Below the pieces are notes generated by a model, which did not search any database, had not been told where the DNA came from, and worked only from the letters and a program-made list of their open reading frames with translations. Below are positions 1-64,000 of a DNA stretch of 64,000 bases, in pieces; the first letter of the stretch is position 1; the number at the start of each line of letters is the position of its first letter. This stretch comes from Sphingobacteriia bacterium (GTDB lineage Bacteria > Bacteroidota > Bacteroidia > Chitinophagales > Chitinophagaceae): contig JAECQP010000006.1 of NCBI GenBank assembly GCA_015999745.1, forward strand, positions 30,846 to 94,845, in the 5' to 3' direction. The position numbers and the translations under genes were made by a program.

Positions 1-2916
1 GGCGTTGGCTGGGCATGCCTGCTGACAAGCTACTTTTATATCGCTGTCTGCCAGCGGTCTGCTGTCTTTCTTCGCTTTCAGCTTACCTTCCTGTAAACGC
101 TGAACACAGAAAGAACATTTCTCAATCACACCTCTTGAACGAACGGTTACATCCGGATTCAACACCATTCTGGTTAAATCGTCGTTCATATCAAGCACCA
201 CATCGTTCACAATACCTCTCTGGTTGTCTCCGAAACTGTCTGCACCTGTGTAATCGGCCCAGTTAAAGCGACGTACTTTATAAGGACAGTTGTTGGCACA
301 ATATCTTGTACCGATACAACGGTTATAAGTCATTTGGTTCAGACCTTCACTGCTGTGGTTGGTTGCCGCTACCGGGCAAACGTTCTCACAAGGAGCATTG
401 TCGCAATGCTGACACATTAACGGCTGGAATACCACATTCGGATTATCCATATCGCCACTGTAGTAACGATCAATTCTCAACCAATGCATCTCATGACCAC
501 GTAAAACCTCCGGTTTACCTACAACAGAAACGTTGTTTTCGGCATTACACGCTACAACACAAGCGCCGCAACCATTACAGGTGTTCAGGTCTATGCTCAT
601 TCCCCATTTGATACCTGGTCTGTCGAATACAGGATACAGCGTACCCTGGCTTTCAAACTTTTCCAGTCCGCCCCATGGCTTCAGTTCTGTATCACGCTCT
701 TCGCGGATCTCAGTTGGATGATGTTTATAAGCAGCTAAGGTTAATTCTTTCATTACCTCGGTACGATTGCCTTGAGCTGTGTCGTAACGGCTATGTGTTT
801 GTGTTAAAGCAACAGGGTATTTTTCTCCGGTTAAAGCAACAGAAACATCATTGCTGGAGAAGTTCACTGCAGATCCGTTCAGTGAAGCAAGTGTGTAGGC
901 ATTTTTACCAACACCTTCAGCAGCTTTACCCACTTTAGCAGTACGGCCGTAACCAACTGCGATTCCGATGGTTTCAGGATGTGTACCTGGAATGATCAAT
1001 GCAGGCAGCTCTATGGATTTACCGCCAACAGTTACTTTCACTACCTTCTTAGGAGGATTTACCTCATAAGCATCTGCCTGACCGCCATTGTTCAGGTCTA
1101 TATTCAGTAAGGTTCTTGCCAATGCAGGGGAAACGATTACATAGTTATCCCAGGTTGCGCGGGTTACCGGATCCGGTAATTCCTGTAACCATGGGTTGGA
1201 TACACCCTGACCGGCGCCGATACCTACTTTCTCGTAGAGAACCAGTTCAATCTTACCGCCTTTTTTGGCAGAAGATGCAGCGGTAACGGCAGCAGCAACG
1301 GCAGCACTGTTAAAGTTTCCGGCACTTACAGTACCGTTGGCTGTGGTGTAAACACCATCCTGTAAAGCCTTGTCCCAACCGGCGACACCACCGAGTTGAA
1401 CGCTCCAGAAGTTTTTGAGGAAGGTAATATAATCTTCAGCGGCACCGCTCCATTTCAGGAGGCTGTCCTGCCACTGACGTGTTTTGAATAAAGGATAGAT
1501 GGCAGGCTGTAAGAAAGAGAAATAACCACTTTTTGCTTCTGCATCACCCCAGCTTTCAAGGTAATGATGATCCGGTAAAACAAACTTGCAGAGCTCAGCA
1601 GTTTCGTCCACTTTGGTAGCGAATGAAACAACTGTTTTCACTTTCTTCAGTCCGGATTTTACTTTTTCTGCATCAAACCAACTGTACACAGGGTTAGCGC
1701 CGTGGATCAGCAAGGTTCCCACAGAACCGGCGTTCATTTCTTCAACCAGTTTAGCAAACTCACCGTCAACACCAGCACGGGTATTGTTGGTTTCTGCCCA
1801 GTTGATGGTAGAACCGGCTGCGCCGACAGCATTGTTGATGGCATTTACAATGATCTGAACATTCACATCATTGCTTCCGGCTACAACCAACGCCGCGCCC
1901 TTATTGGCGTTCAGCGCTTTTGCAGCTTTTTCGATACCGGCTTTCAGTTTGGCATCTTCAATACCAGTGATCGCCTGGCCATTCACCGCACTTAATAAAG
2001 CAGCGGCAATTGCGGCTGTTTCAGAAGGACGATGCAAATATTTTTCATCAGCATTAGAACCGGTGAGAGAAGCAACACTTTCAAAATGAATATGCTTGCT
2101 CATTTCAGGTTTTTTCTCGTCCAGCTTTTTACCAACAGCATATTGTTTGGCAAATTCAACAGGACTCAGCCAGGTACCGAGGAAATCGGCGCCTAAGCTT
2201 ACAATTGCTTTTGCATTGTCAAAACGGTAAGAAGGAATAGCACGAACTCCGTTGGTAGCCTCATTGGCCAGCAACAGGGCGCTGTAAGAAACCGCGTCGT
2301 ATGTTACGTGTTTACTTCCCGGATATTTTGCCAGGAACTGAGCAATAATGGCCTTGGCTGAAGGAGAAGTAATGGTACTGGTTAAGATCACCACAGGTCC
2401 GGAGATTGCAGCGGCGATGGCCTTATCTGCAGCTTCGAAAGTTACTTCCTTGCCTTCGATGGTTGGGAAACGGAGACGGGAAGTATCGTACAGATCCAGT
2501 ACAGAAGCCTGTACTCTTGCAGAGGTACCACCTTTAGTAAGCGGGCTGAGATCGTTTCCTTCAATTTTGATCGGACGGCCATCACGTACTTTGGCTAAAA
2601 CGCTTATTGTGTCACCATCCTGTACATAAGTGGTTGCATAATATTTAGCAACACCAGGTACAACATCTTCAGGTTTATTGGCAAATGGAATGGCCTTTTT
2701 AACCGGCATTTCGCAACTTGCGGCGGCGGCAGCAGCGGCCGTGCTGAATCCCAGGTATTTCAGAAAATCCCGGCGAGGTGCTTTTGCTTCAAGAAAACTC
2801 TTGCCTTCTTCGGCAACAAAGGGAAGCTCTTCCTTAAACTCGTCTTTTACATCCTTATTGTACGCTTCAGACTGATTCAGCTCTCCAAAACTTTGCCAGT
2901 GCTTTTTTTGCTCCAT
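1..2916 (-). CDS. actB: Alternative complex III subunit ActB (TAT-variant molybdopterin-oxidoreductase-like/Fe-S protein), 3' end outside window
   Basis: Frame open from ATG at 2916 to the window edge (972 codons), so the C-terminus is missing and the ORF track does not list it. The N-terminus has the KHWQSFGELN motif of TAT-variant MoCo-type proteins, a twin-arginine RRDFLKYLGF (residues 48-57) and a following Cys (67) that may be lipidated. A long MopB-like region without an obvious cofactor site leads to a C-terminal four-cluster ferredoxin domain from about residue 775: CNGCGACVVAC, CQHCDNAPC, CIGTRYCANNCP and CSFC..ACQQACP. The third motif lacks its second Cys, as expected for the single [3Fe-4S] cluster of ActB. 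The subunit passes electrons from quinol to periplasmic cytochromes. It follows actA closely; actC and later genes should lie left of the window. Assignment is secure by architecture and order. Confidence 0.93.
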   Translation of the reverse strand, partial: MEQKKHWQSFGELNQSEAYNKDVKDEFKEELPFVAEEGKSFLEAKAPRRDFLKYLGFSTAAAAAAASCEMPVKKAIPFANKPEDVVPGVAKYYATTYVQDGDTISVLAKVRDGRPIKIEGNDLSPLTKGGTSARVQASVLDLYDTSRLRFPTIEGKEVTFEAADKAIAAAISGPVVILTSTITSPSAKAIIAQFLAKYPGSKHVTYDAVSYSALLLANEATNGVRAIPSYRFDNAKAIVSLGADFLGTWLSPVEFAKQYAVGKKLDEKKPEMSKHIHFESVASLTGSNADEKYLHRPSETAAIAAALLSAVNGQAITGIEDAKLKAGIEKAAKALNANKGAALVVAGSNDVNVQIIVNAINNAVGAAGSTINWAETNNTRAGVDGEFAKLVEEMNAGSVGTLLIHGANPVYSWFDAEKVKSGLKKVKTVVSFATKVDETAELCKFVLPDHHYLESWGDAEAKSGYFSFLQPAIYPLFKTRQWQDSLLKWSGAAEDYITFLKNFWSVQLGGVAGWDKALQDGVYTTANGTVSAGNFNSAAVAAAVTAASSAKKGGKIELVLYEKVGIGAGQGVSNPWLQELPDPVTRATWDNYVIVSPALARTLLNIDLNNGGQADAYEVNPPKKVVKVTVGGKSIELPALIIPGTHPETIGIAVGYGRTAKVGKAAEGVGKNAYTLASLNGSAVNFSSNDVSVALTGEKYPVALTQTHSRYDTAQGNRTEVMKELTLAAYKHHPTEIREERDTELKPWGGLEKFESQGTLYPVFDRPGIKWGMSIDLNTCNGCGACVVACNAENNVSVVGKPEVLRGHEMHWLRIDRYYSGDMDNPNVVFQPLMCQHCDNAPCENVCPVAATNHSSEGLNQMTYNRCIGTRYCANNCPYKVRRFNWADYTGADSFGDNQRGIVNDVVLDMNDDLTRMVLNPDVTVRSRGVIEKCSFCVQRLQEGKLKAKKDSRPLADSDIKVACQQACPANA

Positions 2917-2999
2917 AATTATTGATTAACAGTTGAAAGCTGTTTTAACAGCCCTCATCGTTCGAATTATATATTTAAAGAAACCTTTCTTACTCAATA

Positions 3000-4259
3000 T
3001 TAGTAGTGACATTTCTGACACTCAGTACCACCGATAAGCTCCACAGTAACACCCTTGGTGCTATCCATCTTACCGCTCTTCAGGTCTGCATGGTATTTCT
3101 CATAAATGCTGTAGAAACCATTGTCTTTGAACTGAACCTTGGTTTCGCGGTGACAGTTCACGCACCAACCCATGCTCAGGTCGGTAAACTGCTTCACTTC
3201 ACCCATTTTCTGAACATCCCCATGACAGGTCTGACAAGCCACCTGGCCGGCTTTTACGTGCTGGGAGTGATTGAAATAAACGTGGTCGGGCAGGTTGTGG
3301 ATACGAACCCACTCAATAGGCTGCGCTTTTGAAGCATCCCATGGTTTGCCTTCCTCATAACCAGCGAACTTGTACAGCTTCTTGATTTCAGCAGTACCGT
3401 CTACTTCCTCACCGGCTTCGTTGAAGATCTTCTCTCCTTTGTATTCGTTGATGGCCATGTGACAGTTCATACAAACATTCACGGAAGGAATAGTAGCCTG
3501 TTTGCCCTGGGCAACGCCTGAGTGACAGTACTGGCAGTTGATCTGGTTGGTTCCGGCGTGAACGGCATGAGAGTAGTAAATAGGCTGCTCCGGCTGATAG
3601 TCTTTGCTTCTGCCCAGCGCCATAGCGCCTTTGGTAGTAAGGTAGCCACCCACAATGAAGAGAATCACGGTGAGCATGGCGATATAGCTCTTGTTCTTGT
3701 AGAAAGGAATCGGCACCAGGTAAGGATGACCATCCTTTTCATCAGAGAGTCTTTTCAGATTGGAGTTTACCTGCAGCATGATCAGGGCAACAACAGCCAG
3801 GATCAGGGTAAGAATACCAAATAACAGGGTGTTATCGGCTTCTACAGGCTTTGCGGCAGCCGCGCCTGCGGTTGCACCGGCTGCACCCGGAGCAGGGACG
3901 GTTTTGATATAGGCCAGGATTGCATCAATCTCCTCGGTCTTCAGACCGGGGAACGCATTCATGGCGATACTGTTGTACTCCTTGTACAGGTTGTTTGCAT
4001 AGGCATCTCCTGTTTTCAGGAAGGCAGCGCTATTGCGGACCCATGCATAGAGGTTCTCTTTGTTGGGCCAGCGATCCTCAACGCCTGCCAGGGCAGGACC
4101 CGTTAATTTCTTGTGTACAGCATGACAAGACGCACAGTTGGCACTAAAAAGTGCTTTACCATCTTGCGCTTTTACAGCTACACTAAAACATACACTGAAC
4201 AGGAAAAAAATAGCGGTTAGGCTGGTTTTGGCTATAGATCTAGAAAATATCATATGCAC
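3000..4259 (-). CDS. actA: Alternative complex III cytochrome subunit ActA, six c-type heme motifs
   Basis: 419 aa exported cytochrome. A signal peptide (about residues 1-31) precedes a class I monoheme domain with CASCH at 42-46 and a likely Met ligand in AMNAFPG. A Ala/Pro-rich linker and a membrane helix (about 145-165) follow, then a second hydrophobic segment (about 193-212) and a class III-like domain with five motifs: CQYCH, CMNCH, CQTCH, CVNCH and CQKCH at the extreme C-terminus. The five-heme part corresponds to pentaheme ActA, and the sixth domain resembles a fused monoheme cytochrome such as ActE. ATG at 4253 is an alternative start. It is first in the operon, 83 bp ahead of actB. 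Role: receives electrons from quinol oxidation and delivers them towards a terminal oxidase. Confidence 0.92.
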   Translation of the reverse strand: MHMIFSRSIAKTSLTAIFFLFSVCFSVAVKAQDGKALFSANCASCHAVHKKLTGPALAGVEDRWPNKENLYAWVRNSAAFLKTGDAYANNLYKEYNSIAMNAFPGLKTEEIDAILAYIKTVPAPGAAGATAGAAAAKPVEADNTLLFGILTLILAVVALIMLQVNSNLKRLSDEKDGHPYLVPIPFYKNKSYIAMLTVILFIVGGYLTTKGAMALGRSKDYQPEQPIYYSHAVHAGTNQINCQYCHSGVAQGKQATIPSVNVCMNCHMAINEYKGEKIFNEAGEEVDGTAEIKKLYKFAGYEEGKPWDASKAQPIEWVRIHNLPDHVYFNHSQHVKAGQVACQTCHGDVQKMGEVKQFTDLSMGWCVNCHRETKVQFKDNGFYSIYEKYHADLKSGKMDSTKGVTVELIGGTECQKCHY

Positions 4260-4299
4260 ATCAATGGTTCTGGTGTGGAAAAATATCCGTGAACGGGGG

Positions 4300-4325
4300 C
4301 AAAAATATGATACGATTGTGACAAA
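4300..4325 (-). promoter_or_regulatory. Candidate promoter of the ActAB operon
   Basis: On the minus strand TATTTTTG (4300-4307) is a perfect match to the Bacteroidota -7 consensus TAnnTTTG, 41 nt upstream of the actA ATG. TTTG-like sequence lies upstream (4322-4325) but the spacing, 14 nt, is shorter than usual; a TTG at 22 nt is the alternative -33 element. An ATTGTGACAA element overlaps the upstream part. Confidence 0.45.
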
Positions 4326-4441
4326 AACTCAATCGGTTATGTTTTTTTTTCTCCTTTATTTACAAGGGTTTTAGCCGAAGGTGGCAAACATGATATTTTT
4401 TTGTCATGACCAAATGAATTTTTTAAATGACTTTTGCATCC

Positions 4442-4729
4442 ATGTTTAATCGACTGAAAGAGAAATGGCAGGTGAGTTGGTTGCAGTTTATCCTGATCTT
4501 CTCCACTTTTGCATTAGGGGGAAGCCTCTGCGGCTACCTGGCAAGGCAATTGCTCTCTACCACGTCTATAGAAAGAGGCAGTGGATATGTCATTATTTAT
4601 ATAGTATTAATGACCATTTTATGGCCTTTTTGTGTACTGCTGATCAGTATCCCTTTTGGCCAGTTTCTTTTTTTTAAACGATATCTTTCCCGGATCTGGC
4701 AAAGGATGTCCGGAAAATCAAAATCATAA
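4442..4729 (+). CDS. DUF6787-type small inner-membrane protein
   Basis: 95 aa from ATG 4442 (MFNRLKEKWQVSW); the ORF track begins five codons earlier at 4427, but the shorter start gives the amphipathic N-terminus I recall for this family. Two membrane helices are visible (about 15-37 and 50-75), with a basic C-terminal tail (KRYLSRIWQRMSGKSKS). The pattern resembles the uncharacterised DUF6787 family of Bacteroidota. It ends 12 nt before purN on the same strand, so the two may be co-transcribed. No function can be assigned. Confidence 0.72.
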   Translation: MFNRLKEKWQVSWLQFILIFSTFALGGSLCGYLARQLLSTTSIERGSGYVIIYIVLMTILWPFCVLLISIPFGQFLFFKRYLSRIWQRMSGKSKS

Positions 4730-4741
4730 AGCAGCAATTCA

Positions 4742-5308
4742 ATGACAAATCTGGCCATATTTGCTTCGGGGGCTGGCTCCAACGCCGAAAAAATAATTGA
4801 ACATTTTAGGGGAAACAGCCATGTGCGGGTAGCCCTGATCCTGTGCAATAAGCCAACAGCCGGAGTGCTAAAAATTGCCGAAAATCATGGAATTAAGTCT
4901 ATTTTGATTGAAAAAGAGGATTTTTTTAGCCCCAACAGCTGTGTTTCTGCCTTAAAAGATCATCAGATCGATTTCATTGTTTTAGCCGGTTTTTTATGGA
5001 AAATACCGGATGCCCTGGTAAATGCTTATCGCGGAAAAATCGTGAATATTCATCCTGCCCTGTTGCCCAACTACGGAGGAAGGGGCATGTATGGTATGCG
5101 GGTACATGAGGCGGTGATCCATGCCGGGGAAACCGAAAGCGGCATCACCATACATTATGTGGATGAGCATTACGACGAGGGAGATATTATATTCCAGGCC
5201 AAATGCCCCGTTGAACCGGGAGATACCCCCGAAATGCTTGCTCAAAAAGTGCATGTACTGGAACACAGGCATTTTCCGGAAGTGATTGAGAACCTACTCC
5301 GGTCATAG
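4742..5308 (+). CDS. purN: Phosphoribosylglycinamide formyltransferase
   Basis: 188 aa, the normal length for PurN. It transfers a formyl group from 10-formyltetrahydrofolate to GAR in purine biosynthesis. The N-terminal ASGAGSNAEKII forms the phosphate-binding loop. The catalytic set is visible as N102 and H104 in NIHPALLPNYGGRGMYG and D145 in YDEGD, matching the Asn/His/Asp triad of the family. It follows the DUF6787 gene by 12 nt. Its last 6 bp overlap the convergent TonB-type barrel gene, leaving no room for a separate terminator. Confidence 0.95.
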   Translation: MTNLAIFASGAGSNAEKIIEHFRGNSHVRVALILCNKPTAGVLKIAENHGIKSILIEKEDFFSPNSCVSALKDHQIDFIVLAGFLWKIPDALVNAYRGKIVNIHPALLPNYGGRGMYGMRVHEAVIHAGETESGITIHYVDEHYDEGDIIFQAKCPVEPGDTPEMLAQKVHVLEHRHFPEVIENLLRS

Positions 5309-7990
5309 TTTCAGGGATACGCTCAACAGCAGGTAACCTGGAAGCAACCGGTAAGTTGTTGAAGTATACCCGATATCTGAAATCGTGTAATTGCGAAACT
5401 GGTGGGTATTCAGCAGGTTGCGCCCCGCAATTGTAATCCCCAGTTTATTCTTTAACGGGCTAAAGTGAAGATCCACATCACAGAAATAATAGTTGCTGTT
5501 CAGCTGACCGATACCTGCCAAACGGAAGGATTCCGTTTTCAGGTTGAGCTGTAAGTATTTACTGAATTTGAAATGCAGATCAAGAAAGCTCGTAAAGTCT
5601 GAATAACGGGAGGCTGTAGTAGCCATTACCCGATGATACCCCCGGGTGGTTCCTGCATGAACATTGAACCATTTCTTCCAGGCGGAACGGACTTCCAGTC
5701 CTCCATTGAAAAAGGAATGATTGATGTTGCGTAACCCCGATCCATTCACCTCGTTGGTAAAACCAGTACAAACGGTGTTGAGGGTTAATTTGAGATTAGC
5801 GTCAATCGCGGATAGATAATAATCCAGGTTGGAGGTTAAGGTAGCTACCCTGTTATTGTTGGTTAGCATCGCTTCCTGTTGCATATAAGACTGCGCAATT
5901 GTTGAGCGCGTACCATAAGCGGTATAATCGGTATTATACAGCAGTATTACATTGGCAAAGAAACGATCGGCCCAGTTTCCATGCGTAAAGGAAAGAGACA
6001 TAACAGAAGCATCGGGCTGATCAAACCGCGCCGTACCTCTGGTAAATAACCTGTACCCATTCAGTAAATAGTTCCCGAAGATTTCATTGATCTGGCTATT
6101 TCGTTTGTTCAGGGAACAGTTCAATAACAACAAATTCTTCTCCGATAATTTCCACTCTATACCCAAGGCAGGATTTATAAACTGTACCTGCTGTTTGTCT
6201 GCCCGGATACCATCCCGGTAACTATTGCAAAAAGCGTGGATCCCCAGTTGCTGTATCAGGGTAATTTTCCCCAGTTGGTACCGGTGTCTTGCTTTCAAAA
6301 ACAGATCACTGGCAGAAGCATTCAGGTTATTTTGAAAACCATCCGGGCGATCCACCATCAATGATTGGTGCGCTAGTATAAGTTCTGTGCTTAACACATC
6401 TTTCCTGTAGTTTATACCCGCCAGTAGATCCACCAATGATTTTGCAGTGCATTTGGAACTGAGCTTTGACTGAACCGACAGAAACCGCATTTGATGCCTG
6501 GCCGACTGGTAAACCTCATCGGCAGTTCCCGCATTCGGGAAAAGCGGCTGATAATTAAATTGATCAACATGATACTGTTGTGGCGCTTCATCGGATATGA
6601 ATTGAGCAGCAATTTGCCAGAATGATTTCCCGGAAATCCTGCAGGAGAAACGCAGTAACTGCTCATTCGTTACTGTATGCGTTTTTAATGTATCCTGAAT
6701 GGTTTGCTGATTAAACAGCAAATGATTTTGGTTGACTATATTACCCAGTCCAACTTTCATTCCATATTCCAGGATGGTGTTTTCGGACCAGTCGTAAAGC
6801 AGGTTGATTTTCCCGGCCCCGTTCAATACGCGCCGGTCCATATTCAGTGTTTCCATATTCACAAACCGGATTTGATTGATGCCGGCTGAATCGATGGCAG
6901 TGCTGTAAAACCGGTTAAGTTCCCTGTTGAGCTGTAAACTTGTTTTAATGCTCATTTTGCCTGCCGGACGCCAAATCGTATGGACAGCATACAGCCCGGA
7001 ATTATTGCCGGGAGATTTTTTATTCCCCGGCATTGCAGTAGCGCTGATGTTGATCAATTGCACGGCGCTTGGAGGTATTCCGGCAAGATCATCATTCATA
7101 TCTTCTGTAACTTTACTATCCGCCTCATTGGTTTGCAACGGCTGCTCCTCTCCAGTGTTATTCATACTGCCCAGCCAATATTGCCGGAGGCGGTTGTCCA
7201 GTTTAACCAGGTTTATTTTGCCGTCGTAGTATTTACCGGCAACACAGTCAATCCCCGCATCAATATTGCCGAACCATTTATTGGCGACGCCTGGTTTCAT
7301 TTTCAAATTGAGCGCAACTTTATCGCTCTTTACAATTCCCTTCATCAGCCTGTTGGCGGAATAATGTTGCAATATTTCTATTTTACCTATGGGGTGAGGA
7401 GGCATATTCCGGGTAAGTAACCGGTAAGACTTTTCAAAAAAATCATCTCCTTCAATCATTATTTTTTCAACCTCTTTGTTGCCCACTTTCACCGTACCAT
7501 CTTCCATTACCTGTATACCGGGTATTTTTTTCAACAGATCTTCCAATACCCGCTCGTTGCCCTTTGCAAAGGAGCCGGCATCCGCTACTATGGTGTCATT
7601 CCTGATCAGGATTGGCGGAGTGGCGGTTACAATAACTTCGTTCAACACCTTCGTTTCAAATTCCAACACTATATGCTGAAGCAATGCAACTGGCGGCTCT
7701 CCGGGAGGCAGTTTTAACTTTTTGGTTCTGTAAGAAATTGCGCTGAAACAGATACTACAACCTTCTGGAATAACTGCCTTTAAGCTGAAACAGCCGGAAC
7801 CATCCGAAAAACAATATGCGAGCAATTTTGCAGTACTGTCTACCCGGAGTATAACATTGGCAAACGCAACAGGCTGCCCGTATTGATCGGTAATTCTTCC
7901 TGAAAGAACGGTTTGAGCCGTTACATATTCTGTAAACAGTACCGAAATAGCAATCATTAATTTCTTCACGCTATACTTCATTCTTCTCAC
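5303..7990 (-). CDS. TonB-dependent receptor-like outer-membrane protein paired with a GLPGLI protein
   Basis: 895 aa. A signal peptide (ending near VTAQ) is followed by a carboxypeptidase-regulatory-like beta domain (about 27-110: SGRITDQYGQPVAFANVILR), a plug-like segment (about 118-215: EVIVTAT, LLKKIPGIQVMEDGTVKV) and a long beta-barrel ending in the aromatic/hydrophobic strand LLSVSLKL. No SusD partner is present, so this is not a glycan SusC. It overlaps the upstream GLPGLI gene by 4 nt (ATGA), so the pair is translationally coupled; ATG at 7981 is an alternative start. The cargo is unknown. Expression is probably driven upstream of the GLPGLI gene or of the small secreted protein gene. 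Confidence 0.88.
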   Translation of the reverse strand: MRRMKYSVKKLMIAISVLFTEYVTAQTVLSGRITDQYGQPVAFANVILRVDSTAKLLAYCFSDGSGCFSLKAVIPEGCSICFSAISYRTKKLKLPPGEPPVALLQHIVLEFETKVLNEVIVTATPPILIRNDTIVADAGSFAKGNERVLEDLLKKIPGIQVMEDGTVKVGNKEVEKIMIEGDDFFEKSYRLLTRNMPPHPIGKIEILQHYSANRLMKGIVKSDKVALNLKMKPGVANKWFGNIDAGIDCVAGKYYDGKINLVKLDNRLRQYWLGSMNNTGEEQPLQTNEADSKVTEDMNDDLAGIPPSAVQLINISATAMPGNKKSPGNNSGLYAVHTIWRPAGKMSIKTSLQLNRELNRFYSTAIDSAGINQIRFVNMETLNMDRRVLNGAGKINLLYDWSENTILEYGMKVGLGNIVNQNHLLFNQQTIQDTLKTHTVTNEQLLRFSCRISGKSFWQIAAQFISDEAPQQYHVDQFNYQPLFPNAGTADEVYQSARHQMRFLSVQSKLSSKCTAKSLVDLLAGINYRKDVLSTELILAHQSLMVDRPDGFQNNLNASASDLFLKARHRYQLGKITLIQQLGIHAFCNSYRDGIRADKQQVQFINPALGIEWKLSEKNLLLLNCSLNKRNSQINEIFGNYLLNGYRLFTRGTARFDQPDASVMSLSFTHGNWADRFFANVILLYNTDYTAYGTRSTIAQSYMQQEAMLTNNNRVATLTSNLDYYLSAIDANLKLTLNTVCTGFTNEVNGSGLRNINHSFFNGGLEVRSAWKKWFNVHAGTTRGYHRVMATTASRYSDFTSFLDLHFKFSKYLQLNLKTESFRLAGIGQLNSNYYFCDVDLHFSPLKNKLGITIAGRNLLNTHQFRNYTISDIGYTSTTYRLLPGYLLLSVSLKL

Positions 7991-8733
7991 TCTCTTTCTA
8001 TATCGTCTCTTTTTACAGAAACAGATGCATTCATGGTCCTGCTGAATTTGGACAGAATTCGTTGCTGAAATTCCGACTCTTCTTTTTCGATTTTCTTCCG
8101 GTAATCGGGATAGGATATTATTTTGAACCGGCCCTGATGCTGCGGTATCAAAGCAGTATGAAAAGGAGAGATGATCTGTTTCAATAAAAAACTTACCTGA
8201 CCATCATCGTCCCCGGCTTCTACAATTAATCCGGGCAGGCCGTTTAACTTCCATGGGCCAAAACTGTATGGAAGATCCGGACAATACCATGCCGTGTATC
8301 TTCTTCCCCGGAATACTGCAACAGCTTTCTTGCAGGTGAACCTTCCAATCATTTTAAGGCCCTCTTCCAACACCCATGCCTGCCGGGGTAAATCTTCCTT
8401 TACAAGGAACACTTCTTTCGTATATAAAGACTTTTTTTTCTCCAGCAGCATATTCCCAGATCGATTGATGCTGATGTATGCATCCATGGTGTCGATGATG
8501 CGCATGGTCGCTTTGTTGTTACCCTGATCCTCCTCGGTATAATGATCCTGCGTTGCTACAGGCCTGAATAAAAACAGGGACTGACCTGAATTGAACACCA
8601 GTTTGCCCGTATACAACACGGTCCCGGAAAATTGCAACATCATCTCATACTCGGCCATTACCTCCGATTGTTGTGCCTGCAGCTGGCACAGGCTCAACAG
8701 TAATGAATAAAATAATGATTGAATCTGTTTCAT
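7987..8733 (-). CDS. GLPGLI family secreted protein
   Basis: About 248 aa from ATG 8733 (MKQIQSLFYSLLLSLC, a clean signal peptide); the ORF track start at 8766 adds 11 unlikely residues. The family signature NGLPGLIVEAGDDDG is present near residue 165, after YSFGPWKL. The rest is a beta-rich periplasmic or outer-membrane-facing domain. GLPGLI proteins are Bacteroidota-specific, of unknown biochemical role, and often sit beside TonB-type barrels, as here, where the gene overlaps the barrel gene by 4 nt. The last residues (RTMNASVSVKRDDIERE) are charged. Confidence 0.9.
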   Translation of the reverse strand: MKQIQSLFYSLLLSLCQLQAQQSEVMAEYEMMLQFSGTVLYTGKLVFNSGQSLFLFRPVATQDHYTEEDQGNNKATMRIIDTMDAYISINRSGNMLLEKKKSLYTKEVFLVKEDLPRQAWVLEEGLKMIGRFTCKKAVAVFRGRRYTAWYCPDLPYSFGPWKLNGLPGLIVEAGDDDGQVSFLLKQIISPFHTALIPQHQGRFKIISYPDYRKKIEKEESEFQQRILSKFSRTMNASVSVKRDDIERE

Positions 8734-8807
8734 TGAATTGAAGATTGTTTTTTTGAAAACAGCCATCCAGACAGGACCTGCCCGCCTGAACAGCTGTTAT
8801 TAGCCGG

Positions 8808-9113
8808 TTATGCCAAAGCAGCTCTTGCCTGGGCCTTAAGCTGTTTGATAATCTGGAACAGTTTACTGCAATCCACATCTTTTGCGGTTACAGTTACTTT
8901 TGCGTAAGTAGCGCCTGCGCCAATACTAACAGTTACCTCAACGTCACAGCTGGAAAAATACGCCGGGGATTTGCTCTCAGTAAAAGCGGTCAGGCAATAC
9001 TCCGCCGTACTTGAATAAGCGGCTGTATTGTATTGCCGTTGTTGGTCGGCAGCTGTTGCACCGGCTGAAAATACCAGCAGTGCAAGCAGACTAAACATCA
9101 GTTTCATTTTCAT
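8808..9113 (-). CDS. Small secreted three-cysteine protein, unknown
   Basis: 101 aa with a clear signal peptide (MKMKLMFSLLALLVFSAGATAA). The mature part, about 79 aa, has three Cys (in AEYCLTAF, SSCDVEV and VDCSKLF), a beta-rich middle (VEVTVSIGAGATYAKVTVTA) and a helical C-terminus (QIIKQLKAQARAALA). I do not recognise a family. It lies 74 nt upstream of the GLPGLI/barrel pair on the same strand and could be a cargo, ligand or partner of that pair; this is inference from position only. Confidence 0.7.
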   Translation of the reverse strand: MKMKLMFSLLALLVFSAGATAADQQRQYNTAAYSSTAEYCLTAFTESKSPAYFSSCDVEVTVSIGAGATYAKVTVTAKDVDCSKLFQIIKQLKAQARAALA

Positions 9114-9381
9114 ATATATAAGTTGATTGTATTCCTCGCCTGTCTACGCCCTGGCGCGGATGTTCAGCGGTTTTTTTACTTGCTGACCTGCAATATGTAC
9201 TTCTGAGAAGCACATCCATCAACTTCGAATGAGTAGCTACCCGAAAGAAGAAAATGCTGTGTACATCAGCATCCTGTTCTTTCAATGGAACAATATTAAA
9301 GACGATAAGGACAGAAATTACAGGTAGTTCTACCTGATTTTAAACTCTTTTAACGGTAGGAATTAAAGGATGCCCGCTTGC

Positions 9382-9849
9382 TCACAGCATCCGTTCCATA
9401 TACACCACTTCCGGCAATGGATTATGGTAATAGGCTGTAGTGATGATAAATCCGTGTTTCAGGTAAAGGGCTATGGCTGATTTCAGGCGCTTGAGTGTAT
9501 CAAGTTTCATTTTTGTATATCCCAGTTGCTTTGCATCTTTCATAATAGCAACCACCAGCGCTTCTCCTATTCCAAATTTTCGAAAAGCCGGTTTTACATA
9601 GAGGCGTTTCATTTCACAGGCTCCTTCTTCCAATGCCTGCAAGGCAATGGTTCCGGCCGGCTCTCCGTTCCAGTAAGCGAGGATCAGGCTCCCTTTCGGA
9701 TGGCCATATTTTTTGAGCGGGTCTTTCAGCTCCGCTTCAAAGCTTTGAAAACAAAGATCCACTCCCAGTTCTGCTGAATATTCAGCAAACAAATGCCGGG
9801 CTGTTTCCAGTCCGGCACCTTCTTCTGTTATATGTTTTAATTCCAACAT
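9382..9849 (-). CDS. GNAT-family N-acetyltransferase
   Basis: 155 aa with the complete GNAT fold: an acceptor-side N-terminus (ETARHLFAEYSAEL), core strands (GSLILAYWNGEPAGTIALQ), the CoA pyrophosphate loop KFGIGEALVVAIM within VKPAFRKFGIGEALV, and a C-terminal YLKHGFI...YYHNPLPEVVYME. Its substrate is not predictable from the sequence. The start lies 3 nt after the stop of the upstream TPR gene, so the two are co-transcribed. Confidence 0.88.
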   Translation of the reverse strand: MLELKHITEEGAGLETARHLFAEYSAELGVDLCFQSFEAELKDPLKKYGHPKGSLILAYWNGEPAGTIALQALEEGACEMKRLYVKPAFRKFGIGEALVVAIMKDAKQLGYTKMKLDTLKRLKSAIALYLKHGFIITTAYYHNPLPEVVYMERML

Positions 9850-9852
9850 CGT

Positions 9853-10503
9853 TTAACCTGGCATGCGTGAAATATATTTTTCCACCTCTTTGATCTGATC
9901 TACAACCTGCTTGGTAGTAGGCTTGCAAGCCTTGGCTTTTCTGAAGAAATCTTTGGCAGCCCGGAACTCTCTTTTGTTCATAAAGATCTGGCACATGCTG
10001 ATATAGGCAACCGCTTCACTTTCCTTGTCGGCAATGCCGGCACGGATCGCTGCCCGAATATAGGCTTCACCCTGTTTCAGGTCGCCTTTCTGCATGGCCA
10101 TCATCCCCAACTGTAATTTATTAGCCCCTTCTGCCTCCGGCATGGGCGCTCCCAGATCGGAACTCTTCTTCAGGTGTTTTTCTGCAGCATCAAAATCCTG
10201 CTTCATCATAGCCATATTCCCCTTGATCGTGTAAAAAGTAGACCGTACCGGCTTGTAAAGCAGGTTTGGAAACCATACTGTATTCAGGATCCTTTCCACT
10301 TCTTCCATGTCGCCTTTTTCCATTGGCTCCTGAATCAGGCGCAGGGGTCCTATAAAGAAATGACTGGCCAATCCGATCACACCAATGAAGTACAGTACAA
10401 AAGAGGGCCAGAATCCGCTGCTGATATTTACGGCAATCGCCAGTACAATGGCCAGTAAGCTCAGCCAGAAACGGTATTTAATGATAATATTATAAAACTT
10501 CAT
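9853..10503 (-). CDS. TPR-repeat inner-membrane protein
   Basis: 216 aa. Two close N-terminal membrane helices (about 11-30 and 33-50) are followed by a cytoplasmic or periplasmic domain of tetratricopeptide-like helices: NMAMMKQDFDAAEKHLKKS, KLQLGMMAMQKGDLKQGEAYIRAA and CQIFMNKREFRAAKDFFRKA. Such proteins usually act as scaffolds; no specific partner can be named. It is the first gene of a two-gene unit with the GNAT enzyme. Confidence 0.82.
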   Translation of the reverse strand: MKFYNIIIKYRFWLSLLAIVLAIAVNISSGFWPSFVLYFIGVIGLASHFFIGPLRLIQEPMEKGDMEEVERILNTVWFPNLLYKPVRSTFYTIKGNMAMMKQDFDAAEKHLKKSSDLGAPMPEAEGANKLQLGMMAMQKGDLKQGEAYIRAAIRAGIADKESEAVAYISMCQIFMNKREFRAAKDFFRKAKACKPTTKQVVDQIKEVEKYISRMPG

Positions 10504-10558
10504 GGTTCAAATTTGGGCTGCAAAGATAACGGGATTCCTTTATAGTTCCCAGTCCGGA

Positions 10559-11005
10559 TTATTCCTTTGCATCATTGATTTCCACCCAGTATCCGTCGGG
10601 GTCCTGCAGCCAGATCTGCTTCACGCCATCCACCCGTAGGGTAACGCCAAAAGGATTCCCTAACCAGTCTTCCCAATGGATTTTGTGTCTTTTCAGCGTC
10701 TCGAGCTGCCGGTCTACAGAAGCAACCGTAAAACAAAGATGACTTCCCTTGTAATAAGTTTTTACCTGTTTGGCCCCCTCTATGATATGCAAAGCAGTTT
10801 TGGGACCAATGGAGTACCAGGTGTGGATTCCATCATGGAAGGGCTCGGGGATGGTATCTAACCCAATAATATCCATGTAAAAGAAATTGGATTTCTTCAT
10901 ATCCACTACGGAAAGGGCTATATGATTGATGGATGCCCGGGGGGCTTTTTGGGCTTTTGCAGCAAACCCGAACAGCAGGCAAAAGAAAAATATTGGTAGT
11001 CTCAT
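10559..11005 (-). CDS. Exported VOC-superfamily protein (glyoxalase/dioxygenase fold)
   Basis: 148 aa. A signal peptide (MRLPIFFFCLLFGFAAKAQ) precedes a single vicinal-oxygen-chelate module. ASINHIALSVVDMKKSNFFYMDIIGL carries a first metal-binding His, SHLCFTV a second, and the C-terminal DPDGYWVEIND an acidic ligand, so a functional metal site is plausible. Most VOC enzymes are cytoplasmic, so the export signal is unusual. The substrate is unknown. It is monocistronic, with the tRNA-Arg promoter region upstream on the opposite strand. Confidence 0.85.
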   Translation of the reverse strand: MRLPIFFFCLLFGFAAKAQKAPRASINHIALSVVDMKKSNFFYMDIIGLDTIPEPFHDGIHTWYSIGPKTALHIIEGAKQVKTYYKGSHLCFTVASVDRQLETLKRHKIHWEDWLGNPFGVTLRVDGVKQIWLQDPDGYWVEINDAKE

Positions 11006-11020
11006 AAAGATTAGTTGACG

Positions 11021-11047
11021 TTGAAGTTACCAAATCTATTATTTTTG
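11021..11047 (+). promoter_or_regulatory. Candidate promoter of the tRNA-Arg gene
   Basis: TATTTTTG at 11040-11047 matches the Bacteroidota -7 element TAnnTTTG exactly. TTG at 11021-11023 (16 nt away) or at 11015-11017 (22 nt away) would be the -33 element. The predicted start point is about 15-18 nt upstream of the mature tRNA. Confidence 0.55.
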
Positions 11048-11070
11048 CGCCAATCGGATAAAAACCGGTC

Positions 11071-11142
11071 GGTCCCGTAGTTCAATGGATAGAATAGAAG
11101 TTTCCTAAACTTTAGATCCAAGTTCGATTCTTGGCGGGACCA
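11071..11142 (+). tRNA. tRNA-Arg(CCT)
   Basis: A complete 72-nt cloverleaf: acceptor GGTCCCG/CGGGACC, D stem GTTC/GAAT, anticodon stem GAAGT/ACTTT with loop TTCCTAA, variable loop AGAT, T arm CCAAG-TTCGATT-CTTGG and discriminator A. Anticodon CCT reads AGG (Arg). The 3' CCA is not encoded (the next bases are CAA). Confidence 0.96.
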
Positions 11143-11310
11143 CAAACCCTCGCAGCGACAGCTGCGGGGATTTTTAGATTGCGAACGTTACGAGTTTACT
11201 CGTATAAGTGAGCAGGCTAAAAACCAGCAGGGCAACCGAAGGTTGGCATGCGAAGGGTTTGAGTAAGTTCAATGCGGCAGAAGACAGCCAAGCGCAGCGA
11301 AGGCTGGCAG
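11143..11310 (+). other. Hairpin-rich non-coding block downstream of tRNA-Arg (candidate structured RNA or repeat)
   Basis: No plausible ORF. CAAACCCTCGC (11143-11153) can pair with GCGAAGGGTTTG (11250-11261), enclosing smaller stems: ACGAGT-TT-ACTCGT (11190-11203), GCAGG..CCAGC near 11212-11228 and CAACC-GAA-GGTTG (11233-11245). A further CAGCC..GGCTG stem lies at 11285-11306. The long-range helix is mutually exclusive with the terminator hairpin. It could be a structured RNA, a tRNA-flanking repeat or palindromic debris. Confidence 0.4.
11148..11175 (+). terminator. Intrinsic terminator of the tRNA-Arg transcript
   Basis: CCTCGCAGC-GACA-GCTGCGGGG forms a 9-bp hairpin with one T-G wobble and a GACA tetraloop, followed by ATTTTT. 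It starts 5 nt after the tRNA. Confidence 0.75.
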
Positions 11311-11316
11311 TCCTGA

Positions 11317-12009
11317 TCAAAAAAAAGTATTGTCTTTTTTAAACCCACCGCCGATCGGTATTTTTTCGCCTTTAATTTCTACATACTCTTTATTATAGGC
11401 ATCAATTTTATCTACAGCAACTATAAAGGATCGATGAATGCGCCTGAATTTTTCCGCAGGAAGTATTTTCTCCAGTTCACCGGTACTGATCTTGGAAACA
11501 TACATTGTTTTCTCTGTAAATACCTTAACGTATTCCCTGCTACTTTCAATATAGTCAATCTCGTCAAATAATATTTTCACTTTCCTGCGGTCAATAGTTA
11601 AAAAAAGGTACCTCTCCGGTATTACCGGCCGGTTAGCCATAACATAGCTTGCATTTACCTGCTTAACAGCTTTGTTTACTGCTGCCAGGAAACGGTTGAA
11701 TGAAAAGGGTTTGAGCAGGTAGTCGGTGACACTTAATTCAAAACCATCAAGAGCATATTGGTGATACGCAGTAGTTACAATAACTACAGGCATCTTAGTA
11801 AGTGTTCTTAAAAAATCGAGCCCTTTCAATTCTGGCAGGTGAATATCTAAAAAAATCAGGTCGGTTTCTTCCTGCTGCAGTTGCCTTCCGGCGCTGATGG
11901 CCTCCCGGAATTCTCCCTGCAGTTCAAGATAGGGTATGCGGCTGATATAATTCTTCAATATGCCGCTGGCCAGCGGCTCATCCTCAACGATGATACATTT
12001 ATACCTTTG
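11317..12009 (-). CDS. LytTR-family response regulator
   Basis: About 230 aa from ATG 12009 (MQRYKCIIVEDEP); the ORF track start at 12021 lies deeper inside the kinase gene. The receiver domain has the acidic pair (VEDEP), the phosphoacceptor Asp in DLIFLDIHLPELKG, TT in VIVTTAYHQYA and the Lys in YLLKPF. The C-terminal LytTR DNA-binding domain spans about 130-230 (FDEIDYIESSREYVKVFT, FRRIHRSFIVAVDKI). It overlaps the upstream sensor kinase gene by about 11 nt and pairs with it. The stop is followed by the hairpin-rich tRNA-downstream block. Confidence 0.93.
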   Translation of the reverse strand, partial: QRYKCIIVEDEPLASGILKNYISRIPYLELQGEFREAISAGRQLQQEETDLIFLDIHLPELKGLDFLRTLTKMPVVIVTTAYHQYALDGFELSVTDYLLKPFSFNRFLAAVNKAVKQVNASYVMANRPVIPERYLFLTIDRRKVKILFDEIDYIESSREYVKVFTEKTMYVSKISTGELEKILPAEKFRRIHRSFIVAVDKIDAYNKEYVEIKGEKIPIGGGFKKDNTFF

Positions 12010-13054
12010 CATAACTGTCAAGATTAATAGATAAGTTTAAGCGGAAACAGGCAACATCGTTCTCAATTTCAAGCTTATAATTTGTAAACAAAAGATCCAT
12101 CTGTCTCCTCAGATTTCCCAGCCCGATATGCTCCTTAACCTGACCTCCATTCACGTTGCTGTTTTTTGAATTCTCCACAACAAAAAATAAATGCTTCTCC
12201 CTGACAGATAAGTTAATAAAGATGAAGGGCTTATTAATCGTATCGGATACGCCATGTTTAAAAGCGTTCTCCACCAGGGGAATCAGCAGTAAAGGGGGAA
12301 CCAACTGGTTGTAGTCATCAATATCTTCTGAAATCTGAATAACCAGGGAATCGTCATAACGCATTTTCTCCAATTCAATATATTCTTTAATTACCCTGAT
12401 TTCTTTTTCGATGGAAACCAATGCCGATTCTGATTCATACAGCATATAACGAAGGATTTCGGATAAACGAAGGATCGCTCCGGCCGTAAGCGGCGACTTT
12501 TCTTCCGCCAATGCATAAAGATTATTGAGCGTGTTAAAGAGAAAATGCGGATTGGTCTGGGATTTTAAATAATTCAGTTCAGCCGTCTTCTTTTCCAGCT
12601 TAAGCCGGTTATTCCTGTTATTCAGATAAACAATATGCAGTAATAATTTAATGGTAGTGAAGTAAGCAATTCCATACAACTGGTAAATGATACCCCTGAC
12701 CAGGTATCCGCGGGTCATCATTTCTTTTTCAACCGGGGGGTAATTCCCTGTACGCATCCCCAGTTTTATCCATTGCGGGTATCCCACCACCAGGAATGCA
12801 GATACAATCAATGCTGCCAGAATACTCCAGATAACTTTATTTTTCCTTCTGTTGATGAATTTCAAAAAAACATGAAACAGCAGCAAAGTGACAAATAAAA
12901 CATAACTGTTTTGCCAGCAGGTGTATTTATAAGCCATCAGGAATTCCGGAACACTGTAATTCACCGAAATAAACAAGGCTGCTGCCCAGAGCAGGAAATA
13001 GGATGTGCCAATTAAAAGACTGACTACAAACTCGTTTTTAATTAAACCTTTCAT
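11999..13054 (-). CDS. LytS-like sensor histidine kinase (His_kinase/PF06580 type)
   Basis: 351 aa. Four membrane helices occupy about residues 10-140 without a large extracellular domain. A short coiled linker (LKLEKKTAELNYLKSQ) leads to the phosphoacceptor H170 in NPHFLFNTLNNL. The ATPase region carries LVPPLLLIPLVENAFKHG (N-box) and LGNLRRQMDLLF. It overlaps the LytTR regulator gene, so the two form a cognate pair. The signal and target genes are unknown. Confidence 0.93.
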   Translation of the reverse strand: MKGLIKNEFVVSLLIGTSYFLLWAAALFISVNYSVPEFLMAYKYTCWQNSYVLFVTLLLFHVFLKFINRRKNKVIWSILAALIVSAFLVVGYPQWIKLGMRTGNYPPVEKEMMTRGYLVRGIIYQLYGIAYFTTIKLLLHIVYLNNRNNRLKLEKKTAELNYLKSQTNPHFLFNTLNNLYALAEEKSPLTAGAILRLSEILRYMLYESESALVSIEKEIRVIKEYIELEKMRYDDSLVIQISEDIDDYNQLVPPLLLIPLVENAFKHGVSDTINKPFIFINLSVREKHLFFVVENSKNSNVNGGQVKEHIGLGNLRRQMDLLFTNYKLEIENDVACFRLNLSINLDSYAKV

Positions 13055-13252
13055 GCTTAAAAATTGCCGCCGGTAAATTAATGGATTTTCGGACGAACAC
13101 TGAAAAATTGTCTATTATCAGGTGATCAGGTCTATGAAAAGGGGTTTTAGATCTACCAATTTACCCGACCACCATTTACACCATAAAAAGCAGGGAGGCT
13201 TTCCGGGGAAGTTAAAGCAACTTTCGCCCAAAATCAGGCAAATAAAAAAAAT

Positions 13253-14068
13253 ATGATAAAGAAAACAATCTTCGCAGTTTTTGTTTTACTGCTAAATTCG
13301 GCATTACTTACCGGTCAGAAAAATGACACCATTCGCATATCGGCCAAAGACATTAATACCGGCTTTTTACGGGAAGGCACCCACCGCTATATTGTTTATT
13401 TTAAAATGAAAAAGGATTCTATCCGAACGCTGACCCAATTTTGGACAAGAACTATCAGGCGTACAGAATACAACAAAACACCCGCCATTCAAATCACCCA
13501 GGAATGGGAAGATAAGGATAGCATAGTGCATATTGTGAAGTCATACTCCGATGCAAAAACAATGCAACCCCTCTACCACAATACCTGGTGGAAAATCCCT
13601 GTATCAAGAAATTCACCAACCAAAACCACTACTTCCACAATTGTTGATGTTTTAAACAAAACCGTACAATACAATGGCGTGTTCCTGGGTGAAGCTGACA
13701 CTACAAGACGAACAAAGAAAATATGGGACTCTTATAAAACATCCATTGATAAATATTTTTTAAACTGGCACCTGGATTTGGAAACATTTCCTTTATTGCC
13801 CTATAGAAATGGTGTTACATTCATTATTCCATTTTATGACCCCGGCACTGCTTCCGACTTTCAAACAGTAGCATATACCGTAAAAGGTGAGGCAGAATTA
13901 GAGGGATATGATCAGCAGAAGATCAAATGCTGGATACTGGTTCATGAATCCACCGGTAATAAAGAAACATTCTGGATCAGCAAAAAGACAAGAGAGGTCC
14001 TCAAATTAGAACAGGAATTGGGCCCCGACAGACGTAGATACAAAATAAAATTCGGGTTTAGTAATTAA
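13253..14068 (+). CDS. Secreted protein of unknown function
   Basis: 271 aa with a signal peptide (MIKKTIFAVFVLLLNSALLTG). The mature part is beta-rich with alternating polar strands (TFIIPFYDPG, VKGEAELEGYDQQKIKCWILVHE, KETFWISKKTREVLKLEQEL). The C-terminal half resembles DUF3108-like lipoprotein-binding folds, but I cannot confirm this. It is a single gene in a 198-nt divergent setting from the LytS-type kinase. No catalytic motif is evident. Confidence 0.7.
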   Translation: MIKKTIFAVFVLLLNSALLTGQKNDTIRISAKDINTGFLREGTHRYIVYFKMKKDSIRTLTQFWTRTIRRTEYNKTPAIQITQEWEDKDSIVHIVKSYSDAKTMQPLYHNTWWKIPVSRNSPTKTTTSTIVDVLNKTVQYNGVFLGEADTTRRTKKIWDSYKTSIDKYFLNWHLDLETFPLLPYRNGVTFIIPFYDPGTASDFQTVAYTVKGEAELEGYDQQKIKCWILVHESTGNKETFWISKKTREVLKLEQELGPDRRRYKIKFGFSN

Positions 14069-14171
14069 TTCCGAACAGGACTAAATGATTATTTTTAATT
14101 GTCCGGTACCAGCTATACAGGAGACCGGTTCTTTATGGCCCATATAAAAGAAATAAACTAAACAAACCAAG

Positions 14172-14531
14172 ATGCTTACAGAAATCAACCCCAAAATGCC
14201 AATGCGTGATAAATCCGTCACAAAGAACTTTTATACCAATAAATTAGGTTTCCGGGAAATTGGGAACTTTGAAACAGATGACTATTTAATGCTTCAAAAA
14301 GACAGTATACAAATTCATTTCTTCAAATTTAAAGAACTTGACCCAACTTTAAATTACGGGCAAGTATATATCAGAACAGATGATATAGACAACTTCTTCC
14401 AGACATTGATCGGTAATAAAACGGAAATTCATCCTAACGGGTATTTAACAAATAAGCCCTGGGGGCAAAGGGAATTTTCACTACTGGACCCCGACAGTAA
14501 TTTACTGACCTTTGGACAAACAATTGATTAA
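14172..14531 (+). CDS. VOC family protein, bleomycin-resistance-like
   Basis: 119 aa single VOC module: PMRDKSVTKNFYTNKLGFREIG at the N-terminus, LMLQKDSIQIHFFKF in the middle and WGQREFSLLDPDSNLLTFGQ at the end, the last being characteristic of bleomycin/antibiotic-binding VOC proteins. These often bind rather than convert a ligand. It has no signal peptide. It follows the unknown secreted protein by 103 nt and is convergent with the dioxygenase gene. Confidence 0.85.
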   Translation: MLTEINPKMPMRDKSVTKNFYTNKLGFREIGNFETDDYLMLQKDSIQIHFFKFKELDPTLNYGQVYIRTDDIDNFFQTLIGNKTEIHPNGYLTNKPWGQREFSLLDPDSNLLTFGQTID

Positions 14532-14549
14532 ACAGTATCGGCAATACGG

Positions 14550-14565
14550 GTTGCGCGGTGGCAAC
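14550..14565. repeat. Small palindrome GTTGC-N6-GCAAC between convergent genes
   Basis: GTTGC GCGGTG GCAAC followed by TACGC lies in the 69-nt gap between two convergent genes. A related palindrome with the same GGTTG..GCAACTAC ends occurs at 22687-22724. Confidence 0.35.
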
Positions 14566-14600
14566 TACGCATTTTAAAACCATATGTTCTGATAAAATCC

Positions 14601-15488
14601 TTACCCGATTTTGACCGAGGTCATTGTCAAAGATCCCCCTACCGCTTTATCGTTGAAGAAAGATACCTGATCCTGTTTACCCTTCAGACCCAATGTATAC
14701 AGCAGGGGTAAGTAATGTTCGGGGGTGGGGATTGCCAGTAACGCCTCCTTCCCCAGTTGCTGATATTGTATAAGCTGATCGTGGCTTCCCGCTGAAATCA
14801 ACTCTTTGAACCGTCTGTTCATTTGCAATGCCCAATCATATCCATATTCCGGATCATTCAGCCTGTTCCATGCAACCATGCGCAGGTTGTGTACCATATT
14901 ACCACTGCCGATAATCAATACGCCTTTCTTACGAAGCGCATAGATTTCCTTAGCCAGGTCATAGTGATATTGTGCATCTTTGGTGTAATCTATACTCAAC
15001 TGCAAAACAGGAATGGTTGCCTCAGGATACATATGTCGTACTACGGTCCAGGTGCCATGATCCAATCCCCAGTCGTGAGACAATGCTACATTGGCTGTAT
15101 GAATCATCGAAGCGGTTTCTTTTGCAAGAGCGGGATTTCCCGGAGCAGGATACTGCACCTCAAAGAGTTTATCGGGGAAGCCGCCAAAATCGTGTATGGT
15201 TGGGGGAAAGTCCATGGAGGTAATCTGAGTTCCTTTGGTAAACCAGTGTGCGGATACAACCAGCACGGCCTTGGGCAGTGGGATTTCTTTGGCCATCTCC
15301 GCCCATCTTCTGCTGAAGTCATTGTCCTCAATGCCGTTCATGGGAGACCCATGGCCTATAAACAATACCGGCATCAAACCTTCCCCCGGTTCCAGGCTGT
15401 CGGTAAATTTTTTAAAACTGCTTAATGTATGTATACCTGTCATAATCGTTGCTCCCGTAATTAGTTGAATAAATGTTTTCCGCTGCAT
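14601..15488 (-). CDS. ygiD: DODA-type extradiol aromatic ring-opening dioxygenase (YgiD-like)
   Basis: 295 aa LigB-superfamily enzyme. MPVLFIGHGSPMNGIEDN carries the first metal His, VSAHWFTKG the second, and DHGTWTVVRHMYPEA a further His pair; GSGNMVHNL is also conserved in the family. The reference activity is 4,5-DOPA extradiol cleavage, although the natural substrate in bacteria is uncertain. About 35 extra N-terminal residues (MQRKTFIQLITGATIMTGI) look like an export signal, which is not usual for YgiD. It is monocistronic and preceded by an AT-rich gap. Confidence 0.9.
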   Translation of the reverse strand: MQRKTFIQLITGATIMTGIHTLSSFKKFTDSLEPGEGLMPVLFIGHGSPMNGIEDNDFSRRWAEMAKEIPLPKAVLVVSAHWFTKGTQITSMDFPPTIHDFGGFPDKLFEVQYPAPGNPALAKETASMIHTANVALSHDWGLDHGTWTVVRHMYPEATIPVLQLSIDYTKDAQYHYDLAKEIYALRKKGVLIIGSGNMVHNLRMVAWNRLNDPEYGYDWALQMNRRFKELISAGSHDQLIQYQQLGKEALLAIPTPEHYLPLLYTLGLKGKQDQVSFFNDKAVGGSLTMTSVKIG

Positions 15489-15672
15489 TAATGGGCTATT
15501 GCTGAATATGCAAAGTTACGCAATATGGGCCGGGGGCGCATTGCGTGAAAACAAGAAAAATCATTGATTTAAATCAATTTTCAGGGTTTCCTGCCGTGCC
15601 CGCTGCGTAATCAGGAGGAGCGCTGAAACTTCGATTGCATCACTAGGGTATATTGCGGGTTCCCTTGTCATA

Positions 15673-15698
15673 ACAAAAGACCCCCTTTAATAAGGGGG
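15673..15698 (-). terminator. Intrinsic terminator of the NrfD respiratory operon
   Basis: On the minus strand CCCCCTT-ATTA-AAGGGGG (7 bp, tetraloop) is followed by TCTTTTGTT. It lies about 65 nt downstream of the cytochrome c stop. The rest of the 15489-15762 gap shows nothing else. Confidence 0.75.
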
Positions 15699-15762
15699 CC
15701 GGTGTTTTCAAGATGGGTTGGCATTCGTTAAAAACAGGGAATTCATAAGGTCTTACCCGAGC

Positions 15763-16164
15763 TTATTTAAGGGTTCTCATATAATTGATGATAGACCAAA
15801 TTTCATCAGCATCAGGGATTTTTTTCTTGAAAGAAGGCATATCTTTTCTTCCTTCTACAGTTTTATAAAACAGCGCACCGTCTGTTTGAGACTGGAGTGC
15901 AGAAGTGGTGAAATCGCCGCATTCTGTATCCAGTTGAGCAGCTTTGGGGCCATCTCCTTTTCCTTTGGTACCATGGCAGGATTTACAATGCTGGTTATAA
16001 AGTGTTTTACCTTCTGCCAGTGATGCTGCATTACCTTTTAAAGGATTTACCTTGTTTTTCTGCGCATCCGGAACAGGCCATGGTTTTGCCTGGTTAAGAG
16101 AAGTAAAAGCAAATGAGGTTACTACAAAAAGTGCTGCACCCAGCATCATTAGATTCATTTTCAT
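15763..16164 (-). CDS. Monoheme class I cytochrome c
   Basis: 133 aa with a signal peptide (MKMNLMMLGAALFVVTSFAFT). The mature domain has one heme motif, CKSCHGTKGKGDGPKA, and a probable Met ligand in RKDMPSFKKK, with a typical terminal helix (IWSIINYMRTLK). It is a periplasmic soluble or loosely attached carrier. As the last gene of the NrfD/Fe-S operon it is the natural electron partner of that complex, by analogy with monoheme subunits of alternative complex III; this pairing is inferred. Confidence 0.9.
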   Translation of the reverse strand: MKMNLMMLGAALFVVTSFAFTSLNQAKPWPVPDAQKNKVNPLKGNAASLAEGKTLYNQHCKSCHGTKGKGDGPKAAQLDTECGDFTTSALQSQTDGALFYKTVEGRKDMPSFKKKIPDADEIWSIINYMRTLK

Positions 16165-16201
16165 TGTCTGAATTTTTTAATTATTGAATTGGTTTTATAA
16201 G

Positions 16202-17185
16202 TTACGAAATTTCCGGGGTATTATGCGGCTCCTCTTTCCTGAGCCTGATCAGTTCATAAATAATGACGATATAGTGCCCCCAAACGATAGTTACCAATAT
16301 AGAGAATGTAATCACCATCCAAAGTGGCGGGCGGGTACTCCATAAAGCTCTTGGGGCAATTATATTGGCGTCCGATACAGTAGTTCCCCAGGGTTGTTCA
16401 ACAGCAGCTTCCAGATTACCGTACAACTCATTTTCATCCAGGCGTGCAATCAATGTAATATTATGTTTGGCATCCCCTGGTAAATGTGCAGGAACCTCTA
16501 TTGACGCTTCACCCGCTGCGTCAGTGGTACCTTCCCCTATTTTCAACGGGAAGAAACTACGTTTCACAAATAAACCCAATGCGGCTTCCGGTATGGGCGT
16601 TTCAAGTCCTGTACTGATATCTACCAACCGGGCCTGAATGGTGTAAACCGAATCGACAACAACAGGATTGACTGTCAGCAATGCCCTCTTTACCGCTACC
16701 TCTGCATCGGCAGGTTCCATTTGCTTATTGCCGGCATAAATTGCTTTCAGCAAAACTTTCCCTTCGGCATCTGCAACCAGGGGATCTCCTTTTACATTGA
16801 TCACCGCCCTGCCATTTCTGTCGGTAATGGCATGTCCGAGGTTCATTTCACCTGCAGGAGTTACATGTACTATGTTTACTTTGAGCAATGGCAGTTTATA
16901 AAATACGCCTTTCACTTTGGCCTGCATCTTTACCTTGCAATCAATGGTACGGTCTGCTTTCTGAACAGGAATCAGTTCCAGGGAAGGGGCGATCAGCTCG
17001 GATGTAGCTGCGGCAACCATTTCAGTTGCTGCAGGGGAAGTACTGTCTGCCTGTGCCTGTACACCTGTTGCAAAAAGCAATACCAGGGGAACAACCAGGC
17101 TGTACGTTAGCAGGTTACCGGCTTTTACCTTATTCAAAGTATATGTTAGAATATTTTTCATAAACAATATTTTTTCCGGGAGCAT
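16202..17185 (-). CDS. Membrane-anchored protein with Ig/carboxypeptidase-regulatory-like repeats, unknown
   Basis: 327 aa. A signal-like hydrophobic stretch (about 26-46, ending GVQAQ) is followed by two or three beta-sandwich-like modules with the pattern LGHAITDRNGRAVINVKG and IGEGTTDAAGEASIEVP. One C-terminal membrane helix (about 289-311) precedes a basic cytoplasmic tail. The start overlaps the NrfD stop as TAATG, which argues for translational coupling and for ATG 17185, with 17161 as an alternative. It probably presents a periplasmic scaffold to the NrfD complex. I do not recognise a family. Confidence 0.75.
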   Translation of the reverse strand: MLPEKILFMKNILTYTLNKVKAGNLLTYSLVVPLVLLFATGVQAQADSTSPAATEMVAAATSELIAPSLELIPVQKADRTIDCKVKMQAKVKGVFYKLPLLKVNIVHVTPAGEMNLGHAITDRNGRAVINVKGDPLVADAEGKVLLKAIYAGNKQMEPADAEVAVKRALLTVNPVVVDSVYTIQARLVDISTGLETPIPEAALGLFVKRSFFPLKIGEGTTDAAGEASIEVPAHLPGDAKHNITLIARLDENELYGNLEAAVEQPWGTTVSDANIIAPRALWSTRPPLWMVITFSILVTIVWGHYIVIIYELIRLRKEEPHNTPEIS

Positions 17186-18525
17186 TAATTTTCTTTTACG
17201 GACGCTGTGGTACCAGCGGCTGTTTTTTCCTTATCACCGAATTCTGATATCGGAATAATGGTAACAAACTTTGATAACAGGGTGAATAGTAAAAAGAAAG
17301 TGGCTATACCGGCAAATGTCAGCGCCCACTCAACCCAGGTTGCAGAGTACTTTATATACTCCGGTCTTGTATCCTGCATTGGAAGCAGTGTTGATTCCAG
17401 TGTGGGGACAATAATCAGGTATCGTTTCACCCAAAGTGCAATAACCATGAAGAAAGAGGCAATCGTGATTAGGCCCGGCTTCCTGGTAAACGGTATGGCT
17501 ACAACCAAAATCGGCAGCAGTATACCCGCGATGTTTGTAAACAGGAACCATCCGCCATAATATTCCAGGGTAAATAATTTCTCAATCACTTCATTATCCC
17601 ATTTTGCGGAACCAAACCAGGCAGTCAGGTATTCTGAAAAAGTAAAATACCCGTATGCAGCTCCCAGTACCATCATAATATACCCCAGGTATACAAAATG
17701 CTGATCTGTGAGCAGGCTGTTGAGTTTATACATTTTCCGGTACACCCACATGGCCATGATCAATACTCCGGTACCGGAGTAAATAGCTGCGAGCACAAAG
17801 TAAGGGCCGAAGATTGAACTGTGCCATCCCGGCCGCAGTGTCATACCGAAAATCCAGGAAAGAACAGAGTGTACAATGATGGCGAGTGGAATAATCATAA
17901 TGGCCATCAGATCGGTAGAGATTTTGATATGTCTTTTCTGACTGGGTGTTCCCCTGTAACCGATAGCCAGTATGCTATATAATTTTTGTTTCCATTTGGG
18001 AATATTCAGTTTGGCATCCCTGTATATGGCGAAGTCCTTAATTAAAGCCAGGTAGAGAAATATTACACTACCGGTGAAATAAGTGGTGATCGCCAATACA
18101 TCCCAGGTAATAGGCGATTGAAGTCTTGGATAAAGGAAAAGGTGATGCAGCCGGTCCAGCCTTCCCACACACAACAGGATAAACACAGGTCCGATCATTG
18201 TGGCTATAACTGTAATTATTTCTGCAATACGGATAATCGGTTTTCTCCATTCAACATGAAGTATATGGAGCAGGCCGGAGATTACTGCGCCTGCATAACT
18301 GATACCGATAAAGAAAATAAAGTTGGCAATATATAATCCCCACACCACATTATCCCTCATCCCTGTAACAATATGCCCGTCGGCTACCTGCAGGTATAAA
18401 GCATATCCACCTACAAGAATCCACAGGAGAAAGAAAATAGTCCATCCCCAGGTTTTCTTTCCGTAGGTTTCAATAACCGGTTTCTGTTTTTCAAAAATGT
18501 CTTTTTGATATTGATTGAGTTCCAT
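17185..18525 (-). CDS. NrfD/PsrC-type quinone-interacting membrane anchor
   Basis: 446 aa polytopic protein with about ten membrane helices and conserved family segments such as GMRDNVVWGLYIANFIFFIGISYAGAVISG near the N-terminus and LHILHVEWRKPIIRIAE. NrfD/PsrC/ActC subunits bind menaquinol and pass electrons to a four-cluster Fe-S partner. That partner is encoded 44 nt upstream. The next gene overlaps by one base. The length is close to ActC and larger than PsrC. Direction of electron flow (quinol oxidation or quinone reduction) cannot be read from the sequence. Confidence 0.92.
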   Translation of the reverse strand: MELNQYQKDIFEKQKPVIETYGKKTWGWTIFFLLWILVGGYALYLQVADGHIVTGMRDNVVWGLYIANFIFFIGISYAGAVISGLLHILHVEWRKPIIRIAEIITVIATMIGPVFILLCVGRLDRLHHLFLYPRLQSPITWDVLAITTYFTGSVIFLYLALIKDFAIYRDAKLNIPKWKQKLYSILAIGYRGTPSQKRHIKISTDLMAIMIIPLAIIVHSVLSWIFGMTLRPGWHSSIFGPYFVLAAIYSGTGVLIMAMWVYRKMYKLNSLLTDQHFVYLGYIMMVLGAAYGYFTFSEYLTAWFGSAKWDNEVIEKLFTLEYYGGWFLFTNIAGILLPILVVAIPFTRKPGLITIASFFMVIALWVKRYLIIVPTLESTLLPMQDTRPEYIKYSATWVEWALTFAGIATFFLLFTLLSKFVTIIPISEFGDKEKTAAGTTASVKEN

Positions 18526-18569
18526 AATAATTGATGTTCGTTGTTTAAACTAAACCCGGCAACAGCTGT

Positions 18570-19541
18570 TTATTCAGCGCCGCCTTCCATTACATCCCTG
18601 AACCTCGCTTTGAGCTGATCGGGGAGATTTTCATATCCCCTCTCAACCGGAAACTGACGATCTTTAGGAGGCAGGTAATAAACACGTGGCTTGGTACCCA
18701 GTTCTTCCTGGAACCGATAGGCAGCCCTGTCTTTGATCAGCTGGGTAAAGCTTACCGTTTCATCACCATTAGACACGGTATCTTCATTTTCATCGCCAAA
18801 ATAAAACACACCATTAGGGCAGGCTTCCACACATGGGGGGAGTAATCCTTCCCTGGATCTGTCGGGACAGAAATCGCATTTTTCTACGGTGCCTACCCGC
18901 GCAGGAATTCCTGTTTCCGGAGAGTACTGCTGATTAGCGATGGCCTCGGGCATAACCGGATCTGTCCAGTTGAATACCCTGGTAGAATAAGGGCAGGCAG
19001 CCATGCAGAACTTACAACCGATGCAGCGTTCGTTATCGATTAAAACCAGTCCATCCTGTCTTTTAAAGGTTGCGTCTACAGGGCAAACTTTAACACAGGG
19101 CGGATTATCACAATGGAAACATTGTTTAGGGAACCAGTAAGGGGCGGCCTTATCGCTGTCTTTCATCAGTTTCACGGTAAGCCACTCTGTTTCCTGAGGT
19201 CTGTAATGCCATTTCTGACAGGCGGATACACATTTACGGGCGTTCTTACACCTGGAGAGATCCACTACCATCACAAACTTTTTACCCGCCATTCCTTCTC
19301 TGGCCTCCAGCTTAGACACGATTGCCATATGCTCCTGGTGATTCAGGTAAGCTGAATCAATCTCTACAATTTCTCCTTCCGGTGAAAGCAGTTTTACTTT
19401 CTCTCCAACCGGTTGTACGGGCTTTTTAGAAGAACAGGAACAGGCCAGGCTTCCGCAGGCTGCGGTTGCAATACCCGCAATGGCAGCCGTTTTTATGAAA
19501 TCCCGTCTGCTGTTATCATTTATTTCCTCTTGTTGTTTCAT
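18570..19541 (-). CDS. TAT-exported four-motif Fe-S protein with one incomplete cluster motif
   Basis: 323 aa, similar to the B subunits of DMSO-reductase-family complexes. A twin-arginine SRRDFIKTAA (11-20) precedes a hydrophobic run and a Cys-rich region (CGSLACSCS). Cluster motifs are C98-x5-C104-x3-C108, in which the second Cys is replaced by Ala101 (CKNARKC); C141-C144-C149-C153; C173-C176-C179-C183; and C222-C225-C237-C241. Motifs II-IV fit [4Fe-4S]; motif I would suit [3Fe-4S] or lack a full cluster. It mediates electron transfer between the NrfD anchor and a periplasmic partner. There is no molybdopterin subunit in the operon. Confidence 0.9.
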   Translation of the reverse strand: MKQQEEINDNSRRDFIKTAAIAGIATAACGSLACSCSSKKPVQPVGEKVKLLSPEGEIVEIDSAYLNHQEHMAIVSKLEAREGMAGKKFVMVVDLSRCKNARKCVSACQKWHYRPQETEWLTVKLMKDSDKAAPYWFPKQCFHCDNPPCVKVCPVDATFKRQDGLVLIDNERCIGCKFCMAACPYSTRVFNWTDPVMPEAIANQQYSPETGIPARVGTVEKCDFCPDRSREGLLPPCVEACPNGVFYFGDENEDTVSNGDETVSFTQLIKDRAAYRFQEELGTKPRVYYLPPKDRQFPVERGYENLPDQLKARFRDVMEGGAE

Positions 19542-19559
19542 ATGCAGATTTGAATAGGA

Positions 19560-19805
19560 TCAACGATTGTTTTCTTTGGAAGGATTATTCATCCACTGAT
19601 AGATCTCCTGATTGCTGGATTTTATCTTCTTTGAAGCAGCCTCCAGAATCGATTTCTCAACTTCAACCAGCCTGCCATCTGCTGTCAGCATCTTTACCAT
19701 CTCGGGATTCTCCTTACCATCAGTTGAAATGTTGGCACCTTTTCCGGGCACCAATAAAGACAGGAAGCCCCTGCGGCTCCTGTCTTTCTGGTTATTATTT
19801 TCCAT
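19560..19805 (-). CDS. Small protein with twin-arginine motif, partner of the Fe-S subunit
   Basis: 81 aa. It carries SRRGFLSLL at residues 10-18, resembling a TAT motif, but little hydrophobic core follows (VPGKGANIS). The segment KMLTADGRLVEVEKSIL resembles KLLSPEGEIVEIDSAYL near the N-terminus of the adjacent Fe-S protein. It sits 18 nt upstream of that gene and 12 nt after the barrel gene, so it is a real member of the operon. It may be a small structural subunit or maturation factor. No named family recognised. Confidence 0.72.
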   Translation of the reverse strand: MENNNQKDRSRRGFLSLLVPGKGANISTDGKENPEMVKMLTADGRLVEVEKSILEAASKKIKSSNQEIYQWMNNPSKENNR

Positions 19806-19817
19806 GAGAATATTATT

Positions 19818-20747
19818 TTAGAAATTCCACAATCTGGTAATATTGAAGCCGATCACAAAATGACCGATGGTATAATCATTCTGATTATACATATGGTTGT
19901 ACTGTGGAAGTGAATAACGATAATTTCCTACAAACACCTGGAAGCCGTGACCACTTGAATTCATATCCAGTCCAAGACTCAGATTCGGGCGTGGGTTATT
20001 CATCGGGTGTTGGGTCAGCGGCTGATCATAATTGAACATGATCGCAGTTTTTGGTGAAATTTTATACCGGCCGCTCAGCGAAAAGGATAAATGATCATTC
20101 TTCATTGCAGGCTGGATCACATTATTTGCATCGTAATAGCCTTCCACGTTATTAAAGTGTATGTAGTTGAAAGCTGCCTGTGCGGAAAAGGCATCACAGA
20201 ATTTACGGGCTACCATAATCTGGTTGAAGAAACTAAACCGGTCGGATGTGTTGATGATTGGCAATGACAAACTCTTTGCTCTTGTATCCATTGCCGCATT
20301 TCCATAATAAGTAACCGATACCGGCATACTATTATCAGTTTTCTGCTTTAAGATGGCATATTTTGCATTGAAGTCTACCAGCATATTGTAATTGCCCGCT
20401 CCAAAACCTATCTGCAGATCTTTCACCGGAACATAGCTGAACCCTAAGCGCATATTGGCCGCTGCAAAAATGCCGAACAGATCCTTAAAGCCTTTGTCTA
20501 CCGTTCCGAAACGGTGATTGATTGCAAACTCAAAAGTTCCTTTGATAGGCACCATCACGGTTTGATTATCAATCATCAGGTTACCACCGAATGTATTCTT
20601 TGTATAGGATACTTTTTTCACTGCCGGCCGGGCGCTCTCCGTAGAATCCTGCGCCATTAGTCCGTTCCCGGTTATTACTGTGCAAACCAGCAGCAGCATG
20701 AATACGCGGAAACCAGTGAACAACAGATGAATATTTCTTTTTTTCAT
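19818..20747 (-). CDS. DUF5777-type outer-membrane beta-barrel protein
   Basis: About 309 aa from ATG 20747 (MKKRNIHLLFTGFRVFMLLL, signal peptide); the ORF track start at 20804 reads through the preceding gene and is rejected. The mature protein begins with an NTFGGNLMIDNQTVMVPIKG segment and FEFAINHRFGTVDKGFKDLFG, the pattern of the DUF5777 family, followed by amphipathic strands ending ITRLWNF with a terminal Phe, as in outer-membrane barrels. Role unknown. Its place between heme proteins and Fe-S/NrfD genes suggests an outer-membrane conduit or anchor. Confidence 0.82.
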   Translation of the reverse strand: MKKRNIHLLFTGFRVFMLLLVCTVITGNGLMAQDSTESARPAVKKVSYTKNTFGGNLMIDNQTVMVPIKGTFEFAINHRFGTVDKGFKDLFGIFAAANMRLGFSYVPVKDLQIGFGAGNYNMLVDFNAKYAILKQKTDNSMPVSVTYYGNAAMDTRAKSLSLPIINTSDRFSFFNQIMVARKFCDAFSAQAAFNYIHFNNVEGYYDANNVIQPAMKNDHLSFSLSGRYKISPKTAIMFNYDQPLTQHPMNNPRPNLSLGLDMNSSGHGFQVFVGNYRYSLPQYNHMYNQNDYTIGHFVIGFNITRLWNF

Positions 20748-20757
20748 TGTAATTGAT

Positions 20758-21156
20758 TTAATTGTTTTTGGCACCTTGTTTAATCCATGCATAAATTTTT
20801 GCATTGATTTCCGGATCAGGTCCTGCGCCTACAGGCATTACAGGTGATTTTTTACCATTCAACCATAGCATTAGTAAGCTGTTGTCCGGGTCTGTTGCTT
20901 TCAGGTAGTTCCCGGAAGAAAGTGAAGTAAAAGCGCTTGCTGCCATGAGGTTGGGTGCTTTACCGCCTGTGTTATGACATCCGCTTGCAATACAACTCTT
21001 TTCAAAAATGGGAATGATATCTTTTTTAAAGCTCATTTCGGTGGTAATGGAACTACCGGGATTTTCGACGATCGTAACCGTTTTATAACAACCAGACAGG
21101 GCAAATATGATCATGGTAACCAACCCGGATAATATTGCTGTTTTTTTTGTGAACAT
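20758..21156 (-). CDS. Lipoprotein with an atypical CX4CH heme motif (planctomycete-cytochrome-like)
   Basis: 132 aa. A lipobox (ALSGC, Cys23) follows a basic, hydrophobic N-terminus. The domain opens with SFKKDIIPIFEKSCIASGCHNTGGKAPNL, in which C55-x4-C60-H61 is a heme-binding motif with four spacer residues rather than two. MPVGAGPDPEINAKIYAWIKQGA near the end supplies a possible Met ligand and the terminal helix typical of the PF07635-like cytochrome domain. Heme attachment is predicted, not certain. It lies 36 nt after the EB_dh-like gene and 10 nt before the barrel gene. Confidence 0.82.
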   Translation of the reverse strand: MFTKKTAILSGLVTMIIFALSGCYKTVTIVENPGSSITTEMSFKKDIIPIFEKSCIASGCHNTGGKAPNLMAASAFTSLSSGNYLKATDPDNSLLMLWLNGKKSPVMPVGAGPDPEINAKIYAWIKQGAKNN

Positions 21157-21192
21157 GATATTTTGTTTTAAGTAAAACAGTCAGTTACCTTG

Positions 21193-22506
21193 TTATTTCT
21201 GGAATCTCAACAGCAGCCCTGGATGAATACCATGCTGGTTGTTACACCTGTTCCAGAAAGCCACACCAAATGGCTGATCATTTAAACTGGAGAAATCAAC
21301 GTCCTGGTTCAACACATCTGTTGTTTTCAATAAACGCTTGTATTCATATATCCAGCCCGATCCTGTATACACTGCAGACATACCGATATCAGCACGGCCG
21401 CGGAGTACAGGAGCAACAATATTCCCGGGGAAACATTTAGCGCCAATCTCAGCAGTAGCAGATGTGCCCAGGCGTTGATACTCAGTTCCAACAGTTGGAT
21501 CAATAGTACCTCCGTTATAAGTTAATACACCAGTAGAGCTTACAGCAGTAACCAGTTTAGCAGTGCCGCCAGCCAGTGTATCAGCTGCTTTGATAAAATC
21601 AGCAGTAGAACCTGGGATAATCCATTTTGGTACAGCAACTGTAGTACCGGTACCGTCCAGCTTAAGGTTTTGTGTATTGGCAATAGATCCCTGAGTTGCA
21701 TCAGCAGTGTAAGCCGGACGGAATGGCCATGTTGCTGATTTGGTTCCGTCCAATACCAGGTCATCAAAGTGACGACCGTTACCATTACCACCTGTTACAG
21801 CAGTATAAGTAGGTCCGCCGGCCCAGTCCTGATAGTTATCATCCATGTTGCCAAATGCCAATCCTCTGTTAGGGTGCAACCACCACATATCGATTTTCTC
21901 ATTTACTCCATTGGTATAGTGGTTACCACCGGTACCAGGGCTCATTGCAGCAGGTGTTTTTGAATAGTCGAGATAAGGGCCAAATACGTGGCAGGAAGCA
22001 TAGCAGGTTTGGGTAGCAAACTTAGCGGTGGAATTATTCACATTCCAGAGCATGGAAAACTTGTCTTCACCAAAACCGATTCTGGTCATTACACCATTGG
22101 CATCAAAGCTTTTGGAAGTTCCTTCTTTTGCCCAAAGTTTGGTGGTAGGGTTGAAATACCATGGAGCAGATTTAATGCTCTTGTCGTTATCCCTGATCTC
22201 AGCAAGGAAATAGATGTACTGGCCATCGTACATGGAACGGAGCGTTCCGGTGTAAGTTTCTCCGATATAACCAGTGAATAAGTTGCTTCCCGGATCTGGT
22301 ACGGTAGCTGTTAAATTCACTTTAGTCGCATTGTCCCAAATAGCATCAATAGTTCCGTCAATCGTAGGAACGGTTGATGTTTTGTAAGAAAGCAGTTCAT
22401 TGGAATTAGCGGAAGTTACCGGTGCTACTACCTGCGCATTCTTTGTACAATACGCAAAAAGCAGGCTGAAGGAAACAAACAGAAAAAGTGTTAGTGAGGT
22501 TTTCAT
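21193..22506 (-). CDS. Ethylbenzene-dehydrogenase-related heme-binding lipoprotein
   Basis: 437 aa, first gene of the operon. A lipobox-like LLFAYC (Cys20) suggests an outer-membrane-attached lipoprotein. The domain PTIDGTIDAIWDNATKVNL...YIYFLAEIRDNDKS fits the EB_dh family, whose reference members bind heme b as the gamma subunit of Mo-enzymes. Within it lies CYASCH (168-173), a CX3CH motif of unusual spacing that might attach heme covalently. The C-terminal EYKRLLKTTDVLNQDVDF...GVAFWNR also fits the fold. It may be the outermost electron donor or acceptor of the system. Confidence 0.82.
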   Translation of the reverse strand: MKTSLTLFLFVSFSLLFAYCTKNAQVVAPVTSANSNELLSYKTSTVPTIDGTIDAIWDNATKVNLTATVPDPGSNLFTGYIGETYTGTLRSMYDGQYIYFLAEIRDNDKSIKSAPWYFNPTTKLWAKEGTSKSFDANGVMTRIGFGEDKFSMLWNVNNSTAKFATQTCYASCHVFGPYLDYSKTPAAMSPGTGGNHYTNGVNEKIDMWWLHPNRGLAFGNMDDNYQDWAGGPTYTAVTGGNGNGRHFDDLVLDGTKSATWPFRPAYTADATQGSIANTQNLKLDGTGTTVAVPKWIIPGSTADFIKAADTLAGGTAKLVTAVSSTGVLTYNGGTIDPTVGTEYQRLGTSATAEIGAKCFPGNIVAPVLRGRADIGMSAVYTGSGWIYEYKRLLKTTDVLNQDVDFSSLNDQPFGVAFWNRCNNQHGIHPGLLLRFQK

Positions 22507-22545
22507 ATATAACTGATTTTTGTTAATACATTGTTATCTGACAAA

Positions 22546-22556
22546 ATTGTGACAAT
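22546..22556. promoter_or_regulatory. Palindromic ATTGT-G-ACAAT element upstream of the respiratory operon
   Basis: An 11-nt odd palindrome about 40 nt upstream of the EB_dh-like start. The 10-mer ATTGTGACAA recurs at 4315-4324 upstream of actA. It could be an operator; no consensus -7 box could be placed with confidence beside it. Confidence 0.35.
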
Positions 22557-22686
22557 AAAACAGGGGGGCCAATGTCGGGCATCAGACAGTATTATGACAT
22601 TAATCATATTTTAAACCCCATTTTATCGCTATAATTATCAAATTTTAACGATTCAGAACCATTAACACTTATGGTATATACGAAAT

Positions 22687-22724
22687 AGTAGCTATGGGTT
22701 GGCGCAATAGAATGCGCAACTACT
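22687..22724. repeat. Imperfect palindrome AGTAG..TTGgCGCA/TGCGCAA..CTACT
   Basis: AGTAG and CTACT flank TTG(G)CGCA-ATAGAA-TGCGCAA, giving an imperfect double stem in the 300-nt gap 22507-22806. The gap holds no gene. The GGTTG...GCAACTAC pattern recurs at 14549-14568. Confidence 0.4.
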
Positions 22725-22806
22725 TGTGAATGTGCATCTTGCTGTTAAATACACAAAAAGGGTCTGACTATTATGATACAGATATTAAAATGACCTGGCC
22801 CTGGAC

Positions 22807-23931
22807 TTACAGAAGGTTAATACATTCTTCAGCCAGGCCAAAACTCAGGGTCATACCTGCACCCCCCAGTCCGTTTAATATGTACACATTATCGGAAGGG
22901 TGGAGGAATAAATGGGAGGCCCCATTGACCATTTTGGGATAAACACCATTCCAGGACTGGGTTAGTTTCCAGTCGGAGATGAGCGCAAACTGCCGCAGGT
23001 ATTGCAAAATCATTTCGTTGATTGCTGTCCGGTCGAACGGATCATGGGTTAATCCGTACTCATGAGAATCCCCCACTGTTAATTCCCCTAAATTGTTCTG
23101 CGATACCATTACATGTATACCATAGCGGAGATACTCCGCCATTTCTGTTTCATACCGCTGCTTCAATGCAGCAAGTGAAGGCGCTGCTTTAAAACTATGA
23201 TAGTGTATCAGGGAGAGCCCGCCACAAAGTGACGTACCGAGATCATAGCCCTGAACGCTGCTCTTAAAACGCATCATTTGCAATTTGCACCGGGTAATTT
23301 CAATACCCGCAAACAAAGAAGGATAAAGGGTTTCAAAATCCGCACCGCTGCAAATAAAGATGAGATCTGCCCCTATCCATGCTGATCCGGTGTATACTTT
23401 ATTATTTTCCACGGCGCTTATTGCTGTTCCCCAAATGAATTTAACATCCAGAAACTCAGCCAGGTATTCTGCAATATTTCCAATTGCAATCCGTGGGTCT
23501 ACAATCATCTCGGAAGCACTGTATAAACCTCCCATTAAATTGTCCGGGTTAACCGAACCTGATTTTTCGATTACGCCTTTCTTATCTAATAATTCAACCT
23601 CACGGCCCTCAGCCTTAAATATTTCATATAATTCCTGCAACACAGTCCATTCATCGTCATAATAGGCGGCATGAATGCTGCCGGTTTCACTGTATGCCAG
23701 CCCGGTGCTATCGGCGATATCCTTCCAAATGGCTTTGCTTCTCTCCGCCCTGTTATGCAGTTCTCCTGCTGGTTGGCCAATGGGCCACACCATACCGAAA
23801 TTTCTGATAGATGCACCAACAGCCTTATCTGTTTTTTCAATCACAGTAACGTCTAATCCCTTTAAACTCAGTGCCCGGGCTGTTGCCAGCCCTACAATAC
23901 CTGCTCCGATTACGACTGCCTTCTGTTTCAT
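22807..23931 (-). CDS. FAD-dependent oxidoreductase of the phosphonate-associated HpnW/PbfD type
   Basis: 374 aa DAO-fold flavoenzyme. The N-terminal dinucleotide motif is VIGAGIVGLATARAL, with a terminal GLGGAGMTLSFGLAE. The segment GASIRNFGMVWPIGQP resembles the subfamily found in 2-aminoethylphosphonate gene clusters (TIGR03364-like). Characterised relatives oxidise the amine of aminoethylphosphonate or N-methylated versions to phosphonoacetaldehyde. It overlaps the DUF5690 gene by 4 nt and is the last gene of a tight cassette with PhnZ- and PhnX-like genes, which supports this role. Substrate specificity is inferred. Confidence 0.87.
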   Translation of the reverse strand: MKQKAVVIGAGIVGLATARALSLKGLDVTVIEKTDKAVGASIRNFGMVWPIGQPAGELHNRAERSKAIWKDIADSTGLAYSETGSIHAAYYDDEWTVLQELYEIFKAEGREVELLDKKGVIEKSGSVNPDNLMGGLYSASEMIVDPRIAIGNIAEYLAEFLDVKFIWGTAISAVENNKVYTGSAWIGADLIFICSGADFETLYPSLFAGIEITRCKLQMMRFKSSVQGYDLGTSLCGGLSLIHYHSFKAAPSLAALKQRYETEMAEYLRYGIHVMVSQNNLGELTVGDSHEYGLTHDPFDRTAINEMILQYLRQFALISDWKLTQSWNGVYPKMVNGASHLFLHPSDNVYILNGLGGAGMTLSFGLAEECINLL

Positions 23932-25247
23932 AAATAAGGTTGGGTTTTTATGTATCCGGTGTATGATCTATATAGTTTGTGGTGAATCTGAACTGTGTAA
24001 AATATCAATGCCACCCCTACAATGGATGATGTATAAAACAGATTAGAGAAAAAAGAAGTCCAGCTGTATTCTATCGTAACAAATTCCTTAATCAGCAGAA
24101 CCAGCACTGTTCCTAGGTAACCAAAAGCGTCTGCTATATACATTACAAAGCCAACATTTGCTTTTAGTTCATACACAGAAAGAAAGCGCTCAAAATAGAG
24201 GCAGTTAAAAGGCAAATAGGCCAGATACAAACCTGTGGTTGCAGACAGCATCCATACAAACGCACTTATTAATTGCATATTGAATAAAAGCGTAGCCACA
24301 AAAGAAAGCAACAAGCCTGCGATAATCAGGTAATGTGTACGGATAAAAGCAACATAATTACTCTTTATCAGAAAGAAGCTGGCAATAATGATCAGCACAA
24401 CCAGCGACATAATGGTACTTGTTTGAGCAAAAATGCCAATGTTAGTATGCCCGGTTTCCAACCAAAGTTCGTTGGCAAAGTCTTCACAGAAATCCCTGAC
24501 GATGGTAAATGTGGCATAGCTGATTACGATTGGGATGATCGCAAATCCAAACTGTTTTAAGAAATCATTTCGCTCTTTTCCGGTCATGGGTTTACGGATA
24601 TTTCTCTGGGCAATATCTTCTGCCGAAGGCGGCGGCATATGCCCCAGCAACCAGACTGCAGCGATCAGTGGAACGAGGAAAAAAGCTCCGGCCGTAAAGG
24701 GCATCCACCATTCGCTGACATGCATTTTCAACAATAGCCATTTCCCAACGGTTTTGGCCAGCCCGGAAGCAAAGATGAAACTGGTTGCCAGGAAGGCGCC
24801 CATGATTTCCGTGGTTCTTCTGCCTTCCAGCAACCCAAAGATCAATCCAAATATCATCCCAAGCGGAAGCCCATTGATAAAAAGACATATCATATTATAT
24901 GGCGCAGGGATTATGGCAAACAGCAGTAGGGAAACCCATGCAATACCTATAAACAGCAATATATAGTAAATCCTCTTTGCGGGATTCATTCCGGAAATAA
25001 AACGAATGCCTAAAAATTTACTGATCATATATCCCAACACCTGTGCAATCACCAGGCAAACCTTATAAGAAATACCAAGAACATAAAGATGATCGTACAA
25101 CCCAACCGTAAATGGTTTCCGGAAACCATACATACAGGAATAAGCTACAAAAGAGGCAAAAGAAGCATAAATAACAAAAAGCAGCGAAGAGCTATTCAAC
25201 TTTCTGCCAATTGTAATATGATGCTTCAATAGCCTGTTTTTGCCCAT
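23928..25247 (-). CDS. DUF5690 family MFS-like transporter, candidate phosphonate importer
   Basis: 439 aa with about 11-12 membrane helices. The opening FASFVAYSCMYGFRKPFTVGLYD matches the DUF5690 family, which resembles the GlpT/UhpC organophosphate antiporter branch in the YGFRKPF-like motif. It lies 4 nt after the PhnX-like gene and overlaps the FAD oxidase gene by 4 nt (ATGA), making it an integral part of the phosphonate cassette. No ABC-type phosphonate transporter is present here, so uptake of an organophosphonate by this protein is the natural inference. Confidence 0.85.
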   Translation of the reverse strand: MGKNRLLKHHITIGRKLNSSSLLFVIYASFASFVAYSCMYGFRKPFTVGLYDHLYVLGISYKVCLVIAQVLGYMISKFLGIRFISGMNPAKRIYYILLFIGIAWVSLLLFAIIPAPYNMICLFINGLPLGMIFGLIFGLLEGRRTTEIMGAFLATSFIFASGLAKTVGKWLLLKMHVSEWWMPFTAGAFFLVPLIAAVWLLGHMPPPSAEDIAQRNIRKPMTGKERNDFLKQFGFAIIPIVISYATFTIVRDFCEDFANELWLETGHTNIGIFAQTSTIMSLVVLIIIASFFLIKSNYVAFIRTHYLIIAGLLLSFVATLLFNMQLISAFVWMLSATTGLYLAYLPFNCLYFERFLSVYELKANVGFVMYIADAFGYLGTVLVLLIKEFVTIEYSWTSFFSNLFYTSSIVGVALIFYTVQIHHKLYRSYTGYIKTQPYL

Positions 25248-25251
25248 GTCG

Positions 25252-25932
25252 TCAAATAAGTAGTGGAAGGAGTTCAGAAAGTGATCCGATTACGATATCC
25301 GGATTGGCTTGCTGTAGTTGTTCCGCAGTATGTGCACCTGTGGTGATACCGGCTACCAGTCCACAAAGTGCATTTTTTCCTTCTGCTATATCAATGGAAG
25401 AATCCCCCACTTTAACTACAACCGAAGGGTCTGTTAAATTAAAATGCTGCATGGCTAGGTGGATCATATCCGGAGCGGGGCGCCCGTTGGCTACATCACT
25501 TGCTGTAATCAGCAGATCAATATCGGCACCAATTTCCCAGTTCAGTTTTTCCAGTAATTTTTTTGCTGTGAATGAGTCATAACCCGTATTCAGCACAACC
25601 AGTATCCCATGCGCTTTCAATGCATTAAAAATTGCGGCAGCCCCTTGCTGGGGTTTTACAGGGGCAAAATGGTAAGCGCCGGTGAGATTCTGCATGAAAT
25701 GAGCATATATTTCATCAATGCTTGTTGTTGGTATTGCTACCTGCATCTGGTGCAGCACATCCTCAATGGCCTTTCTTTTTTCCTTTCCGGCTCCGTAGGC
25801 AAGGACTTCCTCCAATGAACAATCCACTCCTGCCTGTTGAAGAGACTGGTGAAGTGTTTTATATACCAGGTTGTCTTCGTCTACAGTTGTACCGGCCATA
25901 TCAAATACAACCATTTTATACCTGCCACTCAT
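25252..25932 (-). CDS. PhnX-like (phosphonatase-like) HAD hydrolase
   Basis: 226 aa HAD-superfamily protein. Motif I is FDMAGTTVDEDN, matching the D-x-AGTTVD signature of phosphonoacetaldehyde hydrolases; the acidic motif is VVKVGDSSIDIAEGKNA, and LNTGYDS supplies the motif II Thr. The cap region includes YGAGKEKRKAIEDVL. It belongs with the phosphonatase-like subfamily (TIGR03351-like). The expected product from phosphonoacetaldehyde would be acetaldehyde plus phosphate, but the true substrate is unproven. It starts 2 nt after the HD gene stop. Confidence 0.87.
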   Translation of the reverse strand: MSGRYKMVVFDMAGTTVDEDNLVYKTLHQSLQQAGVDCSLEEVLAYGAGKEKRKAIEDVLHQMQVAIPTTSIDEIYAHFMQNLTGAYHFAPVKPQQGAAAIFNALKAHGILVVLNTGYDSFTAKKLLEKLNWEIGADIDLLITASDVANGRPAPDMIHLAMQHFNLTDPSVVVKVGDSSIDIAEGKNALCGLVAGITTGAHTAEQLQQANPDIVIGSLSELLPLLI

Positions 25933-25934
25933 GA

Positions 25935-26513
25935 TTATTCCGGTTTATTTGTTAAGTGTTCTATGATCAGCGTTCTGTATTTATCCAAATTTGCAGGAAG
26001 CGGCACATTCTCCATTTTGGCCATTTCATCAATTTTCCGAAGCGCAATAATATCTTTAAACCAGGCAAGCCGCTCAAACGCCGCCGCCTCTTCGGCCGAC
26101 ATGGGCCCTCCCTGAAATTCCAGTGTCCTTTTGCTGGCCACAGACAATGCATCGTTGTATTCTTTAAACCTGTAACACAAATACCTTTTTGCAGGAACAT
26201 GATTGGCTACTGCATCGATAATGCGTTGAGAAAACCCACGCAACTGCAGGTACTCCGCACCGGTTTTTTCATGATCGATCACCCCAAAACCATCCATATC
26301 GTTTTCTTCCGATGTTTCCACACATACATGTCCAATATCGTGCAGGAGAGCCGCAATAATCATCTCATCACCCAGTTGCAGATCTTCTGCCATCATGGCG
26401 CTTTGTACCATATGCTCCAGTTTGGTAACCGGCTCACCAATGTATTCAGAGCCGCCATGGGATACCAGCAGGTTGATAATTTCGTCCGCAATACTTTGTG
26501 CAGTCATACGCAT
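25935..26513 (-). CDS. phnZ: HD-domain mixed-valent di-iron oxygenase, PhnZ-like
   Basis: 192 aa. Residues line up with those known for PhnZ almost number for number: Y24 and E27 in EYIGEPVTKLEH, H34, H58-D59 and H62 in LLHDIGH, then H81, H105 (ANHVPAKRYL) and D162 (RKIDEMAK). PhnZ cleaves the C-P bond of a 1-hydroxylated aminoethylphosphonate, releasing glycine and phosphate. Retention of the Tyr/Glu pair argues for an oxygenase rather than an HD phosphohydrolase. The usual partner, a 2-oxoglutarate dioxygenase (PhnY), is not in this window. It is the first gene of the tight cassette. Confidence 0.88.
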   Translation of the reverse strand: MRMTAQSIADEIINLLVSHGGSEYIGEPVTKLEHMVQSAMMAEDLQLGDEMIIAALLHDIGHVCVETSEENDMDGFGVIDHEKTGAEYLQLRGFSQRIIDAVANHVPAKRYLCYRFKEYNDALSVASKRTLEFQGGPMSAEEAAAFERLAWFKDIIALRKIDEMAKMENVPLPANLDKYRTLIIEHLTNKPE

Positions 26514-26564
26514 TATTTGAAATAATCTGTTAACTCATTTTGAGTAGTGACACAGCGCAGTCCG

Positions 26565-29330
26565 TTATTCTTTCCCGGATTTTTCTCCCTGCTGCCTGTA
26601 ATGCTCTTTCCGCATATCCTCCTCACGATCCATTGCAGGCCCTTTCATGATTTTGCGCCAGTCGATCGTTCGATTGTATTTTTTCATGGCTTTTTCCGGA
26701 TCAAAAATCCGAAGATCTGATTGCTCCAGGGTATATGGGGTATAATCCGGTTTATCGGTAAAGAAGTCCTGCAATAAAGTAGCTGTTACATCATATTGAT
26801 TCACATAAGGCACGTTCAGTATATTGTAAATAGTCTTCAGTATTGCCCCAAAATTGGCGTGCGTGTTGCTTACATAGTTTCTCTTTACATAAGGACCTGC
26901 CATCATCAGCACAGAACGATGTGCATCGATATGATCTACCCCACCCTGTGGGTCATCTTCTGTTATAATCACCAGCATGTTTTTCCAATATTTTGTCCTG
27001 GACAGAAAATGAAGCGTTCTGCCCAAGGCAAGATCATTGTCTGCCATATAAGACTGAGGGTAAGCGTAGCCGTCTTCCGGGCGCACTTTTGTACCATGAT
27101 CATTGGGTAGCATTACAGCAACCAATGAGGGCATTTTCTCCTTTCCGGTGATCCACTTTTTAGTGAATTCAGATTCAAACTGGTCCATCCTGAACTGATC
27201 AGGAATATTCATATTGAATCCGGCAAAATTGTGGCTGGTATGCGGATGTAATGCTTTTTGCATCGGAACCATTACTCCGTGAGCGGCGCCCGTTAGCGTA
27301 TCGCTCCAGGCTTCCCGAACATGCGCCGTTTCATTTCCCTGTCCAAAATTATAAAACCTGTTTTTGCTTCTTTCCAATGCCTCCCACAAACCTCCGATCT
27401 CTGCAAAATCTTCAGGATCCATGCTTCCTGTAGATCCGGGATGCCTTCTTCCCGGAGCCTTTGAGAACAATCTGGTTGTTTTGCTGACATCTGAATTGGC
27501 CTCTACCCATTCGTTGGGAATCACACCCATCATCCAGTGATGCCCATGGATGGATGCATCACTATCACAGTAAAAATTATCACTGAACGCAAACTGCTTT
27601 GCAGCTTTTATATGATTTGGCGATATTTTAAGCCCGGGGAACGCTTTCCGAAGGGCGTCATTGGCCAGTGTATATTCACAGTTTACTCCGTACCTGGCCA
27701 GTGTGCTGTCTCCTTTCCCTTCTTTCAATTGACCGAATATTTCATCATAAGTCCTGTTCTCCTTGGTGATGTAAACCACATATTTGATCGGGCTTTCTCT
27801 TAAACCCGGTAATGGAGGTAAGGGATTTTTGAGATCATCCCTGATGATTTCCGAACTGAATGTATTTTTGATGGTTTGCGCAGTATACTGTTTCAGCTCA
27901 TCCGCTGTGGGCATGTGGACTTTCTGAAAACTTCCCAGTTGTATATCACCAATATAAGTTCCCTGCTCCGGGCGTATAAAACCTGCGCCGCCATTTGGTC
28001 CTGCACCAAGACCGCGACAGGTAATTACATAAAGATCTTTCTCATCCGCAGAAAGCTTTACCCTTGTGGGCCCCCAGCCTGTAGGGATCAATCCTTTAGT
28101 TGTTTTAGTGGCAATATCCACTATTGCCACTGCATTAAATCCGAGCAAGGCAACATACAGCGTTTTTTCATCCTTACTGAGTGTAATGCCAAATGGCAAC
28201 AGTCCGCGGAATTTATCGAGCCGGCCGTCTGTTTTCAGTTGAATATGATCAACTATTTTGTGATTAACATAGTCAATCACTGAAATATTATCGTTTGTGG
28301 CATTGGTAATGTATGCATATCGCTTACCAACTGCAATGGAATTGGGGCTTGCACCGCCTACCACTTCTGCATCTTCGATCATTTCTCCTATCAGGTGCCC
28401 GGTTTTGAACTTGTTCGTTACTTTGTTGGTAGAAAGATCAATGGTGAATACACTCATTGCTTCCGGTGAATTCGGGTCTCCTAACCCCGGAATTTGCTTA
28501 CCATCGATCGTAGTTCCTTCAATAGATTCTTTGGTGCCATTTCCATACGGATGCCAGGATATCATCATTGAATCATAATTAGCCTGAGTGGCGCCTTTGA
28601 TCAGCGGATAGCTGTACATACCCACATTCGCTACAAACGCGGTTTGATGGTCGGGGCTGAGCGCCAGTCCAAATGGTTGACGTCCCACATTTACAGATGC
28701 GGTGATTTTCCGGGCATTCAGATCAATTCTTACCAGGCGAAAATTGGCCCTGTCAAGTACCAGCAACTCATTGGGTTCCTCATTAAGTAAAAGGTCTGAT
28801 GTAAAACTGTCGTTGTACTGAACACCGCCCACAGAGGTATTCAACGAAATAGAATCGAGTTTGACGAGGCGCTCAATATCATAAACAATTACTGCGCCAT
28901 TGTCTCCCCCACTCAGGTATACCGTTTTGGAATCTTTTGCAAACGCCACGCCTAAAAATGACCCCTGGGGAAGCGGATTGGAAATAGTCTTTTTGTAATC
29001 CGGCACGCGGGTACTTTTCATGGAAACAAGATCAATGATGGTAAACACACCATTATGAATGGTCACCGCCTTTTCCCCATCCGGGGATACGCTCATTCCA
29101 AATGGATCGTGGCTGATACGGATCATTTCACCTGCAGGAGTTACAAAACGGCCGCTTGGTAAAACAGAAGTTCCTTTTTCATTCACTACTGAATATAGAT
29201 TTTTACCCGGCACCTGCAGAATATTTACCTGTTTAGGCTGCGCAGCTGCATTTAATGAAATAACTGACGCGCCAAGGATGCTGAAATAACGTCTGACAGA
29301 TTTCCTCCGGAAAAGAGAATATGGAATCAT
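26565..29330 (-). CDS. YncE-type beta-propeller / alkaline-phosphatase-superfamily phosphoesterase fusion
   Basis: About 921 aa from ATG 29330 (MIPYSLFRRKSVRRYFSILGAS, export signal); the ORF track start at 29399 is longer and less plausible. The first half is a YVTN/YncE-like propeller (GAVIVYDIERLVKLDSISL, NNISVIDYVNHKIV-type blades). The second half begins KYVVYITKENRTYDEIFGQ and contains SDNFYCDSDASIHGHHW and TEDDPQGGVDHIDAHRS, fitting a PF04185-like phosphoesterase with metal ligands. It is 51 nt ahead of the phnZ-like gene on the same strand, so it may supply phosphate or substrate for that cassette, but these fusions also occur elsewhere. Confidence 0.85.
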   Translation of the reverse strand: MIPYSLFRRKSVRRYFSILGASVISLNAAAQPKQVNILQVPGKNLYSVVNEKGTSVLPSGRFVTPAGEMIRISHDPFGMSVSPDGEKAVTIHNGVFTIIDLVSMKSTRVPDYKKTISNPLPQGSFLGVAFAKDSKTVYLSGGDNGAVIVYDIERLVKLDSISLNTSVGGVQYNDSFTSDLLLNEEPNELLVLDRANFRLVRIDLNARKITASVNVGRQPFGLALSPDHQTAFVANVGMYSYPLIKGATQANYDSMMISWHPYGNGTKESIEGTTIDGKQIPGLGDPNSPEAMSVFTIDLSTNKVTNKFKTGHLIGEMIEDAEVVGGASPNSIAVGKRYAYITNATNDNISVIDYVNHKIVDHIQLKTDGRLDKFRGLLPFGITLSKDEKTLYVALLGFNAVAIVDIATKTTKGLIPTGWGPTRVKLSADEKDLYVITCRGLGAGPNGGAGFIRPEQGTYIGDIQLGSFQKVHMPTADELKQYTAQTIKNTFSSEIIRDDLKNPLPPLPGLRESPIKYVVYITKENRTYDEIFGQLKEGKGDSTLARYGVNCEYTLANDALRKAFPGLKISPNHIKAAKQFAFSDNFYCDSDASIHGHHWMMGVIPNEWVEANSDVSKTTRLFSKAPGRRHPGSTGSMDPEDFAEIGGLWEALERSKNRFYNFGQGNETAHVREAWSDTLTGAAHGVMVPMQKALHPHTSHNFAGFNMNIPDQFRMDQFESEFTKKWITGKEKMPSLVAVMLPNDHGTKVRPEDGYAYPQSYMADNDLALGRTLHFLSRTKYWKNMLVIITEDDPQGGVDHIDAHRSVLMMAGPYVKRNYVSNTHANFGAILKTIYNILNVPYVNQYDVTATLLQDFFTDKPDYTPYTLEQSDLRIFDPEKAMKKYNRTIDWRKIMKGPAMDREEDMRKEHYRQQGEKSGKE

Positions 29331-29430
29331 GAAATTCAGATTGTGTTTAAATGAATCCCATAAAAGTATAGTATGGCAGAATAAAACTATTCCGCACATG
29401 AAAAGTTAACCAAAAGGAAACATAAGGGGT

Positions 29431-31869
29431 TTACGAATCAAATGGCAGATAAATAATGAATTCTGTACCTACCCCTACCACACTGCTTACGGTAATATCG
29501 CCTCCTAAAAATTGTACCTGAGATCTCACAATATAGAGGCCCATACCTTTTCCTTGTATATGAGGATGAAAACGTTTGTAGAGCCCAAACATATATGCCG
29601 CGTATTTTTCCAGATCCACTCCCATTCCATTATCCCTGAAATGAAGTACCAGCATGTTGTTGCTGATCTCCGACCAGATCCGGATTTCAGGAACAGCACC
29701 TGGCCGGGAAAATTTCAGTGAATTGACAATGAGGTTATGAAAAATATTCAGCAGGTATGCTTTTACTGTAAAAAATTTATGGATGAGAGAGAAATCTTTT
29801 TGAATGATTGCGCCTTTCTGTTTAATCAGATCCTCTATCCCCGCTTCCACATCATCATATACGGTGTTCAGGTCTAATTGTTCTTTTTCTTCAAACACGG
29901 TTCTGTTTATCTGAAGAATATAATTGATATCCTTGATTACATTATCCAGTATTTCAGCTGACTGGTAAATACCTTCCAGTAAAAACTGCTCCTCCGCCTT
30001 TGTTCCTGCAATTTTCAATGCTGCATTGAGCCCGAGTATATTAGATAAAGGCGCCCGTATATTATGCGATACGATATAGGAGAATTGTTCCAGGTCGCGG
30101 TTTCGTTGCAAAAGGTCGTGGGTAATTTTCTGCTGTTCCATCTCTTCTTGTTTCCTCCTGGTGATATCGTAGGCGGAAAAGGAGATCCCCAGTACCAGTC
30201 CACCATCCACCACCGGGTTTACATTAATGCTGTAATACTTTACTTCATGGTTTTTTGTGTAGGAAACCTCATACTCCACTGATCGCTTTTGTGCAATGGC
30301 CCTGAATAATGTTTTCTTCAGGTTATTTACCCTGTCTTCCGGAATCAATCGCAACAGGTTCTCCCCGGCGTTTAATGTAACGCCGAGCTGATTGGCATAA
30401 CCATTTTGTATGGACTCATTGAAGGAAATAATATTAAATGCATTATCCAGTAAAATATACCCCACTTCCGTATTCTTGAATATGGTAGACAGGTTGGCCT
30501 TGGACTGCAGCAATTCCTTGCTGGCTGCTGTTTTATCGCAATATTCCCCAATCATTTTGGCAAGCGCTTCCAGCAGTTTTTTCTCCTCATTCAGAAAGGG
30601 TCCGTCCAAATCTGTTTTATGCACGGATGAATAGTCTATTTCAACAAAACCGATCTGCTTCCCCATTGAAAAAATAGGACAGGTAATTGAAAACAGGCTT
30701 TTCTTATAGTTCTTTGAAACATACTCTTTATTATTCACATTTATTTTGGCTACACAATCCTCTATAAATTGCCAGTCAAGAGGAAGTATCCGGACAATCT
30801 GCGTCATTTTTTCATCAAAATGAAGGTGCTCGCTTTGAAGAATCTGGGTGGAATTGTACATCGTTCTCAGCTCTTTCATCCTTTCCTGCAGCAGATGGCG
30901 GGAATGTTCTTTTTCCAGCTTGTGCTGAATATTGTTGGCTGCAATACTTACACTATGTGCAATCATTTCCAGTGTTTCCACTTCATGCTCATCATATGCA
31001 TCCAGCCTTTCCGAATAAACCGTAAGCGCGCCCATTTTATCGTTGGCCAGTTGCAGCGGAATCACAATGGAGGATGAAATATTGTATTTTCTGGCAATAT
31101 TCCACCAGGGGCTGGTAATAGCTGAATGATGAAAGTCGTTAGTTATTACGGTCTTGTGCTCCAGCAATGCTGTGCCTGTCGGGCCTTTGCGTAAACTTTC
31201 ATCAGACAGGTCAATTTTAATTTCATCAATATACTCTGTAAGTCCATATTTAGCCAACGGGTATACTTGTTGGTCGGGATTATGTTCATCCGGGTTCAGC
31301 GAAACTACCGCCAGTAAATAACCACCCTCGCTAACCAGGCAATGACAAACCGAGTTAAACAGTTCCTGGAGGTTCACCTGCTTGGCTATCCTGTCGCTGA
31401 TCTGATTCCGGAGCGTCAGTTCCCGGTTGTATTTAAGCAGGTTTTCTTCGTTCTGCTTGCTTTTGGTAATATCTGTCTGAATAGCATTGAAGACCACATT
31501 TCCATCGGCCAGCACTTTTGTGGCGCCATAGAGATGAAACCATTTTACAGAACCATCTGCCACAATACATTTCAATTCCATGTCTAGGTTAGACAGGGTC
31601 TTGAAACAATTATTCCTTGCGTTCAGGTACTTTTCCCTGAATTCTACCGTGATGATATTGGTAATGATATCCGGATTGGCCATCACTTCTGCATGGGAAT
31701 ACCCAATTTGTCCGGTACAGGTGCTGCTGATGAAGAGGAGTTTCTGACCCCCTTCCTGTGTTGAGATCACCTGGTAAAAACCCAGTTGCCCCAGGTTATT
31801 ATTCAGCATGTCATAAAAAACCTGTAGATTATTGATAAATATATCCTCGTTATGCGATCCCATGTTCAC
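29431..31869 (-). CDS. PAS-GAF-GAF-PAS hybrid sensor histidine kinase
   Basis: 812 aa with no clear membrane helix, so cytoplasmic. Domains in order: N-terminal PAS (about 20-135), GAF (about 160-310), a second GAF-like region (about 330-450), a PAS (about 465-580) and a HisKA/HATPase core. The phosphoacceptor lies in FSYIVSHNIRAPLSNILGL; the N-box is NLIVNSLKFSRPG and the G-boxes FRDNGMGVDLE and GKGMGLYIV. No receiver domain and no adjacent regulator gene are present. It precedes the propeller/phosphoesterase gene by about 100 nt. ATG 31863 is an equally good start. Confidence 0.9.
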   Translation of the reverse strand: MNMGSHNEDIFINNLQVFYDMLNNNLGQLGFYQVISTQEGGQKLLFISSTCTGQIGYSHAEVMANPDIITNIITVEFREKYLNARNNCFKTLSNLDMELKCIVADGSVKWFHLYGATKVLADGNVVFNAIQTDITKSKQNEENLLKYNRELTLRNQISDRIAKQVNLQELFNSVCHCLVSEGGYLLAVVSLNPDEHNPDQQVYPLAKYGLTEYIDEIKIDLSDESLRKGPTGTALLEHKTVITNDFHHSAITSPWWNIARKYNISSSIVIPLQLANDKMGALTVYSERLDAYDEHEVETLEMIAHSVSIAANNIQHKLEKEHSRHLLQERMKELRTMYNSTQILQSEHLHFDEKMTQIVRILPLDWQFIEDCVAKINVNNKEYVSKNYKKSLFSITCPIFSMGKQIGFVEIDYSSVHKTDLDGPFLNEEKKLLEALAKMIGEYCDKTAASKELLQSKANLSTIFKNTEVGYILLDNAFNIISFNESIQNGYANQLGVTLNAGENLLRLIPEDRVNNLKKTLFRAIAQKRSVEYEVSYTKNHEVKYYSINVNPVVDGGLVLGISFSAYDITRRKQEEMEQQKITHDLLQRNRDLEQFSYIVSHNIRAPLSNILGLNAALKIAGTKAEEQFLLEGIYQSAEILDNVIKDINYILQINRTVFEEKEQLDLNTVYDDVEAGIEDLIKQKGAIIQKDFSLIHKFFTVKAYLLNIFHNLIVNSLKFSRPGAVPEIRIWSEISNNMLVLHFRDNGMGVDLEKYAAYMFGLYKRFHPHIQGKGMGLYIVRSQVQFLGGDITVSSVVGVGTEFIIYLPFDS

Positions 31870-31994
31870 TACCCTGATGATTTGAATAAATATAATAAAA
31901 ATAAAAACATTATATATAAGGAATAAACAGGCACACTATCTTTTTTCTACATAAACTCCCGGTATCATTTATATTTATTCAAATTTTAACGGAT

Positions 31995-33896
31995 ATGATC
32001 TTAAAATTCCTCCCTTGCCTTGCATTTTTATTGTTTGCGCAGACTGCAGTTGCGCAGCTAGCCATCATCCCGGAGCCTGTTTCCATCGTTAATAAAACAG
32101 GGCATTTTAAGCCCGGCAAACAAATCAGCATCTCTGCAAATACGGAGAGGGCGGAGGTTCAACATATAGCCAGGCTGTTAAGCAATAAACTGGCACATGC
32201 AGGCTTGAACAGTTCCGTATCTTCCAATGCCCACACAGCAACAATCAATCTGATCCTTCATTCAGCACCCGATAAAAATCTTGGCAAAGAGGGCTACCAG
32301 TTAAAAGTAATCCCTTTACAGGGCATCAGTATTTCGGCAAACGAAGCGGCAGGGTTATTTTATGGCATACAAACCCTTCTCCAATTATTGCCGGAACAAG
32401 TAGAAACTAAAGATGGTTTAAAGAATCAACCTGTTTCCATTCCCGCGGTTGAGATTACAGACTACCCCCGGTTTAGCTGGAGAGGATTGATGTTCGATGT
32501 GTCACGTCATTTCTTTACCAAACAGGAAGTGAAGGATTTTATTGATCAGATGGTCAAATACAAATACAACCTGCTTCACCTGCATTTAACGGACGACGAA
32601 GGATGGCGCCTGGAAATTAAAAGCCTGCCTAAGCTCACTTCCGTTGGTGCATGGCGCGTAAATAAAACCGGCAGCTTTGGTACATTCTCCGTTCCCGACG
32701 AAAAGGAACCAAAAGATTATGGTGGTTTTTATACCCAGGATGATATCAGGGAACTTGTGCAGTATGCAAAAGAGCGCTATGTAAATATTCTGCCGGAAAT
32801 TGATGTCCCCGGTCATAGTCTTGCAGCCATTGCATCTTATCCCGAATTATCCTGTACCCCCGGAGCAGAAAATTACAGGGTTCGTTCAGGAGAAAAAATC
32901 ATGGAATGGCCTCCGAAAGGCCATTTTTATGGCCTGCTCGATAATACACTCTGCCCGGCAAATGAAAAGGTTTACGAGTTTCTCGATAAAGTTTTTACTG
33001 AAGTGGCGCAATTGTTTCCCTTTGAATACATCCACATGGGTGGCGATGAAACTGCGCGGAATTTCTGGGAAAAAACGCCCGCTATTAAAGAGTTAATGAA
33101 AAACGAGCAACTCAGCAACCTGGATGAGGTACAGAGCTATTTTGTAAAAAGAGTAGGCAAAATACTGAAATCTAAAGGGAAAAAACTGATTGGGTGGGAT
33201 GAAATACTGGAGGGGGGTCTTGCACCTGATGCGGCCGTCATGAGCTGGCGTGGCATGAAAGGCGGTATAGAGGCTGCTAAAGCAGGCCATGAAGTTATCA
33301 TGAGCCCATCTACCTTTGCTTACCTGGATTATATGCAGGGCGATAAAATTGCAGAGCCACCTGTCTATGCCTCCCTACGACTGAACAAAACCTATCAGTT
33401 TGATCCATTGCCTGAAGGTGTTGATCCCAAACTGATCAAGGGAGGTCAGGCAAATGTGTGGACCGAACAAATTTACAATACACGCCACCTGCAATACATG
33501 CTCTGGCCAAGAGGTTTTGCCATTGCGGAGTCTGTATGGAGCCCTAAAGAAAAGAAAGAATGGAAGCTTTTTGTACCAAAAGTAGAAACTCACTTTAAAA
33601 GATTGGATGCAGCAGGTATTAAATATGCGCCCAGCATATATGATCCTTCTTTTTCTGCAGCTAAAAACACCAACAACGAATGGCTTGTTACGCTGGCTGC
33701 TGAGATAGACGGGTTAACGATTCATTACAGTTTCGACAATTCATTCCCCGATCAGTATTATCCTCAGTATTCAGCTCCATTAGTGATACCAAAAGATGCA
33801 AAACTCATGAGGGTGGTAACCTACCGTAACGGGAAACAGGCAGGACGGATACTCAGTATACCGGTTGAAGACTTAAAGACCAGGAAAGCGATTTAG
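31995..33896 (+). CDS. Beta-N-acetylhexosaminidase, GH20
   Basis: 633 aa, exported (signal peptide ending TAVAQ). The GH20b-like N-terminal domain (about 20-150) precedes the TIM barrel starting YPRFSWRGLMFDVSRHFF. The catalytic Asp-Glu pair is D351-E352 in HMGGDE, part of the substrate-assisted mechanism. The C-terminal extension (HYSFDNSFPDQYYPQYSAPL) resembles a chitobiase/beta-hexosaminidase C-terminal domain. It acts on terminal GlcNAc or GalNAc. It is convergent with, and overlaps by 24 bp, the mannan locus, so its link to that locus is positional only. Confidence 0.94.
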   Translation: MILKFLPCLAFLLFAQTAVAQLAIIPEPVSIVNKTGHFKPGKQISISANTERAEVQHIARLLSNKLAHAGLNSSVSSNAHTATINLILHSAPDKNLGKEGYQLKVIPLQGISISANEAAGLFYGIQTLLQLLPEQVETKDGLKNQPVSIPAVEITDYPRFSWRGLMFDVSRHFFTKQEVKDFIDQMVKYKYNLLHLHLTDDEGWRLEIKSLPKLTSVGAWRVNKTGSFGTFSVPDEKEPKDYGGFYTQDDIRELVQYAKERYVNILPEIDVPGHSLAAIASYPELSCTPGAENYRVRSGEKIMEWPPKGHFYGLLDNTLCPANEKVYEFLDKVFTEVAQLFPFEYIHMGGDETARNFWEKTPAIKELMKNEQLSNLDEVQSYFVKRVGKILKSKGKKLIGWDEILEGGLAPDAAVMSWRGMKGGIEAAKAGHEVIMSPSTFAYLDYMQGDKIAEPPVYASLRLNKTYQFDPLPEGVDPKLIKGGQANVWTEQIYNTRHLQYMLWPRGFAIAESVWSPKEKKEWKLFVPKVETHFKRLDAAGIKYAPSIYDPSFSAAKNTNNEWLVTLAAEIDGLTIHYSFDNSFPDQYYPQYSAPLVIPKDAKLMRVVTYRNGKQAGRILSIPVEDLKTRKAI

Positions 33897-35084
33897 CATG
33901 CCGGTAATTCTGGTGCTCACTTCCATACAGGCCCGGCTATTATGATAAGGGCATTTCCAAAAGCCGGCTTTTTCCCTGATCATCCGGGAACCATCTTCGT
34001 GGATGCCCCAGAACCACTCCCCGTTCCGGGAATCGCGGATATGATCTTTGATAAAATCCCAGCTATTGATTGAATGCCGGAGGTATTGCTCATTCCCTGT
34101 TAATTGATAGGCATTCAGGAAACCAACCATGGCTTCCGCTTGCGGCCACCAATGTTTTTCTCTATTAAAATGAAGATCGGCCTTGTTATATTCATACCAC
34201 ATTCCCCCGTCCGTATCAACGCCCTGAAGAGAAGCATTGACCATTTCAATCGCATTCTCTTTAAAATCAGCAAGCATCCCGGTATTCCTGATTGATGCTG
34301 CCGCTTCGTATAATAACCAGGCCGCTTCCACATCATGTCCAAAGGAAACAATACCTGAACGAATCTCCCAGGACTCCGAAAAAAACAAATGCTGCTGATG
34401 GGTTCGGGAATCGATTATATGCAGGCGAAACATATTGAGTAAAGAAAAAATAGCGGAAGCGAGTTTTACATCTTTCCAACTCTTATATAAACCTGAATAG
34501 GCTTCCAGTATATGCAGGTGCGTATTCATGCTTTTTTTCTCATTCAGGTCTTTTTCGCTTAAACGGCAATCTGCAACAGGGCTCCAGTCTCTGGATACTG
34601 CTTCAAAATATCCGTCGTGAACACAATCCCTGCAGTGCGCTTCCAACAATTGAAACAATTCAATTGCAGTCTGTAATGCCTGTTCATCCTTCCCTGCCCG
34701 GTAATATTCCGCCAGGCCGTATATACAAAAAGCGAGCCCGTATACCTGCTTTTTATCCTGTTCCGCCTTCCCATTGAAGTTCACCGACCAGAACATACCT
34801 CCGTGAACAGGATCCCTGAAATGGTTCATCAGATACCTGTAGGCGTTCTCCGACATAGTCAGTAATTCCGCACTGCCGGTGTGCAGATATGCGGCAGAAA
34901 AAGTCCAGAGTATCCTGCTGTATAAAACCAGTCCCCTGGTTGCTTCAGGATGAGCGGCGCCGAAAGCATCTATCTCTCCATAAAACCCGGCCGAATCCTT
35001 ATCCGGCATATTTTTCATCCACCAGGCAAGAATTGATTGTAGCTCCTTTTCTGTTTCTGCCTGGTACTGCTTCAGCTTTTCCAC
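33873..35084 (-). CDS. AGE-family epimerase, probable mannobiose/cellobiose 2-epimerase
   Basis: 403 aa (alpha/alpha)6-barrel enzyme of the N-acylglucosamine/cellobiose 2-epimerase family. Likely catalytic His residues lie in [16 protein letters not shown] and [29 protein letters not shown] is also conserved. It interconverts the reducing-end sugar at C2, for mannobiose giving mannosyl-glucose. That product is exactly the substrate of the GH130 phosphorylase encoded immediately upstream with a 13-nt overlap, so mannobiose 2-epimerase is preferred. No signal peptide: cytoplasmic. Confidence 0.9.
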
Positions 35085-36244
35085 TTCCGGTTTTTTTCAA
35101 TGAGTTGATTGATCCGCTGTACAGATGTAGCAGATCTAAAGCCATCTTCGGGCGTATTCATCACATAATCCAATAACCGATCCAGTGTTGTTTTGGCAAC
35201 ATGCATCCTGGTATCTGAAGAGGCGTAATAAATGTAAACCGTTCCATCCGGATCAACAGTCCATCCATTGGAGAACAATACATTAGATACATCACCCACC
35301 CGTTCTTCTCCCTCCGGAGCCATAAAATAACCTGCAGGTTTGTAAATTATCCTGGTGATATCCTTAAGGTCGGTCATAAACAGGTACAATACATAGCGCA
35401 ATCCTGCAGCGGTGTTTCGCACACCATGAGCAAGATGCAACCAGCCGGCTTTCGTTTTGATCGGTGCAGGGCCGAGGCCGTTTTTCAATTCATAAACGGT
35501 ATGGTATATTTTTTTATCGATCAATACTTCCTCAGAGATAACCGCCTTCGCGATGTCGTCTGCCAATCCCAGTCCGATTCCCCCGCCGGCATCTATAAAG
35601 CCGTCCTGCGGCCTCGTATAGAAAGCGTATTTCCCTTGCACAAATTCCGGATGCAATACCACATTCCGTTGCTGGGCAGAAGGTGTTTTCAGGTCGGGCA
35701 ATCGCTCCCAGGATTCCAGGTCTTTGGTTCTTGCAATACCGCATTGCGCAATCGCCGAAGACTGATCAGATGCAGGCATACCAGGCGCTTTTCTTTCCGT
35801 ACAAAATAAGCCATAAACCCAGCCGTCTTCGTGATGTACCAGCCGTATATCATATATATTGGTATCCGGCTCATCGGTTTCCGGCATTTGTACAGGGGCA
35901 GAACGAAACCGGAACCGATCGGTTCCGCTCTCACTTTCTGCAATGGCAAAAAAAGATTTCCGGTCTGATCCCTCAACTCTTGCCATCAACAGGTACTTCC
36001 CTTTCCATTTAATTGCCCCGGCATTCAGCACTGCATTAATCCCAAAACGTTGCATTAAAAAGGGATTATCCGTACAATCAAAATCATATCGCCAATCCAG
36101 GGGAACATGTTCTGCGGTTAGTACCGGATGCTGATAGCGATGATAAATTCCATTATTACTTTCAAGCCGGTTATTGGATCTCTCAATGAGCATCTCCTGC
36201 TCCTGCCTCATTTTTGACAATTGTTGGTCAAACGCTTTATTCAT
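35072..36244 (-). CDS. mgp: 4-O-beta-D-mannosyl-D-glucose phosphorylase, GH130
   Basis: About 390 aa from ATG 36244 ([19 protein letters not shown]); the ORF track start at 36310 lies inside the symporter gene. The sequence closely follows the characterised Bacteroides enzyme: [76 protein letters not shown] and GLGPAPIKT. It phosphorolyses mannosyl-glucose to mannose-1-phosphate and glucose in the cytoplasm. It lies between the SSS symporter and the 2-epimerase, completing the known mannobiose catabolic route. Confidence 0.94.
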
Positions 36245-36266
36245 ACTTCTTATTAAAAATTTAAAA

Positions 36267-38099
36267 CTAGTCCTCCAGTTTATTCCACCATGTTCTTTTA
36301 AGAATACCAATGATGACCAACAAAATAATTACGGTGATCAACAGCGGGAGTTTCATCCACAATACCACATACATCGGCAGAATGGTTAAACAGCATTGCG
36401 CTATAATTCCCAGAGACACGTTAAACATATCCAGCCCAAACCTTTTATTGGGCTCAAATCCGGGATCATCCTGTACAACCAGTTTGTGTATGGGTTGCCA
36501 GAAGCCCCAGGGTTTTACCGTTTTGTAAAAAGATTTCAGGGTAGCTTCTTCCGTTGGAACTGCGGTATACGTACCGGCAATACATCCTGCAATTGAAATC
36601 AGGAACAAAACAGGCCAGATATACAGGAAAAGGCCATCGTACATCTTCAAAAAAATCAGTGCTGCAACAATACCACTGGTCATTCCCCAGAAAAACCCAT
36701 TGGCATTAAACCTCCACCAGTACCACTTCAAAAGATTAGCAGCAATATAGCCCCCGTATAGTCCCCCTACAATCCACTGCAAAACGCTGTTTACATCTTT
36801 TGCAAAGAAACCCAGTATCACGCCGATTGTTACAACCAATACCCCAACTATATAATTGGCACGCATGATTTTTTTTGTGCTTGCCTGAGGATTGATGTAT
36901 TTGAGATACACATCATTAACAATATAGGCCTGGGCGGCATTCAGTGTTCCCGAAAAGGTTCCCATGAATGCACCAAGCAGCCCTGTTAACACCAGTCCCA
37001 AAACACCGACAGGCAAAAAATGATTAATAGCAGCTGGCAAAATTTTTTCAAAATCCGTACCGCCATCCGGCCCGGACAAGTTCAGCCGGTTGTAATACAA
37101 AAGCGCCAGCACCGTAATACCAATTACCATGGAATACCGGATCGGTAATAATACAATTGAAACAAAGCCTGTCATTTTGCTGGCTTCTTTCGGAGACCTG
37201 GTCGACAATACTTTCTGCATGTCATAGTTAGGCGCGGGTCCTGCAAGACTCGCAAATACACCTTTGAATAACATCATCATGAAGAAAATACCAAAAAGGC
37301 CAAAGCCATCCTCAGCTATCTTCCTGTTTGCATCCGGTAATATGGCACTCCAGTCGAGGCTCAGATTCCACCCAAAAAATGGGTTCATCCAGCCATCCGG
37401 AACATGCAACTGGTTTCCGTTGCTGTTTAAATGTATCATAGCAATTACCGCAATGGATATACAGGCAACCGTCATAATCATGTACTTGATAAAATCTCCC
37501 AGTACAATACTGTGCAACCCGCCAAGGATGGAATAGAACATGGCAAAGAGGGTAAACAAGATACCATAGAAATGCGCGGCATATTGTTGAGGGAGATTGA
37601 ATGGGATATAGGTTTTTGCCAATTCCCATGGAATGAACATTTCGATAAACTTACCCAGCCCGATAAATCCATAAGCCAGGAATCCGAAACAGCAGATAAT
37701 GGCAAATACCACCACTATATTGTGTGACCCTTTTACACCTGCTCCTGCCGTACCAAAACGGGTAACCAGCCATTCTGCACCGGTATTGGCATTGGATCTT
37801 CTAAGCCATTTTGAAAGGAACATCATCATGAACACCTGGTTAAATACAGGCCAAAGCCAGGGTATCCATATACTTTTCATGCCGTACACAAAACACAAAG
37901 CTACCATCCACATTGTTCCGCTGATATCAAACATATCACTGGCGTCGCTCAACCCCAGCATATACCAGGGTAGTTTCTTCCCGCCCATCATATAGCTTTC
38001 CTTGTTTTGCTTTGCCCTTTTGCGCATGTAGAATCCGATGAATACCATCGTAACCAGGTATGCTACTATTATTAAGAAATCCGGCAGTTGAAGCTTCAT
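36267..38099 (-). CDS. Sodium:solute symporter (SSS family), probable mannoside importer
   Basis: 610 aa with about 13-14 membrane helices. Family landmarks include an N-terminal [44 protein letters not shown], the SSF core [21 protein letters not shown] and [27 protein letters not shown]. Its place between the surface glycan-binding lipoprotein and the GH130 phosphorylase suggests sodium-driven uptake of mannobiose or a related disaccharide across the inner membrane. It is followed by the phosphorylase after 22 nt. Confidence 0.92.
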
Positions 38100-38136
38100 A
38101 CTATAAAAATAATTCCCTCTTATATTGTTCTTTCCT

Positions 38137-39168
38137 TTATATCAATCCAATATCGTCTAAATAGATTTCCTGGAGCACACCGCTAAACTCCTGTATCGTC
38201 AAAGATGTAATAGTAGCAGGATTCCCCATGTTCGTCAATGGTATTTCAAGGTCAATCCATTTACCCACCTGTGTAATCGTATAAGTATAACCGGATGCGC
38301 TTGCACCATTAAAATAGATTTTTATTTTCTTATTCAGAGAATTGGCGCCTGCGTACAGGGAAAATTTAAGTTTTGTATTTCCGGTCATACTCAGGGCCGG
38401 TGTGGATTTTGTTACCCTGAATGCACCAAAGCCAACATTAAATTTGGTTTTGCTTGAATAGGAACCGCGCCTAACCGGGTCTGTATTCGTAAGGGTTGTG
38501 GCTGCACTGAATGAAGTATTACTCCAGGTTGCAGTGAGTGCGTCTGCAAAAATCAGATATTTATATCCGTAAGCAAGGCCCGATTTCACTGTACCGCTTC
38601 CTGTTGTCACATATATATATGCAGAACTTACTCCGGCCGGCACTTTCACTTTAATCTCCGTTTTAGTGCTTGAAACAATAATGGCATTTACCGTTTCAAA
38701 TTTTACGGACTGAACACCCCCAAAATGATTTCCTGTAATGGTTACTGTATCGCCGGCACTTCCCGTCATTGGATCAAATGAAGTAATGATCGGCGCCGGT
38801 TGCAGAATTTTGAAATTATAGGTAGCTGTTCCGTATTGGGTAGTTACAGTGATCGGGTTATCGGCAGGATCAGGCAACACAGAAGGTATCTTGACGGTAA
38901 CGGAAGTGTCATCCGCATATAATAGCGAATCGGCAGCCACCACCCCGTTGAAGTCAACTTTATAGGAGGTAGCCAGGTATTTACCTTTTATAATAATCCA
39001 GTCGCCATAATTAACAGCAGATAAAGCAAGGCTACGGTTCTCAAGATCTGTAACTGAACTGATCACCGGCGGCAGCTGAAGATTTGTATTATTACCACCT
39101 CCGTCTTTTTTGCAGGAAGCCGCTAAAAGCAGTATGCATCCTATAGAAAACTGAAATATCTTTCTCAT
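38137..39168 (-). CDS. Surface glycan-binding lipoprotein with IPT/TIG domains
   Basis: 343 aa lipoprotein; the lipobox is in LLLAASCKKDGG, whose acidic/Gly-rich follow-on favours surface exposure. Two IPT/TIG-like modules (about 35-122: VISSVTDLENRSLALSAVNYGDWIIIKG; about 123-205: PIITSFDPMTGSAGDTVTITGNHFGG) lead to a C-terminal jelly-roll-like region that may bind glycan. Directly downstream of susD by 30 nt, it occupies the SGBP position of a polysaccharide utilisation locus. Confidence 0.88.
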   Translation of the reverse strand: MRKIFQFSIGCILLLAASCKKDGGGNNTNLQLPPVISSVTDLENRSLALSAVNYGDWIIIKGKYLATSYKVDFNGVVAADSLLYADDTSVTVKIPSVLPDPADNPITVTTQYGTATYNFKILQPAPIITSFDPMTGSAGDTVTITGNHFGGVQSVKFETVNAIIVSSTKTEIKVKVPAGVSSAYIYVTTGSGTVKSGLAYGYKYLIFADALTATWSNTSFSAATTLTNTDPVRRGSYSSKTKFNVGFGAFRVTKSTPALSMTGNTKLKFSLYAGANSLNKKIKIYFNGASASGYTYTITQVGKWIDLEIPLTNMGNPATITSLTIQEFSGVLQEIYLDDIGLI

Positions 39169-39198
39169 AAATTGAAGTATATAATTGAATGAATGGAT

Positions 39199-40818
39199 TT
39201 ACCAGCCTGGGTTATTGATTGTAATAGCCTGATTTGAATTCATCTCGCTCAAAGGAATCGGGAGCAGCAGATTGCGCAAGCTTCTGACTTTGGAAATGTT
39301 ATTTTGTCCGGAAGAGATCCTGTTCATCACCTGCAGATAGATCCCCCACCTGATCAGGTCAAAGCGGCGGATCCCTTCTAAGGAAAACTCCCGGGCTCTT
39401 TCTGCCAACACAAAACTTCTGAATTGTTCCACGCTCATTCCCGTTGTTGCAGCTGTTGCTCCCGCCCTGCTTCGAACGGCATTTAGTTGTGTGTATGCCT
39501 CAGGAGTAGGGCTGCCATTGGCCTCATTGGCCGCTTCCGCATAGATCAGCAGTATTTCAGCATAGCGCATCAACGGAAAATAGGCATCACTGTTGGCAAC
39601 TGTCCGATCATTCACATCTGCGTATTTTATTATGTACGACCTGTCGTCGGTAGTGCCGTTATTGGCATAAGTTACTCCACCCACTACCTTATATTTAGCC
39701 GCCTGCCAGGAAGGATAAAAATACTTTACCCCGGTACTGGTTTCATAATTGTGGGCAACACCGTCCAGTACCCGTTTGTCTGCCTCTTCGTAATCCTGGT
39801 AATGGTTGTTGGTTGCCCATACAGCCCCTCTCCCAAATGTTGAATATGCAGAAAAGTAGATACTCAGATTATTTACAAACGCGCTTCCCGCCAGGGATTG
39901 CAGTTCCCACATATGTTCCTGCTTGTTTCTGCCCGATACACTCCATAAATCTTTCCAGTTGGTAAACAAGGAGTATTCACCGCCTTCTATTACTTCCAGC
40001 GCCTTGTTTTTTGCCAGGGTAAAATATGCTTTGCTGTCCAAGCCTTCTAAGCCCGATACCACATTTTTTGCATGCGTATAATATCCGTTATCCGTTCCAC
40101 CACGAACCACCACATTGCCAGTTGCCAGGGAGCCGGATGCCATGGTCAGGTACACTTTGGCCAACATTCCTTTTGCAAGACCCCTGGTTGCCCGTCCGGG
40201 TTCACCTGCTTTTGTATCCGCTGCAGGAAGCAACATGGTTTCCGCCTGCTGCAATTCATCTATGATCGCAGCATACACATCTTTTACCGGTGATCTTGGT
40301 ACGTTGGCATTGGGATCAGTAGACAAGGATTTCAGTCTGAGCGGAATAGCTCCGTACAACTGAACCAGTTGAAAATAAGCCCATCCTCTTAAGAAATGAG
40401 CTTCCCCAAGGATTCTCTTCTTAATCACAGGATCTATGTTCTGGTTGATTTTTGCTACATTCTCCAATACGGTAGTGGCTCTTGCAATAATCATATAACA
40501 ACCCACCCAGGGGCCATTCACACCCCAATAGCCCTGCGGGTTACCGGCCCCGGAAGTTCCCATGAACCAGTCTACACCAGACACATGATCATCGTCCAGG
40601 ATCGTAAGGTTCCACATAGGCTGCAGGTAAAGATCATAGGAATACAACTCATTGTAAACACCATTGATAGCTGTTTTGGCATCACTTTCATTGGTATAAA
40701 AGTTGTTGGGAGAAATAAAAGAATAAGGAGTTTCTTCCAGTGCTTTTTTGCAGGAAGAAGCCAGTAACAGCAGTAATGGCAAAAGCAGGCTGCAGGAAAA
40801 TATTTTGATAGACCTCAT
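39199..40818 (-). CDS. susD: RagB/SusD family nutrient-uptake outer-membrane lipoprotein
   Basis: 539 aa. The lipobox ASSCKKALEETP precedes the SusD TPR-like fold: FYTNESDAKTAINGVYNELY, RILGEAHFLRGWAYFQLVQLYGAIPL, and the C-terminal RYAEILLIYAEAANE and RAREFSLEGIRRFDLIRWG. It caps the SusC transporter and binds the incoming oligosaccharide at the cell surface. It lies 21 nt after susC in one operon. Confidence 0.96.
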   Translation of the reverse strand: MRSIKIFSCSLLLPLLLLLASSCKKALEETPYSFISPNNFYTNESDAKTAINGVYNELYSYDLYLQPMWNLTILDDDHVSGVDWFMGTSGAGNPQGYWGVNGPWVGCYMIIARATTVLENVAKINQNIDPVIKKRILGEAHFLRGWAYFQLVQLYGAIPLRLKSLSTDPNANVPRSPVKDVYAAIIDELQQAETMLLPAADTKAGEPGRATRGLAKGMLAKVYLTMASGSLATGNVVVRGGTDNGYYTHAKNVVSGLEGLDSKAYFTLAKNKALEVIEGGEYSLFTNWKDLWSVSGRNKQEHMWELQSLAGSAFVNNLSIYFSAYSTFGRGAVWATNNHYQDYEEADKRVLDGVAHNYETSTGVKYFYPSWQAAKYKVVGGVTYANNGTTDDRSYIIKYADVNDRTVANSDAYFPLMRYAEILLIYAEAANEANGSPTPEAYTQLNAVRSRAGATAATTGMSVEQFRSFVLAERAREFSLEGIRRFDLIRWGIYLQVMNRISSGQNNISKVRSLRNLLLPIPLSEMNSNQAITINNPGW

Positions 40819-40839
40819 ATAACTATTTTTTAAAAATGA

Positions 40840-43800
40840 TTAGAAAGTACAGCGAAGCGTAAAATTGTAGGTTCGCGAATTAGGATACCCGCCTAAATCA
40901 ACACCAAACAAAGCAGGATTATCTCCATAGCTGTTCATCTCCGGATCAAAACCAGAATAATTGGTAAACGTATAAAGGTTATTCACGCCAAGTGATAAGC
41001 GGATTGCAGAGATTCCTTTGATGATCTTTTCATTAATGGTGTATCCCAGCGTAATATTCTTAATACGTACAAAGCTGCCGTCTTCAATAAATCTTCTGCT
41101 GAACAATAATGTTCTCCAGAACTGGCGGATAGCTTTCGGACCAGTGGCCAGTGCGTTATCCTTTCCCTCAGCCCAGGCTCCAGCAAGCATACCCTCACTG
41201 ATATTTTTAGAAGTACCGATATTTCCATTGAATCTTGTATTCATATTGATAATATCGTTCCCCTGTACTCCGTTAATAAAAATACTCAGGTCAAACTTTC
41301 TATATTGAAAGTTATTGGTGAAGCCGAATGTATAATCCGGATTTACATTTCCGATCAGCGCTCTGTCGCTGATAGATATGGCGGTCGGATCTCCGTCCAG
41401 GTTGCGATATTTAATTTCACCAACCATTCTTCTGATAATGGCATCGGGCTGTGTAGTATACATTTGAGAATTCCGCACCTCTGCTTCATTATCGTAGTAT
41501 CCATCCTCAACGTAACCATACAAAGCCCCGATCGGCTGCCCTTCCAGCTGAATAAACGGAGCATCGCCTGTTGAAATATTGCTTGCATACTGTTCTTTGA
41601 TTCCATCTCCTAAACTCAGGATTTTATTCCTGTTAAAGGCAATATTGAAATTGGTCTTCCACTGAAAATCTTTGGAACGCAGGATGGTTCCATCCAGGGA
41701 GATTTCTACTCCCCTGTTCTGTACTGTTCCCGAATTGCGCAATTGCCTTTGAAACCCGGTAGAAGCAGGTGTAGTTACATATTGAAGCAGGTTCTCCGTT
41801 CTCTTCAAATAATAGTCTACATGCAGATTCCATCTGCCGTTCAATAAGCCAAGATCCATACCTGCGTTGTAGGCTGTGGTGGTTTCCCATTTCAGCGCAT
41901 CATTGCTTGGTCCTGAGGAAATATCATCGGCCAAACCCGTCTGCAAAGACCCGTTAAACGGATAATTGTATACAGACAACTTGGAAAGAGAAGCATATGA
42001 ACCTATACCCTGATTACCGGTCTGGCCATAACTCAGGCGAAAGGTCAGATTGCTGACAACAGGCAGTTTTTGAACAAAGGACTCTTTATGCGCCTTCCAT
42101 GCAATGGCTGCGGAAGGGAAGCCGGACCATTTATTGTTGGCGCCGAATTTGCTCGATCCGTCTCTGCGATAAGAAAGCGTTAGCAGGTATTTATCATTAT
42201 AACCATAATTCACCCTTCCTAAAAAGGAAATCAGTGTAGACTGAAAGCGGTTGGTGACAACCGGCAGTACCTGTTCTGCAGATTGAAGGTTCTCATTCTG
42301 TAACAGGTCGTTCGGAAATGTCTTTCCTTCAACTCTTGTTGATTGCCCGTTGGTGCGTTCAAAAGTGGATGCACCAATTGCATTAATGCTGTGCAAATTA
42401 ATTTTTTTACTGTAGGTCAGCATACTTTCGGAAACAATACTTGTCCGGAGGTTATCTGATTTCAATCCCCAGCCTTTTACGCTGAATCCTTCATACACGG
42501 TGCGGGGATAATACTGATCGCGGGTATTGGAACTATAATTAAATCCAAGATTCTGCCTGAATTTAAGGCCATTCAAAATGGTTGCTTCCAGGTAGTTGGA
42601 AGAAAAAATATTCAGCCCGGTTACCTTATTTAGAACATCACTTGTATAGATTTTCGGATTGGTGATAAAGAAGCCTTCCCCCGCATCATCATATTCAGAT
42701 ACGGTATCTATTGTAGCCGGGTAGGTAAGTGCAGAACGAATGACACCGGCGCTGGCAGCATCGGATTTATCAGTACCGGTTTTCACACCATTGGTTACGG
42801 AATTGGATAAGGCCGTATTGGTACCGATCCTGATTCTCCTGCCGATATTCCTCGTCAGGCCAAAACTCAGGCCCAGTTTCTGGTACCCGGAGTTGTTAAT
42901 GATGCCGTCCTGTCCTATATAATTCATGGAAAGACTATGGCTTCCGGCTTCAGACCCACCGGATACATTCACGGAGTATTGCTGTGAAAGCCCTTTACGG
43001 AAAATGGCGTCCTGCCAGTTATGATTGTTACCGATGTATTTAGAAAGATCCGGATACGGGAGTGTGTAGCTCGTGGCATCATATTTATTCGAATTCAGGT
43101 AAGAAAGGTTTTGATAAGCGGCATAATCGTAGGGAGTAAGCATCTTCAATTTCCTGGAAACCTCAGAAAGGCCAAGGTTAACGGATAATTCCACTTTATC
43201 TTTCCCAACACGTCCCTTCCTGGTAGTAATTAACACTACGCCGTTGGCGCCCCTGGAGCCATAGATGGCTGTAGCGGATGCATCTTTCAAAATATCTATT
43301 GACTCAATATCGTTTGGGTTGATAAACGAAAGGGCGTTTAGGGTCTGTTTTTCATCGTCGCCGATGGCAGCCGGATTTGACTCCGAGTTGCTGTTGTTAA
43401 AAGGGACTCCGTCAATTACATATAAGGGTTCTGTTCCCCCAAGGAATGAATTGGAGCCTCTGATGCGGATGCTTAAGCCTACACCCGGGGCACCATCGTT
43501 TTGCGTTACATTCACCCCTGCGAGTTTCCCCTGCATGGCCTGCATTACGTTGACCGGATTCTCTTTGATCAGGTCCTCCCTGGTGATTCGCTGAACTGCT
43601 CCTGTAAGATCTGTTTTTCTCACAGTACCATATCCGATAACCACTACATCACCCAGGTCGGTTACCTGGGGCTTTAATACTACCTGAAAATCAGTTTTTG
43701 CTCCAACAGCGATATCCACACTTTCCATACCCATGTACGAAACGGTGATGGATTTAGATCCCGCAGGAAGGTTTAATGAAAATTTTCCGGCCTGGTCTGT

Positions 43801-43959
43801 AAGCGCGGAACCTGGAGCATTCTTAACAGCAACCGTAGCTCCTGCTAAAACATTCTTTTTTTCGTCGGTTACAATTCCGGTGATTTTTCTTGCCTGCGCA
43901 AGGCTTTTAATGCCTGCCAGGCAAAAGATCAGCAGGCAACAAAAATAAATTTGTCTCAT
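40840..43959 (-). CDS. susC: SusC/RagA family TonB-linked outer-membrane transporter
   Basis: 1039 aa. A signal peptide ending SLAQA is followed by a carboxypeptidase-like beta domain (ITGIVTDEKKNVLAGATVAVK), the TonB-contact region (VVVIGYGTVRKTDLTGAVQ), a plug with IRIRGSNSF...PLYVIDGVPFN and SATAIYGSRGANGVVLITTRKG, and a 22-strand-type barrel ending in FTLRCTF. It imports oligosaccharide with SusD. It is first in the operon, divergent from the AraC regulator across 200 nt. Substrate is inferred as beta-mannan-derived from the downstream phosphorylase and epimerase. Confidence 0.97.
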   Translation of the reverse strand: MRQIYFCCLLIFCLAGIKSLAQARKITGIVTDEKKNVLAGATVAVKNAPGSALTDQAGKFSLNLPAGSKSITVSYMGMESVDIAVGAKTDFQVVLKPQVTDLGDVVVIGYGTVRKTDLTGAVQRITREDLIKENPVNVMQAMQGKLAGVNVTQNDGAPGVGLSIRIRGSNSFLGGTEPLYVIDGVPFNNSNSESNPAAIGDDEKQTLNALSFINPNDIESIDILKDASATAIYGSRGANGVVLITTRKGRVGKDKVELSVNLGLSEVSRKLKMLTPYDYAAYQNLSYLNSNKYDATSYTLPYPDLSKYIGNNHNWQDAIFRKGLSQQYSVNVSGGSEAGSHSLSMNYIGQDGIINNSGYQKLGLSFGLTRNIGRRIRIGTNTALSNSVTNGVKTGTDKSDAASAGVIRSALTYPATIDTVSEYDDAGEGFFITNPKIYTSDVLNKVTGLNIFSSNYLEATILNGLKFRQNLGFNYSSNTRDQYYPRTVYEGFSVKGWGLKSDNLRTSIVSESMLTYSKKINLHSINAIGASTFERTNGQSTRVEGKTFPNDLLQNENLQSAEQVLPVVTNRFQSTLISFLGRVNYGYNDKYLLTLSYRRDGSSKFGANNKWSGFPSAAIAWKAHKESFVQKLPVVSNLTFRLSYGQTGNQGIGSYASLSKLSVYNYPFNGSLQTGLADDISSGPSNDALKWETTTAYNAGMDLGLLNGRWNLHVDYYLKRTENLLQYVTTPASTGFQRQLRNSGTVQNRGVEISLDGTILRSKDFQWKTNFNIAFNRNKILSLGDGIKEQYASNISTGDAPFIQLEGQPIGALYGYVEDGYYDNEAEVRNSQMYTTQPDAIIRRMVGEIKYRNLDGDPTAISISDRALIGNVNPDYTFGFTNNFQYRKFDLSIFINGVQGNDIINMNTRFNGNIGTSKNISEGMLAGAWAEGKDNALATGPKAIRQFWRTLLFSRRFIEDGSFVRIKNITLGYTINEKIIKGISAIRLSLGVNNLYTFTNYSGFDPEMNSYGDNPALFGVDLGGYPNSRTYNFTLRCTF

Positions 43960-43978
43960 AATAGCAGCAATGTTTGAT

Positions 43979-43986
43979 CAAAAATA
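43979..43986 (-). promoter_or_regulatory. Candidate -7 element of the susC operon
   Basis: TATTTTTG on the minus strand fits TAnnTTTG, 19 nt upstream of the susC ATG. No good -33 partner is seen. The rest of the 200-nt divergent region (43960-44159) is AT-rich and probably also holds the AraC promoter. Confidence 0.35.
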
Positions 43987-44159
43987 TGTTCTTTATCTCC
44001 CTTTAGAATAATACTATTTTATCTATTTATTGTACTATAAACTCAAACAAATATTTTTTTTAAGATAACAATAGCATAGAACTTAATAAATACGGATATT
44101 TAGAAACTTTTAGGAATCGTTACCGGCACAATAATATTGATATGATTTTAACTTAAATC

Positions 44160-45038
44160 ATGAACAGAAACTTACTGAAAGAGATCACGCCATTAACGGC
44201 AAGCGACTGTTTTACCATATTTGAACGGACCAAAAAAGAGTTCGACTTTCCGCTGCACTACCATGAAGAGATGGAGCTGAATTTTATCATAAATGCAAAA
44301 GGGGCAAAAAGATTTGTAGGAGATCATATGGCCGAAATAGAAGAAACGGAGCTCGTACTGGTAGGATCCAATCTTCCCCATGCCTGGAAAACCCACCATT
44401 GCAAAAGCAAAGAAATCCATGAAATCACCATTCAGTTTCACAAAGAGCTATTTGATGAAAAAATGTTGGGCAGAAACCAATTGCGCTTCATCAGGGAAAT
44501 GTTTGAGAATTCAAAAAGGGGCATTTTGTTTTCAAAAGCAACTACACAGCAGTTGGGACAACGGCTAAAGCAGTTGAGATCCAAACAGGGTTTTGATTCT
44601 GTACTGGAACTTTTATCTATCCTGCACGATCTCTCCATATCAAGAAACATGCGCATTCTCTCCGATGCAACATTCAGCAACCTGCAACTCAATTACAATA
44701 GCCGGAGAATAGAAAAAGTAATGGAATACATGAATAAAAATTTCGACAAAGCAATCCGTTTGTCAGATGCGGCTAAAATAGCCAACATGACAGAGGTTTC
44801 ATTCAGCCGGTTCTTTAAATTCCATACAGGGTTGAGTTTTATGGATAGTTTACTGGATATAAGACTTGGCCATGCCTCGAGGTTACTAATCGACACCAAT
44901 CAGCCCGTTTCCGAAGTAGCTTATAACTGTGGGTTTAACAATATTTCTAACTTCAACAGGATCTTTAAAAAGAAAAAAGAGTGCACACCTAAAAAATTCC
45001 GGGAAGATTATACTTCCGAAAACCGGGTATTCATCTGA
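44160..45038 (+). CDS. AraC family transcriptional regulator with cupin sensor domain
   Basis: 292 aa. The N-terminal cupin-like ligand domain (about 25-105: FDFPLHYHEEMELNFIINAKGAKRFVGDH) is followed by a helical linker and two helix-turn-helix motifs (about 190-285): LSDAAKIANMTEVSFSRFFKFHTG and PVSEVAYNCGFNNISNFNRIFKK. It is divergently transcribed from susC and followed after 30 nt by two esterase genes, so it is the likely local activator responding to a sugar. Confidence 0.93.
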   Translation: MNRNLLKEITPLTASDCFTIFERTKKEFDFPLHYHEEMELNFIINAKGAKRFVGDHMAEIEETELVLVGSNLPHAWKTHHCKSKEIHEITIQFHKELFDEKMLGRNQLRFIREMFENSKRGILFSKATTQQLGQRLKQLRSKQGFDSVLELLSILHDLSISRNMRILSDATFSNLQLNYNSRRIEKVMEYMNKNFDKAIRLSDAAKIANMTEVSFSRFFKFHTGLSFMDSLLDIRLGHASRLLIDTNQPVSEVAYNCGFNNISNFNRIFKKKKECTPKKFREDYTSENRVFI

Positions 45039-45068
45039 TTTATTTTACCGCTTAACTTCTACTACGCA

Positions 45069-45731
45069 ATGAAATTATTTTTCAAACTATCGATTGTTCT
45101 GATCATTACGATCAGCATCCCTTCATTTGCTTTTGCACAGCCATTCATTAAAGAGATCAATTACTTTAAAAAGCTCGACTCGCTGAACGTTCCGCCGGAA
45201 AATCCGATTTTATTCATTGGCAGTTCTTCATTTACCAACTGGAAAGATGTGAGGAGTTATTTTCCGGCGTACAACATCCTGAACCGTGCTTTCGGAGGAT
45301 CTTCACTGGAACACCAGGTACTGTACGCCGATGATATTATTTTCAGGTATCGGCCCAGGCAAATTGTTATTTATTGCGGAGAGAACAACCTAAGCGCCGG
45401 ACCGGATGTTACCGGCGAATCCATTGCAAAGAAATATATCGAACTCCATCAGTTGATCCGAAGCAGGTTACCGAAAGTTCCCATCGTATATATATCCATG
45501 AAACCCAGTCCCAGCAGGGAAAAATACCTTCCTGTGATGACAGAAGGAAACAGGCTTATCAGGAAATACATAAAGAAACAGCGTAAATCGGCCTATGTGG
45601 ATGTATTCTCCGCCATGTTTACAAAAGACGGCGCAATCATGCCGGATATTTTTCTCTCAGACAAGCTCCACATGAACAAGAAAGGCTACGAAATATGGCA
45701 ACCGATCATTCAGCCATACCTGTTAAAATAA
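45069..45731 (+). CDS. Exported SGNH/GDSL hydrolase
   Basis: 220 aa with a signal peptide ending FAFAQ. SGNH blocks are visible: nucleophile Ser in ILFIGSSSFTNW (block I), Gly in RAFGGSS (block II), GENNLS (block III, with Glu replacing the second residue of GxND) and the Asp/His pair in FLSDKLHMNKKGY (block V). Likely a carbohydrate O-acetyl esterase given the neighbours, but lipase/thioesterase activity cannot be excluded. It lies between the AraC gene and a CE2-like gene. Confidence 0.88.
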   Translation: MKLFFKLSIVLIITISIPSFAFAQPFIKEINYFKKLDSLNVPPENPILFIGSSSFTNWKDVRSYFPAYNILNRAFGGSSLEHQVLYADDIIFRYRPRQIVIYCGENNLSAGPDVTGESIAKKYIELHQLIRSRLPKVPIVYISMKPSPSREKYLPVMTEGNRLIRKYIKKQRKSAYVDVFSAMFTKDGAIMPDIFLSDKLHMNKKGYEIWQPIIQPYLLK

Positions 45732-45760
45732 ACGATACCCTGTTTTAAAACAACCCACAG

Positions 45761-46834
45761 ATGAGATTCCTGTTTGCTCTATTCATTGTTATCCTGTTCA
45801 GCAAAGAAAGCCTTGCCGGCATCAACCATACCGACAGTACCTTTTACCCCGCCGGTAATTCCGCCATCCAGATGATCGGCAGAGTGGATTTTTCCAGGCA
45901 GGATCAGCCCAGGTTCTGGGCCCCGGGCGTTTATATCAACATTCGCTTCAAGGGCACTTATTGCATATTGGATATCTCAGATGAGGTTCGATGGGGTACA
46001 AACCACAATTACATTGAAGTAAAGGTAGACAACAATGCCCCTTACAGAATCCGGCTCAACAACAGTACCAACAGGATCCTGCTTGCCGAAAACTTACAGG
46101 AAGGTGTCCACCACATCACCATCTGTAAAAACACGGAGGCTGATATAGGATATCTGCAATTGAATGGCGTTATCTGCAAACAACTTTTAAGTCCGCCCAA
46201 AAAACCGAAAAGAAAAATAGAGTTCATCGGCAACTCCATCACTTGCGGGTCAGGCAACGATGAATCCGTTATTGCCTGCAACACCAGGGAATGGTACGAT
46301 CAGCACAATGCCTATATGGCTTATGGGCCACTTACTGCCAGAACACTGAATGCGCAATGGCAACTTTCTTCTGTATCGGGGATTGGTCTGATGCACAGTT
46401 GCTGCAATAAAGAGAAGGTCATGCCGCAGGTTTTTGACAAAGTCAATATGAGCGGCGACACCATTCCATGGAACTTCCGTAATTACCAGGCAGACCTTGT
46501 AACCGTATGCCTTGGGCAGAACGACGGAATCCAGGATTCAGCCATTTTTTGTAAAACCTATATCGGGTTTCTGGAAAAACTCAGGTCATACTATCCCAGG
46601 GCAAGGTTTGTTTTATTGTCGAGCCCCATGGCAGATAAAAACCTCGACAGCGTACTGAGAAAATACATCAGCGCCGTCAGGATTGCGCTTCAGCGCCGGA
46701 ATGAACGGAAAGTAAGCAGCTACTTTTTCAGCAAGCGCTATCACAAAGGATGCGACGCTCATCCCAACCTGGATGAACACAGGGAGATGGCCGGAGAGCT
46801 AAGTGCATTTATCAGGAAAACGATGAACTGGTAA
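45761..46834 (+). CDS. CE2-like acetyl esterase (SGNH hydrolase with N-terminal jelly-roll)
   Basis: 357 aa, signal peptide ending SLAG. The N-terminal beta-sandwich (about 30-135: IGRVDFSRQDQPRFWAPGVYINIRFKG) and the SGNH domain starting KIEFIGNSITCGSGND, with CLGQNDGIQD and the His in DAHPNLDEH, give the carbohydrate esterase family 2 architecture. CE2 enzymes deacetylate xylan or glucomannan; removal of acetyl groups from acetylated mannan would fit this locus. It ends one base before the convergent thrC gene. Confidence 0.87.
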   Translation: MRFLFALFIVILFSKESLAGINHTDSTFYPAGNSAIQMIGRVDFSRQDQPRFWAPGVYINIRFKGTYCILDISDEVRWGTNHNYIEVKVDNNAPYRIRLNNSTNRILLAENLQEGVHHITICKNTEADIGYLQLNGVICKQLLSPPKKPKRKIEFIGNSITCGSGNDESVIACNTREWYDQHNAYMAYGPLTARTLNAQWQLSSVSGIGLMHSCCNKEKVMPQVFDKVNMSGDTIPWNFRNYQADLVTVCLGQNDGIQDSAIFCKTYIGFLEKLRSYYPRARFVLLSSPMADKNLDSVLRKYISAVRIALQRRNERKVSSYFFSKRYHKGCDAHPNLDEHREMAGELSAFIRKTMNW

Positions 46835-46835
46835 T

Positions 46836-48137
46836 TTAAGCCCTGCTCATTAAATACGCTTTCAACTGCTCAAAATCTGCCCCTAGCCTGATGCTGTGTT
46901 TTTGCTTTCCTAAAAGTGATTGTGCAGCAGCAGGCATTTCCAGTTTCTTTCCGATAGCCGCCTCTACTGTTTCGGGAAACTTCACCGGATGCGCTGTTTC
47001 AAGGATCATTCCCTTCTGTTCCGGATGGCCCTGCAGGTATTGCTCCAAAGCATGATAAGCAACTGCTCCGTGCGGATCCAGGATATAATGAAAGGACTCG
47101 TACACCTGTTGAATCGTGGCCCTGGTTACTTCATCCGTAACCGTATATCCGCTGATCATCCGGGTGATTGCTTCGTGATCCTTTTGAAATAATTCCAGCA
47201 CCCGTATAAAATTGCTCGGACTGCCTACATCCATGGCATTGGAAATGGTTGCCACAGCTTCCTTAGGCTGATAATGGCCCGTACGTAAATAATCCGGAAC
47301 GGCGTCGTTCACGTTGCATGCGGCAATAAAATGAGCTACCGGTAATCCGCTGGTATACGCCAGTAAGCCCGCACAGATATTTCCGAAATTGCCACTGGGT
47401 ACAGCAATAACGGGCGGATGTTCCTTATCCTTCCATTCCCGGTATGCAAAGAAATAATACAACTGCTGCGGGAGCCATCGTGCCACATTGATGGAATTAG
47501 CAGAGGTAAGTTTGAGCTGCAGATTCAAATCCAGATCCATGAATGCAGATTTCACCATGGCCTGGCAATCGTCGAATGTTCCGTCCACTTCAAGTGCGGT
47601 GATATTCTGTCCGCAGGTTGTTAGTTGTAATTCCTGTACAGGACTCACTTTACCAGATGGATAAAGAATCACCACATCAACGCCTTCCACCCCTAAAAAT
47701 CCGTTGGCTACGGCACCCCCTGTATCTCCGGAAGTTGCAACCAGCACCGTTACTTTAGCAGACTGCCTCCGGGAGAAGTATCCCAGGCACCTGCTCATGA
47801 ACCTGGCGCCAACATCCTTGAACGCAAGTGTTGGACCATGAAACAATTCCAGTGAAGCAATAAATTCATTAACAGGCACCAATGGGAAATCGAAGTTCAC
47901 GGTTTCGGAAACAATCTGGTACAATGCCTCTTCCGTAATGGTATCACCCACATAAGGCAGCATGATCCTGAAAGCCAGCTCTTCTTTTGAATACTGTTCA
48001 ATATGAGCAATCAATGAAGGGTCCGCTTTGGGAATATATTCAGGAAAATAGAGTCCCTTGTCGGGTGCCTGTCCGAGTATGGTTGCCTCCCTGAAACTTA
48101 CGTTGGGAGCCTGTTGATTTAAACTATAATACTGCAT
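46836..48137 (-). CDS. thrC: Threonine synthase
   Basis: 433 aa from ATG 48137 (MQYYSLNQQAPNVSF); the ORF track adds five residues at 48152. PLP enzyme converting O-phosphohomoserine to threonine. The PLP Lys is in FHGPTLAFKDVGARFM; the phosphate-binding Gly loop is VPSGNFGNICAG, and VATSGDTGGAVANGF is also conserved. It is the last gene of the ilv-thr operon, 34 nt after thrB. There is no room for a terminator before the convergent esterase gene. Confidence 0.96.
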   Translation of the reverse strand: MQYYSLNQQAPNVSFREATILGQAPDKGLYFPEYIPKADPSLIAHIEQYSKEELAFRIMLPYVGDTITEEALYQIVSETVNFDFPLVPVNEFIASLELFHGPTLAFKDVGARFMSRCLGYFSRRQSAKVTVLVATSGDTGGAVANGFLGVEGVDVVILYPSGKVSPVQELQLTTCGQNITALEVDGTFDDCQAMVKSAFMDLDLNLQLKLTSANSINVARWLPQQLYYFFAYREWKDKEHPPVIAVPSGNFGNICAGLLAYTSGLPVAHFIAACNVNDAVPDYLRTGHYQPKEAVATISNAMDVGSPSNFIRVLELFQKDHEAITRMISGYTVTDEVTRATIQQVYESFHYILDPHGAVAYHALEQYLQGHPEQKGMILETAHPVKFPETVEAAIGKKLEMPAAAQSLLGKQKHSIRLGADFEQLKAYLMSRA

Positions 48138-48171
48138 AATACTGTTCAGCAACCTGCATTAGCGTTGCTGT

Positions 48172-49104
48172 TTATTGTTCTATAATGGTAATTCCCTTTG
48201 AATTGATGTTGGTTACATATGTATGGTGGTCCAGTTTTATGGATTCGTATACTGCATGCATTCCCTGTTCTACTTTTTTAGCAGTTTCTTCATCCCTGCT
48301 CAGCATAAAAACGGAAGGGCCGGATCCTGAAATACCTCCGCCCAATGCACCGGCTTCCCGGCTTCTCTTTTTCACCTGGTCGAACCCCGGTATCAGAATA
48401 CTCCTGACAGGCTCAATCAGTACATCTTCAAGTGAACGTCCGATCAGTTCATAGTCCTCTTGCTGCAGGCCGGCAACCAGCCCGGCAATATTGCCCCATT
48501 GTTTGATGGCATCTTTCAGCAGGATCTGTTGTTTCAAAATACTTCTGGCATCGGCTGTGCGAACCTCTATCTGCGGATGTACGATCGTTACAAATAAAGG
48601 CGGTGCATTCAGTTGTATGATATCCAATGGAAAGATGGAACGGATCAGTGTTACTCCTCCGTAGATACAGGGGGCGATATTATCGGCATGCTTTACCCCG
48701 GAAGCTACTTTTTCGCCATTCATGGCAAAGCGCACCAGGTCCTGTTTGCTGAACCGGTGGTCGAGTAAAATATTAGCCGCCATCACAGCTCCCGCAGCGC
48801 TGGCGGCGCTGGAGCCCACGCCACTACCCGGCTTAATCTGCTTATTAATCGTTATCTCCAGCCCCTGTACGTCCGGAGCTTCTTCCAGCAATGCAAGCAA
48901 TGCAGCGCCGGCTACATTTTTCTCCGGCTCTGTAGGCAGGTTGTACTCATCCTCATTAAGAATGGTAATTCCCGGGCGATCGGAAAAACGAATCTTCATG
49001 ATGTCATAAGGATCGTTCACCGCAAAACCCAATACATCAAACCCGCAGACCATATTGGCTACAGTTGCAGGAGCATGTATAGTGATTGATCTGTGCTGGC
49101 TCAT
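48172..49104 (-). CDS. thrB: Homoserine kinase
   Basis: 310 aa GHMP kinase. The ATP loop is PGSGVGSSAASAAGAVMAAN, the N-terminal segment ITIHAPATVANMVCGFDVLGFAV is typical of ThrB, and GALGGGISGSGPSVFML forms the third GHMP motif. It phosphorylates homoserine, linking ThrA to ThrC. It lies 24 nt after thrA and 34 nt before thrC. Confidence 0.97.
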   Translation of the reverse strand: MSQHRSITIHAPATVANMVCGFDVLGFAVNDPYDIMKIRFSDRPGITILNEDEYNLPTEPEKNVAGAALLALLEEAPDVQGLEITINKQIKPGSGVGSSAASAAGAVMAANILLDHRFSKQDLVRFAMNGEKVASGVKHADNIAPCIYGGVTLIRSIFPLDIIQLNAPPLFVTIVHPQIEVRTADARSILKQQILLKDAIKQWGNIAGLVAGLQQEDYELIGRSLEDVLIEPVRSILIPGFDQVKKRSREAGALGGGISGSGPSVFMLSRDEETAKKVEQGMHAVYESIKLDHHTYVTNINSKGITIIEQ

Positions 49105-49128
49105 TGATTAATTGTGTATAATGATTTA

Positions 49129-51573
49129 TTAAACGCCTGCCACCCGGATAATATCTGCAAATACACCGGAAGCGGTAACATCCGCCCCGGCCCCGGCTCC
49201 TTTAATTACCAGCGGCTGCTCCGGATAACGGTCGGTATAAAACAATACCAGGTTATCCTTTCCGTACAGGTGGTAAAAATCGGAATCGGCAGGGATATGC
49301 TGTAATCCCACTTTTGCTTTCCCCTCATCGTAGACGGCCACAAATTTCAGCTTACACTGTTTTTCTTTTGCAGCATTGTAAAGCTGTTTAAAATGAGGCT
49401 CCTGTTTTTCCATCTCGGCGTAAAAATCCGCTACTGAGCCCTCAAAGCAGGAAGCCGGCAGGAAATATTCATTGGTAATATCTTCCATTTCGATTTTCTC
49501 GCCTGCTTCGCGGGCAAGAATCATGATCTTCCGCATCACATCTGTACCTCCCAGGTCCAGGCGCGGATCGGGCTCTGTATATCCTTCATCCTGCGCCCTT
49601 CTTACAATCTGCGCAAAAGGTACGGTGCCATCATAGTAGTTAAACACATAGTTCAGTGTTCCGGAAAGCACAGCCTGTATCTTATTTACCTTATCGCCGC
49701 TGCGAAGCAGGTCGTTCAATGTTCCGATTACAGGCAACCCTGCGCCTACATTGGTTTCAAAGAGGAAAGAGGCATTGTATTCCCTTGCCAGCGATTTCAG
49801 GTGCTTATAGTTGGCATAGGAAGAAGAACAGGCAATTTTGTTGCAGGCAACCACCGAAATGCTTTTCTGCAGCAACTCATTGTATACACCCGCTACTTCT
49901 GCATTTGCCGTAACATCTACAAATACACTGTTCCGCAGATTTCTTTCCGCAATGACTTGTACAAAGGAATGAATATTAGCATCTTCGCCCTGCAGCAACT
50001 GCTCTTTCCAGTTGAGCAGATCTATACCTGCATCATTCAGCAACATTTTTTTACTGTTGGCAATACCCACCACCTGGATCTGCAAACGCAGATGTTCTTT
50101 CAGGTAATTCACCTGCTGGGCAATCTGACCGATCAGTTTTCCACCCACATTACCAGCGCCCGCAATAAATACATTCAGTTGCTTATAAGTGGTCTCAAAG
50201 AAGATCTCATGCAATACGTTGATGGCTTTCTTTACATCATTCGCGGAGAGTACGGCGGAAATATTTTTCTCTGAAGAACCCTGCGCAATGGCCCTGACAT
50301 TGATACCGTTCTTACCCAACACACCAAACATCTTGCCACTGATGCCGGGGTGGCTTTTCATTTGTTCCCCTACCAGCGCAACGATGCTCAGCTCGTTTTC
50401 CACTTTCACCGGTTCTACTTTACCGGTTTCAATTTCGTAGGCAAAAGCCTGGTCGATCGATTGCTGAGCCACAGCACAATCTGATTCACTGATCCCCACA
50501 CAAATAGAATGTTCGGAAGAACTCTGGGTGATCAGGATTACATTAATATTTCTTGCTGCAAGTGTTTCAAAAAGCCGCTTGGAAAAGCCCGGGATCCCTA
50601 TCATACCGCTTCCTTCCAGGCTTAACAGGCTGATGGAATTGATGCTGGAGATACCCCGGATGATTTCATTATCAGAAATCACTTTCTGTTCTATGATGGT
50701 TCCTGCAGCGGCAGGATCAAAAGTGTTTTTAATCCATACCGGGATATTCTTCTTCATCACCGGCTGAATGGTAGGGGGGTAAATAATCTTAGCCCCAAAA
50801 TGAGAGAGCTCCATTGCTTCCTGGTAGGAGATGCGCTCAATATGCTTGGGATGCTGCACCAGTCTTGGATCGGCGGTCATCATACCGCTTACATCAGTCC
50901 ATATTTCAAGGGTTTCCGTTCCAAGCGCTGCCGCATAGATAGCTCCTGTGTAATCCGAACCTCCGCGCCCCAGTGTAGTGGTATGCTTTTGTTCGTTAGC
51001 AGCAATAAAGCCCGGAGCAACATATAGCTGGCAAACGTTTTTCCGAAAATAATCACGGATAGCAGCTTCTGTTTTAGTAAAATTCACCGCCGCATTCCCG
51101 TATTGATCGTTGGTAGTAATCAACCGGCGGGAATCCACCCACTGTTGCTTCACCTGCATGGATTGCAACCTGGCAGAAATAATATAGGAAGACAATAATT
51201 CTCCGTAACTCACCAGGCGGTCTTTGATACGGGGCGAAAGTTCACCCAGCAAAAAGATGCCATCGCAAAGGCTTTCCAGTTCATTCAGCTGCTGTTTTAC
51301 CCAGCTGAGCGTTGCGCTCTGTTCCTGGATCGGCAGCAAACTGCGCACTGCATCGAGGTGTTTTGTTTCCAGCACTCTAATCTGTTGCTTATAATCTTCA
51401 TTGCCATTGGCCGCAAGCGCACCGGTCAGGATCAACTGATCCGTTACACCACCCAGTGCAGAAACCACTAAAACAACCGGGCTCTTCTCTATCGCCCTCA
51501 GTACAATTGCTACAACCCTATTGATGTTCTCCGCATTTGCTACGGAACTTCCTCCAAATTTTAAAACCTGCAT
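49129..51573 (-). CDS. thrA: Bifunctional aspartokinase / homoserine dehydrogenase
   Basis: 814 aa. The aspartokinase domain (about 1-290) opens MQVLKFGGSSVANAENI and contains TTLGRGGSDYTGA; ACT repeats follow (about 300-455: LLSLEGSGMIGIPGFSKRLFETLA, IVALVGEQMKSHPG). The homoserine dehydrogenase domain (about 465-814) starts NVFIAGAGNVGGKLI and contains GTLNYVFNYYDG and GYTEPDPRLDLGGTDVMRK. It carries out the first and third steps from aspartate; ACT domains suggest threonine feedback. It lies 15 nt after ilvA. Confidence 0.97.
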   Translation of the reverse strand: MQVLKFGGSSVANAENINRVVAIVLRAIEKSPVVLVVSALGGVTDQLILTGALAANGNEDYKQQIRVLETKHLDAVRSLLPIQEQSATLSWVKQQLNELESLCDGIFLLGELSPRIKDRLVSYGELLSSYIISARLQSMQVKQQWVDSRRLITTNDQYGNAAVNFTKTEAAIRDYFRKNVCQLYVAPGFIAANEQKHTTTLGRGGSDYTGAIYAAALGTETLEIWTDVSGMMTADPRLVQHPKHIERISYQEAMELSHFGAKIIYPPTIQPVMKKNIPVWIKNTFDPAAAGTIIEQKVISDNEIIRGISSINSISLLSLEGSGMIGIPGFSKRLFETLAARNINVILITQSSSEHSICVGISESDCAVAQQSIDQAFAYEIETGKVEPVKVENELSIVALVGEQMKSHPGISGKMFGVLGKNGINVRAIAQGSSEKNISAVLSANDVKKAINVLHEIFFETTYKQLNVFIAGAGNVGGKLIGQIAQQVNYLKEHLRLQIQVVGIANSKKMLLNDAGIDLLNWKEQLLQGEDANIHSFVQVIAERNLRNSVFVDVTANAEVAGVYNELLQKSISVVACNKIACSSSYANYKHLKSLAREYNASFLFETNVGAGLPVIGTLNDLLRSGDKVNKIQAVLSGTLNYVFNYYDGTVPFAQIVRRAQDEGYTEPDPRLDLGGTDVMRKIMILAREAGEKIEMEDITNEYFLPASCFEGSVADFYAEMEKQEPHFKQLYNAAKEKQCKLKFVAVYDEGKAKVGLQHIPADSDFYHLYGKDNLVLFYTDRYPEQPLVIKGAGAGADVTASGVFADIIRVAGV

Positions 51574-51588
51574 ATATCATTCTTAAGT

Positions 51589-52854
51589 TTAAACAAGGTA
51601 TCCGAATACATTGTCATTTTTATCCAGTGGTGTATAATTAATGTGAAACTTCTCCATATTGGCAATCAGCACTGCATAATCTTTATTATGCTGCAACTCA
51701 ATCCCAACCAGCGCCGGAGCGGTTTCCTTGTTGTGTTTCTGCATGTATTCGAACCGGGTGATATCGTCTGTTGGCCCCAATACATGGTTTACAAACTCCT
51801 TCAGGGCGCCGGGACGCTGGGCAAAACGAATCAGAAAATAATGTTTCAACCCCTCATACTGCAGGGAACGTTCCTTGATTTCCTGCATCCTGTCTATATC
51901 ATTATTGCTGCCGCTTACAATACATACAATGGTTTTGCCTTTAATCAGGTCGGCATAATCGTCCAGCACCGCTATGGAAAGCGCACCTGCCGGTTCCACC
52001 ACAATGGCATCTTCATTATACAATTGCAGGATGGTGGAACATACTTTTCCCTCATTTACCAGGTGTACTTCATGCAGTACCTCCCGGCAAATTTCAAAAG
52101 GAAGGTCTCCTACCCGCTTTACGGCGGCTCCGTCTACAAAGCTTTCAATGTTTTCCAGTTTCACGGGATGCCCCGCCTTCAGCGCCGCTGTCATGGAAGG
52201 AGCGCCTTCGGGCTCCACGCCAATCACTTTGGTATGTGGAGCGTTCGCCTTGAAATATGCACCAACCCCTGCGGCCAGTCCTCCGCCTCCCACGGGGGCA
52301 AATACATAATCGATGTCCGACAGGTCTTCCAGAATTTCCTGCGCAACAGTTGCCTGCCCTTCTATGATCCTGGCATGGTCAAAAGGGGGAATAAAAGTCA
52401 TCCCTTTTGCTTCGGTGTATTCCCTGGCTGCAACGGCACAGTCGTCGAATGTATCCCCCACCAGTTTAATTTCTACATTACTGTCTCCAAACATTTTGGT
52501 CTGGCTCACTTTCTGATTGGGGGTAATGATCGGCATAAAAACCACGCCGCTGATATTGAGCTTGCGGCAACTGTATGCAAAACCCTGAGCGTGGTTTCCG
52601 GCACTGGCGCAAACCACGCCCTTTTCCAACTGCTCCGCAGGCAGGTTGCTGATCATATTATAAGCGCCCCTCAATTTATAGGAACGCACTATTTGCAGGT
52701 CTTCCCGCTTCAGAAACACACGACAATGATATTTCCTGGAAAGATTGTTATTATAGGTGAGTGGTGTATGATTCACCACATGCCGCAGTCTTTCTTCTGC
52801 CTCTTTTACTTTCAGGCCATAACCCACCGTTTCATTTGCTGCTACATTTTCCAT
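51589..52854 (-). CDS. ilvA: Threonine ammonia-lyase (threonine dehydratase)
   Basis: 421 aa fold-type II PLP enzyme. The PLP Lys is in RSYKLRGAYNMIS; SAGNHAQGFAYSC and VGGGGLAAGVGAYFK are the substrate and phosphate loops. The C-terminal region (about 330-421: HYFLIRFAQRPGALKEFVNHVLGPTDDITRFEY) is a single ACT-like regulatory domain, as in the shorter bacterial form, suggesting isoleucine control. It makes 2-oxobutyrate for isoleucine. It sits between ilvC and thrA in the operon. Confidence 0.96.
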   Translation of the reverse strand: MENVAANETVGYGLKVKEAEERLRHVVNHTPLTYNNNLSRKYHCRVFLKREDLQIVRSYKLRGAYNMISNLPAEQLEKGVVCASAGNHAQGFAYSCRKLNISGVVFMPIITPNQKVSQTKMFGDSNVEIKLVGDTFDDCAVAAREYTEAKGMTFIPPFDHARIIEGQATVAQEILEDLSDIDYVFAPVGGGGLAAGVGAYFKANAPHTKVIGVEPEGAPSMTAALKAGHPVKLENIESFVDGAAVKRVGDLPFEICREVLHEVHLVNEGKVCSTILQLYNEDAIVVEPAGALSIAVLDDYADLIKGKTIVCIVSGSNNDIDRMQEIKERSLQYEGLKHYFLIRFAQRPGALKEFVNHVLGPTDDITRFEYMQKHNKETAPALVGIELQHNKDYAVLIANMEKFHINYTPLDKNDNVFGYLV

Positions 52855-52864
52855 AATCTTTTTA

Positions 52865-54349
52865 TCAGGCGTTTGAATGGATTGTTTTCATATCGGTCAT
52901 TGCCTGTCTCAGCTCTTCACCAATCAATTCTACCGGATGATAACGGATCACTGCATTCACTGCAATCAGTGTTTTATTATCTACACCACCATCTTTTCCT
53001 TTATTGTAATTGGTGCCGATTAGATCCGTATCTATTTTCTTCATGAAATCTGCCAGTAACGGTTTGCAGGCATGATCAAACAGGTAACAGCCATATTCTG
53101 CCGTATCGGAAATTACACGGTTCATTTCGTAGAGTTTCTTACGGGCGATGGTGTTGGCAATCAACGGTGTTTCGTGTAATGACTCATAGTAAGCAGACTC
53201 TTCCCTGATTCCTGCTTCTACCATAGTCTCAAATGCAAGTTCAACACCGGACCTTACAAAAGCCACCATCAGCAGCCCATTGTCGAAGAATTCCTGCTCG
53301 GAAATTTTCATAGCGCCCGGCGCTGTTTTTTCAAATGCAGTTTGCCCGGTTGCTTCTCTCCATTTCAGCAGATTCTTATCATCGTTGGCCCAGTCTTCCA
53401 TCATGGTAGAAGAGAAAACACCACTCATGATATCGTCCTGGTGCTTCTGGAACAACGGACGCATGATGTTTTTCAGTTCTTCTGACAGTTCAAATGCCTT
53501 CAGTTTGGCGGGGTTAGACAACCGATCCATCATTGCAGTAATACCACCCTGTTTCAACGCTTCGGTAATGGTTTCCCATCCGTACTGAATCAGTTTGGCA
53601 GCATAAGAAGGATCAATTGCCTTCTCCACCATTTTATCAAAACAAAGAATAGAACCCGTTTGTAATAACCCACAGAGAATGGTTTGTTCTCCCATCAGAT
53701 CGGATTTCACTTCTGCCACAAAAGAGGACTTCAATACACCCGCTCTGTGGCCACCGGTTCCCACACAATAGGCTTTTGCATAATCCCATCCCTTTCCTTC
53801 CGGATCATTTTCCGGGTGAACGGCAATCAGCGTAGGTACACCGAAACCTCTTTTATATTCTTCCCGCACTTCTGTTCCCGGGCATTTAGGCGCTACCATA
53901 ATCACCGTAATATCCTTTCTGATCTGCATGCCTTCCTCCACAATATTAAATCCGTGAGAGTAAGACAGTGTAGCTCCTTTTTTCATCAGTGGCATGATTG
54001 CATTCACCACCGCTGTATGTTGCTTATCGGGCGTAAGGTTGATCACTACATCGGCAGCAGGGATCAGTTCTTCATATGTACCTACGTTAAAATGATTGTC
54101 TGTTGCATTTTTCCAGGAAGCGCGTTTTTGATCAATGGCTTCTTTACGCAATGCATAAGACACGTCCAAACCAGAATCGCGGAGATTCAATCCCTGGTTC
54201 AACCCCTGGGCGCCGCAACCTACAATAACCAGCTTTTTTCCTTTCAAAGCATTTACTCCATCTGCAAATGCAGTTTTGTCCATGAATTCACATACACCTA
54301 ACTGATTGAGTTGCTCGCGCAGTGGTAATGAGTTGAAATAGTTTGCCAT
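52865..54349 (-). CDS. ilvC: Ketol-acid reductoisomerase, class II (long form)
   Basis: 494 aa, the length of the class II enzyme. The Rossmann motif is [20 protein letters not shown] (residues near 37-56); [14 protein letters not shown] and [28 protein letters not shown] follow, and [12 protein letters not shown] carries metal ligands. It isomerises and reduces acetolactate and acetohydroxybutyrate. It lies 46 nt after ilvN and 10 nt before ilvA. Confidence 0.97.
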
Positions 54350-54395
54350 TTTTTATTTTTTAAATTGTTGAATGATTGTTTAGGTTTTATAATGA

Positions 54396-54983
54396 TTACA
54401 TCGTGAATATATCTCTTGGCTGGTCCAGGTATTCGTTCTCCACCAGTTCCTCCGAAGGTTCAACAGCTTCAAACTCTTTCAGTTTTTCGTGGAAGCCGCT
54501 GCTCGCTTTGATAATCGCCACCCTGGCACTCCTGACAAATTCAATCAGCCCATATGGTTCCAGTACACGCACCAGCTTGTCTGTTTCCGCACGTTGCCCG
54601 GTTGTTTCAAAAATCGTATAGTCTTTACGGATCACCACGGCCCTTGCACCACATTCGCGCAGCAGACGCTCTACCTTCATTTTTTCTGCCACGGCATCGG
54701 TGGGCACTTTGTACAATGCCATTTCCTGCCAGATAATCTGATCGTTGGTATTGTAATAAGCCTTCAACACTTCTACCTGCCGTTCAATCTGGCGGCAAAG
54801 CTTACTTACCACTTCTTCCGTTTCATTAATAACAATGGTAAAACGGTGAATGCCCGAAACTTCTGAAGGAGAAACATTCAGGCTTTCCACGTTGATTTTT
54901 CTACGGGAAAATATAATAGCGATCCGGTTCAGTAAACCAACCTGGTTTTCTGTATAAACCGTTATGGTATATTCTGTTTTCAT
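54396..54983 (-). CDS. ilvN: Acetolactate synthase small (regulatory) subunit
   Basis: 195 aa. The N-terminal ACT domain begins YTITVYTENQVGLLNRIAIIFSRRKINVESLNVSPSE, the valine-binding region; the C-terminal domain contains RTDKLVRVLEPYGLIEFVRSARVAI-like sequence. It activates and gives valine sensitivity to the large subunit encoded 5 nt upstream. The C-terminal tail (EPSEELVENEYLDQPRDIFTM) is longer than in short forms. Confidence 0.95.
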   Translation of the reverse strand: MKTEYTITVYTENQVGLLNRIAIIFSRRKINVESLNVSPSEVSGIHRFTIVINETEEVVSKLCRQIERQVEVLKAYYNTNDQIIWQEMALYKVPTDAVAEKMKVERLLRECGARAVVIRKDYTIFETTGQRAETDKLVRVLEPYGLIEFVRSARVAIIKASSGFHEKLKEFEAVEPSEELVENEYLDQPRDIFTM

Positions 54984-54988
54984 GTGCT

Positions 54989-56743
54989 TTATTTTAATCT
55001 GATTTCAGATACACTGCAACCTTGCGGTACCATCGGAAATACATTATTTTCTTTTCCAACAAACACTTCCAGCAGGTAAGCGCCTTTGTGATCCAGCATT
55101 GCCCGGAGCGCCGGTTTCAGGTCTGCACGTTGTTTTACACTGTTGCCTGAAATATCATAGGCTTTGGCCAGCTGTACAAAATCCGGGCTTTGTATATCCA
55201 CAAATGAATACCGCTTGTCGTTGAAGAGTTCCTGCCACTGACGGACCATTCCCAGGAACTGATTATTCAGGATCAATATTTTTACCTCCACCCCTGTTTG
55301 CATAATGGTTCCCAATTCCTGCAAGGTCATTTGAAATCCACCATCGCCGATCACTGCCACCACGGTTCTGTCCGGCGCACCAAACTTGGCGCCAATGGAT
55401 GCGGGTAACGCAAAGCCCATGGTTCCCAACCCTCCGGAAGTGATATTGCTTCTGGACTGGTTAAACCGGGCGTACCGGCAGGCTACCATCTGGTGCTGGC
55501 CCACATCTGTAACAATCACTGCCTCTCCTCCCGTGATCTCATTCAGCAGGTTAATGACTTCGCCCATGCTGAGCACTTCGGTTTTCGGATGCAACTCATC
55601 CGTAATCACGACCTCATTCTCCTGGCGGGTATGCGCACTGAATTGATCCAGCCATTCACTGCGTTGCTGTTCCCGGATCAGTTTGGTCAGCAGGGGTAGT
55701 GTTTCCTTACAATCTCCCCATACAGGCACATCGGCTTTTACATTCTTGTCAATCTCTGCAGGATCTATATCCAGGTGAATAATTTTAGCCTGCCTGGCAT
55801 ATTTGTCGAGCCTTCCCGTAACCCGGTCGTCAAAACGCATCCCTACTGCAATCAGTACATCGCACTCGTTGGTGAGTACATTCGGGCCATAGTTTCCGTG
55901 CATGCCCAGCATCCCCACATTCAGGGGGTGATCTGTAGGCAGTGCGCTTAATCCCAGCAAGGTCCAGGCTGCAGGCAGCCCGCCTTTTTCGATAAAGGCC
56001 CTGAATTCCGTTTCGGCTTTTCCGAGTATTACTCCCTGGCCAAATAAAACGAAAGGCTTTTTGGCTTCGTTGATCAGTTTGGCCGCTTCTTCCACATAGG
56101 CCTTGCGGACAATGGGTTTGGGCCGGTAACTACGGATATGTTCACATTTTTCATATCCTTTATATGCTATTTTCTGCAATTGTGCATTCTTGGTAATGTC
56201 TATCAACACAGGACCAGGGCGGCCGGTGCGGGCAATATAAAATGCCTTTGCCAGCACATGCGGAATTTCTGTTGCATCTGTAATCTGGTAATTCCATTTG
56301 GTTACAGGTGTTGTAATGTTCACCACATCTGTTTCCTGGAATGCATCTGTTCCCAGTAAGTGGGCAAATACCTGTCCTGTAACACAAACCAATGGTGTAC
56401 TGTCGATCATGGCGTCTGCAAGGCCAGTCACCAGGTTGGTAGCGCCGGGGCCGCTGGTAGCAAAAACCACGCCTACCTTACCGCTGCTTCTTGCATAACC
56501 CTGACCCGCATGTATACCTCCCTGTTCGTGACGGACCAGGATATGTTTCAGGCGGTCATTATAATCGTACAGGGCATCATAGATGGGCATAATGGCGCCA
56601 CCGGGATATCCAAAAACGGTATCCACCCCTTCGGCAATAAATGCTTCCAGCACGGCCTGCGAACCGGTCAGTTCAACGGTTTCAGTTCCTTTCAGTGTTA
56701 ACTCCAAAGGAGCTGTTTGTTTTATTTCTGGTACTGTACTCAT
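54989..56743 (-). CDS. ilvB: Acetolactate synthase large (catalytic) subunit
   Basis: 584 aa ThDP enzyme. The catalytic Glu region is VFGYPGGAIMPIYDAL...HEQGGIHAGQGYARSSGKVG; the FAD-binding-like middle domain includes GMLGMHGNYGPN, and the ThDP motif is VIGDGGFQMTLQELGTIMQ...LNNQFLGMVRQWQ. It forms acetolactate or acetohydroxybutyrate. It lies 22 nt after ilvD and 5 nt before its regulatory subunit. Confidence 0.97.
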   Translation of the reverse strand: MSTVPEIKQTAPLELTLKGTETVELTGSQAVLEAFIAEGVDTVFGYPGGAIMPIYDALYDYNDRLKHILVRHEQGGIHAGQGYARSSGKVGVVFATSGPGATNLVTGLADAMIDSTPLVCVTGQVFAHLLGTDAFQETDVVNITTPVTKWNYQITDATEIPHVLAKAFYIARTGRPGPVLIDITKNAQLQKIAYKGYEKCEHIRSYRPKPIVRKAYVEEAAKLINEAKKPFVLFGQGVILGKAETEFRAFIEKGGLPAAWTLLGLSALPTDHPLNVGMLGMHGNYGPNVLTNECDVLIAVGMRFDDRVTGRLDKYARQAKIIHLDIDPAEIDKNVKADVPVWGDCKETLPLLTKLIREQQRSEWLDQFSAHTRQENEVVITDELHPKTEVLSMGEVINLLNEITGGEAVIVTDVGQHQMVACRYARFNQSRSNITSGGLGTMGFALPASIGAKFGAPDRTVVAVIGDGGFQMTLQELGTIMQTGVEVKILILNNQFLGMVRQWQELFNDKRYSFVDIQSPDFVQLAKAYDISGNSVKQRADLKPALRAMLDHKGAYLLEVFVGKENNVFPMVPQGCSVSEIRLK

Positions 56744-56765
56744 ACAGGTGATTTTATATTCTTAA

Positions 56766-58445
56766 TTAAGCTTCATCCGTTACACATCCCTGTGATGCAT
56801 CCTTTACAGATTGGGCGTACTTAAACAACAGGCCCTTGCCGGCTCTCAATGCAGGTCTTACCCATTTTGCCTTTCTGGATACCAATACCTCTGCCGCTAC
56901 TTTCAGGGTCATTTTTTTGGTAGACACATTCAGTTCAATCAGGTCATTGTCTTCCACCAACGCTATCAGTCCGCCATTATAAGCTTCGGGAGTAATATGA
57001 CCCACAACAAAACCATGGGTGCCACCACTGAATCTGCCGTCTGTAATCAGGGCAACGGATTTACCCAACCCCGCACCAATGATGGCAGAAGTCGGTTTCA
57101 GCATTTCAGGCATACCGGGGCCGCCCCTCGGGCCAACATAACGGATCACCACTACGTCTCCGGCCTTTATTTTCCCGCTGTTGATGCCTTCGATCAGTTC
57201 ATGTTCTCCGTCAAAAACCCTGGCAGGGCCTTCGAATAATTCACCTTCTTTCCCGCTGATTTTTGCCACGCTTCCGCCTTCTGCAAGATTGCCATACAAG
57301 ATCTGCAGGTGACCGGTTGCTTTCAACGGATTTTCCAGGGGGCGAATAATCTGCTGCTGTTCAAAGTCCAGATCAGGCGCATCCGCCAGGTTCTCAGCAA
57401 CTGTTTTCCCGGTAACCGTTAAGCAATCGCCGTGCAACAGTCCTTTCTTCCATAAATATTTCATCACTGCCGGTATGCCGCCATACTGGTGCAAATCCTG
57501 CATCAGGTATTTTCCACTTGGCTTGAAATCTGCGAGTACAGGCGTTTTATCGCTGATCTGCTGAAAATCGTCTTGCGTAAGTTCAACATCTACACTCTTG
57601 GCCATCGCAATCAGGTGCATTACGGCATTGGTACTTCCGCCCAGGATCATGATGATGGTCATCGCATTTTCAAATGCTTTACGGGTCATGATGTCTTTGG
57701 GCAGAATATTTTTCTCCATCAGTAATTTGATGGCTTTGCCTGCAGCAAGACATTCGTTGTGTTTTTCCTCACTTAAAGCAGGATTGGAAGAAGAGTAAGG
57801 CAGGCTCATGCCCAATGCTTCAATGGCAGAAGCCATGGTATTGGCCGTGTACATTCCGCCACAGGCGCCCGCACCGGGGCAGGCATGCTGTATGATTCCC
57901 TTGAAATCACCTTCATCCAGTTTCCCGGCCATTTTCTGACCCAATGCTTCAAAAGCAGAAACAATATTCAGGTCCTGACCTTTGTAATGCCCCGCAGCAA
58001 TGGTTCCGCCGTACACCATAATCGCCGGACGGTTAAGCCTTCCCATGGCAATGATGGAACCCGGCATATTCTTGTCACAGCCGGGCAGGGCAATAACTGC
58101 ATCGTAGTACTGTGCTCCGCAAACAGCCTCAATTGAATCGGCAATGATGTCACGGCTTACCAATGAGTAGCGCATGCCATCGGTACCGTTGCTGATACCA
58201 TCACTCACACCAATGGTATTGAAGATCAGGCCTACCTGGCCAGATTCCCACACGCCTTTCTTTACCAGTTTGGCCAGGTCGTTCAGGTGCATATTACAGG
58301 TATTACCATCATAGCCCATGCTCACCACGCCCACCTGCGCTTTCTTCAGGTCTTCATCCGTTAAACCAATTCCGTATAACATGGCCTGTGCTGCGGGCTG
58401 TGTAGGATCCTGTGTAATTGTTTTGCTGTATTTGTTCAGTTCCAT
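56766..58445 (-). CDS. ilvD: Dihydroxy-acid dehydratase
   Basis: 559 aa Fe-S dehydratase. Cluster Cys residues appear in [11 protein letters not shown] and [21 protein letters not shown], with an additional Cys in [21 protein letters not shown] and [15 protein letters not shown] are the C-terminal signatures. It makes the 2-oxoacid precursors of valine and isoleucine. It lies 24 nt after ilvE. Confidence 0.97.
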
Positions 58446-58469
58446 ATAAGGAGGCTTCTTTGTTAAGTA

Positions 58470-59348
58470 TTATTGTTCGTGTATCAGGTGCTGGTAGGCT
58501 TTTTGAATGCGTGCACCCAGTGAATCCTTCCATGCTTTCGGAAATACCGTTTCATCGATCGATTCCCAGCCAATCACTTCCGCAGCCGTTCCGCAGAAAA
58601 ATGCGGAGTCTGCCTGTTTCAGGGCCTCCAGGCTGTAACGGCCTTCCTGTATGGGTATATTCAGTCTTTTGCAGATTTCAAATACGGTAGCTCTCGTAAT
58701 GCCCGGCAGAATATATCCCAACTGAGGAGTGTACAATACACCGTCTTTTTCAAAAAAGATATTCGAGCCGGGGCCTTCTGCAATATCATCGTTGATATCA
58801 AGCAGCAGCGCTTCATCAAATCCCTTCGCTTTTGCTTCCTGGCTGGCCAGTATCGAGTTAACATAATGCCCGGCTACTTTTGCGTGCATCTTAAATGCTT
58901 TTGGATTAGGCCGCTGAAAAGAAGAGGTGGCCACACGCAGCAGTTTCTCACCAAGGAACGGCGCCATTTCCCAGGTTTCAATGAACAGAAAAGATTCTGT
59001 ATTCGGCGCAAAACTCATATTGGCCGGTGCATATACTACGGGGCGGATATAAGCGTCCTGCTGGTTATTGCGTTTCAGCACTTCATAGGTTGCAGCAATC
59101 AGCTCGTTTGTATCATAGTTATACGGAAGGTTCACGGTTTGCGCAGAAACTTTAAACCGTTCGTAGTGCTCAACCGGTTTAAAGATTTTTGTTTCACCGG
59201 AAGCGGTTTTGTACGAACGGATTCCTTCAAACACCGAATAACCATAGTGCAGCGACTGGCTATAGAGATCTATTTTCTCCGCCGCCGCTTTTACAAATTC
59301 ACCATTATGGTAAATGATGGTGTCACTGTTATAATATTTCATCTTCAT
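58470..59348 (-). CDS. ilvE: Branched-chain amino acid aminotransferase
   Basis: About 292 aa from ATG 59348 (MKMKYYNSDTIIYHNGEF), or 59342; the ORF track's upstream start at 59360 is a GTG and lies within 3 nt of the attenuator. Fold-type IV PLP enzyme: LHYGYSVFEGIRSY, the PLP Lys in HAKVAGHYVNSILA, DEALLLDINDDIAEGPGSNIFFEKDG and YILPGITRATVFEICK. First structural gene of the ilv-thr operon, immediately downstream of the leader-peptide attenuator. Confidence 0.95.
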   Translation of the reverse strand: MKMKYYNSDTIIYHNGEFVKAAAEKIDLYSQSLHYGYSVFEGIRSYKTASGETKIFKPVEHYERFKVSAQTVNLPYNYDTNELIAATYEVLKRNNQQDAYIRPVVYAPANMSFAPNTESFLFIETWEMAPFLGEKLLRVATSSFQRPNPKAFKMHAKVAGHYVNSILASQEAKAKGFDEALLLDINDDIAEGPGSNIFFEKDGVLYTPQLGYILPGITRATVFEICKRLNIPIQEGRYSLEALKQADSAFFCGTAAEVIGWESIDETVFPKAWKDSLGARIQKAYQHLIHEQ

Positions 59349-59362
59349 TGGTTTATGCACAA

Positions 59363-59392
59363 CAAAAAAGCCCCGCGGATGAGGCGGGGCTT
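59363..59392 (-). terminator. Attenuator terminator hairpin in the ilv-thr operon leader
   Basis: On the minus strand AAGCCCCGC-(7 nt)-GCGGGGCTT is a perfect 9-bp stem followed by TTTT. It lies 21 nt after the leader-peptide stop and 14 nt before the ilvE ATG, so it must be read through for the operon to be expressed. Confidence 0.85.
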
Positions 59393-59413
59393 GTATTTAA
59401 AGTTTTTAATTAT

Positions 59414-59512
59414 TTACAAAAGTCCACCTCCATGCAGTACGGGAATAATAATGACAATCACAATAATGACTGTTGTGACAGATGTGATCGTATTAATTCC
59501 TTTTTTAAACAT
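59414..59512 (-). CDS. ilv-thr operon leader peptide (attenuation peptide)
   Basis: A 32-codon ORF, too short for the track, beginning MFKKGI and continuing NTITSVTTVIIVIVIIIPVL, then HGGGLL and TAA. Residues 6-26 hold 9 Ile, 5 Val, 4 Thr and 1 Leu, the amino acids made by the operon that follows (ilvEDBNCA-thrABC). A perfect terminator hairpin follows after 21 nt. Position and codon content fit ribosome-mediated transcription attenuation: stalling at Ile/Val/Thr codons would prevent the terminator from forming. A GC-rich GGAGGTGGACTT near its 3' end can pair with the 5' arm of the terminator. No Shine-Dalgarno is visible, as usual in the phylum. Confidence 0.85.
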   Translation of the reverse strand: MFKKGINTITSVTTVIIVIVIIIPVLHGGGLL

Positions 59513-59530
59513 AGAGGGTTGAGTTCTATG

Positions 59531-59561
59531 TAAAGATATGTTTACCCGTTTTTAAAACAAA
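59531..59561 (-). promoter_or_regulatory. Candidate promoter of the ilv-thr operon
   Basis: On the minus strand TTTG (59558-59561), 19 nt of spacer, then TATCTTTA (59531-59538), one mismatch from TAnnTTTG. The start point would fall about 12-15 nt ahead of the leader ATG. A weak hairpin at 59591-59607 overlaps the leuB stop and may separate the leu transcript. Confidence 0.5.
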
Positions 59562-59606
59562 GAACTTTTTAAAATTTATTTTATCCAAAGCAAACAAGCG
59601 TTTGTT

Positions 59607-60719
59607 TCAGATAATGGTGGATGCGTTTAAAACTGCATTGTGCGCGGCTGCGGTCTTCGCATTTCTTTTGATATAATCAGCAATCAGGTCTCCAATGGCA
59701 TTGGTTCCGTAATTATTGATCGGATCAATATCTTTAGACACAAAACTGTGTGTGAGCGTCCAGTTTACGGCCTCCCGAACAGCTTCCGCCTCTTCGGTCA
59801 TACCAAAATGATCCAGCATCATGGCTGCAGACAGCACGGATCCCAACGGATTGGCAATGTCTTTACCTGCTGCCTGCGGATACGATCCGTGAATAGGCTC
59901 GAAAAGGGCGGAACCGTTTCCTACGGATGCGGAAGGCATCATTCCCATAGAACCGGTTAATACACTGGCTTCATCACTGATGATATCGCCGAACATGTTT
60001 TCGGTTAATATAATATCGAACTGTGCGGGATTCAGGATAATCTGCATGGAAGCATTGTCTACATACATATAGTCTACCGTTACATCCGGAAACTGCAACG
60101 CAAGTTCACGTACCACTTTGCGCCAGAGGCGGGAGGTTTCCAATACATTGGCCTTGTCTACCAGGGTCAGTTTCTTTTTGCGCTTCTGTGCATATTGAAA
60201 AGCGGGAATCGCCACCCTTTCTATTTCTGCGCGGCTGTAAGCGCATTCATCAGTAGCATAGGTTTTGTCTTCATTCACCGTTTTCTTACCAAAATAGATA
60301 CCCCCGGTCAGCTCCCTGAAGATCACGCAATCCACGCCTTCCAGCTGTTTGTTTCTCAGCGGAGAAAGATGGTGCAGTGAGTGATAGGTAGATATAGGGC
60401 GGATATTCGCAAACAACTGTAGTTCTTTGCGAAGTTTCAGCAATCCCTGCTCCGGTCTTACGGTGGCAGTGGGATCATTGTCGTATCTGGGATGCCCGAT
60501 GGCGCCAAACAAAATAGCATCGCTCTGCTTACACATTTCCAGTGTTTCATCGGGCAACGGGTTCCCGGTTTTGTCAATTGCATCAGCCCCCATCAGGCCA
60601 TAGGCAAAATGGAACTGGTGATTAAACTCATGTGCAATAGCATTCAATACCTTAATCGACTGTGCCGTCACTTCAGGTCCGATACCATCTCCGTTGATTA
60701 CTGCAATTTTCTTTTCCAT
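59607..60719 (-). CDS. leuB: 3-isopropylmalate dehydrogenase
   Basis: 370 aa. N-terminal KIAVINGDGIGPEVTAQSIKVL; substrate-binding RPEQGLLKLRKEL and FRELTGGIYFGKK; metal site NMFGDIISDEASVLTGSMGMMPSAS; NAD-binding EPIHGSYPQAAGKDIANPLGSVLS. It oxidises and decarboxylates 3-isopropylmalate. Last gene of the leu operon, 3 nt after leuD. Confidence 0.97.
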   Translation of the reverse strand: MEKKIAVINGDGIGPEVTAQSIKVLNAIAHEFNHQFHFAYGLMGADAIDKTGNPLPDETLEMCKQSDAILFGAIGHPRYDNDPTATVRPEQGLLKLRKELQLFANIRPISTYHSLHHLSPLRNKQLEGVDCVIFRELTGGIYFGKKTVNEDKTYATDECAYSRAEIERVAIPAFQYAQKRKKKLTLVDKANVLETSRLWRKVVRELALQFPDVTVDYMYVDNASMQIILNPAQFDIILTENMFGDIISDEASVLTGSMGMMPSASVGNGSALFEPIHGSYPQAAGKDIANPLGSVLSAAMMLDHFGMTEEAEAVREAVNWTLTHSFVSKDIDPINNYGTNAIGDLIADYIKRNAKTAAAHNAVLNASTII

Positions 60720-60722
60720 ATA

Positions 60723-61307
60723 CTATGCGCTTTCTTTTTCAAATGTTGTAATAGCTGCTCTTCTGCTCAACAGAAAATCGATATCATCATATCCGTTCAG
60801 CAGGCAGGTTTTCTTATACGGATTCAGTTCAAAAGGCTCCTGTTCTCCGGTTGCATCAATGGTGATGGTTTGTTTTTCCACATCTATGCTCAGTGTAGCT
60901 TCGTTGCCCTGTTCAAATATTTTTTGCAGAAAGGGCTCTGAAACCGTTACAGGCAACACACCATTATTCAATGCATTGTTTTTAAAGATGTCTGCAAAAA
61001 AACTGCTGATCACCGCATTGAATCCGTAGTCCTGGAGCGCCCATGCGGCGTGCTCCCTGGAAGATCCGCAACCAAAATTTTTTCCGGCAACCAGTATTTC
61101 TCCGCCGTATATCGAATTGTTCAGGGCAAAATCCGCTTTTGGTTTTGCCTCGTCGTTGTTTTCATAACGCCAGTCGCGGAAAAGGTTCTTGCCAAATCCA
61201 TCGCGCGTGGTCGCTTTTAAAAAACGGGCAGGTATGATCTGATCCGTATCTATATTTTCCATGGGTAATGGAACAAAGCAGCTCTGTATTTTCTGTAATG
61301 CCTTCAC
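60723..61307 (-). CDS. leuD: 3-isopropylmalate dehydratase small subunit
   Basis: 194 aa swivelling domain: [25 protein letters not shown] at the N-terminus and [45 protein letters not shown], the signature of LeuD. It partners LeuC, encoded 11 nt upstream, and lies 3 nt before leuB. Confidence 0.97.
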
Positions 61308-61318
61308 TGTTGAATATT

Positions 61319-62719
61319 TTAAATAAGTTCTCTTATATCCGTTACCACTCCTGTAATTGCTGCAGCGGCAGCAGTCAGCGGGCTTGCCAGTAATGTTCTT
61401 GCGCCTGCACCCTGCCGTCCTTCAAAATTCCGGTTACTGGTACTGATGCAGTATTCTCCCGCGGGAATTTTATCTTCATTCATTCCAAGGCAGGCGCTGC
61501 ATCCGGCCTGCCTGATCTGGAATCCTGCTTCTGCAAAAATGCGATCCAGTCCTTCAGCATGTACCTGCTTAGCCACCTGCTGAGAGCCCGGAACAATCAT
61601 CACTTTCACTGTATCGCTCTTTTTACGCCCCTTCACCAGTTCCGCTATTTCACGCAGGTCTTCAATGCGGGAATTGGTACAGCTGCCGATGAAAACATGC
61701 TGCACGGGCATACCAATCAGGGACGCTCCGCTCTTCAGTCCCATATACTGCAGGGCTTTTTCAATATTTTTCTTCTCCCCTTCATCGTAAATATCATCCA
61801 GCACAGGAATATGGCCATTTACGGCAATCCCTAAACCCGGGTTGGTTCCGTAAGTGATCATCGGATGAATGGCTGCTGCATCAATATTGATTTCTGCATC
61901 AAATACCGCATCTGCATCGGAATAAAGCTCCTGCCATTCGGCCAGTTTCTTATCCCATGCCGCTCCTTTTGGCGCAAATGCCCTGCCTTTTACATATTGA
62001 AACGTGGTTTCATCGGGCGCAATCATCCCGCCCCTTGCACCCATTTCAATACTCATATTACAGATGGTCATCCTGGCTTCCATAGACAGGGATCGAATGG
62101 TACTTCCGGCATATTCAACAAAAAATCCTGTGGCGCCGCTTGCTGAAATTTTTGCAATGATGTACAGGATGATATCTTTCGAAACGACCCCCTTCTGCAA
62201 TGCACCTTCTATATTGATGCGCATCGTTTTGGGCTTTGTCTGCAGCACACATTGTGATGCAAACACCATTTCCACCTCACTGGTCCCGATGCCGAATGCA
62301 ATGGCGCCGAAAGCTCCGTGCGTGGAGGTATGACTGTCTCCGCAAACAATCGTCATGCCGGGTTGTGTAATTCCCAGCTCGGGTCCTATCACGTGAACGA
62401 TTCCCTGGTAAGGATGTCCCAGCCCGTACAATTCAACACCATGCCTGCTGCAATTATTGATGAGTTGCTCTACCTGAATCCTGGAAAGTTCATCCCTGAT
62501 GGGCAGGTGCTGGTTGATGGTAGGCACATTGTGATCGGCTGTTGCAACAGTCTGCTTTGGGCGAAACAATTCAACGCCGCGCTGTTCTATCCCTTTAAAT
62601 GCCTGGGGGCTGGTTACTTCGTGTATAAAATGTTTATCGATATACAGTACAGAAGGTCCGTCAGGAATCTTCTCCACAACATGCTTGTCCCAAATCTTAT
62701 CGAATAATGTTTTTCCCAT
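61319..62719 (-). CDS. leuC: 3-isopropylmalate dehydratase large subunit
   Basis: 466 aa aconitase-family protein. [26 protein letters not shown]; cluster Cys residues in [13 protein letters not shown] and [33 protein letters not shown]. With LeuD it isomerises 2- to 3-isopropylmalate. It lies 11 nt after leuA. Confidence 0.97.
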
Positions 62720-62730
62720 TTACTATTTAT

Positions 62731-63897
62731 TTATGCCATGGCGTTTTCTGCAACATGTGCTTCGGCCATCTGTCTTAAATCGTTTTCTTCCACTTCTTTT
62801 TTACCGTCGGCAATTTCCAGGAATCGCTGATACAATGCATCAATATCATTCCTGGTGAACGCGTAACCCAGTTTCTGCAAGCGGTAAGCCAGTGCGCTTC
62901 TCCCGCTTCTTGCAGTCAGTACTATTTTGCTGCCTTCCGCACCAACCTGCTCGGGATTGATGATTTCATAGGTCTGTGCATCTTTCAGGAATCCATCCTG
63001 GTGAATACCGGAGGAATGAGAGAATGCATTGGAACCTACAATGGCTTTATTGGGTTGAACAGGCATGCGCATGGTTTCAGACACTTCGCGGCTTAACGGG
63101 TTGAGCATCTGCGTTTTGATATTGGTATACAACCCCAGGTGTTTGTGTTGCTCAATAATCATTACTACTTCTTCCAAAGAGGTATTACCCGCTCTCTCTC
63201 CCAATCCATTGATGGTGCATTCTATCTGGCGGGCCCCGTTGATCACCCCGCTGATAGAATTGGCGGTAGCCAGCCCGAGATCATTGTGGCAATGACAGGA
63301 AAGAATAGCTTTATCAATATTGGGCACATGGTTCATCAGGTAGGCCATTTTGGCGCCATACTGATCGGGCAGGCAGTAGCCTGTTGTGTCCGGGATATTG
63401 ACCACTGTAGCGCCGGCTGCGATCACCGCTTCCACTACACGGGCCAGGTACTCATTATCGGTACGGCCCGCATCTTCCGCATAAAATTCTACATCATCCG
63501 TAAAATTTCTGGCCCATTTTACCGCCTGGATGGCCCTTGACAGAATTTCTTCGCGGGTGGTATTGAATTTGGATTTGATATGGTAATCGGAAGTGCCGAT
63601 ACCCGTATGAATGCGGGGTCTTACGGCATATTTTAATGCCTGGGCCGCCACTTCAATGTCTTTTTCCACGGCCCTGGTTAGCCCGCAGACCGTTGCATGT
63701 TTGATAACACGTGCAATCTGGGAAACAGATTCAAAGTCGCCGGGGCTGGATACCGGGAAACCCGCTTCAATAATATCAACACCCAGTTCCTCCAGACGTA
63801 AGGCCAGCTCCAGTTTTTCTTTGCTATTTAATTTACAGCCCGGTACCTGCTCACCATCCCGGAGGGTGGTATCGAAAATATAAACCTGTTTTTCCAT
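62731..63897 (-). CDS. leuA: 2-isopropylmalate synthase, short form without regulatory domain
   Basis: 388 aa. The catalytic TIM barrel has the family signatures [15 protein letters not shown], the metal His pair in [19 protein letters not shown] and [17 protein letters not shown]. Subdomain II (about 285-380) ends the protein; the roughly 120-residue C-terminal leucine-binding domain of typical 500-aa LeuA is absent. Related enzymes of similar length include citramalate and homocitrate synthases, but position at the head of leuCDB supports LeuA. Leucine control may instead be transcriptional. Confidence 0.93.
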
Positions 63898-63923
63898 ATG
63901 CCTGTTTTAATTGACTTAGATAT

Positions 63924-63983
63924 AAAAGACAGGCGCGTAATTGTTGCTATTGATTGCCTTAAATAACAACAGTACGGCCTGTC
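63924..63983 (-). promoter_or_regulatory. Hairpin with U-tract upstream of leuA (candidate attenuator or upstream terminator)
   Basis: On the minus strand GACAGGC..GCCTGTC is followed directly by TTTT; within it TGTTGTTATT can pair with AATAGCAACA with one wobble. It lies 27 nt ahead of the leuA ATG. A short frame ending ..LTGRTVVI-stop enters the structure from the window edge, so either a leader peptide or the end of an upstream gene is possible. Confidence 0.5.
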
Positions 63984-64000
63984 AGATTCGAATTTAGAAT

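Follow-up and report, generated by a model that had tools for sequence, protein, structure and literature searches.

NrfD-type membrane proteins and their Fe-S partners are found without a molybdoenzyme in NrfCD, SirCD, CbcTU, MccCD, QrcCD and DsrOP (PMC8076601, PMC11434368, PMC13059093), contrary to the premise of a preliminary description of the present locus that such pairs normally serve one. Among these, SirCD of Shewanella and Cbc4 (CbcSTU) of Geobacter combine a stand-alone Fe-S protein with NrfD and feed anaerobic or extracellular respiration (PMC11434368). At the outer membrane, the iron oxidase Cyc2 carries an N-terminal monoheme cytochrome and a C-terminal barrel in one chain and is defined by 16 strands, a CXXCH heme motif and the sequence AXPXFAR[QK][TY] (PMC8406198). 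Mtr/Mto and other porin-cytochrome conduits associate a barrel with a heme protein and an exchangeable extra heme protein. To our knowledge, no dedicated outer-membrane electron route has been established for Bacteroidota, whose members abound in soils, sludge and lakes.

The window (the whole 64-kb stretch of DNA analysed) includes a minus-strand operon of eight genes at 15763-22506 (Table 1). All eight occur in the order given in the preliminary description and are intact and tightly packed: neighbours overlap slightly or lie 10-44 bp apart. Compared with the nearest relative, pN is far below pS in 8 of 8 genes, a sign of strong purifying selection; none of them is therefore decaying.

Table 1 Features of the operon and its flanks (window positions)
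Feature	Position	Strand	Basis
Putative FNR/CRP-family-type palindrome ATGACATTAATCAT, ~88 bp upstream of the first gene	22594..22607		Pattern match
X subunit, EB_dh-like lipoprotein, 437 aa	21193..22506	-	Pfam EB_dh 2.9e-18; 19-relative alignment
Monoheme c-type lipoprotein with CX4CH, 132 aa	20758..21156	-	Sequence; family profile
DUF5777 outer-membrane beta-barrel	19818..20804	-	Pfam 4.4e-73; AlphaFold model; NanC match
81-aa protein, stand-alone copy of the Fe-S protein N-terminus	19560..19805	-	p81 profile
Tat-exported Fe-S protein, four ferredoxin motifs	18570..19541	-	Pfam Fer4_11 7.8e-25; NCBIfam DsrO; alignment
NrfD/ActC-like integral membrane quinone-interacting subunit	17185..18525	-	Pfam NrfD 7.3e-33; PDB profile matches
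Periplasmic protein: signal peptide, Ig-like domains, one C-terminal TM helix	16202..17185	-	AlphaFold; fold matches
Monoheme cytochrome c (CKSCH)	15763..16164	-	Pfam Cytochrome_CBB3 2e-12
Terminator-like hairpin after the last gene	15679..15700	-	Pattern only

Judged by sequence, the operon is built of two modules, inner and outer. We give roughly even chances to the reading that it encodes a trans-envelope electron route without a catalytic enzyme of its own, in which a quinol dehydrogenase delivers electrons, most likely outward, to a split Cyc2-like cytochrome-porin. Menaquinol would be oxidised by NrfD at the periplasmic face and electrons would pass to the four-motif Fe-S protein, then, with the Ig/TM protein and the 81-aa leader paralogue as the holding parts, to the monoheme cytochrome c, and from there to an outer-membrane unit in which the CX4CH lipoprotein would sit in the DUF5777 barrel as a plug or dock onto it. 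The EB_dh-like heme lipoprotein might be an exchangeable periplasmic adaptor. Electrons would most likely exit the cell or reach a surface acceptor at low oxygen. The exchange between quinone pool and outer membrane proposed in the preliminary description is plausible; we infer its direction and partner, as well as complex formation and the electron order.

The inner module comprises the Fe-S protein, NrfD, the 81-aa protein, the Ig/TM protein and the cytochrome c. It shares with NrfCD and SirCD an exported four-motif Fe-S protein and an NrfD with the quinone-site Ser/Asp, and we read it as a predicted quinol dehydrogenase of the SirCD/Cbc4 kind. It differs from these in having monoheme and EB_dh partners in place of the multiheme CbcS, its own outer-membrane barrel unit and an ActC-like NrfD. 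The Fe-S protein bears an RR leader and, as described previously, four motifs, although the second Cys of motif I is missing (CKNARKC), leaving 15 of 16 ligand cysteines; among 98 relatives, 96 have Ala, Leu or Val at this position. The nearest NCBIfam matches recall DsrOP (of DsrMKJOP) and QrcCD and fall below cut-off, both for the Fe-S protein (DsrO, 189.1 bits for a cut-off of 200) and for NrfD (DsrP, 88.1 bits for 350). None of the partners DsrM, DsrK, DsrJ and QrcAB is found among the operon neighbours. In a PDB profile search with NrfD the top matches were all ActC (245-274 bits; 6f0k_C 273, the remainder 245-268), which by this sequence comparison is its closest solved relative. The quinone-site motif SPxxWD, with the equivalents of ActC Ser164/Asp169 (Ser137/Asp142 here), is present in 96 of 96 relatives. 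However, two other positions in the window's clade fit the proposed quinol oxidation less well: a Cys stands where ActC has His139, the quinol-protonating residue, and the ActC Asp253 position is Leu or Ile.

Neither the 81-aa protein nor the Ig-like protein has a significant Pfam match. The former and the first ~75 residues of the Fe-S protein are homologous (the p81 profile matches the Fe-S N-termini in 98 of 98 cases, best 4.4e-17); it displays an RRxFL leader followed by a VKMLTxDGxLVEVD segment. The AlphaFold model of the latter (pLDDT 86.5) exhibits a beta region (67-264) matching Ig-like folds and a helix (288-318). The cytochrome c, whose family occurs in 68 of the 80 related loci, is likely a soluble or tethered shuttle.

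The outer module is a triad composed of the CX4CH heme lipoprotein, the DUF5777 barrel and an interchangeable subunit, X, which can be an EB_dh, a YceI, a double-CX4CH or a 5-6-heme lipoprotein. YceI is the commonest (28 of 80 loci). It carries no heme, which counts against the proposed route. The EB_dh-like X of the window, previously described as a heme lipoprotein, indeed has a covalent-heme motif, CX3CH (168-173), invariant in 19 relatives, together with a lipobox Cys20 and the invariant residues Asp206, Trp208 and His425. Within the window's family, EB_dh occurs almost exclusively alongside the cassette (15 of 46 positive genomes, 1 of 104 negative ones; p 4e-8). The CX4CH protein has a weak Pfam cytochrome match (E 0.06); its gene immediately precedes DUF5777 in 87 of 91 cases. 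Seven genomes of another order have the two fused into a single protein with the domain order of Cyc2, for example at loci L189 and L210. Adjacency and fusions both support the prediction that barrel and cytochrome act as one outer-membrane unit, which would be a two-gene counterpart of Cyc2. The confident AlphaFold model of DUF5777 (pLDDT 83) predicts 12 strands, and its best PDB match is the 12-stranded porin NanC; the true start is likely Met20, at ~20747. Unlike Cyc2, the unit has 12 strands rather than 16, CX4CH instead of CXXCH, a lipoprotein cytochrome and no AXPXFAR motif. It resembles Mtr/Mto conduits in its composition but differs by its small barrel and monoheme core, multiheme proteins being present in some relatives only. 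The strand number led us to reject DUF5777 as a multiheme sheath of the Mtr type. A further difficulty for the proposed route is that a barrel of 12 strands is narrow, and a single heme may be too little to bridge the outer membrane. Inspection by eye revealed no evident surface-export signal in the window lipoproteins, which does not favour delivery to the surface. Moreover, DUF5777 is also widespread without NrfD, accompanied by YceI and monoheme c, implying that the outer unit has uses beyond the NrfD inner partner.

At least 574 relatives of the cassette were detected in Bacteroidota, and the 80 loci read in detail reveal a stereotyped arrangement with both modules together. Hosts are soil and freshwater Bacteroidota, among them the environmental isolates Flavihumibacter profundi KCTC 62290 and Solitalea agri MAHUQ-68 (loci L083, L099); in the window's family, 46 of 150 genomes carry the cassette. 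Clustering of all ORFs of the 80 loci identified no shared catalytic partner among the neighbours; apart from the cassette itself, it returned regulators and unrelated synteny. The cassette has no linked electron acceptor, a point against the proposed route. A link to NrfA was rejected, with only 5 marginal matches in 150 genomes. The box TGAYN4RTCA is enriched upstream of cassette genes (55 of 86 regions, compared with 91 of 321 upstream of other genes; Fisher p 2.5e-9); the extended ATGAYN4RTCAT has two matches in the window. Regulators of the FNR type with N-terminal Cys pairs adjoin about 13 related loci (by inspection, response regulators excluded). Because FNR/CRP-type boxes are enriched, the cassette is probably expressed at low O2, under what we infer to be FNR-type control. 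A scan for sigma-70 promoters gave no excess over shuffles.

The preliminary description also considered a reduced relative of alternative complex III (ACIII, ActABCDEF). The likeness holds for the ActC-type NrfD and the monoheme cytochrome c partner. However, ActA multiheme, MopB-like ActB, ActD and ActF are absent from the operon and related cassettes, the Fe-S protein is nearer to ArrB, PsrB and DsrO, and the altered Fe-S motif is I here but III in this genome's ActB. A complete ACIII is, moreover, encoded ~12 kb away. These missing subunits and the second, true ACIII rule out membership of that complex. An ACIII-like low-oxygen menaquinol:cytochrome c oxidoreductase, whose cytochrome c would feed clade II NosZ-type reductases or an oxidase with the outer triad as a side branch, is unlikely but deserves consideration. 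Besides the ActC-like NrfD and the frequent monoheme c, it could account for the enrichment of NosZ in cassette-positive family genomes (35 of 46 versus 45 of 104, p 2e-4, a comparison that ignores phylogeny) and for its presence in the window's genome. In one locus (L034), genes for NosZ, Rrf2 and hemerythrin lie 3.5 kb away from the cassette, but it is the sole case of NosZ adjacency. The genome already has an ACIII, and the outer-membrane triad accompanying the core would be left unexplained.

The same proteins might instead work inward, CX4CH-DUF5777 oxidising Fe(II) or reduced organic compounds outside the cell, as Cyc2 does, with electrons going to ACIII or an oxidase and uphill via NrfD to menaquinone. 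The fusions share their domain order with an iron oxidase (PMC8406198), QrcCD works from cytochrome to menaquinone (PMC13059093) and ACIII genes lie close by. This direction nevertheless appears rather doubtful. The unit falls outside the Cyc2 family, the host families look heterotrophic, and multiheme variants resemble electron-export systems, such as the Bacteroidales version, which additionally carries a 7-heme cytochrome and a cytochrome b561.

A role in outer-membrane redox maintenance seems improbable. Quinol electrons would maintain YceI-type lipocalins and heme lipoproteins in the reduced state to quench lipid peroxyl radicals as in the precedent of the lipocalin BcnA and its cytochrome b561, LcoA (PMC9113575). 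YceI is indeed the commonest X and belongs to the generic DUF5777 trio. In contrast, many loci, the window's included, carry an EB_dh or multiheme X, the window operon has no YceI and uses another inner-membrane partner, and low-oxygen-type regulation is mismatched to oxidative stress. Finally, although CISM molybdoenzymes often include NrfD and Fe-S proteins (PMC8076601), a degraded enzyme of this kind minus its catalytic subunit is extremely improbable and was rejected: the operon has no Molybdopterin catalytic subunit, as had been claimed, and searches of the genome and 99 neighbourhoods revealed none belonging to the cassette, selection is purifying on all genes, and the cassette is widespread and stereotyped. 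The preliminary description would have abandoned its reading had related operons consistently adjoined a Mo enzyme; only 2 of 99 neighbourhoods have one, in one case the ActB of a separate ACIII, and this test did not refute the reading. The sole Molybdopterin-family match in the window's genome is likewise ActB of the true ACIII, at the window's left edge.

Returning to the outward route, its full form remains tentative, though a serious possibility: a route for extracellular electron transfer not described before in Bacteroidota, combining a dedicated ActC/SirD-like quinol dehydrogenase, a split Cyc2-like monoheme CX4CH/DUF5777 cytochrome-porin, plug-in EB_dh, YceI or multiheme modules and an FNR-type low-O2 switch. 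Common Bacteroidota would then possibly respire with something outside the cell, DUF5777 would be a second cytochrome-porin family beside Cyc2, and the NrfD/Fe-S matches of these genomes, which are readily labelled polysulfide or nitrite reductases, would represent a quinol dehydrogenase. No paper in the literature searched uses the name DUF5777. The CX4CH-DUF5777 pair would provide a cheap marker, and the DUF5777 family is present in 116 of 297 sampled Bacteroidota genomes.

The eight-gene operon is real and widespread, and apparently undescribed. Its inner module is of a known kind and the outer partner is of a new kind. ORF calling placed the genes on the minus strand and reproduced the order claimed in the preliminary description (see table). 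Pfam profiles identify the EB_dh, DUF5777, four-motif Fe-S, NrfD and cytochrome c proteins; the cytochrome match of the CX4CH protein is weak, and neither the 81-aa protein (p81) nor the Ig-like one has a significant Pfam match. A terminator-like hairpin lies 3' of the last gene. All eight genes share 72-90% amino-acid identity with the nearest relative (locus L052) despite saturated synonymous sites, so the operon is maintained rather than decaying. A full-text search found no paper describing it and none using the name DUF5777; this novelty is provisional because most subscription papers lie outside the scope of that search.

Coordinates of the operon and of related features (L-numbers, loci compared)
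Locus	Position	Strand	Feature
Window	1-4259		ActA (six CXXCH) and ActB of true ACIII
Window	15763-22506	minus	Operon: EB_dh lipoprotein, CX4CH lipoprotein, DUF5777 barrel, p81, Fe-S, NrfD, Ig/TM, cytochrome c
Window	17185-18525	minus	NrfD
Window	22807-26513		Directly upstream of operon, resembling phosphonate breakdown (judged by eye): FAD oxidoreductase, transporter, PhnX-like HAD hydrolase, HD-domain protein
L170 (C17, window's own genome)	6863-9982		Second DUF5777: YceI, OB-fold protein, two-heme c lipoprotein
L173	6157-8027		DUF5777 and YceI adjoining Rieske-domain protein; NrfD/Fe-S replaced
L177	6196-8171		As L173
L034	16528-19901		Cassette adjoining NosZ, cytochrome c, Rrf2 regulator, hemerythrin/ScdA-type repair protein
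L189, L210-L214, L216			Fused CX4CH cytochrome-DUF5777 proteins
L210			MauG-type peroxidase, sulfite-oxidase-fold Mo protein, then fusion gene

Among 150 family genomes, NrfD orthologues (69-86% identity) occur in 7 others, a second clade (37-41%) in 38 more, and subunits of alternative complex III (ACIII; ~31% identity to NrfD) in nearly all. A Fe-S profile search of the genome collection gave at least 574 relatives. The 80 loci kept are nearly all titled Bacteroidota (Chitinophagaceae, Saprospiraceae, Cyclobacteriaceae, Sphingobacteriaceae and Bacteroidales); one MAG labelled Comamonas clusters among them and looks like mis-binning. The cassette is present in only 7 of 297 genomes of an isolate-rich Bacteroidota sample.

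The architecture of the system is fairly well supported. When every ORF of the 80 loci was clustered, many of these loci ending at contig edges, Fe-S was recovered in 79, NrfD in 77, cytochrome c in 68, DUF5777 in 59, CX4CH in 57, p81 in at least 39, YceI in 28 and EB_dh in 19. Gene-order maps resolve two sets of genes: p81, Fe-S, NrfD, Ig and cytochrome c form a core, and X-CX4CH-DUF5777 forms an outer triad that is often repeated in tandem. The X position is taken by EB_dh, by YceI, by a double-CX4CH protein of ~400 aa, or by a lipoprotein that has 5-6 hemes and a collagen-like stretch. In some Bacteroidales the cassette also includes a 7-heme cytochrome together with cytochrome b561. Within the family, EB_dh is almost restricted to cassette-bearing genomes (15/46 versus 1/104, p 4e-8). 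Tandem Fe-S-NrfD pairs, recalling the ActC/ActF pairing of ACIII, occur at L053 (one unit from each clade), L070, L103, L113 and L122.

Against the PDB, the NrfD profile matches ACIII subunits only, ActC at 245-274 bits and ActF weakly. Ser137 and Asp142 correspond to ActC Ser164 and Asp169, and SPxxWD is invariant (96/96). The ActC Asp253 position is substituted. At the His139 position, 51 relatives carry Asp and 37, including the window's, Cys; a single change each suffices for both groups on the tree. Cys119 of the window's NrfD replaces the quinol-protonating Asp/His, within one well-supported clade. The closest PDB matches of the Fe-S protein are ArrB and PsrB, and in NCBIfam DsrO, below cut-off. 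The second Cys of its motif I is missing in 96 of 98 relatives. In NarH-type proteins the motif-I cluster faces the Mo subunit, and this change would suit a Fe-S protein without such a partner. p81 duplicates the leader region of the Fe-S protein, and the predicted model of the Ig protein shows Ig-like domains plus a single TM helix at the C-terminus. The QrcD variant D120A retains 68% activity (PMC13059093), so Cys at the His139 position need not abolish function. The inner module has direct precedents in SirCD and Cbc4 (PMC11434368).

The absence of a catalytic Mo subunit, also proposed initially, held across relatives. A search of the ORFs from 99 neighbourhoods with eight MopB representatives and ActB gave matches in only two: L074, where an ACIII immediately upstream supplies the matching ActB, and L096, where the match is partial and ~7 kb past the core. 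The single Molybdopterin-family match in the window's genome, which is 98% complete at 3.03 Mb, is the ActB subunit of a true ACIII; just beyond the window edge follow ActC, D, E, F and further genes. This complex is separate, and the operon is therefore additional to it.

The favoured mechanism, a quinol dehydrogenase wired to a split outer-membrane cytochrome-porin, is moderately supported. The predicted DUF5777 structure is a barrel of 12 strands (pLDDT 83) whose best structural match is the 12-stranded porin NanC. In 87 of 91 cases the gene immediately upstream of DUF5777 is CX4CH, with a median of 20 bp between the two. In seven genomes of another Bacteroidota order, a single chain joins signal peptide, CX4CH cytochrome domain and DUF5777 barrel; the CX4CH profile detects these cytochrome domains at 19-38 bits, with E-values from a small ORF set. 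Cyc2 has the same domain order, cytochrome then barrel (PMC8406198), but a different number of strands and another heme motif, so the pair appears Cyc2-like in its working and not a Cyc2 member. DUF5777 is found in 116 of the 297 Bacteroidota genomes; in the 20 neighbourhoods inspected its usual companions are YceI and a monoheme c lipoprotein, without NrfD. The second copy in the window's own genome (L170) is of this kind. The Rieske-domain protein at L173 and L177 is a possible alternative electron input.

Electron direction and acceptor are weakly supported. Acceptors outside the cell are favoured, given how regularly the core comes with a heme/barrel unit of the outer membrane whose outermost component is sometimes a multiheme lipoprotein. 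NrfA is essentially absent from the family genomes searched. Transfer from cytochrome c to a NosZ branch stays a live rival, since NosZ is commoner in cassette-bearing than in other family genomes (35/46 versus 45/104, p 2e-4, counts ignoring phylogeny) and adjoins the cassette in one genome. There is also room for a lipid-peroxide role of the YceI variant (PMC9113575).

The sequence ATGACATTAATCAT lies ~88 bp 5' of the first operon gene. TGAYN4RTCA occurs in 55/86 cassette upstream regions versus 91/321 other regions of the same loci (p 2.5e-9, enrichment p-values being overstated as related loci are not independent), and ATGAYN4RTCAT in 24/86 versus 33/321. Low-oxygen control through these putative sites would be the simplest reading. 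FNR-type regulators with N-terminal Cys pairs adjoin about 13 loci, seven of them divergent and within ~310 bp.
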